56,476 nt of DNA from Bacillota bacterium. GTDB lineage: Bacteria; Bacillota; DTU025. The translations under genes and the position numbers were made by a program. The notes under the pieces are model-generated. The model did not search any database, was not told where the DNA came from, and saw only the letters and a program-made list of their open reading frames with translations. Positions 1 to 56,476 of this stretch are shown piece after piece. Each line of letters begins with the position of its first letter. The first letter of the stretch is position 1. The stretch lies in assembly GCA_028709305.1 (NCBI GenBank), contig JAQVXE010000005.1, positions 1 to 56,476 of the forward strand. The letters are read 5' to 3'.

Positions 1-2
1 CA

Positions 3-392
3 TCCCCCAGGCCATCGGCTCTCATCCCTTTGATCTTGATGCGCATGGGCATGTTGGGTATAGGGTATGTTTTGGGCGGCATCGCCCTCCTTGCCGCGAG
101 AATAGGTGGTCTTGTGAACCTGGTTTCCGTGGGCCTGTTTGCCATGGCTTTTGCCCCGCCTGACGCTACAACAGGCGCCATGGGGCTCATCAGAAGCATG
201 TTGCCTTACGGAAGATGCTATCACATGGCGCACGAAATAGCCTTTGGCAGAGCTGCGATTGGAGACTACTTGGCCAGCGGGGCATTGGTATCTACGGCAA
301 TCCTTGCAGCATCATATTTCATGGCAGGAGTCGCCATATTCAACAAGGCCTTCGCCATTGCTCTTGATCGCGGGGCACTGGGCAAGTCCTAG
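3..392 (+). CDS. C-terminal part of a multi-pass membrane protein, ABC-2-permease-like (5' end outside window)
   Basis: The frame is open to the left edge, so this is the 3' end of a gene that begins before the window; the TTG at 30 is only the first start-like codon inside it. The fragment is about 129 residues. It carries two adjacent hydrophobic segments near the start (around GMLGIGYVLGGIALLAARIG and the following LVNLVSVGLFAMAF) and a third near the end (LVSTAILAASYFMAGVAIF), separated by a polar loop. This layout resembles the last helices of ABC-2 type export permeases, but no diagnostic motif is visible. Multi-pass membrane protein is well supported; the ABC-2 assignment is tentative. 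It ends 73 bp before the next gene. Confidence 0.45.
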   Translation, partial: SPRPSALIPLILMRMGMLGIGYVLGGIALLAARIGGLVNLVSVGLFAMAFAPPDATTGAMGLIRSMLPYGRCYHMAHEIAFGRAAIGDYLASGALVSTAILAASYFMAGVAIFNKAFAIALDRGALGKS

Positions 393-465
393 TATGGGAG
401 GGAACCAAGCCGCATTGTTGAACTAATATAGGTACGTCTCTGCCGAAGACAAGGGGAGGATGGCC

Positions 466-2148
466 ATGGAAAACATGGAGAATTCGATAAGGGTAACCCT
501 GCCGGATGGCAGCGCACACAATGTGGCTTCAGGCATCTCCCTTGAGGAACTCGCGAAGATCGTTCCGCATAGGCTTCGTTGGCCTGTGATGGCCGCCAAG
601 GTCGAAGGCAACTTCAAGGAGCTTACGTATGTGCTCGATGAGGATGCACATGTTGAGTTTGTCGACATGAGCGATGCCGACGGAATGAGGGTATATACCC
701 GCACCGGCATCCTTGTGCTGGTGATGGCTGCTCGTGAAGTACTTAAGGATTGTCGCGTTATCATACAGCATTCGCTCTCAAACGGCCTTTACGGTGAGAT
801 CAAGTGGACCGGGCCCCTCACTGGGGCACATGTTCGTGCTATTGAAGAACGGATGCGCGAGATTGTCGAAGCCGAAAAGCCCATACATAGAAAGCGCATG
901 TTGGTGGAGGATGCCATAGAGCTGTTCAGAGTGGATGGGCAGATGGACAAGGCTCGTTTGCTCGAGTACCGGGAAGCCGAAACGGTCAACATATACCAAT
1001 GTGGTTGGCTCAGTGACTACCTCTACGGGTACATGGCGCCCAACACAGGGTATTTCAAAACCTTCAGGCTTCGTCATTACCTTCCGGGATTCATCTTAGA
1101 GTTGCCGAGGAGGAAAAACCCGCTGGAACTGCCCAAGTACGTTGAACAGGGCAAGCTCGCCAATGTATACTATGAGGCGGAAAAATGGGGACGCGTTTTG
1201 GGGGTAACTGATGTTGCTTCGCTCAATAGCGTGATTGACGCAGGAAATATCGACGCCCTCATTCAAGTTGTCGAGGCGCTGCACGAAAAGAAGATCGCCC
1301 AGATCGCCGATGTGATTGCGCAGAACCGCGACAGGATAGCGGTTGTAATTATTGCAGGCCCTTCATCATCAGGGAAAACAACCTTTGCTCAAAGGCTATG
1401 GGTTCAGCTGAGAGTGAACGGGCTTAATCCCGTTCCTGTTTCACTTGACGACTACTTCGTCGACCGTGAAGATACCCCTGTAGACGAAGAGGGCGAATAT
1501 GATTTCGAGTCGATAGACGCAATCGATATTACGCTTCTGAATGAGCACATTACACGACTTATCCAGGGCGAAGAAGTTGAAGTGCCAGTCTTCGATTTTG
1601 TCGAAGGGAAGCGATCTTCAAAGGGTCGGCGTATAAAACTAGGACAGGACCAGATGCTTATTATCGAGGGAATACACGGTCTTAATGACGAGTTGACCAG
1701 CTCGATTCCGATGGGTCGGAAATTCAAGATATATGCGTCAGCTCTGACCCATCTCAACATCGATGACCACAATCGGATCCCCACTACTGATGTAAGGGTC
1801 CTCAGGCGGTTGGTAAGGGATAATCTCTTTCGCGGACACAGCGCCAAGGATACCATACGGATGTGGCCCAAGGTTAGGGCAGGGGAAGAGAGGAACATCT
1901 TTCCGTTCCAGGAGACTGCGGATGTGATGGTAAATACAGCGCTAGCCTATGAACTTGCTGTATTGAAGCCATATGCTGATCCCCTGCTTGCTGCGATTGG
2001 GGAGGATGATGCTGAGTACATCGAGGCCAAGCGGCTTAGGAAATTCCTCGCGTACATTCGCCCCGTGGAGAAGGCGAACATACCTCCGAATTCCATCATG
2101 CGCGAGTTTCTTGGAGGGTCATGTTTCAGTCGAAAGCATGAGGAGTAA
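466..2148 (+). CDS. TGS-domain nucleoside kinase (uridine kinase-like)
   Basis: 560 residues. The N-terminus (about 5-65) is a TGS domain as in threonyl-tRNA synthetase. It is followed by a second region resembling the next ThrRS domain, and then by a P-loop kinase of the uridine kinase/phosphoribulokinase fold. The Walker A motif GPSSSGKTT lies near residue 298, and the downstream SLDDYFVDREDTP segment matches the uridine kinase substrate loop. Proteins of this architecture are annotated as nucleoside kinases in many Clostridia; the substrate is not shown by sequence. I start at ATG 466 because GGAGG (455-459) is six bases upstream; the ATG at 460 directly abuts that SD and is unlikely to be used. 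The gene stands alone, about 100 bp before the YchF-like gene. Confidence 0.82.
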   Translation: MENMENSIRVTLPDGSAHNVASGISLEELAKIVPHRLRWPVMAAKVEGNFKELTYVLDEDAHVEFVDMSDADGMRVYTRTGILVLVMAAREVLKDCRVIIQHSLSNGLYGEIKWTGPLTGAHVRAIEERMREIVEAEKPIHRKRMLVEDAIELFRVDGQMDKARLLEYREAETVNIYQCGWLSDYLYGYMAPNTGYFKTFRLRHYLPGFILELPRRKNPLELPKYVEQGKLANVYYEAEKWGRVLGVTDVASLNSVIDAGNIDALIQVVEALHEKKIAQIADVIAQNRDRIAVVIIAGPSSSGKTTFAQRLWVQLRVNGLNPVPVSLDDYFVDREDTPVDEEGEYDFESIDAIDITLLNEHITRLIQGEEVEVPVFDFVEGKRSSKGRRIKLGQDQMLIIEGIHGLNDELTSSIPMGRKFKIYASALTHLNIDDHNRIPTTDVRVLRRLVRDNLFRGHSAKDTIRMWPKVRAGEERNIFPFQETADVMVNTALAYELAVLKPYADPLLAAIGEDDAEYIEAKRLRKFLAYIRPVEKANIPPNSIMREFLGGSCFSRKHEE

Positions 2149-2251
2149 GATAAGGCTTGGTTTGGCCGTTGGCAATCTTGAGCAGGCTGGGGCGGCACGA
2201 AGCGACAGATGCAGTAAGAGATAATGCACACAACGAGAAGGTGTAGATTGT

Positions 2252-3346
2252 ATGAAAGTTGGTATAGTGGGGCTGCCGTGGGCAGGGAAGACGACTCTGT
2301 TTCGTCTCCTGACCGGCGCCGCCCCTTCGCGTAGGCAGGATGCGAGCATCGGAATGGCTCGGGTTCCGGATGCTCGCATCGATCTCTTGAGTAAGATGTA
2401 CAGGCCTAAGAAAACCATCTATGCCCAGATTGAGGTGGTGGATCTTGCCGGAGGGACGTCATCGGGGTCCTTGGGGGAAAATTCCCGTGCTGACAAGCGT
2501 GCTCTGTCTCGAGGGTTGACATTGCTCATTGACCACATGAGGAATGTCGATGCTCTCATAGACGTAGTTCGAACGTTCAGTGCTTTGGGAATCGGGGAGC
2601 CTGATCCTCTTGCTGATGCGTCTGGGCTTACGGATGAACTGATCCTGGCTGACATGGCCATTGTGGAGGCTCGCGTAGAGCGGCTCAGCTCGTCCAAGAA
2701 ACGCACAGAGGACGAGGAAGAGGAGCTCGCTCTTATGGAGCGCCTAGACGAGGAGTTTGGGAACGGCTGCTCCCTCAGAGATATTGAGCTTACGCCTGAG
2801 GAGGCAGCAAGGCTTCGAGGGTATGGGTTGCTATCGGTGAAGCCTGTCGTCGTAGTTGCGAACATGAGTGAAGAGCAGTTCAGAGCAGGGGAGTTTCCAC
2901 GCGATGGCGAACTCGAGGCGTACTGCAGTGAGCGAAGCATCCCCCTGGTGAAGCTGGCAGCCGGGATAGAGGCGGAGATAGCCGAGCTTGATCCAGACGA
3001 CAGAGGCCCGTTCATGGCTGCATATGGCATCGAGACCAATGGAGTTGAGCAAGTCGCGCGTGCAGTCTACGAGGGCCTCGGGTTGGTCTCCTTCTTTACA
3101 GTAGGCGAAGATGAGGTGCGCGCATGGCCCATTGAACAGGGGACGACAGCCAAACGCGCAGCGGGGAAAATCCACTCCGACATTGAGCGAGGTTTCATTA
3201 GGGCCGAAGTTGTGGCGTATGACGATCTGATGGCCGTGGGATCTGTTGCTGCTGCTCGATCTGTTGGGACCGTAAGGCTTGAAGGCAAGGAATATGTAAT
3301 GGCCGATGGGGATATTGTCAATTTCCGTTTCAGCCCAGCCCGCTAA
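2252..3346 (+). CDS. ychF: YchF/OLA1-family P-loop NTPase
   Basis: 364 residues, the usual YchF length. The P-loop is GLPWAGKTT (residues 6-14), with Trp where most YchF proteins have Asn. The G4 element reads NMSE rather than NKxD, the hallmark of the OLA1/YchF subfamily, which prefers ATP over GTP. A charged helical stretch (SSSKKRTEDEEEEL) sits in the middle, as in YchF coiled coils. The C-terminal 85 residues are the DUF933/TGS domain: FFTVGEDEVRAWPI, then the GKIHSDIERGF signature, ending in GDIVNFRF. YchF proteins bind ribosomes and have been linked to stress responses. The P-loop change, if it is not merely lineage drift, suggests a divergent member. Weak SD AGAAGGTG upstream of ATG 2252. 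Confidence 0.83.
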   Translation: MKVGIVGLPWAGKTTLFRLLTGAAPSRRQDASIGMARVPDARIDLLSKMYRPKKTIYAQIEVVDLAGGTSSGSLGENSRADKRALSRGLTLLIDHMRNVDALIDVVRTFSALGIGEPDPLADASGLTDELILADMAIVEARVERLSSSKKRTEDEEEELALMERLDEEFGNGCSLRDIELTPEEAARLRGYGLLSVKPVVVVANMSEEQFRAGEFPRDGELEAYCSERSIPLVKLAAGIEAEIAELDPDDRGPFMAAYGIETNGVEQVARAVYEGLGLVSFFTVGEDEVRAWPIEQGTTAKRAAGKIHSDIERGFIRAEVVAYDDLMAVGSVAAARSVGTVRLEGKEYVMADGDIVNFRFSPAR

Positions 3347-3438
3347 TGGAATCTGCATTTTGCGAATACGCACGCCCCAGTTGAGAGATGATATGGACAG
3401 CAATCCGTAGATTCTTCTGGACGAAGGGGGGTGCGGGA

Positions 3439-3654
3439 TTGGTTCAGCAGCAAGGGCTGACGCCTCGTGAGATTCTGTACGCTCAAGATCAGCTCAGCAA
3501 GGAGCAGCTGTGTCTGAAGAAGTGCAGCTTCTATTCGAACCAGATCCAGGATCCGCAGCTAAAGGGGAGCGTTCAAAGGATGATGGCGTCATGCGAGCGC
3601 CATGTCAATGCTCTGTCGGGGCTTGTGGGTCAATCAGGGCAGACACAAATGTGA
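3439..3654 (+). CDS. small spore-coat-like protein (CotF-type helix bundle half)
   Basis: About 71 residues if translation starts at TTG 3439, which has GGGGGGTG a few bases upstream; the longer form from ATG 3388 has only a weak SD and adds an unusual aromatic N-terminus. The segment DQLSKEQLCLKKCSFYSNQI and the following DPQLKGSVQRMM match the pattern of short Firmicute spore coat proteins that form one helical hairpin of a ferritin-like fold. Its partner gene follows 33 bp later, giving the paired arrangement common for these coat genes. Expression in the mother cell late in sporulation is expected from the family; no sigma-E or sigma-K promoter could be assigned. Confidence 0.65.
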   Translation: MVQQQGLTPREILYAQDQLSKEQLCLKKCSFYSNQIQDPQLKGSVQRMMASCERHVNALSGLVGQSGQTQM

Positions 3655-3687
3655 TGATCTGAGCATGGTTCGAAGGGAGGAAAGCAC

Positions 3688-3921
3688 ATGGATCAAAACA
3701 GGCTGAGCGACAAGGATATTGCTGCAGATCTCTTAAGCGACCTGAAGGAGCTGGCGCTTGGATACCATATGGCTACAGTGGAAGCGTCAAACCAGACTGT
3801 TCGCAACACGTTCAAAAATAGTCATGATGACTGGATGAACGAGCAACGTGGGCTCTGGCAGACCATGTACTCAAAAGGCTGGTACCAGCCGCCTCAAACC
3901 GGGCCCGGGAGGGGGACGTAA
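3688..3921 (+). CDS. CotF-family spore coat protein
   Basis: 77 residues starting at ATG 3688 with GGGAGG upstream. The sequence shows the CotF-family pattern clearly: DKDIAADLLSDLKELALGYH, then ATVEASNQTVRNTF, then DDWMNEQ, and an aromatic C-terminus with KGWYQPPQ. Family members are short ferritin-like proteins of the spore coat; the acidic di-iron ligands of true ferritins are not evident, so a structural role is likely. It pairs with the preceding coat-like gene, and a strong GC-rich hairpin follows 54 bp later. Confidence 0.83.
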   Translation: MDQNRLSDKDIAADLLSDLKELALGYHMATVEASNQTVRNTFKNSHDDWMNEQRGLWQTMYSKGWYQPPQTGPGRGT

Positions 3922-3975
3922 CCCGGACTTAGTGTGCGCAAAGAGCATGTGCGCCAACTGAATATTGCTGAACAG

Positions 3976-4001
3976 GGCGGCCGGAGGAAAATCCGGCCGC
4001 C
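3976..4001 (+). terminator. GC-rich hairpin after the coat genes
   Basis: A perfect 10-bp stem (GGCGGCCGGA with TCCGGCCGCC) and a GGAAAA loop follow the second coat gene. No T-tract follows, so termination would be weak or factor-dependent. Confidence 0.5.
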
Positions 4002-4059
4002 GGCTCCTACAGGTGTATGATAGGCATAGATTCAAGCCCGATTTAGGAGTCATTGACGA

Positions 4060-4785
4060 ATGAAGATGGGGTGTAGCTGCAAGATGGGATTGAAACTAAT
4101 AGCGTTTGACATGGACGGGACATTGACTCAGGAGTCGAGCTCGTGGGAGTACATACATCGGCGCTTCGGGGTTTGGACCGGGAAGGCCGAGGCACACATG
4201 GCACACTTCTTGGCAGGAAACATCACTTACGAGGAATTCTCCATTCTGGATGCGCGGGAGTGGCAGGGCGTGTCGTGTGCTGAAATGGACCGGGTGCTGA
4301 GGGAGATTCGCTATGCCGATTGTGCGCAGGAGGTAGTGGCCGCGGCGAAATCTGCGGGCGCGTCCACGGCGCTGATATCATCCGGGATTTCGGTGCTGGC
4401 CAGACGTGTTGCTGGCGATCTTGGGATAGAGCATGTTTTCGCAAATGAGCTGGTGTCGAGGGACGGGGTGTTGACCGGGGAGGTAGTGATAAACATCTCC
4501 ATAGATGAACCCGACATGACGAAGGAGGCAGCCTTGGGCAAGCTCAAGATGGATCTGGGAGTAGCGACCAATGAGACGTGGGCAATTGGAGACAATTGGG
4601 GTGACATAGGCATGCTACAGCAAGCAGGGACTGCCATCTTGGTGGCGCCAACCCCGGAGAACCGGGAGAAGGTTGCCGCGGCAGTCCCAGATGTCATATG
4701 TGTGTCGAGCTTATGCCATGTTGTCAGACTCGTCAGCCAAATCGGAACTGGCGATTCCCCTAGTTCCGCCACAGGCCGAAGCTGA
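4060..4785 (+). CDS. HAD-superfamily phosphatase, SerB-like
   Basis: 241 residues. HAD motif I is FDMDGTLT near residues 16-23, motif II is LISSG near 108-112, and motif III/IV is the GDNWGDIGML segment near 177. A helical cap lies between motifs I and II, giving the phosphoserine-phosphatase-like subclass. The physiological substrate cannot be told from sequence, and there is no serine gene nearby. Start ATG 4060 has AGGAG ten bases upstream; ATG 4084, just before the first conserved residues, is an alternative. The last 75 bp overlap the 3' end of the convergent ABC exporter gene, so both proteins have C-terminal tails encoded by the same DNA. Confidence 0.75.
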   Translation: MKMGCSCKMGLKLIAFDMDGTLTQESSSWEYIHRRFGVWTGKAEAHMAHFLAGNITYEEFSILDAREWQGVSCAEMDRVLREIRYADCAQEVVAAAKSAGASTALISSGISVLARRVAGDLGIEHVFANELVSRDGVLTGEVVINISIDEPDMTKEAALGKLKMDLGVATNETWAIGDNWGDIGMLQQAGTAILVAPTPENREKVAAAVPDVICVSSLCHVVRLVSQIGTGDSPSSATGRS

Positions 4786-6900
4786 GGCGATGTAGTCATC
4801 AGGCTCCTCCTCGGGCATGAGTTCGTCCTTGTATTGGAGACGGTAAAGATCATAGTAGAGCCCTCTTTGTGACAGGAGCTCTTGGTGAGTGCCCACTTCC
4901 CGTATCCGGCCCTTGTGGATTACGATGATCTTGTCTGCATGCTGGATCGTAGACAGTCTGTGTGCGACTACTATCGTTGTACGGCCTGCAATCAGCTTGG
5001 GCAGTGCATCCTGTATGAGCAGTTCAGTTTCGGTATCGATGTTCGCTGTTGCCTCGTCAAGCACTAGTATTGAAGGATCGAAGGCCAGAGCTCGCGCGAA
5101 TGCAAGCAATTGGCGCTGGCCGGCCGACAATGTCGAACCGCGTTCAGTGACAGGCTCGTCATAGCCTTTGGGCAGTCTGGATATGAAATGGTCGGCATTG
5201 ACGTACCGTGCTACTTCTTTGATCCTCTCATCGGAGATCTCTTCGTTGTTCAGCCTAATGTTGCTCTTCATGTCTCCAGTGAAAAGGAAGACATCCTGGA
5301 GGACCGCGGCGATATTCCGGCGCAGGTCGTCAACTTTGTAATTCCTTATGTCAACACCGTCTATGAGTATCTGCCCTTTTTGAATATCGTAGAGCCGGTT
5401 TATGAGGCTGGTTATTGAGGTTTTGCCCGCGCCGGTGGCCCCTACGAATGCTACTACCTCGCCTGGTTCAATGGTGAAGTTGATGTCCTTGAGTACCCAG
5501 TCCGTCTCATTGTAGGCAAACCACACATTCTTGAACTCTATCCGGCCGTTCAGGCGATCAACGGAGACGGGATTCTCCGTATCTGCCACTACGGCTCTGG
5601 TATTCATGAGCTGCGACAACCTCTCAGATGATGCCATTGCTGATTGCATGATATTGTACTTTTCCGTCAAGTCGTTGATGGGACGGAAGAACATGCCAAT
5701 ATAGTTGATGAAGGCATAAACCATGCCAAACTGCATAGTTCCGGCAATAACATTCCTGCCTCCATGCCATACGATGAGTGCTAGGGCTCCTGTACTGATG
5801 AGCTCTATTATCGGTCTGAAGATTGCGTAAACCATCATCTGACCAATTCCGGCCTGGTAGTATTCGCGGTTGACCTCCACGAACTGGTCGTAATTCTTCC
5901 TCTGCCTATTGAAGATCTGCACTACCTTCATGCCTGAGATGTTCTCGGCAAGTGTGGCGTTGATGCGTGCGAGCGTAGTGCGCAGTCGCCTATAAGCTTG
6001 CCTGGCCCTTGTTCGAAAGACAATCGTTGAGACGATTATCAGCGGCAGAGTTGCAAGGGAGAGCATGGCGAGTTGGGTATTAAGGCGGAACATAACAACC
6101 ACTATTCCAACCAGCATGAAAACGTCCTTAAACAGGTTTACGATGACGCTGGTGTACATCTCGTTCAGAGTTTCCGTATCATTCGTCACCCTGGTAACCA
6201 GGCGGCCTACGGGGTTCTTGTCGAAGAAGGCGACATCTAGATTCTGGAGATGCGTAAAGACCTCCTGGCGAATCCCATAGACTATCCGCTGCCCGAGTTT
6301 GTGCAACAGCACGGTCTGGCCGTAGTTGAGAAGGAACGCTACTGCGCCAACTAGCAAGACGATAATGGCCAGATTCGATACGGCGGCCACATCCTGCTTG
6401 CGGAAGATGGCGATGTTCTCGCGCCCTTCAATGATCTGGCCGGGATATTCGACTCCGTCAGCCAGGATGCTTGTTCCCGAATCAGTTGTTGCCAGCTCCA
6501 CATCTCCATGATCAGGTGGAAGGACTCCTGATATGAGAACGTACTTGCCGGAAACACTGAGCAGCTGAAAATCAGCTGCTGACCTGTCTTCTTCAGGCAA
6601 GTCGTTCATGCGAACGTAAACGTGCCCGCCATACTCCATCCTGCGACTTGCGGGAATCTCCTCTGGAACACCGTCAGGCTCGTAACGCGCCATCGGTGCG
6701 TTGTACCCGGAAATGTGGTTGTCGATGGCCGTTTTGATGAGGTATGGTCTGACCAGGTCGGTTCCTGCGATAATCATGATGACTATGATTGCCAGCACAA
6801 ACATGTTGCGGTACGGCTTGGCATACGACATCAGGCGCCGCATTAGTCGCGAATCGTAAGCCTTTCCCATGATCTCTTCTTCTTCTCTGTGTGCGCTCAC
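4711..6900 (-). CDS. ABC exporter half-transporter with catalytic-site NBD (BmrD/YheH-like)
   Basis: 729 residues, starting at GTG 6900 with a GGGGGGTGAG SD. The first transmembrane helix is followed by an insertion of roughly 130 mostly hydrophilic residues (about 45-170), a feature of YheH/BmrD-type subunits. Five more helices and a C-terminal nucleotide-binding domain follow, with Walker A GATGAGKT near 486, signature LSAGQ near 588 and Walker B ILVLDEATA near 608. The catalytic Glu is present. Together with the upstream gene it should form a heterodimeric multidrug-type exporter in the cytoplasmic membrane. The signature reads LSAGQ rather than LSGGQ, consistent with composite ATP sites of unequal activity. 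Its 3' end overlaps the convergent HAD gene. Confidence 0.87.
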   Translation of the reverse strand: MSAHREEEEIMGKAYDSRLMRRLMSYAKPYRNMFVLAIIVIMIIAGTDLVRPYLIKTAIDNHISGYNAPMARYEPDGVPEEIPASRRMEYGGHVYVRMNDLPEEDRSAADFQLLSVSGKYVLISGVLPPDHGDVELATTDSGTSILADGVEYPGQIIEGRENIAIFRKQDVAAVSNLAIIVLLVGAVAFLLNYGQTVLLHKLGQRIVYGIRQEVFTHLQNLDVAFFDKNPVGRLVTRVTNDTETLNEMYTSVIVNLFKDVFMLVGIVVVMFRLNTQLAMLSLATLPLIIVSTIVFRTRARQAYRRLRTTLARINATLAENISGMKVVQIFNRQRKNYDQFVEVNREYYQAGIGQMMVYAIFRPIIELISTGALALIVWHGGRNVIAGTMQFGMVYAFINYIGMFFRPINDLTEKYNIMQSAMASSERLSQLMNTRAVVADTENPVSVDRLNGRIEFKNVWFAYNETDWVLKDINFTIEPGEVVAFVGATGAGKTSITSLINRLYDIQKGQILIDGVDIRNYKVDDLRRNIAAVLQDVFLFTGDMKSNIRLNNEEISDERIKEVARYVNADHFISRLPKGYDEPVTERGSTLSAGQRQLLAFARALAFDPSILVLDEATANIDTETELLIQDALPKLIAGRTTIVVAHRLSTIQHADKIIVIHKGRIREVGTHQELLSQRGLYYDLYRLQYKDELMPEEEPDDYIASASACGGTRGIASSDLADESDNMA

Positions 6901-6918
6901 TTGTGTCTCACCCCCCGG

Positions 6919-8670
6919 TCAGCCCCTAGCGGCAAGTTCCTCTTCTAGCAACTGCTTCTCGTACATTTCACTGTAGACGCCCGTTTGGGCCAGTAGTGAT
7001 TCGTGTGTTCCGCGCTCGATTATCTCTCCGTCATCGAGAACTATGATCTCGTCAGCATCCTTCACAGTGGAGATGCGATGAGAGACGATTATGCTCGTCC
7101 TATCATGCATAAACTCGCGCAACCCTCGGAGTATGCTTTCCTCTGTTTGGGTATCTACAGCTGAAAGCGAGTCATCGAGCACCAAGATCTTCGGCTCGGT
7201 TATGAGGGCTCGAGCTATGGAGACTCTCTGCTTCTGGCCGCCTGACAACGTCACTCCGCGTTCGCCCACTGGTGTGTCGAAACCTTGCGGGAAGCTGACG
7301 ATGTCGTCGTAGACATGGGCCACTTTGGCAAAGTGACTTATCTCCTCCTGAGAGAAGTCTCTGTCTTCATAGGCGATATTCTCCCCAATTGTGCTTGAGA
7401 AGAGGAACGTGTCTTGTGGCACACAACCGAGCTGGTTGCGAAGAGAACTCAGAGACACGTCCATGATGTCATGCCCATCTACGAATACGGAACCCTCAGG
7501 CGGATTGTACAGCCTCGTCAACAAGTTGATTATCGTCGTCTTGCCGCTGCCCGTTCGGCCCACTATGGCCAGAGTTTTCCCGGCATCAATCCTGAAGGAA
7601 ACATCGGAGAGCGCAGGGGGAACCCCGTCACGATATGAGAAGGTCACATTCTTGAATTCAAGGGCTCCGTCTGAATCCTCAAGTTCAATTACCCCGGGCC
7701 TATCTGCAACTTCGGGAACCTCGTTCAGGATTGCATTGAGCCTGTCGAGCGCGGCGAAGCCTCGCTCCATGACGTTTACGACCCATCCCAGTGCGATCAT
7801 GGGCCAGACGAGCATGGACAGGTAGCTTGTGAATGCAACGAAGTCTCCTAGAGAGATCTCGTGGTACATGATCATAGACGAACCGTACCGAAGAACGACT
7901 GCGTATGCAAGGGCAGTTGCCAGGCCGCTCAAAGGGCCCATGATCCCCCATACTTTCACAAGGTCCATGTTTGCCTTGACGTTCTTCTCGGCGACGTTCA
8001 TGAATCTTTCGATTTCAGCCTCTTCTTGGACGAAAGACTTGACGACCCTTATTCCCGCTATGTTTTCTTGCGCCTGGTCTGTGAGCTTCCCGAAAGCTTC
8101 GTGCACGGCCCGGTGCCGAGGGTTAATAACCTTGCTAAATATCGAAGTGGCCACAGCAAGCAAGGGGAACGGCAGCAAGGCGAAGACAGCTAGCTCAAGA
8201 GGGACCGTTCTAAAGAGTATTATCAGTGTCGCCGCGGTCATGAAAATGGAGTCGGTAATCAGTATGAAGCCCTGCCCGAATGCCTGCCTTACCGATGGAA
8301 TGTCGTGCGTTGCGTGTGCCATGAGTTCGCCGGTCTTGTGCTCGGTGTAATAGCGGGCAGGCAGCTTCTGAAGGTGTGCGAATAGCTTGTTGCGGAGTTC
8401 GAAATCGAGCAGTCTAGCAGTGCCCATAATGAAGACTCGCCACAAAAACCTTCCTGCTGCTATGCCGCAAGATATTCCTAGAATAATCAGAACATACCTT
8501 TTGAGCGCTCCCGGCAGAAGCGTACCCCTATCTAAGCTGTCGGTGAGGTTTCCGAGGATTTTCGGAATCACAAGTTGCAAAGCATCGACCAGAATGAGAG
8601 TGAGTATGCCCAACACATAGCGCCACCAGTATTTGGCGAAGAAGTTCTTCAAGTGTTCTGTTCGCTTCAA
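6919..8670 (-). CDS. ABC exporter half-transporter with degenerate catalytic Asp (BmrC/YheI-like)
   Basis: 583 residues from TTG 8670, with GAGGGG upstream. Six transmembrane helices precede the NBD: Walker A GRTGSGKTT near 368, signature LSGGQ near 472, and Walker B ILVLDDSLS near 493. The residue after the Walker B Asp is Asp instead of the catalytic Glu, the substitution found in one subunit of asymmetric heterodimers such as BmrC and TM287. The partner, which has Glu, begins 18 bp downstream on the same strand, so the two are almost certainly co-translated as one exporter. The transported compound is unknown. A TATAAT box lies about 50 bp upstream of the start. Confidence 0.87.
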   Translation of the reverse strand: MKRTEHLKNFFAKYWWRYVLGILTLILVDALQLVIPKILGNLTDSLDRGTLLPGALKRYVLIILGISCGIAAGRFLWRVFIMGTARLLDFELRNKLFAHLQKLPARYYTEHKTGELMAHATHDIPSVRQAFGQGFILITDSIFMTAATLIILFRTVPLELAVFALLPFPLLAVATSIFSKVINPRHRAVHEAFGKLTDQAQENIAGIRVVKSFVQEEAEIERFMNVAEKNVKANMDLVKVWGIMGPLSGLATALAYAVVLRYGSSMIMYHEISLGDFVAFTSYLSMLVWPMIALGWVVNVMERGFAALDRLNAILNEVPEVADRPGVIELEDSDGALEFKNVTFSYRDGVPPALSDVSFRIDAGKTLAIVGRTGSGKTTIINLLTRLYNPPEGSVFVDGHDIMDVSLSSLRNQLGCVPQDTFLFSSTIGENIAYEDRDFSQEEISHFAKVAHVYDDIVSFPQGFDTPVGERGVTLSGGQKQRVSIARALITEPKILVLDDSLSAVDTQTEESILRGLREFMHDRTSIIVSHRISTVKDADEIIVLDDGEIIERGTHESLLAQTGVYSEMYEKQLLEEELAARG

Positions 8671-8717
8671 ATGGGCTTCCCCTCGATTCTTGCAGCTATT
8701 GAATACAATGCCCTATT

Positions 8718-8745
8718 ATTATACCCTAATGGCTTCTCGGTTGAA
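8718..8745 (-). promoter_or_regulatory. candidate promoter for the ABC exporter operon
   Basis: On the minus strand a perfect TATAAT (8723-8718) is preceded by TTCAAC (8745-8740) with a 16-bp spacer. The -10 is strong and the -35 poor. The same TTCAACCGA start precedes the TATAAT of the L,D-transpeptidase gene (26411-26382). Confidence 0.5.
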
Positions 8746-8904
8746 AGAAGAGGAGAAACAGGGAGGGCAAACCGGGTGAGGGTTTCGATGAGACAGTGAA
8801 TGAATGTCCAATTTCGCCTCAGAGCGTCTAGAAGGTGAACGCCATGGTCGTGCGCCAGTCATCATCTTGGGCACGGGTTCATGCTTCCAATCTGTCCGTG
8901 ATTG

Positions 8905-10551
8905 TCATGATCTTGTCTTGAAAGGATGGTCCCTGCTAGCCTCGATGTGTTGAGATGGCCTGCAAACTCCTTTTTCACACTCGATGTCAGGCCGACGCCG
9001 TTGCGCCTTACTGGAAGATTCTAGATACTCAGCAAGGGCCAGCGCGTAGGGGGAGGCCAGGATGCCGAAGAGCTCGTAGGAGGAGTGGCAAAAAGCAAGA
9101 CTCGAATGGGCTGCCAGGCGCAAACGCCCACGAGAATCCATGTTGGGAATGGCTTGAGCGAGACGTGTGAACCACAGAGCTGCATATGCATTCTCGTGGA
9201 AATCCGGTTCCACTCTCGCAAAACCGGGTGGGTCATCTGGAGTCGGGAGACGCGTAAGCAGGCCTTCTCCGACGCGCCCTGTCTGCTCGCTATTGCGGAA
9301 TGCGGTGTTGTGGGTTGCGATCAGACGGTGAGCTAGCTTTTGGGAGCGTTCAAGCCACATCATGTCGCCGGTGGCATCGAATGCGTGGAGACACGCCGCT
9401 CCATACGATATGGTATCGTGAGCCAGTCCCCAGAGGTGGGGGGTGCCGTCGTAGGAATGGGCGAGCCCGCCTGAAACATGGAAGCACTTGTTGAAGACTT
9501 CAACCAGGGTGTTGATACCCATAGAAACCCATTGCGGTTTTTCGAAGGCTCGGCCTGCATATATCATTGCCGCAGATGCTCTTGCGTTCCAATCAACATA
9601 AAGAACCCTGTCGATCCGAGGCGAGACACGTTCCTTTCGCTCTTCCCTTGTTGTTAGGGCGTAGTAATCTTCATCTGCATCCTGTGAGCCTGCCCAAGCG
9701 ACGAACTCTGGGATGAAAAGAATCGAGTTCATGTATTCGGCGGTGCCATTGGCGGGGGCGATCAGGCTGCTGTCGCCTGTTGACCTGTACGCCTTGGCCA
9801 GAACAAGAAGGAGTGATGCATTGTCAAGCAGCATCTTCTCGTAATGAGGAATACTCCAGTCTCTGGTTGTGGAATATCGGAAGAGACCACCTTCCACATG
9901 ATCAAAAGTGCCCAGCGTTGTCATGGCGACAAGTGTGTTCCTGACGATTTCCATATGGACCTGATTTGCTGAGGCAGTATATGAGTGGAGCAGGAGATCG
10001 AGGGTGTCGAACATCGGGAACTTTGGAGCGCCTCCAAAACCTCCATATTGCCGGTCATAGGAGGCAACGGCCTTCTTCAAGATGGAGCTGTACGTGTCCC
10101 AGGACGGGTCGAAAGCAAGCTGTTTCTGGGCCCAACGAAGCCCTTGCGAAGGCTGGATGTCGCGAGCCCGCTTCGCAAGTTGATCATGTTCTGCTAGAAC
10201 CTGGTTCAGCCATGACAGCATGGCATCTGGCGGCAGATATGTTGTGCCTGCAATTGCATGTGCCTCATGATCGAGAACGGCCACAGTGGGCCAACCGCCC
10301 ATGTTGTACTGGGCATTTATGTCGGGGCGAATATCTGTGTTGACTCTTATGGGGATGAATTTGTCCCGTATTGTTGCAATCACGTTCTCATCGGAGAAAC
10401 TCGTTCGATCCATGACATGGCACCAATGGCACCACACTGCAGATATTGATAGCAATATCGGCCGACGCGTATTTCGCGCCTCATCAAACGCATCCTTGCT
10501 CCATTGGCGCCACGGGATTTCCAGAACTCTATTCCCAGTGTCCATCTGCAT
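8905..10551 (-). CDS. DUF255 thioredoxin-fold / YyaL-type protein
   Basis: 548 residues. The N-terminal domain (about 15-115) is thioredoxin-like with the CxxC-type motif WCHWCHVM near 36-43 and the NMGGWPTVAVLD segment around 88-99 that defines DUF255 (the YyaL / human SPATA20 group). The rest is an (alpha/alpha)6-barrel-like region with GGFGGAPKFP near 170 and HYEKMLLDNA near 236, both typical of this family. Most members are 600-700 residues, so this one is somewhat short. The biochemical role is not established; a redox or sugar-related function has been proposed. Start ATG 10551 has a GGAGG twelve bases upstream; ATG 10545 is also possible. Confidence 0.8.
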   Translation of the reverse strand: MQMDTGNRVLEIPWRQWSKDAFDEARNTRRPILLSISAVWCHWCHVMDRTSFSDENVIATIRDKFIPIRVNTDIRPDINAQYNMGGWPTVAVLDHEAHAIAGTTYLPPDAMLSWLNQVLAEHDQLAKRARDIQPSQGLRWAQKQLAFDPSWDTYSSILKKAVASYDRQYGGFGGAPKFPMFDTLDLLLHSYTASANQVHMEIVRNTLVAMTTLGTFDHVEGGLFRYSTTRDWSIPHYEKMLLDNASLLLVLAKAYRSTGDSSLIAPANGTAEYMNSILFIPEFVAWAGSQDADEDYYALTTREERKERVSPRIDRVLYVDWNARASAAMIYAGRAFEKPQWVSMGINTLVEVFNKCFHVSGGLAHSYDGTPHLWGLAHDTISYGAACLHAFDATGDMMWLERSQKLAHRLIATHNTAFRNSEQTGRVGEGLLTRLPTPDDPPGFARVEPDFHENAYAALWFTRLAQAIPNMDSRGRLRLAAHSSLAFCHSSYELFGILASPYALALAEYLESSSKAQRRRPDIECEKGVCRPSQHIEASRDHPFKTRS

Positions 10552-10680
10552 CGAAGGTTAGTCCCTCCAGGTACATGTTATGTGTTTGAGACCGCCAGGG
10601 TTGCACCGAAACGACACCCTGACCTGAGACAAGGGCGGAACCGCACAGAGCCCCGCCCAGCGCTGACCCAGAGCATCTTG

Positions 10681-10932
10681 TTACATTCTAGTGACCCGGT
10701 CTGAACGCAACGCCGAATCCGGTGTTCCTTTGGGAGCAAATGTTTTACAACAGGTTTCGCCGATATGGGAAGCCGGCGTCGGCTCGGCCGTGGAAGCCTG
10801 CAACGCATCGTAGCTGTCTGGAAGCTGATTTGCAATGGAGTCGGATGTTATCATTATCTGTGATGCGTGGCAGTAGTTTCCGTCATGCCAGTAGTGGCAG
10901 TTGTTTACTGAGCACCTGACTCTGTTGTCCAT
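10681..10932 (-). CDS. DUF1540 small Cys-rich protein
   Basis: 83 residues from ATG 10932, chosen because AAGGAG lies eleven bases upstream; the longer frame back to 10998 covers the SD itself. The N-terminus RCSVNNCHYWHDGNYCHASQ has the three-cysteine pattern of DUF1540, with a fourth and fifth Cys later (ETCCKTF). This is a short Firmicute domain presumed to bind metal and often found in spore formers. No function is known. It lies alone between the DUF255 gene and the ATP-grasp gene, all on the minus strand. Confidence 0.72.
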   Translation of the reverse strand: MDNRVRCSVNNCHYWHDGNYCHASQIMITSDSIANQLPDSYDALQASTAEPTPASHIGETCCKTFAPKGTPDSALRSDRVTRM

Positions 10933-11041
10933 GGTTGTCTTTTCTCCTTTCAAGGAAGCCTGCAGCGAAATGTCTGTGTTAGTATGCCCTGCAGGCACAG
11001 GTTAATCAATCAGAGATGGGAGAAGACCTTAGAACATGGTG

Positions 11042-11083
11042 AAAAGCGCGTCCACTTCGCTCGCAAGCGAAGAAGGAACGCGC
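11042..11083 (-). terminator. intrinsic terminator of the ATP-grasp ligase gene
   Basis: Read on the minus strand, an outer stem (GCGCGT with ACGCGC plus GG/CC) encloses an inner 7-bp stem (CTTCGCT with AGCGAAG), followed by TTTTC. It lies 36 bp past the stop of the ligase gene. Confidence 0.8.
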
Positions 11084-11118
11084 TCTTGGGGGTCGTGTGT
11101 GCCCTTTTAGCAGGCCGG

Positions 11119-12117
11119 CTAGTGCCAATATCGGGACCAGGCTGATGTGAGGATCCACTTCACGAGATCATCATATGTCATCTGAGCTGCGCGTGCCTGA
11201 AGCGGCAGCAGACTGACTTTCGATAGCCCTGGCAGAGGGTTTATCTCTAGAAAATTGGGTCGTCCCTCTGCATCGAGCCTGAAATCGATCCTCGCCACGT
11301 CCCGACATTCCATGACTTCGAACACGGAGACGGCCATGTCGCTGATTTCCGATGCCAGGTGCTCTGGGATGGGCGCAGGGACTCTGAACCGCTCAAGGTT
11401 GCCCGATTTGGTTTCGTATGAGTAAACGAATTCCCCATCTGCCGCCTCCCGATCGCCAGGACAGACTTCCATTATCGGGAGGACATGTGGCCGCCCGTTT
11501 CCTATGATTCCCACGGTGAATTCTCTCCCGGGAAGGAACTCCTCAACGATTGCAGGCTGGGCATAGGTTTCCAATATCCACTTGACCTTCTCAGCCAGCT
11601 CATCGGCATTCCTCACCCGGGATGAATTGCGTATTCCCTTGCTGGATCCTTCGTAGTTAGGCTTGACGAACACCGGAAACTCCATATCCACGGAAGAGAG
11701 GCCCTCCATGGAGCTGATCTTGGCATAACGCGGAGTTCTGATTCCTGCAGTCGAGACTACGCGCTTGGCCATGGCCTTATCGAGGGCGATTCCGAGGGTA
11801 AGTGCATCGGAGCCTGTGTATGGGATCTCGAGGAGCTCTAGCAGAGCGGGGATGAGGGATTCCCTGTTTCGCCCGGCCCATCCTTCCGCTATGTTGAAGA
11901 CAATATCGGGTCTTGCTTCATCCAGTCTTTCCAAAAGGTCTGTCTTGTGCGGAAAGAGCATCACCTTCTCGCCGATTCTGGAAAGGGAGGATGAGAGCAT
12001 GTCAACGGTCTCCTCCTCTTCGCATTCTGCGGCTAGATCAGGAACTGTGTGCGCTTTCCAGGCAAGTCCGGGGAAGTCCTTCTTGAGGTTGAAGACGACC
12101 CCGATAGTATGCATCAT
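11119..12117 (-). CDS. D-alanine-D-alanine-ligase-like ATP-grasp enzyme
   Basis: 332 residues with an ATP-grasp fold of the Ddl type. KPNYEGSSKGI near residue 150 matches the Ddl omega-loop/ATP region, and RIDFRLDAEGRPNFLEINPLPG near 273-294 is the metal-binding end. The N-terminal domain lacks the usual HGGxSxE substrate motif of true Ddl and instead reads VVFNLKKDFPG, so this is probably a paralogue that joins a different amino acid pair or acts in another peptide-bond reaction. No mur gene flanks it directly. Start ATG 12117 has a purine-rich SD AGGGGGTGG. It ends just before a good intrinsic terminator. Confidence 0.72.
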   Translation of the reverse strand: MMHTIGVVFNLKKDFPGLAWKAHTVPDLAAECEEEETVDMLSSSLSRIGEKVMLFPHKTDLLERLDEARPDIVFNIAEGWAGRNRESLIPALLELLEIPYTGSDALTLGIALDKAMAKRVVSTAGIRTPRYAKISSMEGLSSVDMEFPVFVKPNYEGSSKGIRNSSRVRNADELAEKVKWILETYAQPAIVEEFLPGREFTVGIIGNGRPHVLPIMEVCPGDREAADGEFVYSYETKSGNLERFRVPAPIPEHLASEISDMAVSVFEVMECRDVARIDFRLDAEGRPNFLEINPLPGLSKVSLLPLQARAAQMTYDDLVKWILTSAWSRYWH

Positions 12118-12420
12118 CTTGGACCACCCCCTGCGTGATCATGAGTCTTGCCTCAGTTAAGCTGATGATAGACCCGCCCGCTTCCTGCGTCCAGCGCGTT
12201 GGAAGCCTCTTTCAACTGCCACTGAACTCCGGAGAGGGGTTCTGGAAACCACGCAAGGCGTGACACCCTTTTTCGTGTCCTAGCGCGGCTGGGCTCGTTC
12301 TAGCGCAGTTTCCGGCTGTGCCTCCAGCAATCTTGCCCTTGTGCATATCCATGGAGAAGACCTGAGAGAATAATACTAGCACATTGTGCGAGCCAACCAG
12401 GACGGGAGTGTAACTTAGCC
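12118..12420. other. divergent intergenic region between the ATP-grasp gene and sleB
   Basis: 303 bp without a convincing gene. It holds a short GACAC/GTGTC hairpin (around 12262-12279), a CTAGCGC direct repeat at 12280 and 12300, and an AT-rich TAATACTA patch at 12371-12378 that could be a -10 for sleB. A TGCATA that might serve as a sigma-G -35 lies 24 bp upstream of that patch, too far for a normal spacing. No clear promoter can be assigned. Confidence 0.4.
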
Positions 12421-13134
12421 ATGAACCTTAGGAGACCGATTATCGGACTAGCTGTAGGTATTGCAGTCATCATTGGGATCTTCCTTTGCACGACAGTCCC
12501 TGCTAGAGCCCAAACCAGGCCAACGTTGTACTGGGGGTCAAGGGGCACTTCGGTCAGACTTGTTCAATGGAAGCTTTCCGATTGGGGCTACTACCGAGGG
12601 TGGGTGGACGGTGTATTCGGGGCCAATACCCATAGAGCAGTCGTGGCATTTCAGCGCAAGAATGGGTTGAGAGTTGACGGACTTGTGGGACCGCAGACAT
12701 GGAGGGCTCTTGGCTTCGGTTACACCGTAGCTGCCGCTGTGGCTCCGACTACCTACAGACCGGCGCCCATGGCATCCAGGTCTGCTACGGTGGACTTGGT
12801 TGCCAGGGCGATAGCGGCCGAGGCCAGGGGAGAGCCCTACCGTGGCCAGGTTGCGGTGGGAGCGGTAATCATGAACAGGTTGAGAAATGCCAGGTTCCCG
12901 AATTCGCTGTCGGCTGTGGTTTTCCAGCCCCATGCGCTGGAATCAGTATCTAATGGGTTGTTCTGGCGGAGAACACCTGACGCCGCTGCATATAGTGCCG
13001 CACGCGATGCGATCAATGGGTATGACCCCAGTTACGGGGCGCTGTTCTTTTGGAACCCGGCAAAACCGGTATCAGGATGGATATGGACGCGAAACATCAT
13101 TGTGAGAATCGGAAAGCATGTTTTTGCTCGCTAA
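12421..13134 (+). CDS. sleB: spore cortex-lytic enzyme with peptidoglycan-binding domain
   Basis: 237 residues: a signal peptide (about 1-30, ending near ARAQ), a PG_binding_1 domain (about 38-97, GSRGTSVRLVQWKLSDWGYY and DGLVGPQTWRALGF), then the hydrolase_2/SleB catalytic domain (about 125-237). The catalytic Glu is expected in the ARAIAAEARGEPY segment, and the family end KPVSGWIWTRNI is present. SleB is a lytic transglycosylase that degrades muramic-lactam-containing cortex at germination. A second hydrolase and ypeB follow in the same direction, matching the sleB-ypeB pair of Bacillus. Expression in the forespore is expected from the family. Confidence 0.88.
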   Translation: MNLRRPIIGLAVGIAVIIGIFLCTTVPARAQTRPTLYWGSRGTSVRLVQWKLSDWGYYRGWVDGVFGANTHRAVVAFQRKNGLRVDGLVGPQTWRALGFGYTVAAAVAPTTYRPAPMASRSATVDLVARAIAAEARGEPYRGQVAVGAVIMNRLRNARFPNSLSAVVFQPHALESVSNGLFWRRTPDAAAYSAARDAINGYDPSYGALFFWNPAKPVSGWIWTRNIIVRIGKHVFAR

Positions 13135-13173
13135 TTCTTGGGCGGTATTCTGCTCGGAAGGAGGTCTGCCAAC

Positions 13174-13623
13174 ATGAGAACTCGGACAGTTCGTGCTATC
13201 GTCTTGGCAACGCTCGCGGTTGCTGTTCTTCTTGGAACGGCTGCACATATCGGTCGAGCCCAAACCCGCGGAGGTGACGTGAACCTTCTCGCACGCCTGA
13301 TTGCGGCGGAGGCGGAAGGCGAGCCGTATCAAGGAATGGTGGCTGTTGGAGCGGTGATGCTCAACAGAGTTGCGAGCTCGAAATTTCCCAACTCAGTGTC
13401 TGGATGCGTGTTTCAGCCAGGAGCATTTGAATCCGTCTCAAATGGGCTGATATGGAGGCGCTCTCCCAGCAGGCAGGCGGTATCTGCCGCAAGGGACGCT
13501 TTGAATGGTTACGATCCTACGTACGGGTGCCTGTTTTTCTGGAATCCTTCCAAACCCGTGTCAGGATGGATATGGAGCAGGAGCATCGCTGCAAGAATAG
13601 GCAAACACGTGTTTGCCCGGTAG
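13174..13623 (+). CDS. second SleB/CwlJ-like cortex hydrolase without binding domain
   Basis: 149 residues from ATG 13174, where AAGGAGG sits nine bases upstream. A signal peptide (1-27) leads directly into the hydrolase_2 domain with LIAAEAEGEPYQGMVAVGAV, GCVFQPGAFE and the terminal KPVSGWIWSRSIAARIG. It is about 70 per cent identical by eye to the catalytic half of the gene just upstream, so it probably arose by tandem duplication with loss of the peptidoglycan-binding domain. Domain content resembles CwlJ, but CwlJ lacks a signal peptide. It lies 39 bp after sleB and 16 bp before ypeB, so the three are likely one operon. Confidence 0.85.
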   Translation: MRTRTVRAIVLATLAVAVLLGTAAHIGRAQTRGGDVNLLARLIAAEAEGEPYQGMVAVGAVMLNRVASSKFPNSVSGCVFQPGAFESVSNGLIWRRSPSRQAVSAARDALNGYDPTYGCLFFWNPSKPVSGWIWSRSIAARIGKHVFAR

Positions 13624-13639
13624 AAAGGAGATAATGCAT

Positions 13640-15052
13640 ATGCCGGATGGAGAAAGCGGAGGACGCGGGCGCATGCGCAATTGGCCGCAAGCCCTCCTCC
13701 TGGTAATTGTAGTTGCAAGCCTTGTGTTTGCCTACTCGCAATGGGCTTCCAGGCGGAGGCTTGAAGTGGCAGTGGGAAACCAGTACTTTCGGTCATTCTT
13801 CGATCTTCTGGGGAATGTGGACAATGTCCGCGTAGCGCTATCCAAGAGCCTGGCGTCTGGTTCTCCCAAGCTCCGCGTCGGAGCACTCTCTGATGTATGG
13901 CGGGAAGCCAGCGCCGCACAGGCTAACCTGAACAACCTTCCTGTGACCCATGCGGTTCTAGCGCGGACATCCGCATTCCTGACTCAGGTAGGTGACTTCG
14001 CTTTTACAACTGCACGCAAGGTTGCTGGCCAGCAGGTGATGAGTGAGGATGACTGGAGCAAGCTTGTAGATCTGAAGAAGCAATCGGAAGATCTTGCGCG
14101 AGGGCTGGCCGAGATGGAAGCGCAAGCCTCGTCAGGCAAGATAAGCTGGGTGAAAGTTGCGGAGCAGGCCAAATCCGAAGTGAAGCCGAGACCAGGCAGT
14201 AGCACCACTCCAGATGTGGTTAAGGACGGTTTCACGAAAGTTGATGAACAGGTCCAAACCTTCCCAACTCTGATATATGATGGACCTTTCTCGGATCATA
14301 TCGAAGAGATAAAACCGAGGGGAATCACTGGCGCCGAGATCAGCGCCGACCAGGCCAAGGAGGTAGCCCTCAAGTTCGTCCCATTTGACGCTTCGTCCCA
14401 TTCCGTAACAGTGGAAGAGGACATAAAGGCAAAAGGCGATATTGACATTTACAGGATCCGTCTTGATGCCCCAAAAAGAAGCGAAAAGCCTGATGCGGTC
14501 GTTGACGTGACCAAAAAGGGCGGGCACGTGGTGTTGATGAACGTAGCTCGTGACATCGGCGATAAGACCATAGACCTGGCGGAGTCTATCAAACGCGCCG
14601 GCGCTTTTCTGAGGGAAGTAGGAATAACGAACATGACTCCCACCTTCGCATCTGAGGTCGGCGACGTTTCGATTGTGCCCTTCGTATACATGCAAGACGG
14701 TGTGCTCATATATCCAGACCAGTTGAAAGTGAAGGTGGCGTTGGATGACGGAGCAATACTCTCGTACGACGCGCTAGCCTATCTGACGTCACATACCGTG
14801 CGCAAGCTTCCTAAGCCCGCCATCGAGGCCGATGAGGCACGGGAGCTTCTAAGTCCGGCGCTTACAGTCACTGATTCGGCCCGCCTTGCCGTGATTCCAG
14901 TGGAGACAGTTGACACTCCTGAGGCGTACTGCTGGGAGTTCAGGGGAACGTCCTATGGAGAACGGTTCTTTGTCTATGTAAACGCTGAGACTGGAACTGA
15001 AGAGAAGATACTGCAGCTGATCACTACGTCAGAGGGGAGCTTGACGATGTAG
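13640..15052 (+). CDS. ypeB: germination protein YpeB
   Basis: 470 residues. I choose ATG 13640, nine bases from AAGGAG (13625-13630); the ATG at 13634 is only three bases away. A transmembrane anchor (about 14-34, LLLVIVVASLVFAYS) is followed by the YpeB N-terminal helical domain, with the recognisable SFFDLLGNVDNVRVALSKSL segment, and by PepSY-type repeats in the C-terminal half (ISADQAKEVALKFV near 240 and EADEARELLSPAL near 400). In Bacillus, YpeB is needed for SleB to localise and remain stable in the inner spore membrane. Its position after two SleB-type genes supports that role for one or both. Confidence 0.87.
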   Translation: MPDGESGGRGRMRNWPQALLLVIVVASLVFAYSQWASRRRLEVAVGNQYFRSFFDLLGNVDNVRVALSKSLASGSPKLRVGALSDVWREASAAQANLNNLPVTHAVLARTSAFLTQVGDFAFTTARKVAGQQVMSEDDWSKLVDLKKQSEDLARGLAEMEAQASSGKISWVKVAEQAKSEVKPRPGSSTTPDVVKDGFTKVDEQVQTFPTLIYDGPFSDHIEEIKPRGITGAEISADQAKEVALKFVPFDASSHSVTVEEDIKAKGDIDIYRIRLDAPKRSEKPDAVVDVTKKGGHVVLMNVARDIGDKTIDLAESIKRAGAFLREVGITNMTPTFASEVGDVSIVPFVYMQDGVLIYPDQLKVKVALDDGAILSYDALAYLTSHTVRKLPKPAIEADEARELLSPALTVTDSARLAVIPVETVDTPEAYCWEFRGTSYGERFFVYVNAETGTEEKILQLITTSEGSLTM

Positions 15053-15164
15053 AAGAAGCTCTCATGCCCATTCCATAGGCCCGCTAAGAGGATGATGGGT
15101 GAGGTTTGTGGAATCACTCAGAACCGCATGGCCCAAGACGGCCTGCAGTCGGGAGGTGCATGCA

Positions 15165-15767
15165 TTGTCTGAACACTACTTCACAACCTCACCCACGTCA
15201 GCACATGAGCGTAGAATCATACACTACACGCCTCGTGGAGGACGGGAACTGAGTTTTGAGACAGATGCCGGGGTTTTCTCCAAGACTCGTGTCGATAGAG
15301 GCACAGACCAGCTCATACGAGCTATTCGGATTGACCCGAAGGAATCTCTATTGGATCTGGGTTGCGGGTACGGAGTTGTGGGGATCTCCATTGCAACACT
15401 GTTCCCGGATTGCGAGATAGTGATGACTGACATCAACGAGCGCGCCTGTGAGCTGGCGAAGGCAAATGCACGTAGAAACGGGGTTGAGCGTATTACTGTC
15501 CTTTCAGGCGATGGCTTTGATCCTGTGCGGGGAAGGATGTTTAGTGTCATTGCAACGAACCCGCCGATCCGCGCCGGCAAGGCAGTTCTTCACCGGTTAA
15601 CTGAGGAAGCCTATGATCACCTTGAATCGGGCGGGAGGTTCTATGCAGTAGTCCGCACGAAACAGGGCGCTGCGTCTCTCAAGAGATTCATTGGCCAAAC
15701 CTACGGAAATGCTGATGAGCCGGAGATAGGGGGAGGTTACAGGGTAATCAGGGCGCATCGAGAGTGA
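15165..15767 (+). CDS. RsmC-like class I SAM-dependent methyltransferase
   Basis: 200 residues from TTG 15165, which has GGGAGG eight bases upstream and gives the family-typical N-terminus SEHYFTTSPTS; a GTG at 15099 would add 22 poorly conserved residues. The SAM motif I is LLDLGCGYGVVGIS near 62-75, acidic motif II is MTDINERA, and the catalytic motif is NPPIRAGK near 132. The protein is closest in pattern to B. subtilis YbxB, a relative of RsmC, which methylates 16S rRNA G1207; the target base is inferred. It lies between ypeB and the cwlD-gerM gene, with no obvious functional link to either. Confidence 0.82.
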   Translation: MSEHYFTTSPTSAHERRIIHYTPRGGRELSFETDAGVFSKTRVDRGTDQLIRAIRIDPKESLLDLGCGYGVVGISIATLFPDCEIVMTDINERACELAKANARRNGVERITVLSGDGFDPVRGRMFSVIATNPPIRAGKAVLHRLTEEAYDHLESGGRFYAVVRTKQGAASLKRFIGQTYGNADEPEIGGGYRVIRAHRE

Positions 15768-15840
15768 CCATGTCGTGGTGAAGGCTGCATGAACCAGCGT
15801 GAGCAGGCCATAGACTGGGGCAATTGGACTTGCAGGTTAT

Positions 15841-15859
15841 TGCGGGAGTGCTTCCCGCA
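15841..15859 (+). terminator. small hairpin after the methyltransferase gene
   Basis: TGCGGGA pairs with TCCCGCA around a GTGCT loop, 73 bp past the stop codon and followed by TATTCTGTTG. The tail is only partly T-rich, so termination is possible but weak. Confidence 0.4.
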
Positions 15860-15921
15860 TATTCTGTTGAGGGGGCTTAGGCCGCAGAAGGCACGAGCCT
15901 AGCCGCCTGGAGGCCTGCCAA

Positions 15922-17178
15922 GTGAGAAGACCCGTCGTGTTCATCGTAATGCCTTTGCGCACAGCTGTCACAGTCGGCATAATCGTTTTGCTTGGGTTCG
16001 CAATTTATGCGCTTGGGATCTTTGCTGTTACGACAGTGGCGCCAACAAGAGATGTTGTCTCCGGCCGAACTGTGGCTATAGATGCTGGGCATGGCGGCCC
16101 GGATTCTGGGGCCCGAGGCAAGAGTGGCGTCATAGAGAAGGACATCAACCTTCATATCGCCTTCGAGCTAAGGCAACTGCTGGGGCGTGCGGCAGTGTAC
16201 ACCGTGATGACTCGAGAGTCGGACCGCGACTTGATTGAAGATGGTGAGGACATCACTGGATCCAGAAAGCGCATGGAGCTGGAGCGGCGGGCCAGTCTTG
16301 TGAATAGCAAGTCTCCGGATATCTTTGTGACGGTACACGCCAACAGCTTTCCTGAGCCACAGTGGTCTGGTGCGCAGGTCTTTTACAATCCTCAGTCGGC
16401 AGAGGGCAGGAGGCTGGCTGTGCACATACAGACTGAGCTGGTGAACCGCCTTGGACCCAATACCCGGAAGGCTCGCCCTGCCGACATATACTTGCTCAAA
16501 AAGGTTAGTGCCCCCGCTGCCCTTGTAGAGGTGGGCTTTCTGTCCAATCCCCGCGAGGAGCGGCTTCTTGCAGATGCCGGCTATCGCGAAAGGGTTGCAG
16601 ATGCCATATTCCACGGGATCGTCGCCTATTTCATGGATAGTCCGAAAAGTGATGGAGCTGCCCATGTACCCGATGATGATCCAGGCGATACATGGGGACT
16701 TGTCACAAAAGCAGGTGCTCTCACGTCTCAACAGACTCCCGACTCGACGACCCTCTACTTTGGTGGTCCCACGAACTTCGATGATTCCTTGATGCCGGAA
16801 GTCAGGGAGATACCGGGGCTGACGGCCATGGATAGGACGGAGGCGCTCGCTGCGGTTCTGCATGCTACGATAGCGGGGCCCGGCAAAGACAGCATACTTC
16901 AATCGACGATTCCGCGGGGCACCATATTGCGTTCGGTGAGACTGCAGGGTGACACGGCGATTGCTGATTTCAGTGCTGATCTTGTGGTCAACCATTGGGG
17001 CGGCAGTCGTTCAGAGGAGATGACAGTCTACTCCATTGTCAATGCGCTAACCGAGTTTGCGTATGTGAAAAGGGTTGAGCTCTTGATAGAAGGGAAGCCC
17101 CTCAAGACCATCTCAGGCCATATGCAGATAGAGGGTCCACTGGAAAGGAACCTGTCAATTGTGCATGTTAGAACCTAG
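15922..17178 (+). CDS. CwlD-type N-acetylmuramoyl-L-alanine amidase fused to a GerM domain
   Basis: 418 residues from GTG 15922 with TGGAGG upstream. After a membrane anchor (about 10-35) comes an Amidase_3 domain (about 48-240) with zinc-ligand motifs DAGHGGPDSGARG and VHANSF and the catalytic Glu in ALVEVGFLSNP. Residues about 285-415 form a GerMN domain (ALAAVLHATIAGP, TIPRGTILRSV, DFSADLVVNHWGG). CwlD strips peptides from cortex peptidoglycan to make muramic lactam, and GerM is a separate sporulation/germination lipoprotein in Bacillus; here both are in one chain. The next gene is murA, 100 bp downstream. The fusion suggests the GerM domain works at the cortex together with the amidase. 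Confidence 0.87.
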   Translation: MRRPVVFIVMPLRTAVTVGIIVLLGFAIYALGIFAVTTVAPTRDVVSGRTVAIDAGHGGPDSGARGKSGVIEKDINLHIAFELRQLLGRAAVYTVMTRESDRDLIEDGEDITGSRKRMELERRASLVNSKSPDIFVTVHANSFPEPQWSGAQVFYNPQSAEGRRLAVHIQTELVNRLGPNTRKARPADIYLLKKVSAPAALVEVGFLSNPREERLLADAGYRERVADAIFHGIVAYFMDSPKSDGAAHVPDDDPGDTWGLVTKAGALTSQQTPDSTTLYFGGPTNFDDSLMPEVREIPGLTAMDRTEALAAVLHATIAGPGKDSILQSTIPRGTILRSVRLQGDTAIADFSADLVVNHWGGSRSEEMTVYSIVNALTEFAYVKRVELLIEGKPLKTISGHMQIEGPLERNLSIVHVRT

Positions 17179-17278
17179 TGAGGATGAAGTTGGAGTAAAA
17201 GGACAAAAGGAACGAGATGAAGAATAGCTATTCTCAGGCGCGGACTAGAGAATGCAACGTGCCCTGGAGGTCAGAGCC

Positions 17279-18577
17279 GTGGAGCTTATTGTAGCAGGCG
17301 GCAGGCGGCTTGTAGGGTCGGTTCCAGCTAGCGGAAGCAAGAACGCGGCCCTTGCGATAATGGCAGGTTCTCTACTGGTTGAGGGCGATACCCTTATCGA
17401 GAACATGCCCGGCATTAGAGACGTATCTGTGATGTCGGCGATACTTCAAGAGATGGGAGTCAGCACTAGGCGAGTAGGACCTCAAGCTATGCGAATTCGA
17501 ACGCACCGCTTTGTTCATCACGAAGCCCCGTATGAACTCTCCAAGAAGCTGAGAGCTTCCAGCCTTCTGCTAGGCCCCCTTCTTGCTAGAATTGGAAGGG
17601 CAAGCATTCCTTTGCCGGGCGGCGATAACATCGGGTCGAGGCCGATGGACCTTCATATCAAAGGCTTGCGTGCGCTGGGGGCCGATGTTCAAGTAGAGCA
17701 TGGGTACATCGTTGCCCAGGCACCCCGTTTGGAGGGTGCCAGAATCTACCTCGACTTTCCAAGTGTAGGGGCCACGGAGAATATCATGATGGCTGCTTGC
17801 TTTGCAGGTGGGACAAGCATCATAGAAAACGTGGCGAAAGAGCCCGAGGTCGTGGATCTGGCCAATTTCCTTACCCTCATGGGCGCCAACATTCGGGGGG
17901 CTGGAACGGACGTGATTCGGATCGACGGAGTAGATTCACTAACCGCCACGGCCTACTCGCTCATTCCCGATAGGATAGAAGCTGCAACCCTGCTTGCAGC
18001 GGCGATAATCACTCATGGACGAGTGAGAGTTACCAATGTGATCCCTACGCACCTTGAGTCTGTTCTGTCCAAATTCAGCGAGATGGGCGCCTCCATGACT
18101 GTTGGCGATGACTACATAGAGGTCGCTATTGATTGCCCGATAAGACCATGCGACACAAAGACCCTTCCTTACCCCGGATTTCCCACTGACATGCAGCCTC
18201 AGCTGTCGGCAGTATTGTCAATTGCTGCAGGTGCAAGCGTGATCACAGAGTCGGTCTTTGAAAGCCGTTTCCTTCATGTGGACGAGCTCAAGAGAATGGG
18301 CGCGAATATTCGCCTAGAGGGCCGGAGCGTTATTGTGGAGGGAGTGCCCAGCTTGGCCGGCACGAGGGTGCAGGCGATGGATCTGAGGACAGGGGCGGCG
18401 CTGATCCTCGCGGGCTTGGTGGCTGAAGGCCAAACAGTAATATCAGGGGTAGAGCATATTGACCGCGGGCACGACGATATCTGCTCCAAGTTGAACTCTT
18501 TGGGTGCCTCCATGGAGAGGCGAGATTCTACGAAGTGCGCTGCGGCAGGGGAGGAGAACAGAACATGGGTGAACTAG
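17279..18577 (+). CDS. murA: UDP-N-acetylglucosamine 1-carboxyvinyltransferase (MurA), Cys-to-Asp form
   Basis: 432 residues from GTG 17279, with TGGAGG eight bases upstream; the frame extends to ATG 17252, but those residues are not family-like. It catalyses the first committed step of peptidoglycan synthesis. The N-terminal VPASGSKNAALAIMAGSLL and the later FPTDMQPQ are conserved. At the active-site loop the sequence is PGGDNIGSRPMDLHI: the Cys that fosfomycin alkylates (Cys115 in E. coli) is Asp116 here, codon GAT at 17624-17626. Asp at this position is known from Mycobacterium and Chlamydia and makes the enzyme insensitive to fosfomycin. The last 13 bp overlap the next gene, so the two are likely translationally coupled. 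Confidence 0.92.
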   Translation: MELIVAGGRRLVGSVPASGSKNAALAIMAGSLLVEGDTLIENMPGIRDVSVMSAILQEMGVSTRRVGPQAMRIRTHRFVHHEAPYELSKKLRASSLLLGPLLARIGRASIPLPGGDNIGSRPMDLHIKGLRALGADVQVEHGYIVAQAPRLEGARIYLDFPSVGATENIMMAACFAGGTSIIENVAKEPEVVDLANFLTLMGANIRGAGTDVIRIDGVDSLTATAYSLIPDRIEAATLLAAAIITHGRVRVTNVIPTHLESVLSKFSEMGASMTVGDDYIEVAIDCPIRPCDTKTLPYPGFPTDMQPQLSAVLSIAAGASVITESVFESRFLHVDELKRMGANIRLEGRSVIVEGVPSLAGTRVQAMDLRTGAALILAGLVAEGQTVISGVEHIDRGHDDICSKLNSLGASMERRDSTKCAAAGEENRTWVN

Positions 18578-19968
18578 TTTTGGCTGCTCTTGCTCCGCAT
18601 CCGCCGATAATTGTGCCGGGCGTGGGGGGGCGCGAAGCCGCAAAGGCTCAAAAGACTGTCGACGCAATGCGCAAGCTGGCCAGAGAGGTTACTGAGGCCA
18701 AGCCAGACACGGTGATTGTGATTTCCCCTCACGCTCCCGTATTTGCCGATGTAGTAGCCATAAACGGCCATCCACACATCCGAGGCAGTCTGGCCCAATT
18801 CGGCGCCGATGTTGAGCTCGAGTTTGACAGCAACATGGAGTTGGCAAGTGCCATAGACGCCGAAGCGAAGGACATGGGTGTCTCCACAGCCATACTCGAA
18901 CCATCGTTGGCGAGACGCCATAGAGTGCCTCCAGGGCTGGACCATGGAACGTTTGTCCCTGTCTACTTTATTGCCGACGAGTATTATCCATTCCGACTGG
19001 TTTCAGTATCTATGGGTGTGGGCACTCTGAAAGAGCTTTACATGTTCGGCATGTGCATGGCGTCTGCCATAGACAAGTCCAAGGATCGCGTCGCTGTGAT
19101 CGCAAGCGGCGACTTGTCGCACCGGCTCACCCCAGATGCGCCTGCAGGGTATGCGCCTGAAGGTAAGGTTTTTGACGAAGCAGTCGTTGATGCTCTGAAG
19201 AGAATGGATGTAGTGGCCCTCGCCCGGCTTGACCACGGGCTGATCGAGGCGGCTGGGATGTGCGGGCTGAACCCCATCGTGATGATGCTGGGCGCTTTGG
19301 AGGGCATTTCAGTGGAGTCAGAGGTTCTGTCCTATGAGGGCCCATTTGGCGTTGGGTATGCAGTTGCCGTGCTGAGGCCAGTGGGTCGATCTCACGAAGC
19401 AAATCGCTTCCAGAGGCTCATGGCGGGTGTGGAGGAGAGAAGGTCGAAGCTGAGGAGTGCCGAGTCGGCCTTTGTGGGATTGGCCAGGGGAGCGGTAGAG
19501 GCTTATGTTAGTACCGGCAAGGTTGCGGATCCTCCGGAGCCGCTTCCTGAAGCTATGCAAGGGAGGGCTGGCGTGTTCTGCTCCCTACACAAAGGAGGCC
19601 ATCTACGCGGATGCATAGGAACTACGGAGCCCACCCGGCCGAATATTGCAGAAGAAATCATAGCCAATGCCATATCCGCAGCTGTGCGTGATCCGCGTTT
19701 TGAACCTGTAGCCCCTGACGAACTGGCTGATATTGTATACTCAGTTGACGTTCTTTCACCCGCAGAACCAATCTCGAGTCCTGAGAAATTGGATCCCAAG
19801 AGATACGGTGTAATAGTAAGAAGAGGTGCTCGCGTGGGGCTTCTCCTTCCCGACTTAGAAGGGGTCGACACAGTAGAAGAGCAGATTTCCATTGCTCGGC
19901 GCAAGGCAGGCATAGGCCTTGATGTTCCTGTAGAACTTGAGAGGTTTGAGGTGACTAGATACGAGTAG
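18565..19968 (+). CDS. Memo-AMMECR1 fusion (AmmeMemoRadiSam proteins B+A)
   Basis: 467 residues from ATG 18565, with GGGGAGGAG upstream, overlapping the end of murA. Residues about 1-270 are a Memo/class III extradiol dioxygenase-like domain (LAPHPPIIVPGVG, VISPHAPVFAD, IASGDLSHRLTP). Residues about 285-467 are an AMMECR1 domain with the family motif LRGCIGT near 350 and DPRFEPV near 383. The AmmeMemoRadiSam system joins these two domains with a radical SAM enzyme encoded next door; its substrate is unknown. Domains B and A are often separate genes, and here they are one chain. The stop TAG (19966-19968) lies inside the upstream open frame of the radical SAM gene. Confidence 0.88.
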   Translation: MGELVLAALAPHPPIIVPGVGGREAAKAQKTVDAMRKLAREVTEAKPDTVIVISPHAPVFADVVAINGHPHIRGSLAQFGADVELEFDSNMELASAIDAEAKDMGVSTAILEPSLARRHRVPPGLDHGTFVPVYFIADEYYPFRLVSVSMGVGTLKELYMFGMCMASAIDKSKDRVAVIASGDLSHRLTPDAPAGYAPEGKVFDEAVVDALKRMDVVALARLDHGLIEAAGMCGLNPIVMMLGALEGISVESEVLSYEGPFGVGYAVAVLRPVGRSHEANRFQRLMAGVEERRSKLRSAESAFVGLARGAVEAYVSTGKVADPPEPLPEAMQGRAGVFCSLHKGGHLRGCIGTTEPTRPNIAEEIIANAISAAVRDPRFEPVAPDELADIVYSVDVLSPAEPISSPEKLDPKRYGVIVRRGARVGLLLPDLEGVDTVEEQISIARRKAGIGLDVPVELERFEVTRYE

Positions 19969-19975
19969 GGAAGCT

Positions 19976-21022
19976 ATTCACTTTAGAATAGAAGATTCTC
20001 TGGGCATATGCGAGCTTTGCCCTCGTGGGTGCAAACTTCAAGAGGGAGCAACCGGCGCGTGTCGGGCCAGGGTAATGGCGGGAGGGCGAATTATCTCCGA
20101 GAACTATGGCGCCGTGACTTCCCTGGCAATAGATCCCGTTGAAAAGAAGCCGCTGTACCACTACATGCCGGGTTCAGGTGTTCTTTCGGTTGGAACATTT
20201 GGTTGCAACCTCTCTTGTGTGTTCTGCCAGAATTGGGAGATATCACAGAGGCCCGCCAGGTTCAGGAGCTTCACGCCTGAGGAGCTGACCAACCTGGCCG
20301 AAAGTGTGCGAGAGCAGTCGGTGGGTATCGCTTATACTTACTCTGAGCCCTTCGTTTGGTACGAATTCGTGTTTGATTGCGCAAGGCTTGTGCGCGAGAT
20401 TGGCCTTTCGAACATCCTGGTCACAAATGGGTACATCAATCCCGAGCCGCTGGAAGATATTCTGCCTTACATAGATGCCATGAATATCGACCTAAAGGGA
20501 TACGACGATGAGTACTATAGAAAAGTATGCGGAGGGACTCTGGAACCTGTGATATCAACGATTGGCACAGTGTACGAGTCCGGTTGCCACCTTGAGCTTA
20601 CTACCCTCGTTGTTACTGGGAAGAATGACTCTCCTGACAAAATGAGCGAGCTTGCTTCATGGGTTGCAAGCCTTTCACCGGAGATTCCGCTACATGTATC
20701 GAGATACTTTCCCGGCTACAGAATGAGCGACCCGCCAACCCCTCTGGCGACGATGGAGAAGTGCGTTGAGGCGGCGAAGGAACACCTGGACTATGTATAT
20801 GTTGGGAATGCCAATATCCCCGGCGGCAGCGACACGAGGTGCCCTGAATGCGGAGAGCTGCTGATAGAGAGGCCTAGATTCGGTCGTGTCGTTCTCCGCC
20901 TTGAGCAGGACGAAGCTTCGTGCCCCGAATGCGGCCATATGATTCCTGTGAGGCTTGCCGGGGAAGGGGCAGCGCCGGAAGCTGGAATTGAAGGCAGCGA
21001 AGACCCTAACAATTACTTTTGA
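19976..21022 (+). CDS. AmmeMemoRadiSam system radical SAM enzyme, start codon unclear
   Basis: About 348 residues if ATT 19976 is used. The radical SAM motif is GTFGCNLSCVFCQNWE (CxxxCxxC), preceded by DPVEKKPLYHYMPGSGVLS. The C-terminus has two zinc-ribbon-like pairs, CPECGE and CPECGH. The family's conserved N-terminal Cys motif is encoded upstream of the first ATG (20075), reading GICELCPRGCKLQEGATGAC, so the ATG cannot be the true start. Between the in-frame TGA at 19952 and this motif there is no ATG, GTG or TTG. Possible starts are ATT 19976 or CTG 20000; alternatively a +1 frameshift from the Memo-AMMECR1 frame or a sequencing error would join the two ORFs. Confidence 0.85.
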   Translation: MHFRIEDSLGICELCPRGCKLQEGATGACRARVMAGGRIISENYGAVTSLAIDPVEKKPLYHYMPGSGVLSVGTFGCNLSCVFCQNWEISQRPARFRSFTPEELTNLAESVREQSVGIAYTYSEPFVWYEFVFDCARLVREIGLSNILVTNGYINPEPLEDILPYIDAMNIDLKGYDDEYYRKVCGGTLEPVISTIGTVYESGCHLELTTLVVTGKNDSPDKMSELASWVASLSPEIPLHVSRYFPGYRMSDPPTPLATMEKCVEAAKEHLDYVYVGNANIPGGSDTRCPECGELLIERPRFGRVVLRLEQDEASCPECGHMIPVRLAGEGAAPEAGIEGSEDPNNYF

Positions 21023-21032
21023 AGTCATCCAC

Positions 21033-21079
21033 GACAGGCAGGCCTCAGCTTGTTTGGAGGGGGCCTGCTTTCTGCTGTC
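21033..21079 (+). terminator. hairpin after the radical SAM gene
   Basis: GCAGGCC (21038-21044) pairs with GGCCTGC (21062-21068), and GACAG/CTGTC can extend the stem outside an internal loop. A short TTTCTG follows the inner stem. It separates the murA-rSAM unit from the metG promoter. Confidence 0.5.
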
Positions 21080-21094
21080 CCCGAACAGGTTGCC

Positions 21095-21123
21095 TTGACA
21101 CTTGTTGACTGCAGCAATATCAT
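21095..21123 (+). promoter_or_regulatory. sigma-A-type promoter for metG
   Basis: TTGACA (21095-21100), a 17-bp spacer and TATCAT (21118-21123) give a near-consensus vegetative promoter about 60 bp upstream of the metG start. Confidence 0.8.
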
Positions 21124-21184
21124 CATGACAAGCTGTACTCGTATCTGAGAAGGCGATTCCGCGAATCTTGAGAGGTGTTGTGAG

Positions 21185-22876
21185 ATGGCCCGATACCTGA
21201 TCACAAGCGCATTGCCTTACATAAACGGCATGAAGCATCTGGGAAACCTGGTGGGGTCTATGCTTCCCGCTGACGTATACGCACGGTTTCTGCGACTTGA
21301 GGGCGAAGAGGTGCTGTACATTTGTGCAACTGACGAGCACGGAACCCCTGCTGAAATCGCGGCCTTAGAAGAAGGCCTGGATGTTCAGGCTTATTGCGAT
21401 ATTCAGCACGAAAGGCAAAAGGATGTGTACATGCGCTTCGGGTTATCTTTCGATTACTTTGGCCGCAGTTCCTCACCGCAAAACCATGTGCTCACCCAGC
21501 ATTTCTACAACATGCTTGATAGAAACGCCTTTATCGAGGAACGCGGCATACACCAGATTTATTCCTTTGATGATGAACGATATCTGTCCGACAGGTACGT
21601 AATAGGAACGTGCCCAAAGTGCGGCTACACCCGTGCCAGAGGCGATCAGTGCGAAGGCTGCGCAAGCTTGCTCGATCCATCGGAACTAGTGCACGCCCGG
21701 TCGGCTGTTTCAGGGAGCCAGAATCTTCAACTACGCACATCCGGGCACTTGTTTCTGAGACTCGACACCTTGAGCTGTGAAATCGAAGCATGGGTTCAGT
21801 CTCACCATGACTGGCCAAAACTGACTTCATCAATAGCCATGAAGTGGCTGAACGAAGGATTACAGCCCCGCTGCATTACAAGAGACCTCTCCTGGGGAGT
21901 GCCTGTTCCTCGCGAAGGCTTCGAGGACAAGGTGTTCTACGTATGGTTCGATGCGCCAATCGAATATGTGGCCGCGACTTGGGAATGGTCTGACCTTGAT
22001 CCTTCCCACCGTGATTGGAAGTCATGGTGGTATGATGTCGAAGACGTCTATTACACACAGTTTATGGCTAAAGACAATCTTCCCTTCCACACAATAATCT
22101 GGCCAGCTACTATCCTAGGGACCAGGGAACCCTGGACCATGGCGTCGTACATCAAAGGATTCAACTGGCTCACGTACTACGGAGGCAAGTTTTCCACCAG
22201 TCAGCAGCGGGGTGTGTTCATGGATGATGCTCTAGATATTCTCCCGCCCGACTACTGGAGATACTTCCTAATGTCAGTTGCTCCTGAATCCGACGACTCG
22301 GACTTCAGTTGGGAACTCTTTGCGGCTGTCGTAAACAAAGATCTTGCCGGCACACTTGGCAATTTCGTCAACCGCACTCTCAAGCTTGCCGCATCTAAGT
22401 TCGGCACAGCAATTCCTGATGGAGGCCAATGGGGACAATACGAAAAACGGCTGATGGAAGAATGCAAGGAAACAGTAGAAGAATACCGGAGCGCTTTGCG
22501 GAACCTCGAATTTAGAAAGGCCAGCCTCGCTCTGAAGAGACTCTGGACCCACGGGAACGTATACATTGACGCCCGGGCTCCGTGGAGCCTGATCAGTAAT
22601 GACAGGGATGAAGCTGCCTTGGTGCTTAGGACATGCATAAACCTGGTGCGCACGTATGCCCTAGTTTCGTCACCGCTCATACCGTTCACATCCGAAGCCT
22701 TGTTTGACGCCCTCGGTATGACTGAAGAAGAACGTAAGGCGGGACTAGATGATGCCCTTGACCTTACTGCCCTTGAAGCCGGACGAGAATTTGAGGTGCC
22801 ACCTATTCTCTTTAGAAGACTGGATTCAAGAGAAGCAGAAGAACTTCAAAAGCGATTTGAGGGTGCAGAGAAGTAG
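21185..22876 (+). CDS. metG: methionyl-tRNA synthetase
   Basis: 563 residues. The HIGH region reads SALPYINGMKHLGN at the N-terminus. A zinc knuckle CPKCGYTRARGDQCEGC lies near 140-156, typical of MetRS with a four-Cys insertion. The KMSKS loop reads KFSTSQQRG near 337, with Phe and Thr at two positions. The C-terminal tRNA-binding EMAP-like domain of many bacterial MetRS is absent, since the chain ends soon after the anticodon-binding helices. It charges tRNA-Met in the cytoplasm. It has its own strong promoter, and no T-box leader is visible in the short 5' UTR. Confidence 0.92.
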   Translation: MARYLITSALPYINGMKHLGNLVGSMLPADVYARFLRLEGEEVLYICATDEHGTPAEIAALEEGLDVQAYCDIQHERQKDVYMRFGLSFDYFGRSSSPQNHVLTQHFYNMLDRNAFIEERGIHQIYSFDDERYLSDRYVIGTCPKCGYTRARGDQCEGCASLLDPSELVHARSAVSGSQNLQLRTSGHLFLRLDTLSCEIEAWVQSHHDWPKLTSSIAMKWLNEGLQPRCITRDLSWGVPVPREGFEDKVFYVWFDAPIEYVAATWEWSDLDPSHRDWKSWWYDVEDVYYTQFMAKDNLPFHTIIWPATILGTREPWTMASYIKGFNWLTYYGGKFSTSQQRGVFMDDALDILPPDYWRYFLMSVAPESDDSDFSWELFAAVVNKDLAGTLGNFVNRTLKLAASKFGTAIPDGGQWGQYEKRLMEECKETVEEYRSALRNLEFRKASLALKRLWTHGNVYIDARAPWSLISNDRDEAALVLRTCINLVRTYALVSSPLIPFTSEALFDALGMTEEERKAGLDDALDLTALEAGREFEVPPILFRRLDSREAEELQKRFEGAEK

Positions 22877-23608
22877 GCTTAGGCATATCGCGCTTTAGCT
22901 ATGTGCGGTTGGAAATGGCAAGTGCAGGATCCCCACAGGGCTTGGCTCAGTCACGAGTAGGCAGGGCCATCCGTTCTGCTCGGAGCGTCGTAGCTGTCGC
23001 CAATCTCCTCCAGCTCCGGACTGTTGCCAGGGCTCATCAGCTAACTTGACTATCTTATGAGCAAACAATATTGGAGTGAACACCTCTTCAGGGGATTCGC
23101 TTGCGTCTTGTAGCCCTTTTCATTGGTCGCATTGAAGGCAGCGACTTGCCGATTGGAGCCCACGCGTTGAACACCTTGCCGATTCGGAATTAGCTGCCAA
23201 TTCATGATCCACATACCTCCACGCCCACAACTTACACCAACTCAAACCCGCCCTTACCTGCAGGAACGACGCTTTCAAACTAGAATTGATATTGCAGAAC
23301 AGGCGATGATCGCGAGGGCGATGCAGCGATATCGTCTGCTCAAGACCGCAATATGATGCCTTCGTCATGGTAAGAGGCAAGAAAGGAGGTGTACCCCCAC
23401 ATGCCTGAAAGCCCATGCTTAAGGCGGCCATACTCAGAAGCAGCGCTGCGAATACAGAGGAAGGCAACATGGACACTTCCCCAGCGAGCAGCGACACGCA
23501 GCATACGTCGGAGCAACTGTACGTGCCACAGTAAAGAGACGCAGCTTGAGACGACGAAATCATAACAGAAAATGCGGCACTATACGAAGTAACCAAGGGG
23601 GAACAAAC
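22877..23608 (+). other. long leader/intergenic region upstream of the porin gene
   Basis: 732 bp without a confident gene. A weak promoter-like pair, TTGACT (23046-23051) and TATTGG 17 bp later, would give a transcript with a leader over 500 nt. A possible three-helix fold lies at 23289-23354: P1 ATATTGC/GCAATAT, P2 GCGA/TCGC, P3 GCAG/CTGC. At 23380-23391 a 12-nt stretch, AGAAAGGAGGTG, is fully complementary to the expected 3' end of 16S rRNA and precedes a 54-codon ORF. The minus-strand frame at 23120-23596 has no SD and is not convincing. Confidence 0.45.
23401..23565 (+). CDS. possible 54-residue ORF behind an exceptional SD
   Basis: ATG 23401 follows AGAAAGGAGGTG (23380-23391) with eleven bases between GGAGG and the start. 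The product, MPESPCLRRPYSEAALRIQR and onward, is Arg/Thr/Ser-rich and resembles nothing I know. A 13-codon frame, ATG 23367 to TGA 23408 (MVRGKKGGVPPHA), runs through the same SD and could act as a leader peptide. The SD is the only evidence for translation; composition does not look like a typical protein. It ends 43 bp before the porin start. Confidence 0.25.
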   Translation: MPESPCLRRPYSEAALRIQRKATWTLPQRAATRSIRRSNCTCHSKETQLETTKS

Positions 23609-24949
23609 ATGAAGAAGCTTGCAGTGATACTTGCAGCAGCCATGATTGCAACCGTGGCACTGCCTGTCGCAGCCGCCAACGTCGATATCGGCGGAGAGCT
23701 CGACAGCAAGATCATGTATGACTTTGGTACCAATGCACCTAGCGCCGAGACCAACTTGAAGCTCAACCTGAACGTTGGACCTATCGGCAACCAGACTGTC
23801 ACAGGTGTGATTGAGTTCAACCCGTGGCTCTTTGCCGAGAAGGACGGCAACGGCATGGAAGCAAAGCCGGTAGAAGAGGGCGATCCCATACCAGGAGCTA
23901 TTCGTAAGGCCTATCTAGAAGCGGTCGGTCCCTACTGGACTGACGGCCCAGCCGTGACGAGCAGGCTCGGAGATCTGGAACTCGCATACTCACCGTTCAT
24001 ACTGGCTACAGACGCTGTAAACGGCATGTCGATCTCCGGCATTGCTTACGGTCCTGTCGAGATCGGTGCATTCTATGGCCTAGACAAGGGAATCCGTGCT
24101 CGAGGCGCCCGAGTAGCGGCGGAAATGGGAATAGCAGACATAGCTATTGATGCTTCTGTCGTGAAGCGCGGCCACGAAGAAAACGAAGAACTGGATTACG
24201 CAGCGTACGCCATTGCAAAGCCCATTCCAGGTCTTGCAATCGACGCGACATATGCGGCACAGACCAGCACCGAATCATCGGCCATAAGGGCCAACGCGGC
24301 AGCAGTGGTTCCATACCTTCCCATTGACGTAGTAGCAACGGCGGGCTATCGCCGCACAGGGGAGGCCTTCAACCCCACATATCGATGGACGGGGAAGGGC
24401 AACCCAGTTGACGGAGAGGGTGGAATAGCGGCTGTTACTGCTGGACTCGCAACATCATACGGTGGATTCAATGTGGCACTCGATGGAGAGATTCTCGGCG
24501 ATGACAACGACGGAAAGCTCGACGACGAGCGTTCCATCGGCGCCACCGTGGGGACTGCCGTCTCGTGGTTTGACCTTTCAGCCGGCCATAAGCTGACCCA
24601 GACTATTGGCGCGGAGGAGACTGAGGTTCATAACACCACGACGCTTGGTGTAGCCATGAAAGAGCGTGAGGTAATGCCCAGCATTCTAATGAGCGCTAGC
24701 TACAATGCGTCGATGCCTGACTTCTCACTGACGAACACCAGGCATATAGCAAAAGCCTCTGTCGGCGCAGATGTTTCAGTGCTGAAGGGCGTAAAGGTAT
24801 CTGGAATGTACGACACTAAGCCTGAAGCTGTGAAACCCGGGCGTGAGCTGGGTATCGAATACGGCGCGCCTTGCGGAGTCAAGCTTGGCTATTCGTACAA
24901 CGATCTCAATACAAACATGGTCTACGCTGGCATGGAAGTCGAGTTCTAG
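23609..24949 (+). CDS. porin-like outer-membrane beta-barrel protein
   Basis: 446 residues from ATG 23609 with an AGGGGG SD. A clear signal peptide (MKKLAVILAAAMIATVALPV, cleavage after AAA or AAN) is followed by many short alternating segments such as GELDSKIMYDFGT, KLNLNVGPIG and GVKVSGMYDTKP that look like amphipathic strands. The chain ends in YAGMEVEF; a C-terminal Phe after alternating residues is the outer-membrane targeting signature of bacterial porins. There is no SLH domain, TM helix or LPXTG motif. Most likely a diffusion or substrate-specific porin in the outer membrane of a diderm Firmicute. No close named family is recognised. A perfect palindrome follows as terminator. Confidence 0.65.
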   Translation: MKKLAVILAAAMIATVALPVAAANVDIGGELDSKIMYDFGTNAPSAETNLKLNLNVGPIGNQTVTGVIEFNPWLFAEKDGNGMEAKPVEEGDPIPGAIRKAYLEAVGPYWTDGPAVTSRLGDLELAYSPFILATDAVNGMSISGIAYGPVEIGAFYGLDKGIRARGARVAAEMGIADIAIDASVVKRGHEENEELDYAAYAIAKPIPGLAIDATYAAQTSTESSAIRANAAAVVPYLPIDVVATAGYRRTGEAFNPTYRWTGKGNPVDGEGGIAAVTAGLATSYGGFNVALDGEILGDDNDGKLDDERSIGATVGTAVSWFDLSAGHKLTQTIGAEETEVHNTTTLGVAMKEREVMPSILMSASYNASMPDFSLTNTRHIAKASVGADVSVLKGVKVSGMYDTKPEAVKPGRELGIEYGAPCGVKLGYSYNDLNTNMVYAGMEVEF

Positions 24950-25028
24950 GATCGACCACCGGCGGTCTTCGTGAAACGGCTTGATGGTATGTCGCTTCCG
25001 ACATGCAGCGACCGTGTCGCGGAGGATT

Positions 25029-25060
25029 GAGTTGGGCCCGGCATGTGCCGGGCCCAACTC
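25029..25060. terminator. perfect 15-bp palindromic hairpin between convergent genes
   Basis: GAGTTGGGCCCGGCA is followed after TG by its exact reverse complement. It sits between the porin (plus) and the L,D-transpeptidase (minus) and could stop transcription from both sides, but lacks a T-tract on either strand. Confidence 0.6.
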
Positions 25061-25114
25061 GAGTCTCCTTCACTCCAAGCCCCGCCTCGAGGCTCTGTCC
25101 AGCCCGTCTTCGCT

Positions 25115-26350
25115 TCATGGCATTCTCAAGAGCTGGCCTGGGTATATGTCGCTGCTAATCAAGGTGTTAACTGCGATTATTGCTTCGATGGGCACGCCGA
25201 ACGCTGCTGAAATGGATCGCAGGGTGTCGCCGAGCTGCACGATGTACTCAGATGTTGCATTCTGCGTTTGAGCCTGAACGGTTGTTCGTGGGCCCCCTGG
25301 TATGCGCAGTCTCTGGCCAACGTATATAGTCGTAGTAGTCAGGTTGTTGGCGGACATGATAGCCTGAACGGTCGTGCCGAATCTTCTGGAAATCAGGAAG
25401 AGCGTGTCTCCCGGTTGGACCACATAATCTGTGCCGATTACGGGAGGAGCTCCCGTAGCCCCGGGAAGGAACAGAACTTGGCCTACGGAGATAATGTCAG
25501 TAGTCAGGTTGTTTACCCTCTTTATTGCTTCGACCGTTGTGCCAAACCGGCGGGCGATGAGGTAGAGAGTATCTCCTGATTTCACCACATAGGTTCCTGG
25601 AGCTGCGGCTGGAGCAGAGACTCCAGCTTCAATAAGAACGGGAGTGCCCACTGCCACCTGGGCAAAGAGTGATTCCACATCTGGTGTGTACATCCGCACG
25701 CATCCATTGGAGACTGCATGCCCGATCGATTGCGGCTGATTCGTTCCGTGTATGCCGTGTCCGCGGCGAGTGAAGCCCATCCATCTGGTTCCGAATACAC
25801 CGCCTGGGTTCAGGGCCTTGTTCAAGACGCTCCAATATCCTGCAGGGGTTGGGGTTGCGGGTTTGCCTATGGCTACCGGGTATTGTGCTGCCTCCCTTCC
25901 ACCCTGAAGAAGGGTTAGCCTGCGTTGGGCAAGGCTAATCCGAATTGACGGCCCTTGACGACTCTGTGAGCTGGCTGGAACTTCGGATTCAGGCGGGTTT
26001 GCAGATGTGCCTTCGCCTCCCGCAATCGGTATTCCATCCACTGGGGGCGGGTAAAGGTCTCCGTGATGTCCTCGAATGCTGTCAGACTGGGGAGGATCAT
26101 CCGGGAAACATGCGTCTGCTGGTAGGGGAATGCCATCAAAGAGGAGCCTCCAAGTCTGTTCGTCCACAATCCCGGTCTCCGGCAGACCTACGCTGGCCTG
26201 GAATTGTTTCACTGCAAGCTCAGTTCGGATACCGAATATGTTGTCGACTTCGCCCAAGGGGAAGCCCTTGAAGGCGAGTTGCTCTTGGAGATTGCCTACG
26301 GGTATGGCTATCATTCCTCGCATTAACACGAGGGGCTTGCGTTCAGCCAA
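25115..26350 (-). CDS. L,D-transpeptidase (YkuD) with PG-binding and three LysM domains
   Basis: 411 residues from TTG 26350. An N-terminal PG_binding_1-like domain (about 15-72, LQEQLAFKGFPLGEVDNIFG) is followed by a YkuD catalytic domain (about 130-245) with HGTNQPQSIGHAVSNGCVRM holding the catalytic His and Cys. Three LysM repeats (about 255-300, 310-355 and 365-410) follow, each starting like YVVKSGDTLYLIARRFGTT. The enzyme forms 3-3 peptidoglycan cross-links or attaches proteins to peptidoglycan. No signal peptide is evident in the chosen frame, as in B. subtilis YkuD, which is spore-associated. The promoter-like TATAAT lies 32 bp upstream. Confidence 0.87.
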   Translation of the reverse strand: MAERKPLVLMRGMIAIPVGNLQEQLAFKGFPLGEVDNIFGIRTELAVKQFQASVGLPETGIVDEQTWRLLFDGIPLPADACFPDDPPQSDSIRGHHGDLYPPPVDGIPIAGGEGTSANPPESEVPASSQSRQGPSIRISLAQRRLTLLQGGREAAQYPVAIGKPATPTPAGYWSVLNKALNPGGVFGTRWMGFTRRGHGIHGTNQPQSIGHAVSNGCVRMYTPDVESLFAQVAVGTPVLIEAGVSAPAAAPGTYVVKSGDTLYLIARRFGTTVEAIKRVNNLTTDIISVGQVLFLPGATGAPPVIGTDYVVQPGDTLFLISRRFGTTVQAIMSANNLTTTTIYVGQRLRIPGGPRTTVQAQTQNATSEYIVQLGDTLRSISAAFGVPIEAIIAVNTLISSDIYPGQLLRMP

Positions 26351-26381
26351 TTTACATCACCGCCTATTGCGTTTCTGAAGT

Positions 26382-26411
26382 ATTATACGCGCAGTGCACG
26401 TGTCGGTTGAA
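26382..26411 (-). promoter_or_regulatory. candidate promoter for the L,D-transpeptidase gene
   Basis: On the minus strand TATAAT (26387-26382) follows TTCAAC (26411-26406) after 18 bp. The -10 is perfect and the -35 poor; the gene begins at 26350. Confidence 0.5.
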
Positions 26412-26493
26412 GGATTCCTGTAAGCATTGTTGAATATCAAGAGGTAGCAGGTGGGCGCTTGTGCCACCGATTAATATAAAGGGAGGTTAAACC

Positions 26494-27600
26494 ATGGCTG
26501 GTGTCACATTAGAAAACGTAACCAAGAAATTCGGGAACGTAGTCGCGGTAAACAACGCAAACCTGGAGATCAAGGACAAGGAGTTTCTCGTGTTGGTTGG
26601 GCCTTCTGGATGCGGGAAATCGACCACTCTCCGGATGGTGGCAGGACTCGAAGAGATAACGTCAGGCGACATATACATCGGAGACGTCCTCGTCAATGAT
26701 ATCCCTCCAAAAGACCGAGACATCGCAATGGTATTCCAGAACTACGCACTCTATCCCCACATGGACGTATACAACAATATGGCGTTTGGCCTCAAACTTC
26801 GAAAGTTCCCCAAGGAGCAAATTGATGCAAGAGTCAAAGATGCCGCCAGAATTCTCGGAATAGAGAACCTTTTGGATCGCAAGCCGAAGGCACTCTCAGG
26901 AGGCCAGAGGCAGCGTGTGGCTGTCGGGCGTGCTATTGTCCGTGAACCCAAGGTGTTCCTGATGGACGAGCCGCTGTCGAACCTTGACGCGAAGTTGAGG
27001 GTTCAGATGAGGTCGGAGTTGTCGAAGCTCCATAACAGGCTGCAAACGACGATCATCTATGTGACGCACGACCAGACTGAGGCCATGACTATGGGAGACC
27101 GCATAGTAGTCATGAAGGATGGCTTCATCAAACAGGTCGGTGCGCCGCTCGAGATATACCAGTATCCTGAGAACATGTTCGTTGCAGGCTTTATCGGAAG
27201 CCCTGCGATGAACTTTATCCCCGGCGTCTTGCGCAAGGAAGGCGGCGACTACGTCATGGATTGCGAGAGCTTCAGGATAAGGGTGCCGGAGAAGAGGTTC
27301 AAGGATATCGACAAGTATGTCGACGAGAGAATGGTTCTCGGCGTTCGTCCTGAGAATATCCAGGATGCCGATTTCGTGGAAGATGCGCCGGCAGACAGGG
27401 TCGTAAAGTGCATGGTAGATGTGGTTGAGCCGATGGGCGCTGAGGCTTACCTGTATTTGGTGACAGGGCCTCACTCCTTCGTTGCAAGGGTCAACCCTCG
27501 AACAACGGCGCGGGACGGCGAACCACACACAGTTGTGTTGAACATGGAAGAGTGCCATCTCTTCGATGCGAAAACGGAAAATGCCCTCCTTATCAGATAG
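26494..27600 (+). CDS. msmX: MsmX/UgpC-type sugar ABC transporter ATPase
   Basis: 368 residues, the full family length. Walker A GPSGCGKST near 37-45, Q-loop MVFQNYALYPH near 81, signature LSGGQRQR near 134 and Walker B VFLMDEPLSNLDAKLR near 153 are all intact. The C-terminal 130 residues form the OB-fold regulatory extension of CUT1 sugar importers. MsmX-type ATPases serve several sugar permeases, and no permease or binding protein is encoded beside this one, which fits a shared role. The neighbouring ROK kinase and alpha-glucan genes suggest oligosaccharide uptake. A terminator hairpin follows at once. ATG 26494 has GGGAGG upstream. Confidence 0.9.
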   Translation: MAGVTLENVTKKFGNVVAVNNANLEIKDKEFLVLVGPSGCGKSTTLRMVAGLEEITSGDIYIGDVLVNDIPPKDRDIAMVFQNYALYPHMDVYNNMAFGLKLRKFPKEQIDARVKDAARILGIENLLDRKPKALSGGQRQRVAVGRAIVREPKVFLMDEPLSNLDAKLRVQMRSELSKLHNRLQTTIIYVTHDQTEAMTMGDRIVVMKDGFIKQVGAPLEIYQYPENMFVAGFIGSPAMNFIPGVLRKEGGDYVMDCESFRIRVPEKRFKDIDKYVDERMVLGVRPENIQDADFVEDAPADRVVKCMVDVVEPMGAEAYLYLVTGPHSFVARVNPRTTARDGEPHTVVLNMEECHLFDAKTENALLIR

Positions 27601-27615
27601 GAATTAGGGATGATA

Positions 27616-27644
27616 ATGCCGGGGCCCTTGTTCGGCCCCGGCAT
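27616..27644 (+). terminator. GC-rich hairpin after msmX
   Basis: ATGCCGGGGCC pairs perfectly with GGCCCCGGCAT around a 7-nt loop, 15 bp after the msmX stop. No long T-run follows. The stem core GCCGGGGCC recurs at 53515. Confidence 0.6.
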
Positions 27645-27687
27645 GCTACTGTACGTTTCAGTAATTGACAGATGGAGGGGCACTGGA

Positions 27688-28686
27688 GTGAATAATGGAG
27701 TGAATCCCCATACCGGCTATTTTATTGGTGTGGACTTGGGCGGCACCAAGATAGATTCCGTGCTGGTAAATCAGCACAATGTTCCCTTGGACAATGTGGA
27801 GATGCTGACATGCCCCGAAGAGGGACAGGATGCGGTAATGGAGAGGATCATCGCCTCCATTAACAAGCTTGCAGCCGGCCTGCCTGGTGAAATCGATGAT
27901 GTGAAGGCAATAGGCGTAGGATCTCCCGGGCCTCTGAACAAGGAGAAGGGCACTGTAGTGGACGCGCCAAACCTGAAGTGGAAGAATGTTCCGGTAACCT
28001 CAGTCGTTCGTGCCGCTACTGGTCTTCCGGTGTACCTTGAAAACGATGCCAATGTGGCGGCTTTGGCTGAGAACCGCATGGGTGCGGGGCGCGGGACGAA
28101 GAACATGGTTTATGTGACTGTAAGCACTGGCATTGGAAGCGGGCTCATTCTCGACGGCAAACTTTATTCTGGAATCACAGGCGCCGCAGGGGAACTGGGG
28201 CACGTTACCATGGTGCCTGACGGCCCCATGTGCGGATGTGGCAATCGAGGATGCCTGGAATCTCTGGCATCCGGCACTGCTATCGCAAGACGCGCGAAGG
28301 AAGCCGCCAGTCGGGCTGCGGGCGATGGAATTCTGATGGCAGCTGAGGGCAAGATCGAGAATATCGATGCGGTTCTTGTGTCCTCTTGTGCTGAAGCTGG
28401 AGATCCCATGGCAGTTGCCATATTGCGCAACGCTTTCGAATATCTTGGGATTGCAGTCGCAAACCTTGTGAACTTGCTCAATGTGGAGATGGTCGTTATT
28501 GGGGGAGGCGTATCCAACATTGGCGACGTCCTCTTTGATACAGTCAGGCGAGTTGTAGGTTTGCGCGCCTTCCATTTCATGGCGAAGGATGTTGAGATCG
28601 TGCCAGCTGCCTTAGGAGTGGATGCGGGGATGTTGGGCGCAGCCTGCTACGCCATGGAACGGTGGTCGGAGGAGGATTACGCCTAG
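27688..28686 (+). CDS. ROK-family sugar kinase (glucokinase-like)
   Basis: 332 residues from GTG 27688, nine bases after GGAGG; the open frame back to 27610 runs through the msmX terminator and is not coding. The phosphate-binding motif GVDLGGTKIDSVLV is at the N-terminus. The ROK signature is complete: GELGHVTMVPDG followed by the zinc site CGCGNRGCLES near 175-190. GIGSGLILDG and ENDANVAALAE are also typical. The enzyme phosphorylates glucose or a related hexose in the cytoplasm. Some ROK proteins are repressors, but no N-terminal HTH is present here. Position between the sugar ATPase and the glucan cluster supports hexose entry into glycolysis. Confidence 0.9.
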   Translation: MNNGVNPHTGYFIGVDLGGTKIDSVLVNQHNVPLDNVEMLTCPEEGQDAVMERIIASINKLAAGLPGEIDDVKAIGVGSPGPLNKEKGTVVDAPNLKWKNVPVTSVVRAATGLPVYLENDANVAALAENRMGAGRGTKNMVYVTVSTGIGSGLILDGKLYSGITGAAGELGHVTMVPDGPMCGCGNRGCLESLASGTAIARRAKEAASRAAGDGILMAAEGKIENIDAVLVSSCAEAGDPMAVAILRNAFEYLGIAVANLVNLLNVEMVVIGGGVSNIGDVLFDTVRRVVGLRAFHFMAKDVEIVPAALGVDAGMLGAACYAMERWSEEDYA

Positions 28687-28719
28687 CTCTGTGTGACATG
28701 ATTATTCGGGGGGAAGACT

Positions 28720-29655
28720 GTGAAAAGAGTGTGCCTGGCGTTGATGCTCTCGTTTCTTCAGGCCTTGGTGTTGATGCTTTGCTCAGCACACATGCCCATG
28801 CCCCTTTTGGCGGCCGACGTAGGGCAAGAGAGGATCATCTGGGAGGCTGTCGACCCTGAAGGAGATGATCACGGACCGGGGACGTATATCTATCCTACTA
28901 ACCCAGCTTTTGCGCCTTTCTCAGGCATCTTCGACTTGACTGGATTTAAGGTCTCCTGTGATGACGAGAACGTGTACTTCGATACCGAGCTGGCTAACAT
29001 CAGCAATATATGGAATGCACCTGAGGGATTCAGCCACCAGCTGATCAACGTCTTCATAGACACGACTCCCGGAGCTGGGAGGACTGATACTCTCAAGGAG
29101 GGGGCTCTCGTCTCATTTATGCCGCAGTATGCATGGGATGTGAAGATCAAGATAATGGGTTGGGGGGGGAGCCGGGTATACTTCGCATCTGATGGTGACG
29201 TATCTGGCGGCAGATCAGAAGGGTTATCAGTTGAGGCTCTGCCCAATGGAAAGACGATACGTGCCGCCGTGTCGCAGACGGTGATTGGTGAGCCACTCGA
29301 TTCGTGGAAATACTACGTGCTTGTTGGTTCTCAAGACGGCTATGGCCTCGACAACTTTAGGCCGGTAATGGGGGAGGCGGGCCAGTGGGTTTTTGGGGGA
29401 GGATCTGATCTGAACATCAACCCAAATGTAATCGACATACTCGCCCCGGAAAACGGCCCGTACTCTCAGGAGAGCCAACTTGGGTCGTGGAACGCATCTG
29501 AGCGTAGATACGCCATGCTTGTGCCGGCTAACGCAGAGTTGCACCGAGACCGTTTTAGTGTCTCAATCATGATTGTAGTAGTTGCTGCTTTGGGCATTGT
29601 TGCAGCCATGGCATACGTCTGGCTCAAGGGCAGGCGCACCACTGGAAAGGGTTAA
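28720..29655 (+). CDS. membrane-anchored glucodextranase-C/DOMON-like glucan-binding protein
   Basis: 311 residues from GTG 28720. A signal peptide (1-30) is followed by one extracytoplasmic domain with the pattern of the glucodextranase C-terminal module (GDDHGPGTYIYPTNPAF, FDLTGFKVSCDDENVYF, HQLINVFIDTTPGAGRTDTL) and a C-terminal transmembrane helix (about 282-303) ending in KGRRTTGKG. In known enzymes this module accompanies GH15 or GH57 catalytic domains and is thought to bind glucan; here it is a separate anchored protein. The next gene, 15 bp away, encodes an anchored GH57 relative, so the two may work as one surface or periplasmic glucan-handling complex. Confidence 0.75.
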   Translation: MKRVCLALMLSFLQALVLMLCSAHMPMPLLAADVGQERIIWEAVDPEGDDHGPGTYIYPTNPAFAPFSGIFDLTGFKVSCDDENVYFDTELANISNIWNAPEGFSHQLINVFIDTTPGAGRTDTLKEGALVSFMPQYAWDVKIKIMGWGGSRVYFASDGDVSGGRSEGLSVEALPNGKTIRAAVSQTVIGEPLDSWKYYVLVGSQDGYGLDNFRPVMGEAGQWVFGGGSDLNINPNVIDILAPENGPYSQESQLGSWNASERRYAMLVPANAELHRDRFSVSIMIVVVAALGIVAAMAYVWLKGRRTTGKG

Positions 29656-29670
29656 GGGGGAGTACACTTT

Positions 29671-32193
29671 ATGCATAGGAAGTTGCTACCAAGAATCGGG
29701 GTATTCGCCGTCATCATATCTATAATAATGCTTGCTGTTCCAGTGCAGTCGGCTTTCTGGTGGCCGTTGTGGGATACAGAGCCGGAAGACTGGGACGAAC
29801 CGACTGTGCCCACCGAGGCTATGCTGAGTGAGGAAGATCCATATGAGGATGACACAGAAAGGGTTCTCGATGTCGTCTTGGCTTTTGGGCTCATGGGGAA
29901 TGTGTCTCCAGATGGTAAGGAACAGGCGTCAGCAGCTATTGAGAGATTGCTCCGCGTCCTTCTTGCATACCCTGAGTTGAAGTTCTCGGTTGGGGTATCT
30001 GGCACTCTTCTTACAGGACTTGCCTGGCAGGGCTCCAGGACGCTCCAGCTCCTGCGTGATGGGGTTGCCAGAGGTGTAGTAGAGCCTCTCGGTACAACAT
30101 ATTCTGAGGGAGTCCTTGCATCTATGGAGCCTTGGGACGCACAGCTGGCCACATCGTTGGGGGCTGAAGCGGTAGCCGAGTTTGTGGGTGAGAAGCCCAG
30201 CGGCTTCTGGAATTCCTCAGGAGTGTGGAAGCAGGAGATCGTAGTGCCCGTAGCTGTTGGTGGGTACACCCACACCATAATCGAGGATACTATCATCCGC
30301 GGCAGTGGGTTGGACATGCTGCCTCCCAATGCTCCTATGCGAGTCTCATGGGGCGGCAGGGGGGTAGTGGTCTTTCAGGCCGACAGCGATTTTGGAAGGC
30401 TTGTGGATAATACGCTTCGTACCGGATCGCCGAAACCAGTCATGGATTATCTGCGTCGAGTTTACGATGGGGACAAGCAGGACTCCGCAGTGGTGGTGTA
30501 CGCCAGAGAGCTGATGGCTGCTGAGGACGACACAGAATGGGAGAAGCTTGCATCTCTCCTTCAAGCTCTAGCTGATGAGGAATGGATTAGGGTGACTACA
30601 TTGGCAGAAAGGGTGGAATCTGGTCCTCCTCCGGGCAGTGTGATTCAGATAGCCGATGGCGTGCCCCGGGGTCTGCAAGCTCAGTTGACGAAGGAGGGTT
30701 TTCGGGACTGGAAGAGCTTCGACTCTGATTCCGAGGATCTGCAGGCGCTCCGGGCCCTGTATTCTGAGATTCGAGCACGAATTCACTCAGTGGAGGCGGC
30801 TGTCAGAAAGGCTGAGGCCTCAGGGAAAGACATATCCGCAGCCCAAAAGCTGCTTGATCACTCGAAGGAGGTCTTCATATCTGCCCAGTACGGGTTGGGA
30901 CGGCCTGGTTCGGGCGGAGCGGTTTCCGGAGGCACGAATTGGGAGATGGGAAGGGCTGCGTATGTGTCGGCCCTTGCGGCTTGGCAGTGTGTGAATCCGA
31001 CCATATCGGCCTATCAGGAGGACATCAACCGTGACGGTGTGGATGAGGTCATCATGACAACCAATACTGACATGTTCGTGCTCTCTCCCATAGGAGCGAA
31101 ACTCCTGTATTGGCATGATCTTGAGAATGGCGAGGTGCTGGTGGGGAGTGAGATCCAGCAGTACTCGGGGGAGTCGTTTGTCAGTGAGTCTACGGCAGGT
31201 GGCGGACTCGAGAGGGCGTTACTTGATACCATGTCAGGCCCAACTGTAAGCGGAATCGACCTGTCGTTAGCTGAATACGAGGCCAAGCTGGGCGAAGGCT
31301 TTCCAAACGCCTCATTTGCTTTCAGGCATGGCTCAACGTCGATTGAGAAGTCAGTGGCGGCTAAGGATAGGGCCCTTGCAGTGGATTACAGCATCAAGTC
31401 GCGTGGGCGCATCGATTTCACTGTGTCTAGCAACTTCTGCCCCGACATGCATTGGACGCGAATTGGAGGCAAGGACGCTATCGTGTATTACGATCCGAAC
31501 GGCGCAGCTGCGAGCTCGCTCCGGCAGGGAGACAGCTTCGGGTTGGTGAACGTGATCTCTGGCACACTGGTCAGAATCATTCCAGACCAGGCCGGCGACG
31601 AGGATGTGCCACTCTCGCGTGTCTCGTCCGTGTTGGGCGGTTTCGGCAGACACCTGGATCTGGAGTATCGGTTCACAATAGCCCCAGGCGCCTCTGCAGG
31701 CATAGGCTTTGAGCTTCAGCGGGGCAAGACATGGCCTTCGCCGTCGGCAGTCTCCTGGATCCAGGGGAGCGGCAAAGCGATATTGGCCGGGCTTCCTACA
31801 TATACAAGGGCTTGCTCAGTGCGTCAGTTCATTGGCGGATACATCAGTGATATGCCAATGACTACCGTATCTCAGGCAGCAGAGGCGGAAGGATCGGAGC
31901 CGGGGAAGGCGATGTTGGAGGTTGAAGCGCCGATCCCCGAGGGCAGATACGATCTGGTGGCAACTCTGGTGACGGGCAGAAAGGCGCTGATTGAGAATGC
32001 AGGTTCTTATGTCAGAGGCGCCGGCCGCCATGAGTTCTTCCCCGAGGTGCGCGACTCCGCGGTTGAGATAGTGTCTGGTTATGCTCGTGTCGGCGGAACC
32101 ATTGCGGCATGGGTGGCTGTCGGAGTTGGCGCCGCTGTAGTTCTTGCGGCCGTAATAATCTATCTCAGGCAACGCAAAGCTCCAGGCGCATAA
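29671..32193 (+). CDS. membrane-anchored GH57-like protein, catalytic nucleophile missing
   Basis: 840 residues: signal peptide (about 1-28), GH57-like N-terminal barrel (about 60-330), helical middle region, then a beta-rich C-terminal part resembling the DUF1926 domain of GH57 amylases and 4-alpha-glucanotransferases, with a calcium-loop-like DINRDGVDEVIM near 451. A C-terminal TM helix (about 810-832) is followed by RQRKAPGA. Where active GH57 enzymes of this group have WLTERVW, with Glu as nucleophile, this protein has WNSSGVW (residues 180-186), so Ser replaces the Glu. The later FQADSDFG region keeps an Asp near the acid/base position. It is therefore likely a binding or regulatory relative of a glucanotransferase, exposed outside the membrane. 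A strong intrinsic terminator follows. Confidence 0.65.
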   Translation: MHRKLLPRIGVFAVIISIIMLAVPVQSAFWWPLWDTEPEDWDEPTVPTEAMLSEEDPYEDDTERVLDVVLAFGLMGNVSPDGKEQASAAIERLLRVLLAYPELKFSVGVSGTLLTGLAWQGSRTLQLLRDGVARGVVEPLGTTYSEGVLASMEPWDAQLATSLGAEAVAEFVGEKPSGFWNSSGVWKQEIVVPVAVGGYTHTIIEDTIIRGSGLDMLPPNAPMRVSWGGRGVVVFQADSDFGRLVDNTLRTGSPKPVMDYLRRVYDGDKQDSAVVVYARELMAAEDDTEWEKLASLLQALADEEWIRVTTLAERVESGPPPGSVIQIADGVPRGLQAQLTKEGFRDWKSFDSDSEDLQALRALYSEIRARIHSVEAAVRKAEASGKDISAAQKLLDHSKEVFISAQYGLGRPGSGGAVSGGTNWEMGRAAYVSALAAWQCVNPTISAYQEDINRDGVDEVIMTTNTDMFVLSPIGAKLLYWHDLENGEVLVGSEIQQYSGESFVSESTAGGGLERALLDTMSGPTVSGIDLSLAEYEAKLGEGFPNASFAFRHGSTSIEKSVAAKDRALAVDYSIKSRGRIDFTVSSNFCPDMHWTRIGGKDAIVYYDPNGAAASSLRQGDSFGLVNVISGTLVRIIPDQAGDEDVPLSRVSSVLGGFGRHLDLEYRFTIAPGASAGIGFELQRGKTWPSPSAVSWIQGSGKAILAGLPTYTRACSVRQFIGGYISDMPMTTVSQAAEAEGSEPGKAMLEVEAPIPEGRYDLVATLVTGRKALIENAGSYVRGAGRHEFFPEVRDSAVEIVSGYARVGGTIAAWVAVGVGAAVVLAAVIIYLRQRKAPGA

Positions 32194-32217
32194 TTCATCC
32201 TGTTTGGCCAATTATAT

Positions 32218-32250
32218 GACTGCGGCTTGAAATTCAGGCCGCAGTCTTTT
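32218..32250 (+). terminator. intrinsic terminator after the GH57-like gene
   Basis: GACTGCGGC pairs with GCCGCAGTC, extended by three more pairs including one G-T, with an AAATT loop and then TTTT. It ends the two-gene anchored glucan unit. Confidence 0.85.
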
Positions 32251-32272
32251 GGCGTTCAGAGAGGGGTGCTGT

Positions 32273-33469
32273 ATGCGCATATTGATGTTTAGTTGGGAAT
32301 ACCCGCCTCGAGTCATAGGCGGTCTTGCTCGTCACGTGTACGAGCTTGCCGGAGCAATGGCTCGCTGTGCTGAGGTTCATGTGATCACATGCAGCGCGGA
32401 AGGGTCTCAGCCTGTCGAGCGCGACCAAGGAGTATGGGTGCATAGGGTTGATCCCATCGGTCCTGCTACACATGATTTTCTGTCATGGGCTATGCAATTG
32501 TCCTACGGAATGCTGGCTCGGGCTGCAAGTCTTGTCGCGCAGGATGGAGCTTTCGATATAGTTCACGCGCACGACTGGATGACATCGTTTGCGGGGGTCG
32601 GAATGAAGAGGGCATACGCTACGCCTCTTGTGGCAACCATTCATGCAACCGAGTGGGGGAGGAATGGCGGCCTCCACAATGCCATGCAGCGGCGGATATC
32701 CGACATTGAGTGGTTCTTGTGCTATGAAGCCTGGCGCGTCATCGCATGTTCCCGCCATATGCAGGCGGAGCTTACAAGCATATTCGGCGTTCCATCAGAC
32801 AAACTGCGGGTAATCCCCAATGGTGTTCACCCAGGTCAGTTTCAGGAAGCTGATGTGGACATGGCCAGGAGAATGTATGGGCTGTCCGAAGAAGACAACG
32901 TGATTCTCTTCGTGGGCAGGCTTGTGCATGAAAAGGGCGTCCAGCTGCTGATAGAAGCCATGCCCAAGATCTTGCATTACTGGCCCTCTGCGGTACTAGT
33001 AATTGCCGGGCAAGGGCCCTGCGAGGGTGAGCTGCGGAGCCTTGCGGACAGGTTTGATCTGGGAGGCAAGGTCAAGATGGTGGGATTCGTGCCTGACGAT
33101 GTAAGGAATGCTCTGTACAGGCTTGCAAGAGTTGCCGTGGTACCCAGCTTGTATGAGCCGTTTGGGATAACAGCCTTGGAAGCGATGGCTGCGCGAGCCC
33201 CTCTCGTTTCGTCTGACGTAGGCGGGCTGTCCGAAATAGTTAGGCACGGAGAAAACGGATGGAAATGCTACGCCGGCAACGTGAATTCCTTCGCCGATGG
33301 AGTGCTGCACGTGCTTCATAGCGCCGAGGCTGCCGGACGAATGTCGGAGGTCGCCTATGGTGACATCCTTGCCATCTACGACTGGCGGGCTATAGCAGAC
33401 CGCACTCTCAAGGTGTATGAGGAAGTCCTCAGAGAGGCTAGGCATGCAGAGGAGGCTATGTTCAGATGA
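32273..33469 (+). CDS. GT4-family glycosyltransferase, glycogen synthase-like
   Basis: 398 residues from ATG 32273. The N-terminus [20 protein letters not shown] with [10 protein letters not shown] is typical of GT4/GT5 alpha-glucan synthases, including the glycine-rich donor loop GGLARHV. The C-terminal Rossmann half has [22 protein letters not shown] and the EX7E motif within [16 protein letters not shown]. It probably elongates an alpha-1,4-glucan from an NDP-glucose donor. The downstream gene overlaps by 4 bp (ATGA) and encodes a sugar nucleotidyltransferase that could supply that donor. The frame extends to 32249, but those codons overlap the SD. Confidence 0.82.
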
Positions 33470-35940
33470 AGGCAGTGATCATGGCGGGAGGTAAAGGAAC
33501 GAGGCTGCGGCCGTTGACTTGCAGCATGCCGAAACCCATGGTGCCAGTTGTGAACAGGCCGATGATGGAGCATGTGGTCGATCTTCTTGTTGCCCATGGT
33601 TTCACCGACCTAGCCTGTACCCTGTGTTACATGCCAGAGGCAATACGGAGTCATTTTGGCGACGGTTCGTCAATGGGATGCAGGATTACTTACTCAGTAG
33701 AGGATACCCCTCTTGGCACTGCCGGAAGCGTAAGGGCTCTTGGGGATTTCCTCGATGACACGTTTCTCGTCATTAGCGGTGATGCGCTTACCGACATTGA
33801 TCTTGCATCGGCAGTCGCCTTCCACCGTGAGAAGGATGCGGCAGTGACCATCGTTCTGACTCGGGTCGCCACTCCACTAGAATATGGAGTCGTAATCGTG
33901 GATGACGATGGCCGGATCACTAGATTCCTTGAGAAGCCCAGCTGGGGTGAGGTATTCAGCGACACTGTCAACACGGGGATCTACGTGTTGGAGCCTGAGA
34001 TAATGAGGAAAGTCAGTCCGTCGTGTGAGTTCGACTTCAGCAAGAACCTCTTTCCAATGCTGCTCGGCGAAGGGTATCCAATGTACGGCTACATAGCAGA
34101 TGGATACTGGTGCGATATCGGCAACCTGGACCAGTACCGGAAGACATCCCAGGATATCTTAGAGGGCAAGGTTGGGGTGAGGATTCCCGGTGATCTTGTG
34201 GATAACGGCATTTGGGTAAGTGAGGGTGCCGAAATTGGGAACATGGCAGCCCTGCGCCCGCCTGTAGTAGTTGGAGCAGGGGCCAAAATCGAGGCCGGTG
34301 CCTTGGTTGGGGAGTACTCTGTTGTGGGGCCATCCTGCATCATTGCAGAAGGCGCCTCGGTTCTAAGGTCCATACTGTCCACAGGTTGCTTCATTGGGTC
34401 TGGCGCAGAAGCGCATGGAGCGATACTTGGGAGCCGAGTGAGCGCCAAAGCAGGCGTATCTATCCAGGAGGGCGCGGTAATCGGTTCCGGCTGCTCCATA
34501 GGTGAACGGGCTCAGGTGCGTCCGGGGGTCAAAATATGGCCTGATAAGACCGTGGACGGCGGTGCTCAGATCAGCACGAGCCTGGTATGGGGGGCTTCCT
34601 GGTCGAAGCGCCTGTTCGGGCTCCTAGGCGTGGCCGGGCTGGCCAATATTGAGGTCACGCCCGATTTTGCTGCCCGGTTGGGAGCTGCCTATGGTTCGTG
34701 CCTTTCCAATGGGACGTTAGCGGTATCCAGCGATGTCCATCCCGTATCTGACATGATAAGGCGGGCTTTGACGTCGGGAATCCTGTCATCGGGAATGTCA
34801 GTGGCGGAGCTTGATCCTGGAACAACAGCAGTGGCCAGATACGCCGTTCAATCGCTTGGGGCTGGTGGGGGAGTGCATGTGCGGGTATCGCCGACCGACA
34901 GAAACTCGACCCTGTTGGAATTCCTTGACCCAAGCGGGATCAATATAGACAAGGCGATTGAGAGGAGAATCGAGAATGCCTTCCTCACAGAGGACTTCAA
35001 GCGTGCAAACCCTGACAAAGCAGGCAGGGCTATGGCGGTCGAGGGGACTGTAGCCAGGTATCTCGATGCCATCACCGCATCAGTCGATGTTGATGTTGTG
35101 CGTAGTTGTCGAATGAAGGTTGCAGCAGGATATGACAGAGCTTACGTAGGGGAGCTCATCAGCGCTTTTTGCGATGCTTGTGGGTGCGATCTGCACCATG
35201 TGGACATATCCCAGTCAGCGTGGGCCCCATCTTCGGTGGCCGACGCCGTTGCAATGACACGATCCGACCTCGGTTTCTTGCTTGACCGAAATGCAGAAAG
35301 ACTTGTGCTTGTGGATGAGACAGGATCGAGCATCTCAAACGAAGAGATGCTGGCTCTCATTTGCGTAGCTCTCATGACATCTCACCGTGGTACAACTGTT
35401 GCTGTGCCAGTTACGGCATCCTCGTCAATAGAACGACTGGCTGCCGCCTTCAGGGGCCATGTGGTGCGAACTCAGGCTAACCCCAGATCGATGATGGAGA
35501 AAGCGATCGAAGCCCGGGTTAGAATGGGAGAGGCAAACTTGCCTCATTTTCAGCCTGTGCTGGATGGGGTCTTCGCTCTAGCAGTGGTCTTTGAGTATCT
35601 TGCGAGGGAAGGGAGCACACTGTCGGCCTTTGCGCAAATGGCACCGAGATCCTACATGGCGAAGCAGATTGTGGATTGCCCGTGGGAGGACAAAGGCAGA
35701 GTGATGCGGAGATTGATAGAGGAGACTGATGGTGAAGATGTCCAGCTTATAGACGGCATAAAAGTTTATGGCGATCACGGATGGACGCTGATACTCCCCG
35801 ACTCTGAGGAACCCTTGTTCCATGTGTACAGTGAGGCGCAGAGTCAGGAGATCGCTGAGGAAATAGCAGGGATATATGTAAGCAGGATCGCAGAGACCAT
35901 TTCAGACACGCAGATGACAGGAGGCGCTCGCAACATGTAG
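33466..35940 (+). CDS. sugar-1-phosphate nucleotidyltransferase fused to a degenerate phosphomannomutase domain
   Basis: 824 residues. Residues about 1-235 are a nucleotidyltransferase with [13 protein letters not shown] at the N-terminus and [20 protein letters not shown] near 145-165. About 240-370 are left-handed beta-helix hexapeptide repeats. The rest follows the phosphohexomutase layout ([21 protein letters not shown], then [15 protein letters not shown]). The mutase phosphoserine loop TASHNP is replaced by VSPTDRN, and the metal loop DGDGDR reads LDRNAER near 606-612, so the mutase domain is probably not catalytic. Similar fusions are annotated as mannose-1-phosphate guanylyltransferases. 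Overlap with the upstream glucan synthase-like gene suggests NDP-glucose as product; nucleotide and sugar are inferred. Confidence 0.82.
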
Positions 35941-35964
35941 CTTGTGACGAACATGTTGCACTAG

Positions 35965-36049
35965 TTCGGAGTGCCGAATTCTGAGTACCCGCAGCTCGGC
36001 TTCAATTCAATTGGCAGTTGGGGGGTGCTCAGGTCTTGGGCACTCCGAA
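35965..36049. terminator. long interrupted hairpin between convergent genes
   Basis: Outer stem TTCGGAGTGCC/GGCACTCCGAA (11 bp) and inner stem CTGAGTACCC/GGGTGCTCAG (10 bp, one G-T) are separated by a short internal loop, with a 32-nt apical loop. It fills the gap between the nucleotidyltransferase gene (plus) and the GH57 gene (minus) and is probably a bidirectional terminator. Confidence 0.5.
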
Positions 36050-36069
36050 TCGCGTCCGCTTTCCAGACG

Positions 36070-37677
36070 CTACAGGCTGGCTTGGCTGCCCGCGTATACC
36101 GTATAGTCAATGTTGGGGAAGAGGTTGGTCTTTTCTTCAATCTCCGCAAGCCACCTGGGATCTATGGTTGACGCTTTTATCTCATCGTACAGCCGCAAAA
36201 AGCGCGCAACATGTGTCTCAACTCTCTTCTTCGCATAGCCCACACAGGTTCGGGCTTTCATTATGAACGCCCAATCAGAGCTCTGAGCCAGAAGTAGTTC
36301 ACGCGCGGCCTGGGCGAGAGCGCGCTGCGTGAGCTCGGGTTGGGGATGTGGATATGAACGGGCCAATTCAGTCATTCGCCAGGCCATGGTGTGAAGATGC
36401 CGGTAGATCCAGTTGTTGCAGTCTGCCAGCCAAACTTCGCTGTATCCCATGTATCCCCATGACGACATGGATGGTGTGGTGACCTGATTGCGCGGGTAGA
36501 GCATCAGGTAGTCGGATGGGGTTGCCAATGCTATTGTATTCTGGTCGTATGCGATCTTACGAATCACGTAGTCGAGGAACTCGGGGCCTTCGAACCACCA
36601 ATGGCCGAACAGCTCTGCGTCGTAAGGAGCCACTATTATGGGTTTGCGATCCATCACAGATGCAAGGTATTCTACCTGGCGTTCTCTATTGAAGACGAAG
36701 TTCCCGGCATGTGTGGCGGCTTTTTCAACTGCCCACTGACGTACGTATGGCTCCTTGTGATCGGTATTGCCTGTTACCCGGTAATACTTGAGCCCGGTCT
36801 GCATTCTGACAGGGGAATTGCCCATTAGCGGTTTGATCGATTCCCAATCGAGTTCATGTCCGATATCGCGATAGAATTCCCGATAGTCGTAATCACCAGG
36901 GTATCCCTCCTGCGCACTCCAAACCTGTTTGGATGATTCCATGTCGCGGCCGAGCGCTGCTACGCCTGAACGGCAGTAAACAGGGGAGTACACTCCGTAT
37001 CTTGGTCTTACAGAAGCGTTGAGCACTCCGTGGGAATCGGTGAAGAAGTAGTTGATTCCGGCTTCCTTGAGGTATCTGTCGATCCCCGGGAAGTATCCGC
37101 ATTCGGGGAGCCAGAAGCCTTTCGGGCTAAACCCGAAAACCTGCCTGAAGTAATCTACGCCAGCGTGGATCTGTGCGCGGGCGGCTTCAGGGCAGACTTC
37201 CATCAAAGGCAGATACCCGTGTGTGGCCGCTGTAGTAATAAGCTCAACGCAGCCTGAGGCTGAAAGTTCGCGGAGCCCTACTGTCATGTCGCCGCCAAGT
37301 CGGTTCCAGTAGATATCTTGAGCTGATTGGAACCGATCCCGGTACATCTGTGCAATCTCATTGAACTGCGGCAGCCACCGGGTTCGTACAACCTCCCGGT
37401 CTGCTAGTTCAATGAGGTTGTTCACGTAGGTTGAGAATCGCGTCTGAAGCAGTGAATCGTGGAACATCGACAGCAGGGTTGGGGAGACTGATATCGTGAT
37501 CCGGTAGGGAACACCTTCGTCTGCAAGGCGCGAAAGAATCATGTAAAGAGGAATATAGGTCTCAATCAGTGCTTCGTAGAACCATTTTTCTTCCAGATAG
37601 TGTTCTCCATCTGCATGTCGAACGAAAGGAAGATGTGCGTGCAATACAATAGCGAGATATCCCAGTGGAGTCGACAA
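36070..37677 (-). CDS. GH57 1,4-alpha-glucan branching enzyme-like protein (copy 1)
   Basis: 535 residues. It begins with the GH57 region GYLAIVLHAHLPFVRH. The nucleophile motif is intact, GFWLPECGYFPG near 180-191, and the acid/base region reads VAPYDAELFGHWWFEG near 345-360. The C-terminal helical domain (LYPRNQVTTPSMSSWGYMGY, SDWAFIMKARTCVGYA) is that of the Thermus/Thermococcus GH57 branching enzymes. It should introduce alpha-1,6 branches into alpha-glucan in the cytoplasm, as no signal peptide is present. It is translated after the DUF4912 gene with a 3-bp gap. A second GH57 of the same type is encoded divergently 1.2 kb away. Confidence 0.87.
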   Translation of the reverse strand: MSTPLGYLAIVLHAHLPFVRHADGEHYLEEKWFYEALIETYIPLYMILSRLADEGVPYRITISVSPTLLSMFHDSLLQTRFSTYVNNLIELADREVVRTRWLPQFNEIAQMYRDRFQSAQDIYWNRLGGDMTVGLRELSASGCVELITTAATHGYLPLMEVCPEAARAQIHAGVDYFRQVFGFSPKGFWLPECGYFPGIDRYLKEAGINYFFTDSHGVLNASVRPRYGVYSPVYCRSGVAALGRDMESSKQVWSAQEGYPGDYDYREFYRDIGHELDWESIKPLMGNSPVRMQTGLKYYRVTGNTDHKEPYVRQWAVEKAATHAGNFVFNRERQVEYLASVMDRKPIIVAPYDAELFGHWWFEGPEFLDYVIRKIAYDQNTIALATPSDYLMLYPRNQVTTPSMSSWGYMGYSEVWLADCNNWIYRHLHTMAWRMTELARSYPHPQPELTQRALAQAARELLLAQSSDWAFIMKARTCVGYAKKRVETHVARFLRLYDEIKASTIDPRWLAEIEEKTNLFPNIDYTVYAGSQASL

Positions 37678-37680
37678 TGA

Positions 37681-38697
37681 TCATGACCTCCCATTTTCCC
37701 TAATTGCTCTCGACACAATCCATGAGATGCCTCTGTGCATGATTCGGTCGGCCGATGTAGCGAAAATGTCAACAGGGTGGTCTCCCAATGGCAGAGCAAG
37801 GCGGACCGAGAAACTGCCGTCAGGTCCAACCGGCATTGGCATGCCGCATATCTCCACTTTTGCCCCTGGCTCTGTTGATCCATGGACAATCAGTTCGGCA
37901 TCGGCCCTAAGCCAGAAATGGCGAGCAGGTTGGTGGGCTTCGCCTAGCCCGACCATAGGGCTGCCTACTGCGCCTACGCCCCCTGACCCGAGGGCAACTT
38001 CGCGAGCGTGCTCTTCGGCTCGGGCAACCACGTGAATGCCGGGAGATGAAGGCGATAGACTAGGACGATGCAACATGTCAATCTCGCGTATGGTTAGCCA
38101 CTCTTCATCCACAATCGGAGATGGGCTGACCCTGGGAGTGTGCACAGTATTAGAACGTGCAATCAGGTAGAACTGAGATGTGCTTGTGACAAGCCCGAGG
38201 TCGACGCAGTAGGACCTGTCTGCCTGCTTTACGTCTATGTACCAGTTGCCCGCGAAGGGATGAACCTGCTTGTCGAAACTGCCAACCGAGTTACTTCCAT
38301 CGAACGCAATCCCTGTGACGTCATGAACACGGAGCGTAAGGTTGGAGCGGTCCAGCTCCTCTCCGAGCTGTCGACGGAGGCTGTTGGCCATGTCTTCAGC
38401 AATCTCCCAATAGGCATGCATCCAGAAAGGGTCGCGAACTTGGAGGACTACTCTCGTGGCTCCATAGAAACTTGGTAGTATTGGGAGTTCGCGACGTCGA
38501 GCCGGGTCCAGCTCTATGCCCTCAGGCTCAAATACGGTTACCTCCGGCAAGGATCTGTGTGGAAGCGGTTGATGGCTCAATTCCGGCGGGCTGAGCTCGA
38601 TTTCGGCATCGTTCGCCGATGCATTCTTGTGCTCTGGCACGATGAGCGCTTCTGCGCTTCCTTCTGTTTGGATGACCTCATCGAGCGAGTCCTGCAC
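37681..38697 (-). CDS. DUF4912 domain protein linked to GH57 enzymes
   Basis: 338 residues from GTG 38697, eight bases from AAGGAGG (38712-38706). Residues about 70-200 match DUF4912: LPSFYGATRVVLQVRDPFWM, HAYWEI, NWYIDV and FYLIARSNTV. The C-terminal third (about 260-338) is a beta-rich segment, ELIVHGSTEPGAKVEICGMP then GPDGSFSVRLALP, like a bacterial Ig-type repeat. No signal peptide is seen. DUF4912 genes often lie beside GH57 genes, and a glucan-binding or scaffold role has been supposed from that; no activity is known. It heads a two-gene unit with the branching-enzyme-like gene. Confidence 0.8.
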   Translation of the reverse strand: MQDSLDEVIQTEGSAEALIVPEHKNASANDAEIELSPPELSHQPLPHRSLPEVTVFEPEGIELDPARRRELPILPSFYGATRVVLQVRDPFWMHAYWEIAEDMANSLRRQLGEELDRSNLTLRVHDVTGIAFDGSNSVGSFDKQVHPFAGNWYIDVKQADRSYCVDLGLVTSTSQFYLIARSNTVHTPRVSPSPIVDEEWLTIREIDMLHRPSLSPSSPGIHVVARAEEHAREVALGSGGVGAVGSPMVGLGEAHQPARHFWLRADAELIVHGSTEPGAKVEICGMPMPVGPDGSFSVRLALPLGDHPVDIFATSADRIMHRGISWIVSRAIRENGRS

Positions 38698-38862
38698 TTA
38701 TGGAACCTCCTTACAAACACCCAAAGCATAAGGTTCAATTGCCGATGTTTGCCGTCTGGCAATCTCTTGGTTAGTCTGCCCGCTCAAAATGTGGGTTATC
38801 CCATGCCGGATACTCTTCTTGCTTTGGGCAACAATAGTTTATGCTTCAAGGAGGTGCTCACT

Positions 38863-40461
38863 ATGGACCAAATTGGAACGTTCTCTCTAGTGCTTCATTC
38901 GCATATTCCCTACTGCCGCAGGTCTGGAGTATGGCCGTTTGGAGAGGAATGGGTTTTCGAAGCAGTCGCTGAAACCTATATTCCCATACTGGACTGGCTT
39001 TTGTCTTGCTCCGAAGAGGGGATAAGACCCAATGTCACACTCAGCTTCTCCCCGGTCTTGGCAGAGCAGCTTGCCGATTCGTATATGCAATCGCGAACTA
39101 TCGAGTACATGGACGCCCGTGCCATGGCTGCGCAGGCAGATCTTAGGCGACACGAGTCGGTGCACGATGATAGGCTTGCCGGATTGTCAAGGTACTATGC
39201 CAATTTCTATGAGAATGCAAAGAAGAGGTTCACAGACTACTATGACTGCAATCTGCTGGGCGCCGTTGCCAGACTTGCTGCCAGGGGAGAAGTAGAGCTT
39301 CTTGCCACATCAGCGAGTCACGCCTACCTGCCGTTGCTATCTGGAGATTCGCGTGTCCGCACTCAGATTCGCGTGGGCTTTGAGGCCTGCCAACGGCACT
39401 TTGGCGTTTCACCCAAGGGTGCTTGGCTCCCGGAGTGCGGGTACAGCCCAGGAACCATCGAACGGGCTTTGGAGGAGTGTGGGATTGAATACTTTATCGT
39501 TGATACGCCGGCAATAGCAGGTGGAGGTCCGCGCAACCTCTACGGCGGTGTTCCCGGAGTCTGTGATAACCAGATCGGAGCGAGCCTGCCAAGTATGGCA
39601 ACGCTTGTGCCATATCGCTTACGCGACTCCAAACTGGCCGTCTTCGGCCGAGATGAGGTAACGGCCGCCCAGGTATGGTCGAGGGATGTCGGGTATCCGG
39701 GCGATGGTAACTACCTTGAATTCCACAAGAGGGATGACTCCTCTGGGCTTCGCTACTGGAAAGTCACAAGCAAGCTTCTGGATCTCGGACAGAAGCAGCT
39801 GTACAATCCCGAAGATGCACTGGCAAGCGTGATGAGGCATGCGAAGCACTTCGTCGACGTCGTAGAGGCGAGGCTCGACAGATATGGAGAGGAAACAGGA
39901 AGGCACGGGATCATAGTGGCGCCCTATGATATGGAACTCTTTGGGCACTGGTGGCATGAAGGCGTCCAGTGGCTTTCAACGGCAATGAGGATGCTGCACG
40001 ATTCGAGCCGGATTGAGTGCGCCACTTTGGGATCGTATCTCAACTCACATCCTCCCGTGCACGAAGTTGAACTCCCTGAGTGTTCGTGGGGACAGGGGGG
40101 AAAGCACGCAGTTTGGCTCAATTCTGAAACTGAATGGATGTGGGAGGCTATCTGGCGGTCACACGACACTGTGCGCAAGCTTGAGGAGGTATTCGGAACC
40201 CTGGAGGGGACCTCGCGGTCCATGGCGGAGCACGCTCTCCGCGAGCTCATTCTCTTGGAGGCCAGTGATTGGCCGTTCCTTGTGACCACCAATCAGGCTC
40301 GCACGTACGCCCGTGACCGGTTCACACAGCACCTGTCAGATTTCGAAGTTCTGGCGCAGGCTGCGATCTCCGGAGAAGTGGATTCAGGATCTCTGGAAGC
40401 TCTGGAAACGTCGTCCGTCCGGGACTCGCTCTTCACATGGCTCGACTGGGGAGGGCTATGA
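38863..40461 (+). CDS. GH57 1,4-alpha-glucan branching enzyme-like protein (copy 2)
   Basis: 532 residues from ATG 38863 with AAGGAGG upstream; the open frame back to 38557 overlaps the divergent DUF4912 gene and is not coding. The N-terminus reads GTFSLVLHSHIPYCRRSG. The nucleophile motif AWLPECGYSPG is intact near 186, and the acid/base segment VAPYDMELFGHWWHEG is intact near 352. The C-terminal domain is shorter than in copy 1. The two copies share layout but differ clearly, so they may act on different chain lengths or substrates. It is transcribed away from the DUF4912-GH57 pair across a 165-bp region that should hold both promoters; its stop codon overlaps an extended -10 box for rapZ. 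Confidence 0.85.
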   Translation: MDQIGTFSLVLHSHIPYCRRSGVWPFGEEWVFEAVAETYIPILDWLLSCSEEGIRPNVTLSFSPVLAEQLADSYMQSRTIEYMDARAMAAQADLRRHESVHDDRLAGLSRYYANFYENAKKRFTDYYDCNLLGAVARLAARGEVELLATSASHAYLPLLSGDSRVRTQIRVGFEACQRHFGVSPKGAWLPECGYSPGTIERALEECGIEYFIVDTPAIAGGGPRNLYGGVPGVCDNQIGASLPSMATLVPYRLRDSKLAVFGRDEVTAAQVWSRDVGYPGDGNYLEFHKRDDSSGLRYWKVTSKLLDLGQKQLYNPEDALASVMRHAKHFVDVVEARLDRYGEETGRHGIIVAPYDMELFGHWWHEGVQWLSTAMRMLHDSSRIECATLGSYLNSHPPVHEVELPECSWGQGGKHAVWLNSETEWMWEAIWRSHDTVRKLEEVFGTLEGTSRSMAEHALRELILLEASDWPFLVTTNQARTYARDRFTQHLSDFEVLAQAAISGEVDSGSLEALETSSVRDSLFTWLDWGGL

Positions 40462-40467
40462 TATACT
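40459..40467 (+). promoter_or_regulatory. possible extended -10 promoter for rapZ-yvcK
   Basis: TGATATACT holds TG, one base, then TATACT, an extended -10 without a good -35. It overlaps the stop codon of the GH57 gene and lies about 120 bp upstream of rapZ. Confidence 0.35.
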
Positions 40468-40585
40468 CGGAAGTGCAAACTAGAGTTTGAGGTGGGCTTC
40501 TGCACAGTTGCACGGGAAGCTCAATAGCGTCTCTCGGCGATGCGCAATGAAGATCAACTAGAACTTATCATCAGGGGATGAGAGC

Positions 40586-41497
40586 ATGACAGATACGGCG
40601 AAAAGAGGCCAAGAGCTTTCCTGCATCGTAATCACAGGGCTGTCGGGAGCGGGCAAGTCTGAGGCAGCCAGAGCATTTGAGGATCTCGGCTACTTCTGCA
40701 TTGACAACCTTCCGGTTATGCTCATCCCGAAACTGGCAGAGCTGTTGTCTGAGACGTCTGGCCGTATTGACAAGGTGGCGCTTGTTATAGACGTGCGCGG
40801 CCAGGACGTTTTCGGCCAGCTCTCCTCTGTTTTCAAAACCATGGATGATTCTGGGTTCAACTACAGAGTGCTGTTTCTGGAAGCGTCTGATGAAACCCTT
40901 GTAAATCGTTTCAAGGCGAGCAGAAGGCCACATCCGCTCGCGCCCGAGGGTAGGATCCTGGACGGGCTAAGGCTGGAAAGGCAGCTGTTGGCCGCACTTC
41001 GTGCTGGGGCGGCTTTGGTGATCGATACGTCGGGCCTAACGGCGAGGCAACTGAGAACCGAAATTGTGCGCAGGTTCGGAGATGATTCAGGTGCGCCTAC
41101 AATGCAGTTGACCCTGGTTTCATTCGGCTTCAAGCATGGCGTGCCGGCAGACGCAGACCTTGTGTTTGATGTCAGATTTCTGCCCAACCCGTTCTATGTT
41201 GACTCCCTAAGGGAGCTGACGGGGAATGACGAAGAAGTGAATGAGTATGTCATGCGTTGGCCGGTGACGAACAGATTCGTTGACAAGCTAGTGGATCTAT
41301 TCAGATTCTTGCTCCCTGAGTATGAGAGGGAGGGCAAGTTCAACCTGACGGTTGGCATTGGGTGCACAGGCGGACGCCACCGCTCGGTAGCCATTGCGAA
41401 CCAGCTAGCCAGGCCGTTGCGCGAACTTGGATACCGTACTCATACAATGCATAGGGATATCGAGATAGGCAGCGGGGACCAACCCGCATTGAAGTAG
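40586..41497 (+). CDS. rapZ: RapZ/YvcJ nucleotide-binding adapter
   Basis: 303 residues. The P-loop [20 protein letters not shown] and CIDNLP are at the N-terminus, and the C-terminal RapZ signature [19 protein letters not shown] is near 255-273. In E. coli RapZ steers RNase E to the glmZ small RNA and so controls amino-sugar synthesis; in Firmicutes the role of YvcJ is less clear, with a link to competence in Bacillus. The gene is followed by yvcK 11 bp later, and whiA lies on the far side of spmAB, preserving the classic rapZ-yvcK-whiA set. Confidence 0.92.
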
Positions 41498-41508
41498 GAG
41501 GGACTCTA

Positions 41509-42504
41509 ATGCGTCGAAGCCCTGTGCCAAGACTCCTTTCCCGCAGACTGCGCGTTGTGGCGCTTGGCGGTGGGACTGGGCTTTCTATGTTGTTGAGAGG
41601 TTTGAAGGAGTATACTAGCCGAATCACCGCGGTTGTGGCGGTGACGGATGACGGCGGAAGCTCGGGCAGATTGCGTCAGGAAATGGGTGTGCTGCCCCCT
41701 GGCGACATTCGAGATTGCTTGGTTGCGCTGGCAGATGCTGAACCTCTAATGAAGGAACTTTTCGACTACAGGTTCAACGGAGAAGGGCCTTTGGCAGGGC
41801 ACAATTTCGGCAATCTGTTCATCGCCGCCATGTCGGAGATAACAGGCGACTTCGAGCTTGCGATAAAGGAGTCCAGCAAAGTATTGGTGGTAAGAGGGCA
41901 CGTGCTGCCGTCTACCCTTGACAATTGTGCCTTAGGAGCAGTGCTCGAAGACGGGACGGTTGTGATGGGCGAGACATCAATTAGCAGCAGTAGTCTTGCA
42001 ATACGCGAAGTCTTCCTTGAGCCTGCGCCATGCACTCCGCTTCCGGAGACTTTGCATGCCATAGAAGCCGCAGATGTGATTGTGCTCGGCCCCGGAAGCT
42101 TGTACACCAGCGTCATGCCGAATCTTCTTGTCGAGGGCATTGCAGAGTCAATCGCCCTGTCGGATGCAGTCAAGGTCTATGTATGCAATGTCATGACACA
42201 GCCCGGGGAGACTGATGGGTACACGGCCCAGCAGCATGTGGCTGCGATTCATGAGCATGCAGGCACTAATGTCGTAGATGTGGTCATCGTGAACAATTCG
42301 CCCATATCAGGAGAGGTCCTTGCGAAATACTCCCGGGAGGGCTCCTCACCGGTTTCGTGGGATCAAAGAGCCTTGGAACAGATGGGGGTCAGGGTAGTGG
42401 ATGCCCCGGTCATCAGCAGGACCAACCTTGCGCGTCATGATCCAGCAGCACTTTCTGAGGAGATAATGGCATTGGCAGTCGGACGCCTGCTTACCGGAAA
42501 ATGA
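41509..42504 (+). CDS. yvcK: YvcK/CofD-family gluconeogenesis factor
   Basis: 331 residues from ATG 41509 with a GGAGGG SD. The family motifs [46 protein letters not shown] and GHNFGNLF are all present. YvcK is a UDP-sugar-binding relative of the CofD transferase, needed for growth on gluconeogenic carbon sources and for proper cell-wall synthesis in Bacillus. Its C-terminus overlaps the convergent spmB gene by 14 bp. Being next to the glucan and glycolysis genes fits a role in carbon partitioning. Confidence 0.93.
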
Positions 42505-43027
42505 TTCTACATGCGAGAATGGCGGCGGCGAACCCTACCATGTTGGCCATGAATGCGGCGATTGCTGAGTGGCGCATGCTGGATGCATTTACAGAACCAA
42601 AATAGAGTGCAAGGACGTATAGGGATGTGTCGGATGCCCCCTGGATCACAGATGCAAGCTTGCCGTCGAAGGTGTCGGGGCCCAGCTCCTTCAGAATGCT
42701 GGCAAGAAAGCCTAGCGACCCCGAGCCCGACAGCGGCCTGAGCAGGGCCAACATAATGTGATCAGGCCTGACTCCCAGTTTTGCGGTCGCAGGCCCAACA
42801 GCATGTGCGAGGATATCCAGTGCTCCTGAGTCGCGGAGGAGCCCTACTGCGAGGAACATTGCGATCATGGCAGGCGCTATCCTTGTTACCACTTTCAGCC
42901 CGTCAGAGGCTCCTTCTATGAAGCATGCGTACACGTCGATGCCCTTAAGTGCCCCGTAGGCTGGTATACCCAACAGGAAGAGGGGCACCAAGAGATAGGG
43001 CAGTGACGACACGAGTCTCACCTCCAT
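42491..43027 (-). CDS. spmB: spore maturation protein SpmB
   Basis: 178 residues from ATG 43027; the frame is open to 43207, but the extra N-terminus overlaps spmA and lacks membrane character. It is a multi-pass membrane protein of the nucleoside-recognition (Gate) family with [24 protein letters not shown] and [10 protein letters not shown], followed by [17 protein letters not shown]. In Bacillus, SpmA and SpmB are needed for full spore core dehydration and heat resistance. It overlaps spmA by 10 bp and ends inside the 3' end of yvcK on the opposite strand. Confidence 0.88.
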
Positions 43028-43650
43028 CGCCCTCCCGTTGAAAGCAGCCGGTCGAAGAGTATTGCTGCGCCTGTTGAACAGGTAGTTGCCAGAATGGTGG
43101 CTCCGATTACAGAGCCTGGATCTATGGATCCGAGCTCGGCCCTGAGAGAAAGAACTGTGGTTGGAACCAATGTCAGGCTTGATGCGGTGATGATCGCAAA
43201 TGTACACATAGCGTCAGTGGGTTCGCGGTGACGCGTGGATATGCGCAGCCTGCTCTCTCGTGATATCCGCTTCCCCGGAGAGCGTTGGGCTTCGGCGGCC
43301 AGCTCCTCCATGGCGCGCAGCCCGAAGGGCGTCGCTGCACTCCCAAGCCCCAGAAGATTCGCGGCCATGCTCGTAGCCATGTACCCGATAGCGCGGGAGC
43401 GAGGAGAGATGCTAGGGAAGAGAGGGGATATGAGCGGCCTCACGAAGTCTGCAAGCCGCGACATCAGCCCTGATTCCTCTGCTATTTTTGCGATTCCCGA
43501 CCAAAGAGCGATGGACCCCGCAAGCCCAATGCATACCTGTATAGCCTCCTTCGTTGAAGACAATGCGATATTGGTGACGCTGCCTGTGCCTTTCATGATA
43601 ATGGCCAGAATGGTACCCAGATGTAACATCAGCAGCCATATCCTACTCAC
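43018..43650 (-). CDS. spmA: spore maturation protein SpmA
   Basis: 210 residues from GTG 43650, nine bases after GGAGG. The upstream frame to 43818 is polar and not family-like. Hydrophobic N-terminal helix (IWLLMLHLGTILAIIMKG), the conserved KEAIQVCIGLAGSIALWSGIAKIAEESGL segment and SMAANLLGLGSAATPFGLRAM match SpmA. It should act with SpmB in the forespore membrane. The pair is inserted in the opposite orientation between yvcK and whiA, which in most Firmicutes are adjacent. Confidence 0.9.
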   Translation of the reverse strand: MSRIWLLMLHLGTILAIIMKGTGSVTNIALSSTKEAIQVCIGLAGSIALWSGIAKIAEESGLMSRLADFVRPLISPLFPSISPRSRAIGYMATSMAANLLGLGSAATPFGLRAMEELAAEAQRSPGKRISRESRLRISTRHREPTDAMCTFAIITASSLTLVPTTVLSLRAELGSIDPGSVIGATILATTCSTGAAILFDRLLSTGGRWR

Positions 43651-43838
43651 TTGGCCTTTCCTCCCTTGGGTGACAATAGTATTGCTAGATATTCTGAATC
43701 GGTTAAATCGTATTCTCGTGCAGTGCTTTGGTATGACGTCGCTGGGTGCGCGCCCAGGCTTGTACGCGGAGAGCAGGAGGGAATTGAACGCTTCGTGGGG
43801 AATAAATGAAACGCGCAATAGGCTGAGGTGATGCTTTG

Positions 43839-44780
43839 ATGGACTTTTACTCGGGGCTCAAAGACGAACTGATAAGAGTCATGCCGAAGCAGAGGTGTTG
43901 CGAGGTTGCAGAGCTTTCTGCTCTGGTAAGGACTGACGGAGTTATCCAGATAGCTCAGGGACGGCTTTCGCTCCTGATCCGGGAGTCAAATGCGGGCGTT
44001 GCGCGAAAGATAGTTACATTCTTGCGCGATGTTGGACGTCCGGACACCCAGGTTGCAGTGCGTCAGGGAAGTGGCCTGCCCCGAGGCAACACATATGTCG
44101 TGCTGATTGCAGACCATGATCAGACGGTAGAGCTTCTTGAGGTTCTTGGCATCTATGGGAGCTCAGGTCTGACGAGCGGGATTAGCCCTGATATTGTCAG
44201 GAATCGCTGCTGTGTTAGGGCGTACCTGCGAGGGGCTTTTCTGGGGTCGGGCTACATGGGCGAACCGGAAAAAGGCTATCATGTTGAGATTGCGCTGAAA
44301 TACCGGAGCCATGCCGAGGATATTGCCAAGCTGCTAAGGCAATTCGAGATTAGGTCTGGGATAGTTCAACGCAGGGAGCTCAGCGTGGTATATCTGAAGC
44401 ATGGAGACGATGTTGTGGAATTCCTTCGGGTTACGGAGGCAGCCAATTCCTTGCTTGAACTGGAAAATGCCAGGATCGTGCGGTCAATCAGAAATGATGT
44501 AAACAGGCTTGTGAATGCTGAAAATGCGAATGTTGCCAAAGTCGTCGAGGCATCTGTCAAGCAGGTCCAGGATATTCAGCTAATAGACGAGATGATGGGC
44601 ATAGGCCGGCTTTCTCCGGCTCTTCGTGAGATAGCGTGGCTAAGGCTTGATTACCCGGAAGCCAGCCTTACTGAGCTTGGTGCCATGCTTTCGCCCCAGT
44701 TAAGCAAGTCTGGCGTGAACCATAGAATGAGAAGGATCGCCGAGACTGCTGATAAGCTCCGTGGACAGCAGGGTAGTTGA
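43839..44780 (+). CDS. whiA: DNA-binding regulator WhiA
   Basis: 313 residues from ATG 43839, eight bases past GAGGTG; TTG 43836 is the alternative. The N-terminus (DFYSGLKDELIRVMPKQRCC) and the LAGLIDADG-like fold with CCVRAYLRGAFLGSGYM near 125 are typical, and the C-terminal HTH holds RLDYPEASLTELGAML. WhiA controls sporulation-associated division in Streptomyces and affects cell division and chromosome segregation in Bacillus. It is followed 11 bp later by rpoN, a less common neighbour. Confidence 0.92.
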   Translation: MDFYSGLKDELIRVMPKQRCCEVAELSALVRTDGVIQIAQGRLSLLIRESNAGVARKIVTFLRDVGRPDTQVAVRQGSGLPRGNTYVVLIADHDQTVELLEVLGIYGSSGLTSGISPDIVRNRCCVRAYLRGAFLGSGYMGEPEKGYHVEIALKYRSHAEDIAKLLRQFEIRSGIVQRRELSVVYLKHGDDVVEFLRVTEAANSLLELENARIVRSIRNDVNRLVNAENANVAKVVEASVKQVQDIQLIDEMMGIGRLSPALREIAWLRLDYPEASLTELGAMLSPQLSKSGVNHRMRRIAETADKLRGQQGS

Positions 44781-44791
44781 GGTGAACCAAC

Positions 44792-46219
44792 GTGGAATTG
44801 TCGTATGCGCTTGTTCAACAACAGGTACAGAAGCTTGTCATGACCCCTGAGTTAAGGCAGGCCATACACCTGCTTCAACTCTCGACAGCCGATCTTGCGG
44901 AGTATGTATGGAATGAGCTGCTCCAGAATCCTCTTCTCGAAGAAGAAGCGAATGCGGGAACGGCCCGTGAGAGGCAGGAAGAGACTGACTCAGGAAGTGA
45001 AAGCTCTGAAGCCGATCCCGGCAGCGAGGACGATGAGATAGACTGGGAACGTTTCTTTGACGACGGCACCGACATTGGATGGGTGCATAGGCCCGCTGAT
45101 CCCGATACTGACTTTGACCCTGTTCGCCTTGTCAGGTGGGAACCGTCGCTGGAAGAGAGATACCATATGGAGCTGAGGCTTGCCTGTGAAGATCCACGGA
45201 TTCTCCGAATCGGCCAGTACTTGTTGGGCTGCATAGACGGGGACGGTTTCTTCCGCGGCAGTGTTAGAAACGTTGCCGAAGTGCTTGGCGTGGAAGATGA
45301 GGATGTTGGGCGAGCGCTCTCTTTGATCCAAGGCTTTGAGCCTGTAGGAGTAGGTTCTCGGAGCATTGAGGAGTGCCTGGATCTCCAGATCTGCGCATCT
45401 AGTGCTGACGAGAGGCTGAAGTGCCTTGCACACAAGATAGTCGAATCGCATCTAGAGGATATTGCTGCCGGCCGCATGGTCAAAATAGCTACGCAGCTGG
45501 GCGTAGACGTTCAGGTAGTGCAGGAGGCCGTCGATTTCATTCGCACTCTTAACCCCCGTCCGGGGGCTGGATTCATCGGCGACAACGAAATCAGATACAT
45601 AGTGCCTGACGTCTTCATTGAGCATGTTGAGGGCGAATACCTTGTCGTTCCCAATGATTCTGCTCTTCCCAGGCTAATGGTGAGCAACAGGTACAAGTCT
45701 ATGCTGCGAGATGCTGGCGTAGAGGACGCTGCTAAGGATTTCATCAAGGGGAAGCTCAATTCGGCTTTAGGGCTGATTAGAGCTGTTGAGCAGCGGCGTT
45801 CTACTATCGTGCGGGTATCGGAATCAATAGTTAGGCATCAACGCGGTTTCTTGGACCGTGGGATTCTTCATATGCGGCCGCTCACCCTTCGGGAAGTCGC
45901 GGATGACATTGGAATGCATGAATCCACTGTCAGCCGGGCAACCGCGGGCAAGTACGCACAGACTCCCCGTGGTCTCTTTGAATTGAGGTTCTTCTTCAAC
46001 TCCGAAGTTGGTGCTTCAGGTGGAAGGACCGCTTCCAGTGCGAGTGTGAAGAAGCGCATCCGCGAAATGATTGCTTCTGAGAATCTAACGGCTCCCCTTA
46101 CTGACCAGCAAATATCTGATGCTCTGTGCGGCGAGGGCATCAGAATCTCCAGGCGCACTGTGGCTAAGTACAGAGATGAAATGATGATCCCTCCGTCTAC
46201 GAAGCGCCGAAGATACTGA
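44792..46219 (+). CDS. rpoN: RNA polymerase sigma-54 factor
   Basis: 475 residues from GTG 44792 with GAGGTGA upstream. Region I is MELSYALVQQQVQKLVMTPE followed by LRQAIHLLQLS; region II is the acidic stretch ESSEADPGSEDDEIDW. The core-binding and HTH regions follow, and the C-terminal RpoN box reads RRTVAKYRDEMMIPP. Sigma-54 needs an AAA+ activator; none is encoded in the window. In Bacillus, SigL (sigma-54) lies just upstream of cggR-gapA, and the same order is kept here, so co-regulation with glycolysis is plausible. No terminator is visible before cggR. Confidence 0.94.
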   Translation: MELSYALVQQQVQKLVMTPELRQAIHLLQLSTADLAEYVWNELLQNPLLEEEANAGTARERQEETDSGSESSEADPGSEDDEIDWERFFDDGTDIGWVHRPADPDTDFDPVRLVRWEPSLEERYHMELRLACEDPRILRIGQYLLGCIDGDGFFRGSVRNVAEVLGVEDEDVGRALSLIQGFEPVGVGSRSIEECLDLQICASSADERLKCLAHKIVESHLEDIAAGRMVKIATQLGVDVQVVQEAVDFIRTLNPRPGAGFIGDNEIRYIVPDVFIEHVEGEYLVVPNDSALPRLMVSNRYKSMLRDAGVEDAAKDFIKGKLNSALGLIRAVEQRRSTIVRVSESIVRHQRGFLDRGILHMRPLTLREVADDIGMHESTVSRATAGKYAQTPRGLFELRFFFNSEVGASGGRTASSASVKKRIREMIASENLTAPLTDQQISDALCGEGIRISRRTVAKYRDEMMIPPSTKRRRY

Positions 46220-46280
46220 CGGCTTTTTGCGTATGGAAGAAGGACTTTTCGGCGAGACGTAGAACCTTTTTTACGATAGG

Positions 46281-46317
46281 TGGGACGAAATTGGAACATG
46301 CGGGACACATAACGTCC
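46281..46317 (+). promoter_or_regulatory. CggR operator upstream of cggR-gap
   Basis: The arrangement is TGGGAC, 6 bp, GGAA, 4 bp, then CGGGAC, 6 bp, CGTC. This has the same spacing as the Bacillus subtilis CggR operator (CGGGAC-N6-TGTC twice, 4 bp apart). The right half, GCGGGACACATAACGTCCAG, differs from the Bacillus right half at only two positions by memory. It lies between rpoN and the ATG of cggR, where the Bacillus operator lies, and implies fructose-1,6-bisphosphate-responsive autoregulation. Confidence 0.8.
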
Positions 46318-46329
46318 AGCCGGACGAAA

Positions 46330-47373
46330 ATGTTGAATGCGGCAGAAATCGCTTCATTGCACCGCAGGGTAATGCCGGAGTTTTGCGAGCGCATCATTCT
46401 GAGGTACAATATCCTTCGCCATGTTTCCTATGCTCAGCCCATAGGGCGAAGGGCGTTGGCGCAGTCTCTCGGTGAGAGCGAGCGCCACGTTAGGCGGGAG
46501 GAGAATATTCTGCGTGCTGCCGGATTGGTTATCGTAGGTTCTGATGGCATCCGTCTGTCAAAGGATGGGGAAGATATCCTTTGGGGCCTTGCAGAATATG
46601 TAGGTCTTCTTGTAGGAACCGGGCGACTGGAGGAGCTTCTTCAGCAAGAGTTTGGTCTGAGGCAGGCTATAGTCATCGCCGGCGACTCGGATGAGGATGA
46701 GGCCGTGAAACGCGAGATGGCCCGTGTTGGAGCCTGCGTTCTGCGAGATACGATTTCCGATGGCGATGTCGTAGCAGTTTGCGGCGGCACTACCATGGCG
46801 GAACTCGCTGCTCACACCGTTCCTGCCCCTGGAAAACGCAATGTTGTGGTGGTGCCGGCCAGGGGAAGCCTGGGCGAAGATGTGGAGAAGCAGGCTGATA
46901 CAGTTGCTGCTCTACTCGCCAAGAAGCTGGGCGGAGCGTACAGAATTCTCAACCTCCCGGATTATCTCGGCCGCGAGCTGGCCGCCAGTGTTGCAGAGGA
47001 ACCTCGGATCAAAGAGGTGCTCCATACGATCAAGCGGTCCAGAATAGTTGTCCACGGAGTAGGGACTGCTGTGGAGATGGCGCGCAGGCGGAACATATCG
47101 CCATCGGAAATCGAGGAGATAGTAGGCTTAGGTGCAGTAGGCGAGGCTTTTGGATTCTACTTTGACCGAGACGGGAAGGTGGTGTACACTACCTCAAGCT
47201 TGGGTCTTCGTTTGACTGACCTGTCGGCGGTAAATACCGTCATGTGTGTTGGAGGAGGATCCAGTAAGGGGCATGCATTGGCAGCGGTGCTGTACAATGG
47301 ATTTCCCCATATAGTAGTGACGGATGAGGGTGCGGCACGCGCAGCGCTGGACGCAGCGGGTGACTCCAAGTAG
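46330..47373 (+). CDS. cggR: central glycolytic genes regulator CggR
   Basis: 347 residues from ATG 46330. The frame is open to TTG 46291, but that region is the CggR operator, and the Bacillus protein aligns from the later ATG. An N-terminal winged HTH holds EPIGRR-like AQPIGRRALAQSLGESERHVR, and the SorC-type sugar-binding domain follows (VCGGTTMAELAAHTVPAPGK, VVVPARGSLGEDVEKQADT, GHALAAVLYNG). In Bacillus CggR represses the cggR-gapA-pgk-tpi-pgm-eno operon and is relieved by fructose-1,6-bisphosphate. The same genes follow here, without pgm. The SD before 46330 is weak, fitting low repressor synthesis. Confidence 0.93.
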   Translation: MLNAAEIASLHRRVMPEFCERIILRYNILRHVSYAQPIGRRALAQSLGESERHVRREENILRAAGLVIVGSDGIRLSKDGEDILWGLAEYVGLLVGTGRLEELLQQEFGLRQAIVIAGDSDEDEAVKREMARVGACVLRDTISDGDVVAVCGGTTMAELAAHTVPAPGKRNVVVVPARGSLGEDVEKQADTVAALLAKKLGGAYRILNLPDYLGRELAASVAEEPRIKEVLHTIKRSRIVVHGVGTAVEMARRRNISPSEIEEIVGLGAVGEAFGFYFDRDGKVVYTTSSLGLRLTDLSAVNTVMCVGGGSSKGHALAAVLYNGFPHIVVTDEGAARAALDAAGDSK

Positions 47374-47429
47374 CGTGACGCCGATGTCGCGAGTAACCTT
47401 GTCCGCCGCACACATGAGAAATCATCTAA

Positions 47430-48473
<1,044 letters not shown>

Positions 48474-48499
48474 CACCTTGGATGAAAAGGGGCTGATTC

Positions 48500-49708
48500 A
48501 TGTTGCGCAAGCTCACTGTTGATGAGATGGATGTAGCGGGTAAGCGTGTTTTCGTCAGGGTTGATTTCAACGTTCCCATGGATGCCCAGCGCAACATAAC
48601 TGACGACAGGCGCATCGCCGCTGCTCTGCCTACAATAGAATACCTTGCAGGCAAGGGTGCCAAGGTCATTCTCGCTTCTCACCTGGGTCGCCCCAAGGGG
48701 AAGTACGATCCTTCTGCCACTATGGATCCTATTGCGGAAAGGCTTTCACAAATGCTTGGAAAGCCAGTGCGCAAACTGGATGACTGCATAGGCCCAACAG
48801 TGGCTGAGGCTGTAGACGAAATGGCGCCAGGGGATGTCGTGCTTCTGGAGAACGTGCGCTTCCACAAGGAAGAAGAGGCCAACGATCCCGAATTCGCGAA
48901 GTCACTGGCGGCATCTGCCGATCTGTACGTGAATGACGCCTTCGGCACGGCGCACCGGGCTCATGCATCAACTGAGGGCATAGCCAGGCACATTCCAGGC
49001 GTTGCCGGTTTCTTGATCAAGAAGGAGCTTGAGATCATGGGCAAGGCGCTCTCAGATCCGGCGCGTCCTTTCATGGCAGTTCTCGGAGGCGCCAAGGTCG
49101 TTGACAAGCTGGGGGTTATCGACAATCTTCTTGACAAGGTGGATTGCCTGATAATCGGCGGAGGAATGGCCTACACGTTCCTGGCGGCCAAAGGCTATGA
49201 GATAGGAACGTCCATTGTCGATGCTGGCAGGCTGAAATATGCCAGAGATGCCATTGCTAAAGCGAAGGACAAGGGGGTCAGGCTGGAACTGCCAGTCGAT
49301 ATCGTTGCTGCTGAGCGCTTTGACGCCGACTCTCCACACAAGATCGTAGACGCACAAGCCATACCTGCTGACTGGATGGGGCTTGACATAGGCCCGAAGA
49401 CGGTGAAACGCTTCTCTGAGCTCATCCGTTCAGCTGGCACAGTGGTATGGAATGGGCCCATGGGCGTCTTCGAAATGCCCGCATTCTCCAATGGCACAAA
49501 AGGAGTTGCCGAGGCCATGGCGTCTGCAGGTGCAGTCACCATTGTCGGCGGAGGGGACTCTGCAGCAGCATGTGAAGAGTATGGGTTGGCAGAGAAGATG
49601 ACGCACGTATCCACCGGCGGGGGCGCTTCCCTGGAATTCCTCGAAGGGAAGGAACTACCGGGAGTAGCAGCTTTGAGGGATAAGAGCGATGCGGAGGGTT
49701 CAGAGTGA
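48500..49708 (+). CDS. pgk: phosphoglycerate kinase
   Basis: 402 residues with AAGGGG before ATG 48500. The signature [12 protein letters not shown] is near residue 18 and [12 protein letters not shown] near 57. C-terminal nucleotide-binding elements include [20 protein letters not shown] and VGGGDSAAA. It forms ATP and 3-phosphoglycerate from 1,3-bisphosphoglycerate. The stop codon overlaps the tpiA start (GTGA), so the two are translationally coupled. Confidence 0.96.
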
Positions 49709-50475
49709 GACGAAGCATAATTGCTGGAAACTGGAAAATGAACAAGACGATACCAGACGGAGTTGCGCTGGCAGGCGCTCTTTCTGACGACGCGGCAGAG
49801 TTCATAGATGGGTGTGATGTAGTTCTGTGCCCGCCGTTCACCGCCGTTAAGGCTGTGGCGGACCGCGTTGCCGAGTCTGGAGTAGATGTTGGAGCTCAGG
49901 ATGTTTTCTGGGAGGCCAGCGGCGCCTTCACGGGTGAAGTCTCCTGCGAGATGCTTGTCGATGCAGGATGCAGCTGGGTCATAATAGGCCATTCTGAGCG
50001 GCGCGCGATGTTTGGGGAGACTGATGATAAGGTAAACAAGAAAATGAAGGCGGCTATTGCGGCCGGACTCAAGCCCATCATATGTGTCGGCGAGACCCTT
50101 GCTCAGCGTGAAGAAGGCAGCGCCGATGAAGTGGTGAGGCGACAGGTAGAAGGCGCATTCGCGGGAGTATCTGGTGATGATGCAAGCAAAGCCGTAGTAG
50201 CCTACGAACCAGTCTGGGCCATAGGGACCGGACGGGCATCAACTGGGGAAGATGCGAATTCTATGGCCGGGGTGATTCGCGATACCTTAGCTAAGCTGTA
50301 TTCGGGTGATGTGAGCGAGGCGGTTCGGATTCAGTATGGGGGCAGTGTTAAGCCTGGGAACATGGCGGAATTCGCTCAGCAACCTGAAGTAGATGGGGCG
50401 CTGGTAGGAGGAGCCAGCCTTAAGGCTGCCGACTTCATCGGAATCATAACGGCCATGATCGACTCGAAGAAATAA
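49705..50475 (+). CDS. tpiA: triosephosphate isomerase
   Basis: 256 residues from GTG 49705. N-terminal GNWKMNK, the catalytic His in IIGHSERR near 95, the catalytic Glu in [11 protein letters not shown] near 168, and the loop end [10 protein letters not shown] near 213 are all present. It interconverts dihydroxyacetone phosphate and glyceraldehyde 3-phosphate. It overlaps pgk by 4 bp and is followed 46 bp later by eno. Phosphoglycerate mutase, which usually lies between tpiA and eno in this operon, is absent and must be encoded elsewhere. Confidence 0.96.
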
Positions 50476-50518
50476 CAGAATCAGAAAGGAGCGCAGGCGA
50501 GATCATCTCGCATCATGA

Positions 50519-51805
<1,287 letters not shown>

Positions 51806-51842
51806 CCTGGCGCTTAGGCGCCCGGCAGGGAGGAGATGCGAC

Positions 51843-52889
51843 TTGGATGGCATAACAAAGGTCCGAGGTGTGCTTGTGGGGCATGCGCAAGACGAGGATG
51901 CTCTGACAGGCTGCACAGTCGTATTGACTCCGAACGGAGCGGTGGCAGGTGTGGATGTGCGGGGATCAGCCCCGGGCACCCGAGAAACCGACCTCATGCG
52001 CCCGTGTAATCTAGTTGAAAGAATCCAGGCCGTGGTGCTCTCAGGCGGGAGCGCCTACGGCCTGGATGCCGCTTCAGGGGCAATGCAGTTTCTGGAGGAG
52101 GAGGGCGTTGGGTTCGAAACCCCGTTCGGGTTAGTCCCAATTGTGGGATCAGCTGTGATATTCGACCTCGGAATAGGAAACCCCAAAGTGCGTCCGGATC
52201 GGAGCATGGGATATCGCGCATGCCAGGTTGCATCGTCAGGGGCATGTGCAGAAGGAAATGTGGGAGCTGGCACAGGGGCCACCGTCGGGAAGATGCTGGG
52301 GACGGAATATGCAATGAAGGGCGGAGTAGGCACTTGCGTGGCGGAGCTTCCGCGGTCGGGCAGAGGCGGGTCTGTGCATGTAGGAGCAATTGTGTCGGTG
52401 AACGCGTTGGGCGACATAGTGGATCCATGGACAGGGAGTGTGGTGGCAGGAGCCTACGATAGAGAAGCGAAGAGCTTTATCGGCCCTGGTACTGCCAGGC
52501 AGGCAGGGATGGCGAGACGCCGTAAGACCGGCGAAAGCTTGGCCAGGGTTGCCGAAGATGTGATAGGCACGAATACAACTGTTGCAGTTGTGGCCACAGA
52601 TGCTATGCTAGATAAGGAGGGGGCAAACAAGGTTGCCGGAATGGCCCATGACGGGCTTGCCAGGGCTATAGTTCCTGCACATACAATGTACGACGGTGAC
52701 ACGGTGTTTTGCCTCTCTACCGGGAAGCGGCCCCTCTCTCGCGACAGAGCCGCTGATATCACTGCCATAGGTTCGCTTGCTGCAGAGGTCCTCGCAGCTG
52801 CTGTTGTGAGGGCTGTTCGTGCGTGTTGCTCTGCAGGCGGTTATCTGGCAGCCTGCGACTTGGCAGAAGCAGCCTCGGATCTAGAATGA
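51843..52889 (+). CDS. P1-family (S58) aminopeptidase, DmpA-like
   Basis: 348 residues from TTG 51843 with GGGAGGAG seven bases upstream. The frame goes back to 51759 inside eno, but those residues are not family-like. Glycine-rich DmpA-type features include VVLSGGSAYGLDAASGAMQFLEE and GNVGAGTGATVGKML. A Gly-Ser pair in GRGGSVHVGAIVSVNALG near 179 is a plausible self-cleavage site, the Ser becoming the N-terminal nucleophile. Relatives act as L-aminopeptidase/D-esterase or beta-peptidyl aminopeptidase; the substrate here is unknown. Cytoplasmic, no signal peptide. Confidence 0.83.
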   Translation: MDGITKVRGVLVGHAQDEDALTGCTVVLTPNGAVAGVDVRGSAPGTRETDLMRPCNLVERIQAVVLSGGSAYGLDAASGAMQFLEEEGVGFETPFGLVPIVGSAVIFDLGIGNPKVRPDRSMGYRACQVASSGACAEGNVGAGTGATVGKMLGTEYAMKGGVGTCVAELPRSGRGGSVHVGAIVSVNALGDIVDPWTGSVVAGAYDREAKSFIGPGTARQAGMARRRKTGESLARVAEDVIGTNTTVAVVATDAMLDKEGANKVAGMAHDGLARAIVPAHTMYDGDTVFCLSTGKRPLSRDRAADITAIGSLAAEVLAAAVVRAVRACCSAGGYLAACDLAEAASDLE

Positions 52890-52989
52890 CCGAAATGACC
52901 GAGAGTGCGATAGACGCGATGGGAGAGTGGAGCTTGCCAGCTATATTCGTCCGGCACCTGGAAGGGGCTGGAACGGAGGTGCAACTTCA

Positions 52990-53499
52990 TTGAAGGTCAA
53001 AACTGAGCAGATTGCGGTATCAGGCATGCTTGCAGCACTAACTGTAGTTCTTGGGGCAACTGGCATCGGGTTTGTGCCATTGCCCACACCGGCGGGCGCT
53101 GCCACTTTGATGCATCTTCCTGTAATACTAGCGGGGATCTTAGAAGGCTCGGGAATAGGCTCCATGGTTGGGCTCATCTTCGGCCTCTTTACGCTCAGGT
53201 TCATGCCTGACTGGCGGGTTGTTATTCCTGCCAGGATGTTGATAGGCCCTATATCGTTTTGGGTGTACATTGTTCTCAAGAGAAGGCCATGGGCTGTGCC
53301 CTTGGCCGCTGCTGCCGGAAGCCTCACTAATACCGTCGGAACACTTGCTCTGGCTGTGACCTTCGGGTATATTCCGCTTGCAGGAAAGACTGGAGCGCTT
53401 TCCATTGCGGTGGTTCAGGGCGTGCCGGAAGCGATAGTAGCAGCGGCCTTGATTACACCCATAGTCTTGGCGGTTAATAAGGCGCTTCGGCGAGGGTAG
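52990..53499 (+). CDS. ECF transporter substrate-specific (S) component
   Basis: 169 residues from TTG 52990, with GGAGG ten bases upstream. About five or six hydrophobic helices are present, with the S-component N-terminus QIAVSGMLAALTVVLGATG and the segment HLPVILAGILEGSGIGSMVGLIFGL. S components bind a vitamin or similar micronutrient and are energised by the shared EcfAA'T module, which is not in this window. The ligand cannot be inferred: no riboswitch precedes the gene and the neighbours give no biosynthetic hint. A GC-rich hairpin ends the unit. Confidence 0.75.
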   Translation: MKVKTEQIAVSGMLAALTVVLGATGIGFVPLPTPAGAATLMHLPVILAGILEGSGIGSMVGLIFGLFTLRFMPDWRVVIPARMLIGPISFWVYIVLKRRPWAVPLAAAAGSLTNTVGTLALAVTFGYIPLAGKTGALSIAVVQGVPEAIVAAALITPIVLAVNKALRRG

Positions 53500-53513
53500 A
53501 AGGTGAGCGATGA

Positions 53514-53548
53514 TGCCGGGGCCATCACCGAGGGCTGCGGCCCCGGCA
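53514..53548 (+). terminator. GC-rich hairpin after the ECF S gene
   Basis: TGCCGGGGCC pairs perfectly with GGCCCCGGCA around a 15-nt loop, 14 bp past the stop. There is no T-tract. The stem core is the same as in the hairpin after msmX. Confidence 0.6.
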
Positions 53549-53605
53549 CGTATCACGAAGACTACATGGGGCATGAGGGTGAGTGCATCTGCCGAATCGG
53601 TCGGG

Positions 53606-53634
53606 TTGTAAACCTGCGTGGTCTATGATAGAAT
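53606..53634 (+). promoter_or_regulatory. sigma-A-type promoter for secG
   Basis: TTGTAA (53606-53611), a 17-bp spacer and TAGAAT (53629-53634), about 34 bp before the secG start. Confidence 0.7.
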
Positions 53635-53667
53635 CAGGTGCAGTTGGGTCGAGGGGAGGTTCCTGCG

Positions 53668-53889
53668 GTGGCGGCGACACTTTTGATTGTTCTTGAGGTT
53701 GTTTTGTCAGTGCTCCTTATTGTGGTGGTTCTTCTCCAGCAGAGCAAGGGAGAGGGCCTTGGAGCCATAGGCGGTGGGGGGCAGCTGTTCTTTGGCAAGA
53801 GCAAGGCTGCGGAAGCCTTCCTCGACAAAGCAACCACATGGCTTGCAATAGCATTTTTGGTCGTGTCAATTCTGTTCCTTTTCGTGTAG
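53668..53889 (+). CDS. secG: preprotein translocase subunit SecG
   Basis: 73 residues from GTG 53668, eight bases after GGAGG. Two hydrophobic helices (about 4-24 and 52-72) flank the conserved loop QQSKGEGLGAIGGGGQLFFG with the Gly-rich signature. SecG is the small non-essential subunit of the SecYEG channel and aids protein export. It is followed by an intrinsic terminator and, further on, by the HD protein and smpB; rnr, which often sits between secG and smpB, is absent. Confidence 0.9.
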   Translation: MAATLLIVLEVVLSVLLIVVVLLQQSKGEGLGAIGGGGQLFFGKSKAAEAFLDKATTWLAIAFLVVSILFLFV

Positions 53890-53931
53890 CCCCATAGATC
53901 AGGGCGGCAATGCATTAGGCTGCAACAGTGG

Positions 53932-53961
53932 CCTCGCACGCAGATCCGGGTGCGAGGTTTT
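53932..53961 (+). terminator. intrinsic terminator of secG
   Basis: CCTCGCAC pairs with GTGCGAGG around a 10-nt loop and is followed by TTTT, 42 bp past the secG stop. Confidence 0.85.
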
Positions 53962-54013
53962 CCTGTATCTAGGGCTCGGTGCCGGGCAAGGGCAACATGG
54001 GCGATCGATAGGG

Positions 54014-54574
54014 GTGATTGATCTGACCAGAGATGATGCGTTGTCGATAGTGAGGGCTAATGTGCGAAACGGCAATCTGGTCAAGCACATGATAGCTTGT
54101 GGGGCATGCATGAAAGCGCTTGCCTTAAGATGCGGCGAGGATGAAGCTGAGTGGGAGCTCGCAGGGCTTCTCCATGATATTGACTATGATAGCGCCGGAG
54201 CTGACCCAGCCCGCCACTCCCTCGAAGGGTCGAAGATGTTGGAGGATATGGGTGTTGAGCCTGGTGTGGTCTATGCGGTAAAGGTGCACAATGACTATCA
54301 TGGGCTTCCAAGGATAACACCTATGGACAAAGCTTTGCACGCAGTTGATCCGCTTACAGGATTGATTGTGGCGTCCGCGTTGATTCATCCGGCGAAGAAG
54401 CTTTCCGCCATAGACGTGGATTTCGTGGTCAATCGCCACAAAGAGAAAGGGTTTGCGAGAGGAGCACGGCGTGAACAGATCGCACGCTGCGAGGAGCTTG
54501 GATTGCACTTGCGTGAATTCATAGAAGTCTGCCTTGACGCCATGCGCGATTGCGCTGATGAGCTAGGGCTTTAG
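54014..54574 (+). CDS. HD-domain (HDIG-type) phosphohydrolase-like protein
   Basis: 186 residues from GTG 54014. The HD pair is in [12 protein letters not shown] near 51-62, preceded by a metal-ligand His in [13 protein letters not shown] near 25. KVHNDYHG near 93-100 supplies further ligands. Small HD proteins of this group are predicted hydrolases of nucleotides or phosphate esters; the substrate is unknown. Its place just before smpB is where RNase R is often encoded in Firmicutes, but it is not a nuclease of that family. The SD is weak, so the start is less certain. Confidence 0.75.
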
Positions 54575-54609
54575 TTTGGAAGTCTGCCTCGAGAACGGAG
54601 GTGTGTCCG

Positions 54610-55077
54610 ATGGCCGATAAGGAATTGTCTGCTAAGGTGGTGGCGACTAACAGAAGAGCGAGGCATGAATATTTCATTGAGGAGACGTACGAAGCAGGCA
54701 TTGCGCTGACAGGAACTGAGATTCAAAGCGTAAGGCAAGGAAGGGTTAGCCTAGCAGATGCATATGCTGAGGTACGCAACGGTGAGGTGTTGATGGTTAA
54801 CGCACATATCGCCGAATATGATTTTGGCAACAGGTTTAACCACGATCCGCGTAGGCCTCGTAAACTGCTCCTTCACAAGAAGGAGATACGGCGGCTAGAC
54901 TCCCGCGTGCGCGAGCAAGGATACACCATTGTTCCGTTGAAGATGTACATCGTGAGAGGTTATGCCAAAGTCGAGATAGGGCTTGCAAAGGGAAAGAAGC
55001 TCTGGGACAAGCGTCGGGATATTGCGGAACGCCAAGCCAGGCGTGAAATGGAAAGGGCCACCAAGCGTAGAGAGTAA
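54610..55077 (+). CDS. smpB: tmRNA-binding protein SmpB
   Basis: 155 residues from ATG 54610, eight bases after GGAGG. Conserved elements are [51 protein letters not shown] and the basic C-terminal tail [18 protein letters not shown]. SmpB delivers tmRNA to stalled ribosomes and occupies the decoding site for trans-translation. Its partner ssrA starts 125 bp downstream under its own promoter. A hairpin without T-run (CTGAGC/GCTCAG, 55092-55114) follows the stop. Confidence 0.95.
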
Positions 55078-55152
55078 TGGCAGTGCTGGGGCTGAGCGCC
55101 GACGTGGAGCTCAGGAGCAGCGTGCGAACATGTGTTGGCGTCACAGTCACAT

Positions 55153-55182
55153 TTGATCCAGCCACTGATTGAGTGATATAAT
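55153..55182 (+). promoter_or_regulatory. promoter of ssrA (tmRNA)
   Basis: TTGATC (55153-55158), an 18-bp spacer and a perfect TATAAT (55177-55182), 20 bp before the mature 5' end, leaving a short leader for RNase P to remove. Confidence 0.82.
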
Positions 55183-55202
55183 ACTCTTGGAACAGAATAC
55201 AT

Positions 55203-55554
55203 GGGGGCGTTATGGTTTCGACGGAGAGCGTTGCAAGAGGCGCGGCGGGCCGAGATCCCACCTCCTCGTTAATCGGTGGAAGCACGATAAGTGCCAACGA
55301 TTACGCTTACGCTGCTTAATTAATTAAGTAGCCGTCCAACCCGATCTTCTCCCGAGAGCTCGGCAAGGGCGTCATTTAAGTCGGGATGCTTGTGCGCCAA
55401 TTCTCGGAGGCGTACACTAAGAACATCGAGATAGCCCTCGGGCAGCGTGCCCGTGCGCGGCATCGCAGGGCGAAATAACGTATGCGGGCTACGCTCGTAG
55501 AAGTGCCTTGAGTGGCCTTTTCGGACCCGGGTTCGACTCCCGGCGCCTCCACCA
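55203..55554 (+). ncRNA. ssrA: tmRNA
   Basis: About 352 nt including an encoded CCA. The 5' end GGGGGCG pairs with CGCCTCC just before ACCA to form the acceptor stem, and the T-arm GGGTTCGACTCC is intact. The tag frame starts at GCC 55293 and reads A-N-D-Y-A-Y-A-A before TAA (55317-55319). The tag is only 8 residues and ends in YAA rather than the usual LAA. Pseudoknot-forming segments follow the tag. It rescues stalled ribosomes with SmpB. Confidence 0.95.
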
Positions 55555-55586
55555 AATTCAGTTAGAATTTGGGAAACACACATTTG

Positions 55587-55628
55587 ACTCGCGGCTTACG
55601 TTGATTCAGGAAGAAGCTGCGAGTTTTT
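55587..55628 (+). terminator. intrinsic terminator of ssrA
   Basis: An 11-bp stem with one G-T pair (ACTCGCGGCTT with AAGCTGCGAGT) around a 16-nt loop, followed by TTTTT. Confidence 0.85.
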
Positions 55629-55724
55629 GATTCATTTCGCGCAGGATCTGGAATTCTGGTCAGGTGGTAGAGGAACAGATGAATTCTTGGAGAACGTGTA
55701 CGGCGCAAGGAGGTGTATTGGCGC

Positions 55725-56336
55725 ATGCAGGCTCGAATAGGCAAGTCGGCTCCTGATTTTGATGCTGCGTCATTCGTTGCAGGTGAATTCAAGAACGTCA
55801 AACTGTCGAATTATCGTGGCAAATGGGTCATACTATGCTTCTATCCAGGGGATTTTACCTTTGTCTGACCCACTGAACTGGCGGCGGTCGCCGTCAAGTA
55901 TCCCGAGCTTCAGTCGATGGGGGTAGAAGTGCTCGCAATAAGCGTCGACAGCAAATTCAGCCACAAGATATGGCAGGAAACCGAGCTTTCGAAGATGGTG
56001 TCGGGCGGAGTACCCTACCCGGTCCTGTCTGACCCGGGTGGGAAGATTGGGACTCTCTACGGGGTTTATGACGAGGAAGCCGGGGTAAACGTTCGAGGAC
56101 GGTTCATAATCGATCCGGATGGGGTAATCCAGGCCATGGAGGTACTGACTCCCCCAGTAGGTCGAAACGTATCTGAGCTCATAAGGCAGGTAAACGCATA
56201 CCAGCACCACAGGGCAACTGGCGATGTCATGCCTTCGGGGTGGGAGCCTGGCAGGCCAACACTTAAGCCCGGGCCTAGTCTGGTGGGCCGTGTGTGGGAA
56301 GTTTGGAAACCTGAGCACGCTTTCGGCAGGCGCTAG
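55725..56336 (+). CDS. selenocysteine-containing peroxiredoxin (Prx/AhpC type), UGA-encoded Sec
   Basis: 203 residues if TGA 55866-55868 is read as selenocysteine (residue 48). AAGGAGG precedes ATG 55725 by eleven bases. The frame continues unbroken on both sides of the TGA with full peroxiredoxin homology: [52 protein letters not shown]. The TGA stands exactly at the peroxidatic Cys. The C-terminal motif that usually holds the resolving Cys (VCPAGW) reads VMPSGW, so it is a one-active-site form needing an external thiol. A hairpin with bacterial SECIS features follows the UGA. It should reduce peroxides in the cytoplasm. selA, selB, selC and selD are not in the window. Confidence 0.88.
55877..55899 (+). 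promoter_or_regulatory. bSECIS-like hairpin after the Sec UGA
   Basis: GGCGGC (55880-55885) pairs with GCCGTC (55890-55895), extended by T-A, C-G and A-T with one bulged A. The GGTC apical loop (55886-55889) starts 18 nt after the UGA, with G at the first two loop positions, as in bacterial SECIS elements bound by SelB. Confidence 0.7.
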
Positions 56337-56379
56337 ATTATCAGACCAGATCGTCTAAACATACATATAGTGATCCTGA

Positions 56380-56404
56380 CGGAGACCTAAACAGGTCTCC
56401 GTTT
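56380..56404 (+). terminator. terminator after the peroxiredoxin gene
   Basis: CGGAGACCT pairs perfectly with AGGTCTCCG around an AAAC loop, followed by TTT, 43 bp past the stop. The remaining 72 bp of the window hold no recognisable feature. Confidence 0.75.
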
Positions 56405-56476
56405 GGCATGTGGTGGAAATTGTTTGCTTGTAGCTGCAGGGTTACAGAAGAGCTTTCAAGCCGACATGGATCGAAG

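Follow-up and report, generated by a model that had tools for sequence, protein, structure and literature searches.

Can the genes clustered in this window (the whole stretch of 56,476 nucleotides analysed) make a branched alpha-glucan in place of the classic glycogen pathway, and do the two membrane-anchored proteins encoded ahead of the synthesis genes belong to the same system? An earlier note, made from the sequence alone, had described here an alpha-glucan cluster with inner and outer parts, and all seven genes that it named are present, open and intact. Our reading, to which a probability of about 0.62 is given, is that they represent a phylum-wide module for glycogen-like synthesis used in place of GlgC-GlgA-GlgB, fed by sugar uptake and accompanied by anchored proteins that bind glucan or maltodextrin.

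From malK through the nucleotidyltransferase gene, the run is entirely plus-strand and closely spaced (Table 1); the gaps ahead of the GT4 gene measure 9-79 bp, and the GT4 and nucleotidyltransferase genes overlap by 4 bp. The malK and ROK glucokinase genes (26494-28686) are part of the same conserved run. The DUF4912 and GH57a genes form a separate minus-strand pair with a 3-bp gap, and GH57b has its own start, with AGGAGG in front of the ATG at 38863; thus, two or more transcription units are involved. Scans for promoters and terminators returned nothing above the chance level. The class shares the gene order, and much of it is conserved throughout the phylum, indicating that the cluster is not a chance assembly. 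Downstream, the gene beside rapZ is presumably yvcK, as recognized from its sequence. A signal-peptide protein with a beta-barrel look and no Pfam match is encoded upstream (23546-24949), in a place conserved in the class.

Table 1. Features of the alpha-glucan cluster and its conserved neighbours in the window.
Feature	Position	Strand	Support
malK, MalK/UgpC-type ABC ATPase, first of the conserved run	26494..27600	+	NCBIfam UgpC over cut-off
ROK-family glucokinase	27610..28686	+	PF00480 E 1.7e-78; TIGR00744 just over cut-off
GdxC-TM: signal peptide, Glucodextran_C, C-terminal TM, basic tail	28720..29655	+	PF09985 E 1.2e-71
GH57deg-TM, 840 aa, anchored GH57 homologue	29671..32193	+	PF03065 E 8e-12
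Ser183 codon, replaces GH57 nucleophile Glu	30217..30219	+	hhalign alignment
Arg279 codon, replaces GH57 acid/base Asp	30505..30507	+	hhalign alignment
GT4 glycosyltransferase, proposed alpha-glucan synthase	32273..33469	+	PF00534/PF13439
Nucleotidyltransferase fused to pseudo-phosphomutase domain, proposed NDP-glucose source	33466..35940	+	PF00483 E 9e-56; PGM_PMM I, III
Pseudo-mutase domain, about residues 382-810	34609..35895	+	without TASHNP or DxDxDR
GH57a, AmyC-type branching enzyme (by sequence)	36070..37677	-	BE_C E 7e-38
DUF4912 protein, GH57a partner	37681..38697	-	PF16258 E 9e-36
GH57b, TK1436-type branching enzyme (by sequence)	38863..40461	+	BE_C E 2e-18
rapZ and yvcK, conserved neighbours outside the claimed pathway	40586..42504	+	rapZ by Pfam/NCBIfam

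The description of two anchored extracytoplasmic proteins was borne out. GdxC-TM (241 bits on PF09985; cut-off 22) and GH57deg-TM each combine a signal peptide and a C-terminal transmembrane segment with a Glucodextran_C and a GH57 domain, respectively. By hydropathy, each has a single hydrophobic segment at either terminus (4-22 and 279-297 in GdxC-TM) and a basic tail of about 10-15 residues; the remaining five cluster proteins show no membrane segments. Hydropathy thus has the pair facing outwards from the cytoplasmic membrane, and because the genome encodes Omp85/BamA, the outward side is probably the periplasm.

The inactive look of the anchored GH57 was also confirmed. The best solved match of GH57deg is 1k1w, and profile-profile comparison aligns it with GH57 4-alpha-glucanotransferases over 558 columns (E 4e-21). 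In the alignment, the motif GMWLAERVW has become GFWNSSGVW, and the nucleophile Glu is therefore Ser183; the acid/base Asp aligns to Arg279. The nucleophile Glu is absent from GH57deg in every class member covering the site. From its sequence, GH57deg is apparently an inactive 4-alpha-glucanotransferase relative with neither catalytic residue; an active GH57 4-alpha-glucanotransferase was rejected, both Glu and Asp being missing. The AlphaFold model is of low confidence (mean pLDDT 58), so its best fold match, 1k1x (E 6.5e-24), serves as support only. Against a relative 72% identical, the dN/dS of GH57deg is 0.11 and that of its neighbours 0.04-0.05, pointing to faster evolution of GH57deg, but these values are rough, with dS above 1.6 and synonymous sites near saturation. 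Since the frame is kept at a dN/dS of about 0.11, the best reading of GH57deg is a pseudoenzyme under selection rather than a gene in decay.

Both cytoplasmic synthesis genes of the earlier note, GT4 and nucleotidyltransferase, are present; the fusion of the latter to a phosphomannomutase-like domain had gone unmentioned. The best solved match of the GT4 is GlgM (6tvp), and on the GlgM-type NCBIfam model it reaches 169 bits against a cut-off of 302. On this score, and in view of a better GlgM candidate on contig C74, a GlgM/GlgE reading of the cluster was rejected. The nucleotidyltransferase half keeps its motifs. Its best solved match is the UTP-glucose-1-phosphate uridylyltransferase 8x7s (234 bits), and on the GlgC model it scores 106 bits against a cut-off of 425. 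Neither TASHNP nor DxDxDR occurs in the mutase half of any of the 64 family members; elsewhere in the genome, DxDxDR is found in four other mutases, three of which also have TASHNP. A true bifunctional nucleotidyltransferase/phosphomannomutase was discarded for want of active mutase motifs in all 64. A second nucleotidyltransferase-pseudomutase fusion is encoded on contig C155 (L182:8489-10939); it is 35% identical to that of the window, its mutase half is degenerate, and it has counterparts in other class members.

The two different GH57 branching-type enzymes, as well as DUF4912 (PF16258), also proved to be as described, one AmyC-like and one TK1436-like. GH57a matches AmyC of T. maritima (2b5d) with 482 bits, and glycogen branching by AmyC has been demonstrated (PMC6616209); GH57b matches 3n8t of T. 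kodakarensis with 427 bits. By sequence, both carry the GH57 domain, the catalytic Glu/Asp pair and BE_C that mark GH57 branching enzymes, and the pair is kept in 45/45 GH57a and 12/12 GH57b proteins; both score below the narrow NCBIfam equivalog cut-offs. The DUF4912 model suggests an FN3-like beta-sandwich, a fold match taken as support only because of its low confidence (AlphaFold, mean pLDDT 52).

Several arrangements in other genomes point to alpha-glucan as the product. GH57a and GT4 are a single polypeptide in four genomes (L135, L155, L165 and L186), which form one clade in the GT4 family. In an Omnitrophota contig (L067), the gene row reads GlgA, 4-alpha-glucanotransferase, DUF4912, GH57a, GlgC, with 563 bits for GlgA (cut-off 328) and 440 bits for GlgC (cut-off 425); therefore, the GT4 and the fused nucleotidyltransferase occupy the GlgA/GlgC place. 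Elsewhere, starch-specific genes lie next to the module, encoding CBM53/CBM25 proteins in L145, L146 and L173 and, in L140, GH15 and debranching enzymes. The GT4 together with the fused nucleotidyltransferase would most likely stand in for GlgA and GlgC in the synthesis of a branched alpha-glucan.

The rest of the genome was covered by targeted family searches (assembly 97% complete, 192 contigs). The absence of classic glgB and glgP, noticed earlier for the cluster, holds genome-wide as searched: a family search gave no match for GT35 phosphorylase, and of three GH13 genes, none scores as GlgB (NCBIfam) or is called GlgE. Only three NTP_transferase genes were found, namely the window gene, its C155 paralogue and a 453-aa frame on contig C23 that we take to be GlmU. 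Because the genes remaining outside the window are thus a fused paralogue and a putative GlmU, neither GlgC nor GalU was found in the genome. Standard glg genes elsewhere, which the earlier note would have held against its proposal, do occur in part. Contig C114 carries a GT5 glgA over the curated cut-off, with a neighbouring galT-like gene and a third GH57 gene of branching type, and C74 (L016:4907-6073) carries a GlgM-type GT4 over the NCBIfam cut-off, with no GlgE gene in the stretch read; a GT5-like gene on C43 is below the cut-off. As glgC, galU, GH13 glgB and glgP were not found, the standard pathway is incomplete elsewhere in the genome. The C114 glgA with its own GH57 nevertheless argues against the module as the sole synthase candidate.

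Genes for the use of external glucans were seen as well. A secreted GH57 amylopullulanase-type protein with a GdxC module is encoded on C142 (L011:5460-10789), beside a protein of 733 aa that carries three AMPK1_CBM/CBM48 modules and resembles an outer-membrane starch-binding protein. On C145 (L012:5940-11555), SBP, MalF- and MalG-like genes with a maltodextrin glucosidase-like GH13 gene make up a maltodextrin importer. That stretch showed no malK, and the malK of the window may be the candidate ATPase for this importer.

The co-occurrence proposed as a check in the earlier note was found, as parts of the cluster recur well beyond the source genome. Among 300 phylum genomes, DUF4912 is present in 145; the fused nucleotidyltransferase reaches E 1e-70 or better in 164, and 148 of these were kept after weak matches were dropped. 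The two occur together in 127 genomes, DUF4912 alone in 18 and the nucleotidyltransferase alone in 21 (Fisher p 2e-41, which ignores shared ancestry). A sample of 49 families, one neighbourhood each, was drawn through the nucleotidyltransferase and thus measures the companions of that gene: GT4 adjoins it in 35 families, and GH57a lies near it in 29, DUF4912 in 28 (L173 adds one by Pfam), GdxC-TM in 7 and GH57b in 4. About a quarter of the neighbourhoods have no GT4 in range, and about 40% have no GH57a. DUF4912 lies beside GH57a phylum-wide. The rapZ/yvcK genes are near the module in 8 further families, and PHP-type-looking phosphoesterase genes are found near the module and rapZ-yvcK in L146, L173, L131, L140 and L175.

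The outer part of the cluster is distributed unevenly. PF09985 is found in 75 of the 300 genomes, and the nucleotidyltransferase in 63 of these 75. Stand-alone GdxC proteins are encoded beside the module in seven families outside the class (L131, L138, L140, L146, L147, L172 and L173), and these proteins all carry hydrophobic segments at both termini like those of GdxC-TM. A ROK glucokinase gene is adjacent to GdxC, or separated from it by one gene, in L146, L147 and L173, and L147 also carries malK, in the same place as in the class, and an OMP-like gene. The recurrence of GdxC-TM with the same topology in seven sampled families indicates that the link of inner and outer parts is not a local accident, and conserved topology together with co-occurrence supports a functional tie between GdxC and the module. 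The proposed division into inner and outer parts therefore stands for GdxC, but GH57deg was found only in families f1 and f2 of the class. It is present in 9 of 12 class genomes, all in these two families. Its neighbourhood is conserved wherever class contigs reach, except in L032, where GT4, ROK and GdxC were uncalled by ORF picking and the GdxC frame is there by profile. A wide distribution of GH57deg was rejected, since the form with the loss was found only in f1 and f2. In the main group of phylum matches, the one checked is an active-type 4-alpha-glucanotransferase with PF09094/PF09095, and the others keep the Glu motif in the alignment. A scan of named genomes with the GH57deg alignment returned six loci, five of them in class genomes already found. 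Relatives in family f42 lie in other contexts; two of them (L052:380-2410 and L053:4711-6693) keep the nucleophile Glu and are possible active cousins, one having genes for sugar ABC permeases and for a LacI regulator as neighbours. Because they are missing from many module genomes, GdxC-TM and GH57deg are regarded as optional.

Taking gene content, hydropathy, catalytic residues, co-occurrence and fusion as observed, we would predict the activities, donor nucleotide, polymer and binding role as follows. The fused nucleotidyltransferase would supply NDP-glucose (UDP- or ADP-glucose), its dead mutase domain probably being a structural or ligand-sensing domain. The GT4 would build alpha-1,4 chains of glucose, into which the AmyC-type GH57a, together with DUF4912 and helped here by GH57b, would introduce branches. 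Imported maltodextrins may supply the sugar through the MalK and the ROK glucokinase encoded upstream. GdxC-TM, joined in this class by the pseudo-glucanotransferase, would most likely bind alpha-glucan or maltodextrin uncut and keep the substrate near the importer. Since ROK, malK and OMP-like genes lie near GdxC, we infer that binding is tied to uptake rather than to sensing or export.

Other explanations were weighed against this one. Ordinary intracellular storage glycogen, with the anchored pair merely belonging to adjacent starch/maltodextrin-uptake genes, is a less likely possibility. It would fit the lack of an exporter in the cluster and the absence of GdxC and GH57deg from most module genomes, and the secreted GH57-GdxC protein of the same genome implies that GdxC modules also serve extracellular starch breakdown; the stand-alone GdxC-TM kept in topology beside the module in seven outside families, and the nucleotidyltransferase in most GdxC genomes, speak against it. 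A more closely coupled system seems unlikely, in which the dead mutase half would sense and GdxC-TM with the pseudo-glucanotransferase would link envelope glucan to the control or continuation of GT4 synthesis. The anchored proteins may sense glucan, as the earlier note suggested. That they act as a receptor for outside alpha-glucan or maltodextrin, adjusting glucan synthesis inside, we consider very unlikely: the type I topology with short basic tails, the loss of catalysis in a conserved frame and the closely spaced operon place ahead of GT4 would suit a receptor, but tails of this length contain no signalling domain and the cluster encodes no regulator.

Scarcely more than a slim chance is given to a capsule-like surface or periplasmic alpha-glucan held at the envelope by GdxC-TM and the pseudo-GH57. 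Outward proteins of glucan-binding type do accompany the synthesis genes, and an extracellular alpha-glucan exists in mycobacteria (PMC4981310); however, no flippase, polymerase or ABC-2 exporter lies in or beside the run, and the synthesis enzymes have no membrane segments. No dedicated exporter or flippase is present among the cluster-run genes that Pfam or homology could assign, and the suggestion of export in the earlier note thus has no candidate gene in the cluster. Action of these two enzymes, GT4 and nucleotidyltransferase, on a different sugar by GDP-mannose-type chemistry, with the GH57 genes as mere neighbours, is equally improbable: a mannose-1-phosphate guanylyltransferase is the best NCBIfam model of the nucleotidyltransferase, below cut-off, but its best solved relative, the GH57a-GT4 fusions, the starch-binding and debranching neighbours and the failure to find GalU or GlgC elsewhere in the genome all speak against this.

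The preferred reading, glycogen-like synthesis tied to uptake, concerns a module for which no description was found in the open-access literature searched, subscription journals being mostly outside its scope; DUF4912 appears there in a single paper, an unrelated one on cotton transcriptomics. The module is provisionally considered undescribed. A 2024 review left open whether GT4 genes beside archaeal glycogen genes are unrecognized glycogen synthases (PMC11046441); the GH57a-GT4 fusions and the GlgA-GlgC swap make this question directly testable in bacteria. DUF4912 and the fused nucleotidyltransferase are each present in about half of the 300 phylum genomes, mostly together. If the reading is true, scoring genomes by glgC, glgB and glgP alone would under-call glycogen capacity, and pseudoenzymes would be regular participants in an alpha-glucan pathway.

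Both anchored proteins have known relatives. GdxC-TM has the C-terminal module of glucodextranase (PF09985; solved in 1ug9), but is stand-alone, anchored and without a catalytic domain. Inactive GH57 groups are already known (PMC6037648); compared with the "4-alpha-glucanotransferase-like" proteins described there, GH57deg is set apart by a signal peptide, a C-terminal anchor and its place in a fixed gene cluster. The module as a whole resembles the GlgC-GlgA-GlgB pathway in that a nucleotidyltransferase, a glycosyltransferase and a branching enzyme are encoded together, and in Omnitrophota genuine GlgA and GlgC are found with the DUF4912-GH57a pair. It differs in using a GT4 instead of a GT5, a fused nucleotidyltransferase-pseudomutase instead of GlgC and a GH57 instead of a GH13 branching enzyme, in a genome without phosphorylase. 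The GlgM-GlgE pathway (GT4 GlgM, GH13 GlgE) likewise has a GT4 synthase, and GlgM 6tvp is the nearest solved structure, but the cluster GT4 is below the GlgM cut-off and no GH13 is called GlgE. In T. maritima, AmyC is a relative of GH57a and DUF4912 is also found, whereas here GH57a is tied to a GT4 and a fused nucleotidyltransferase.
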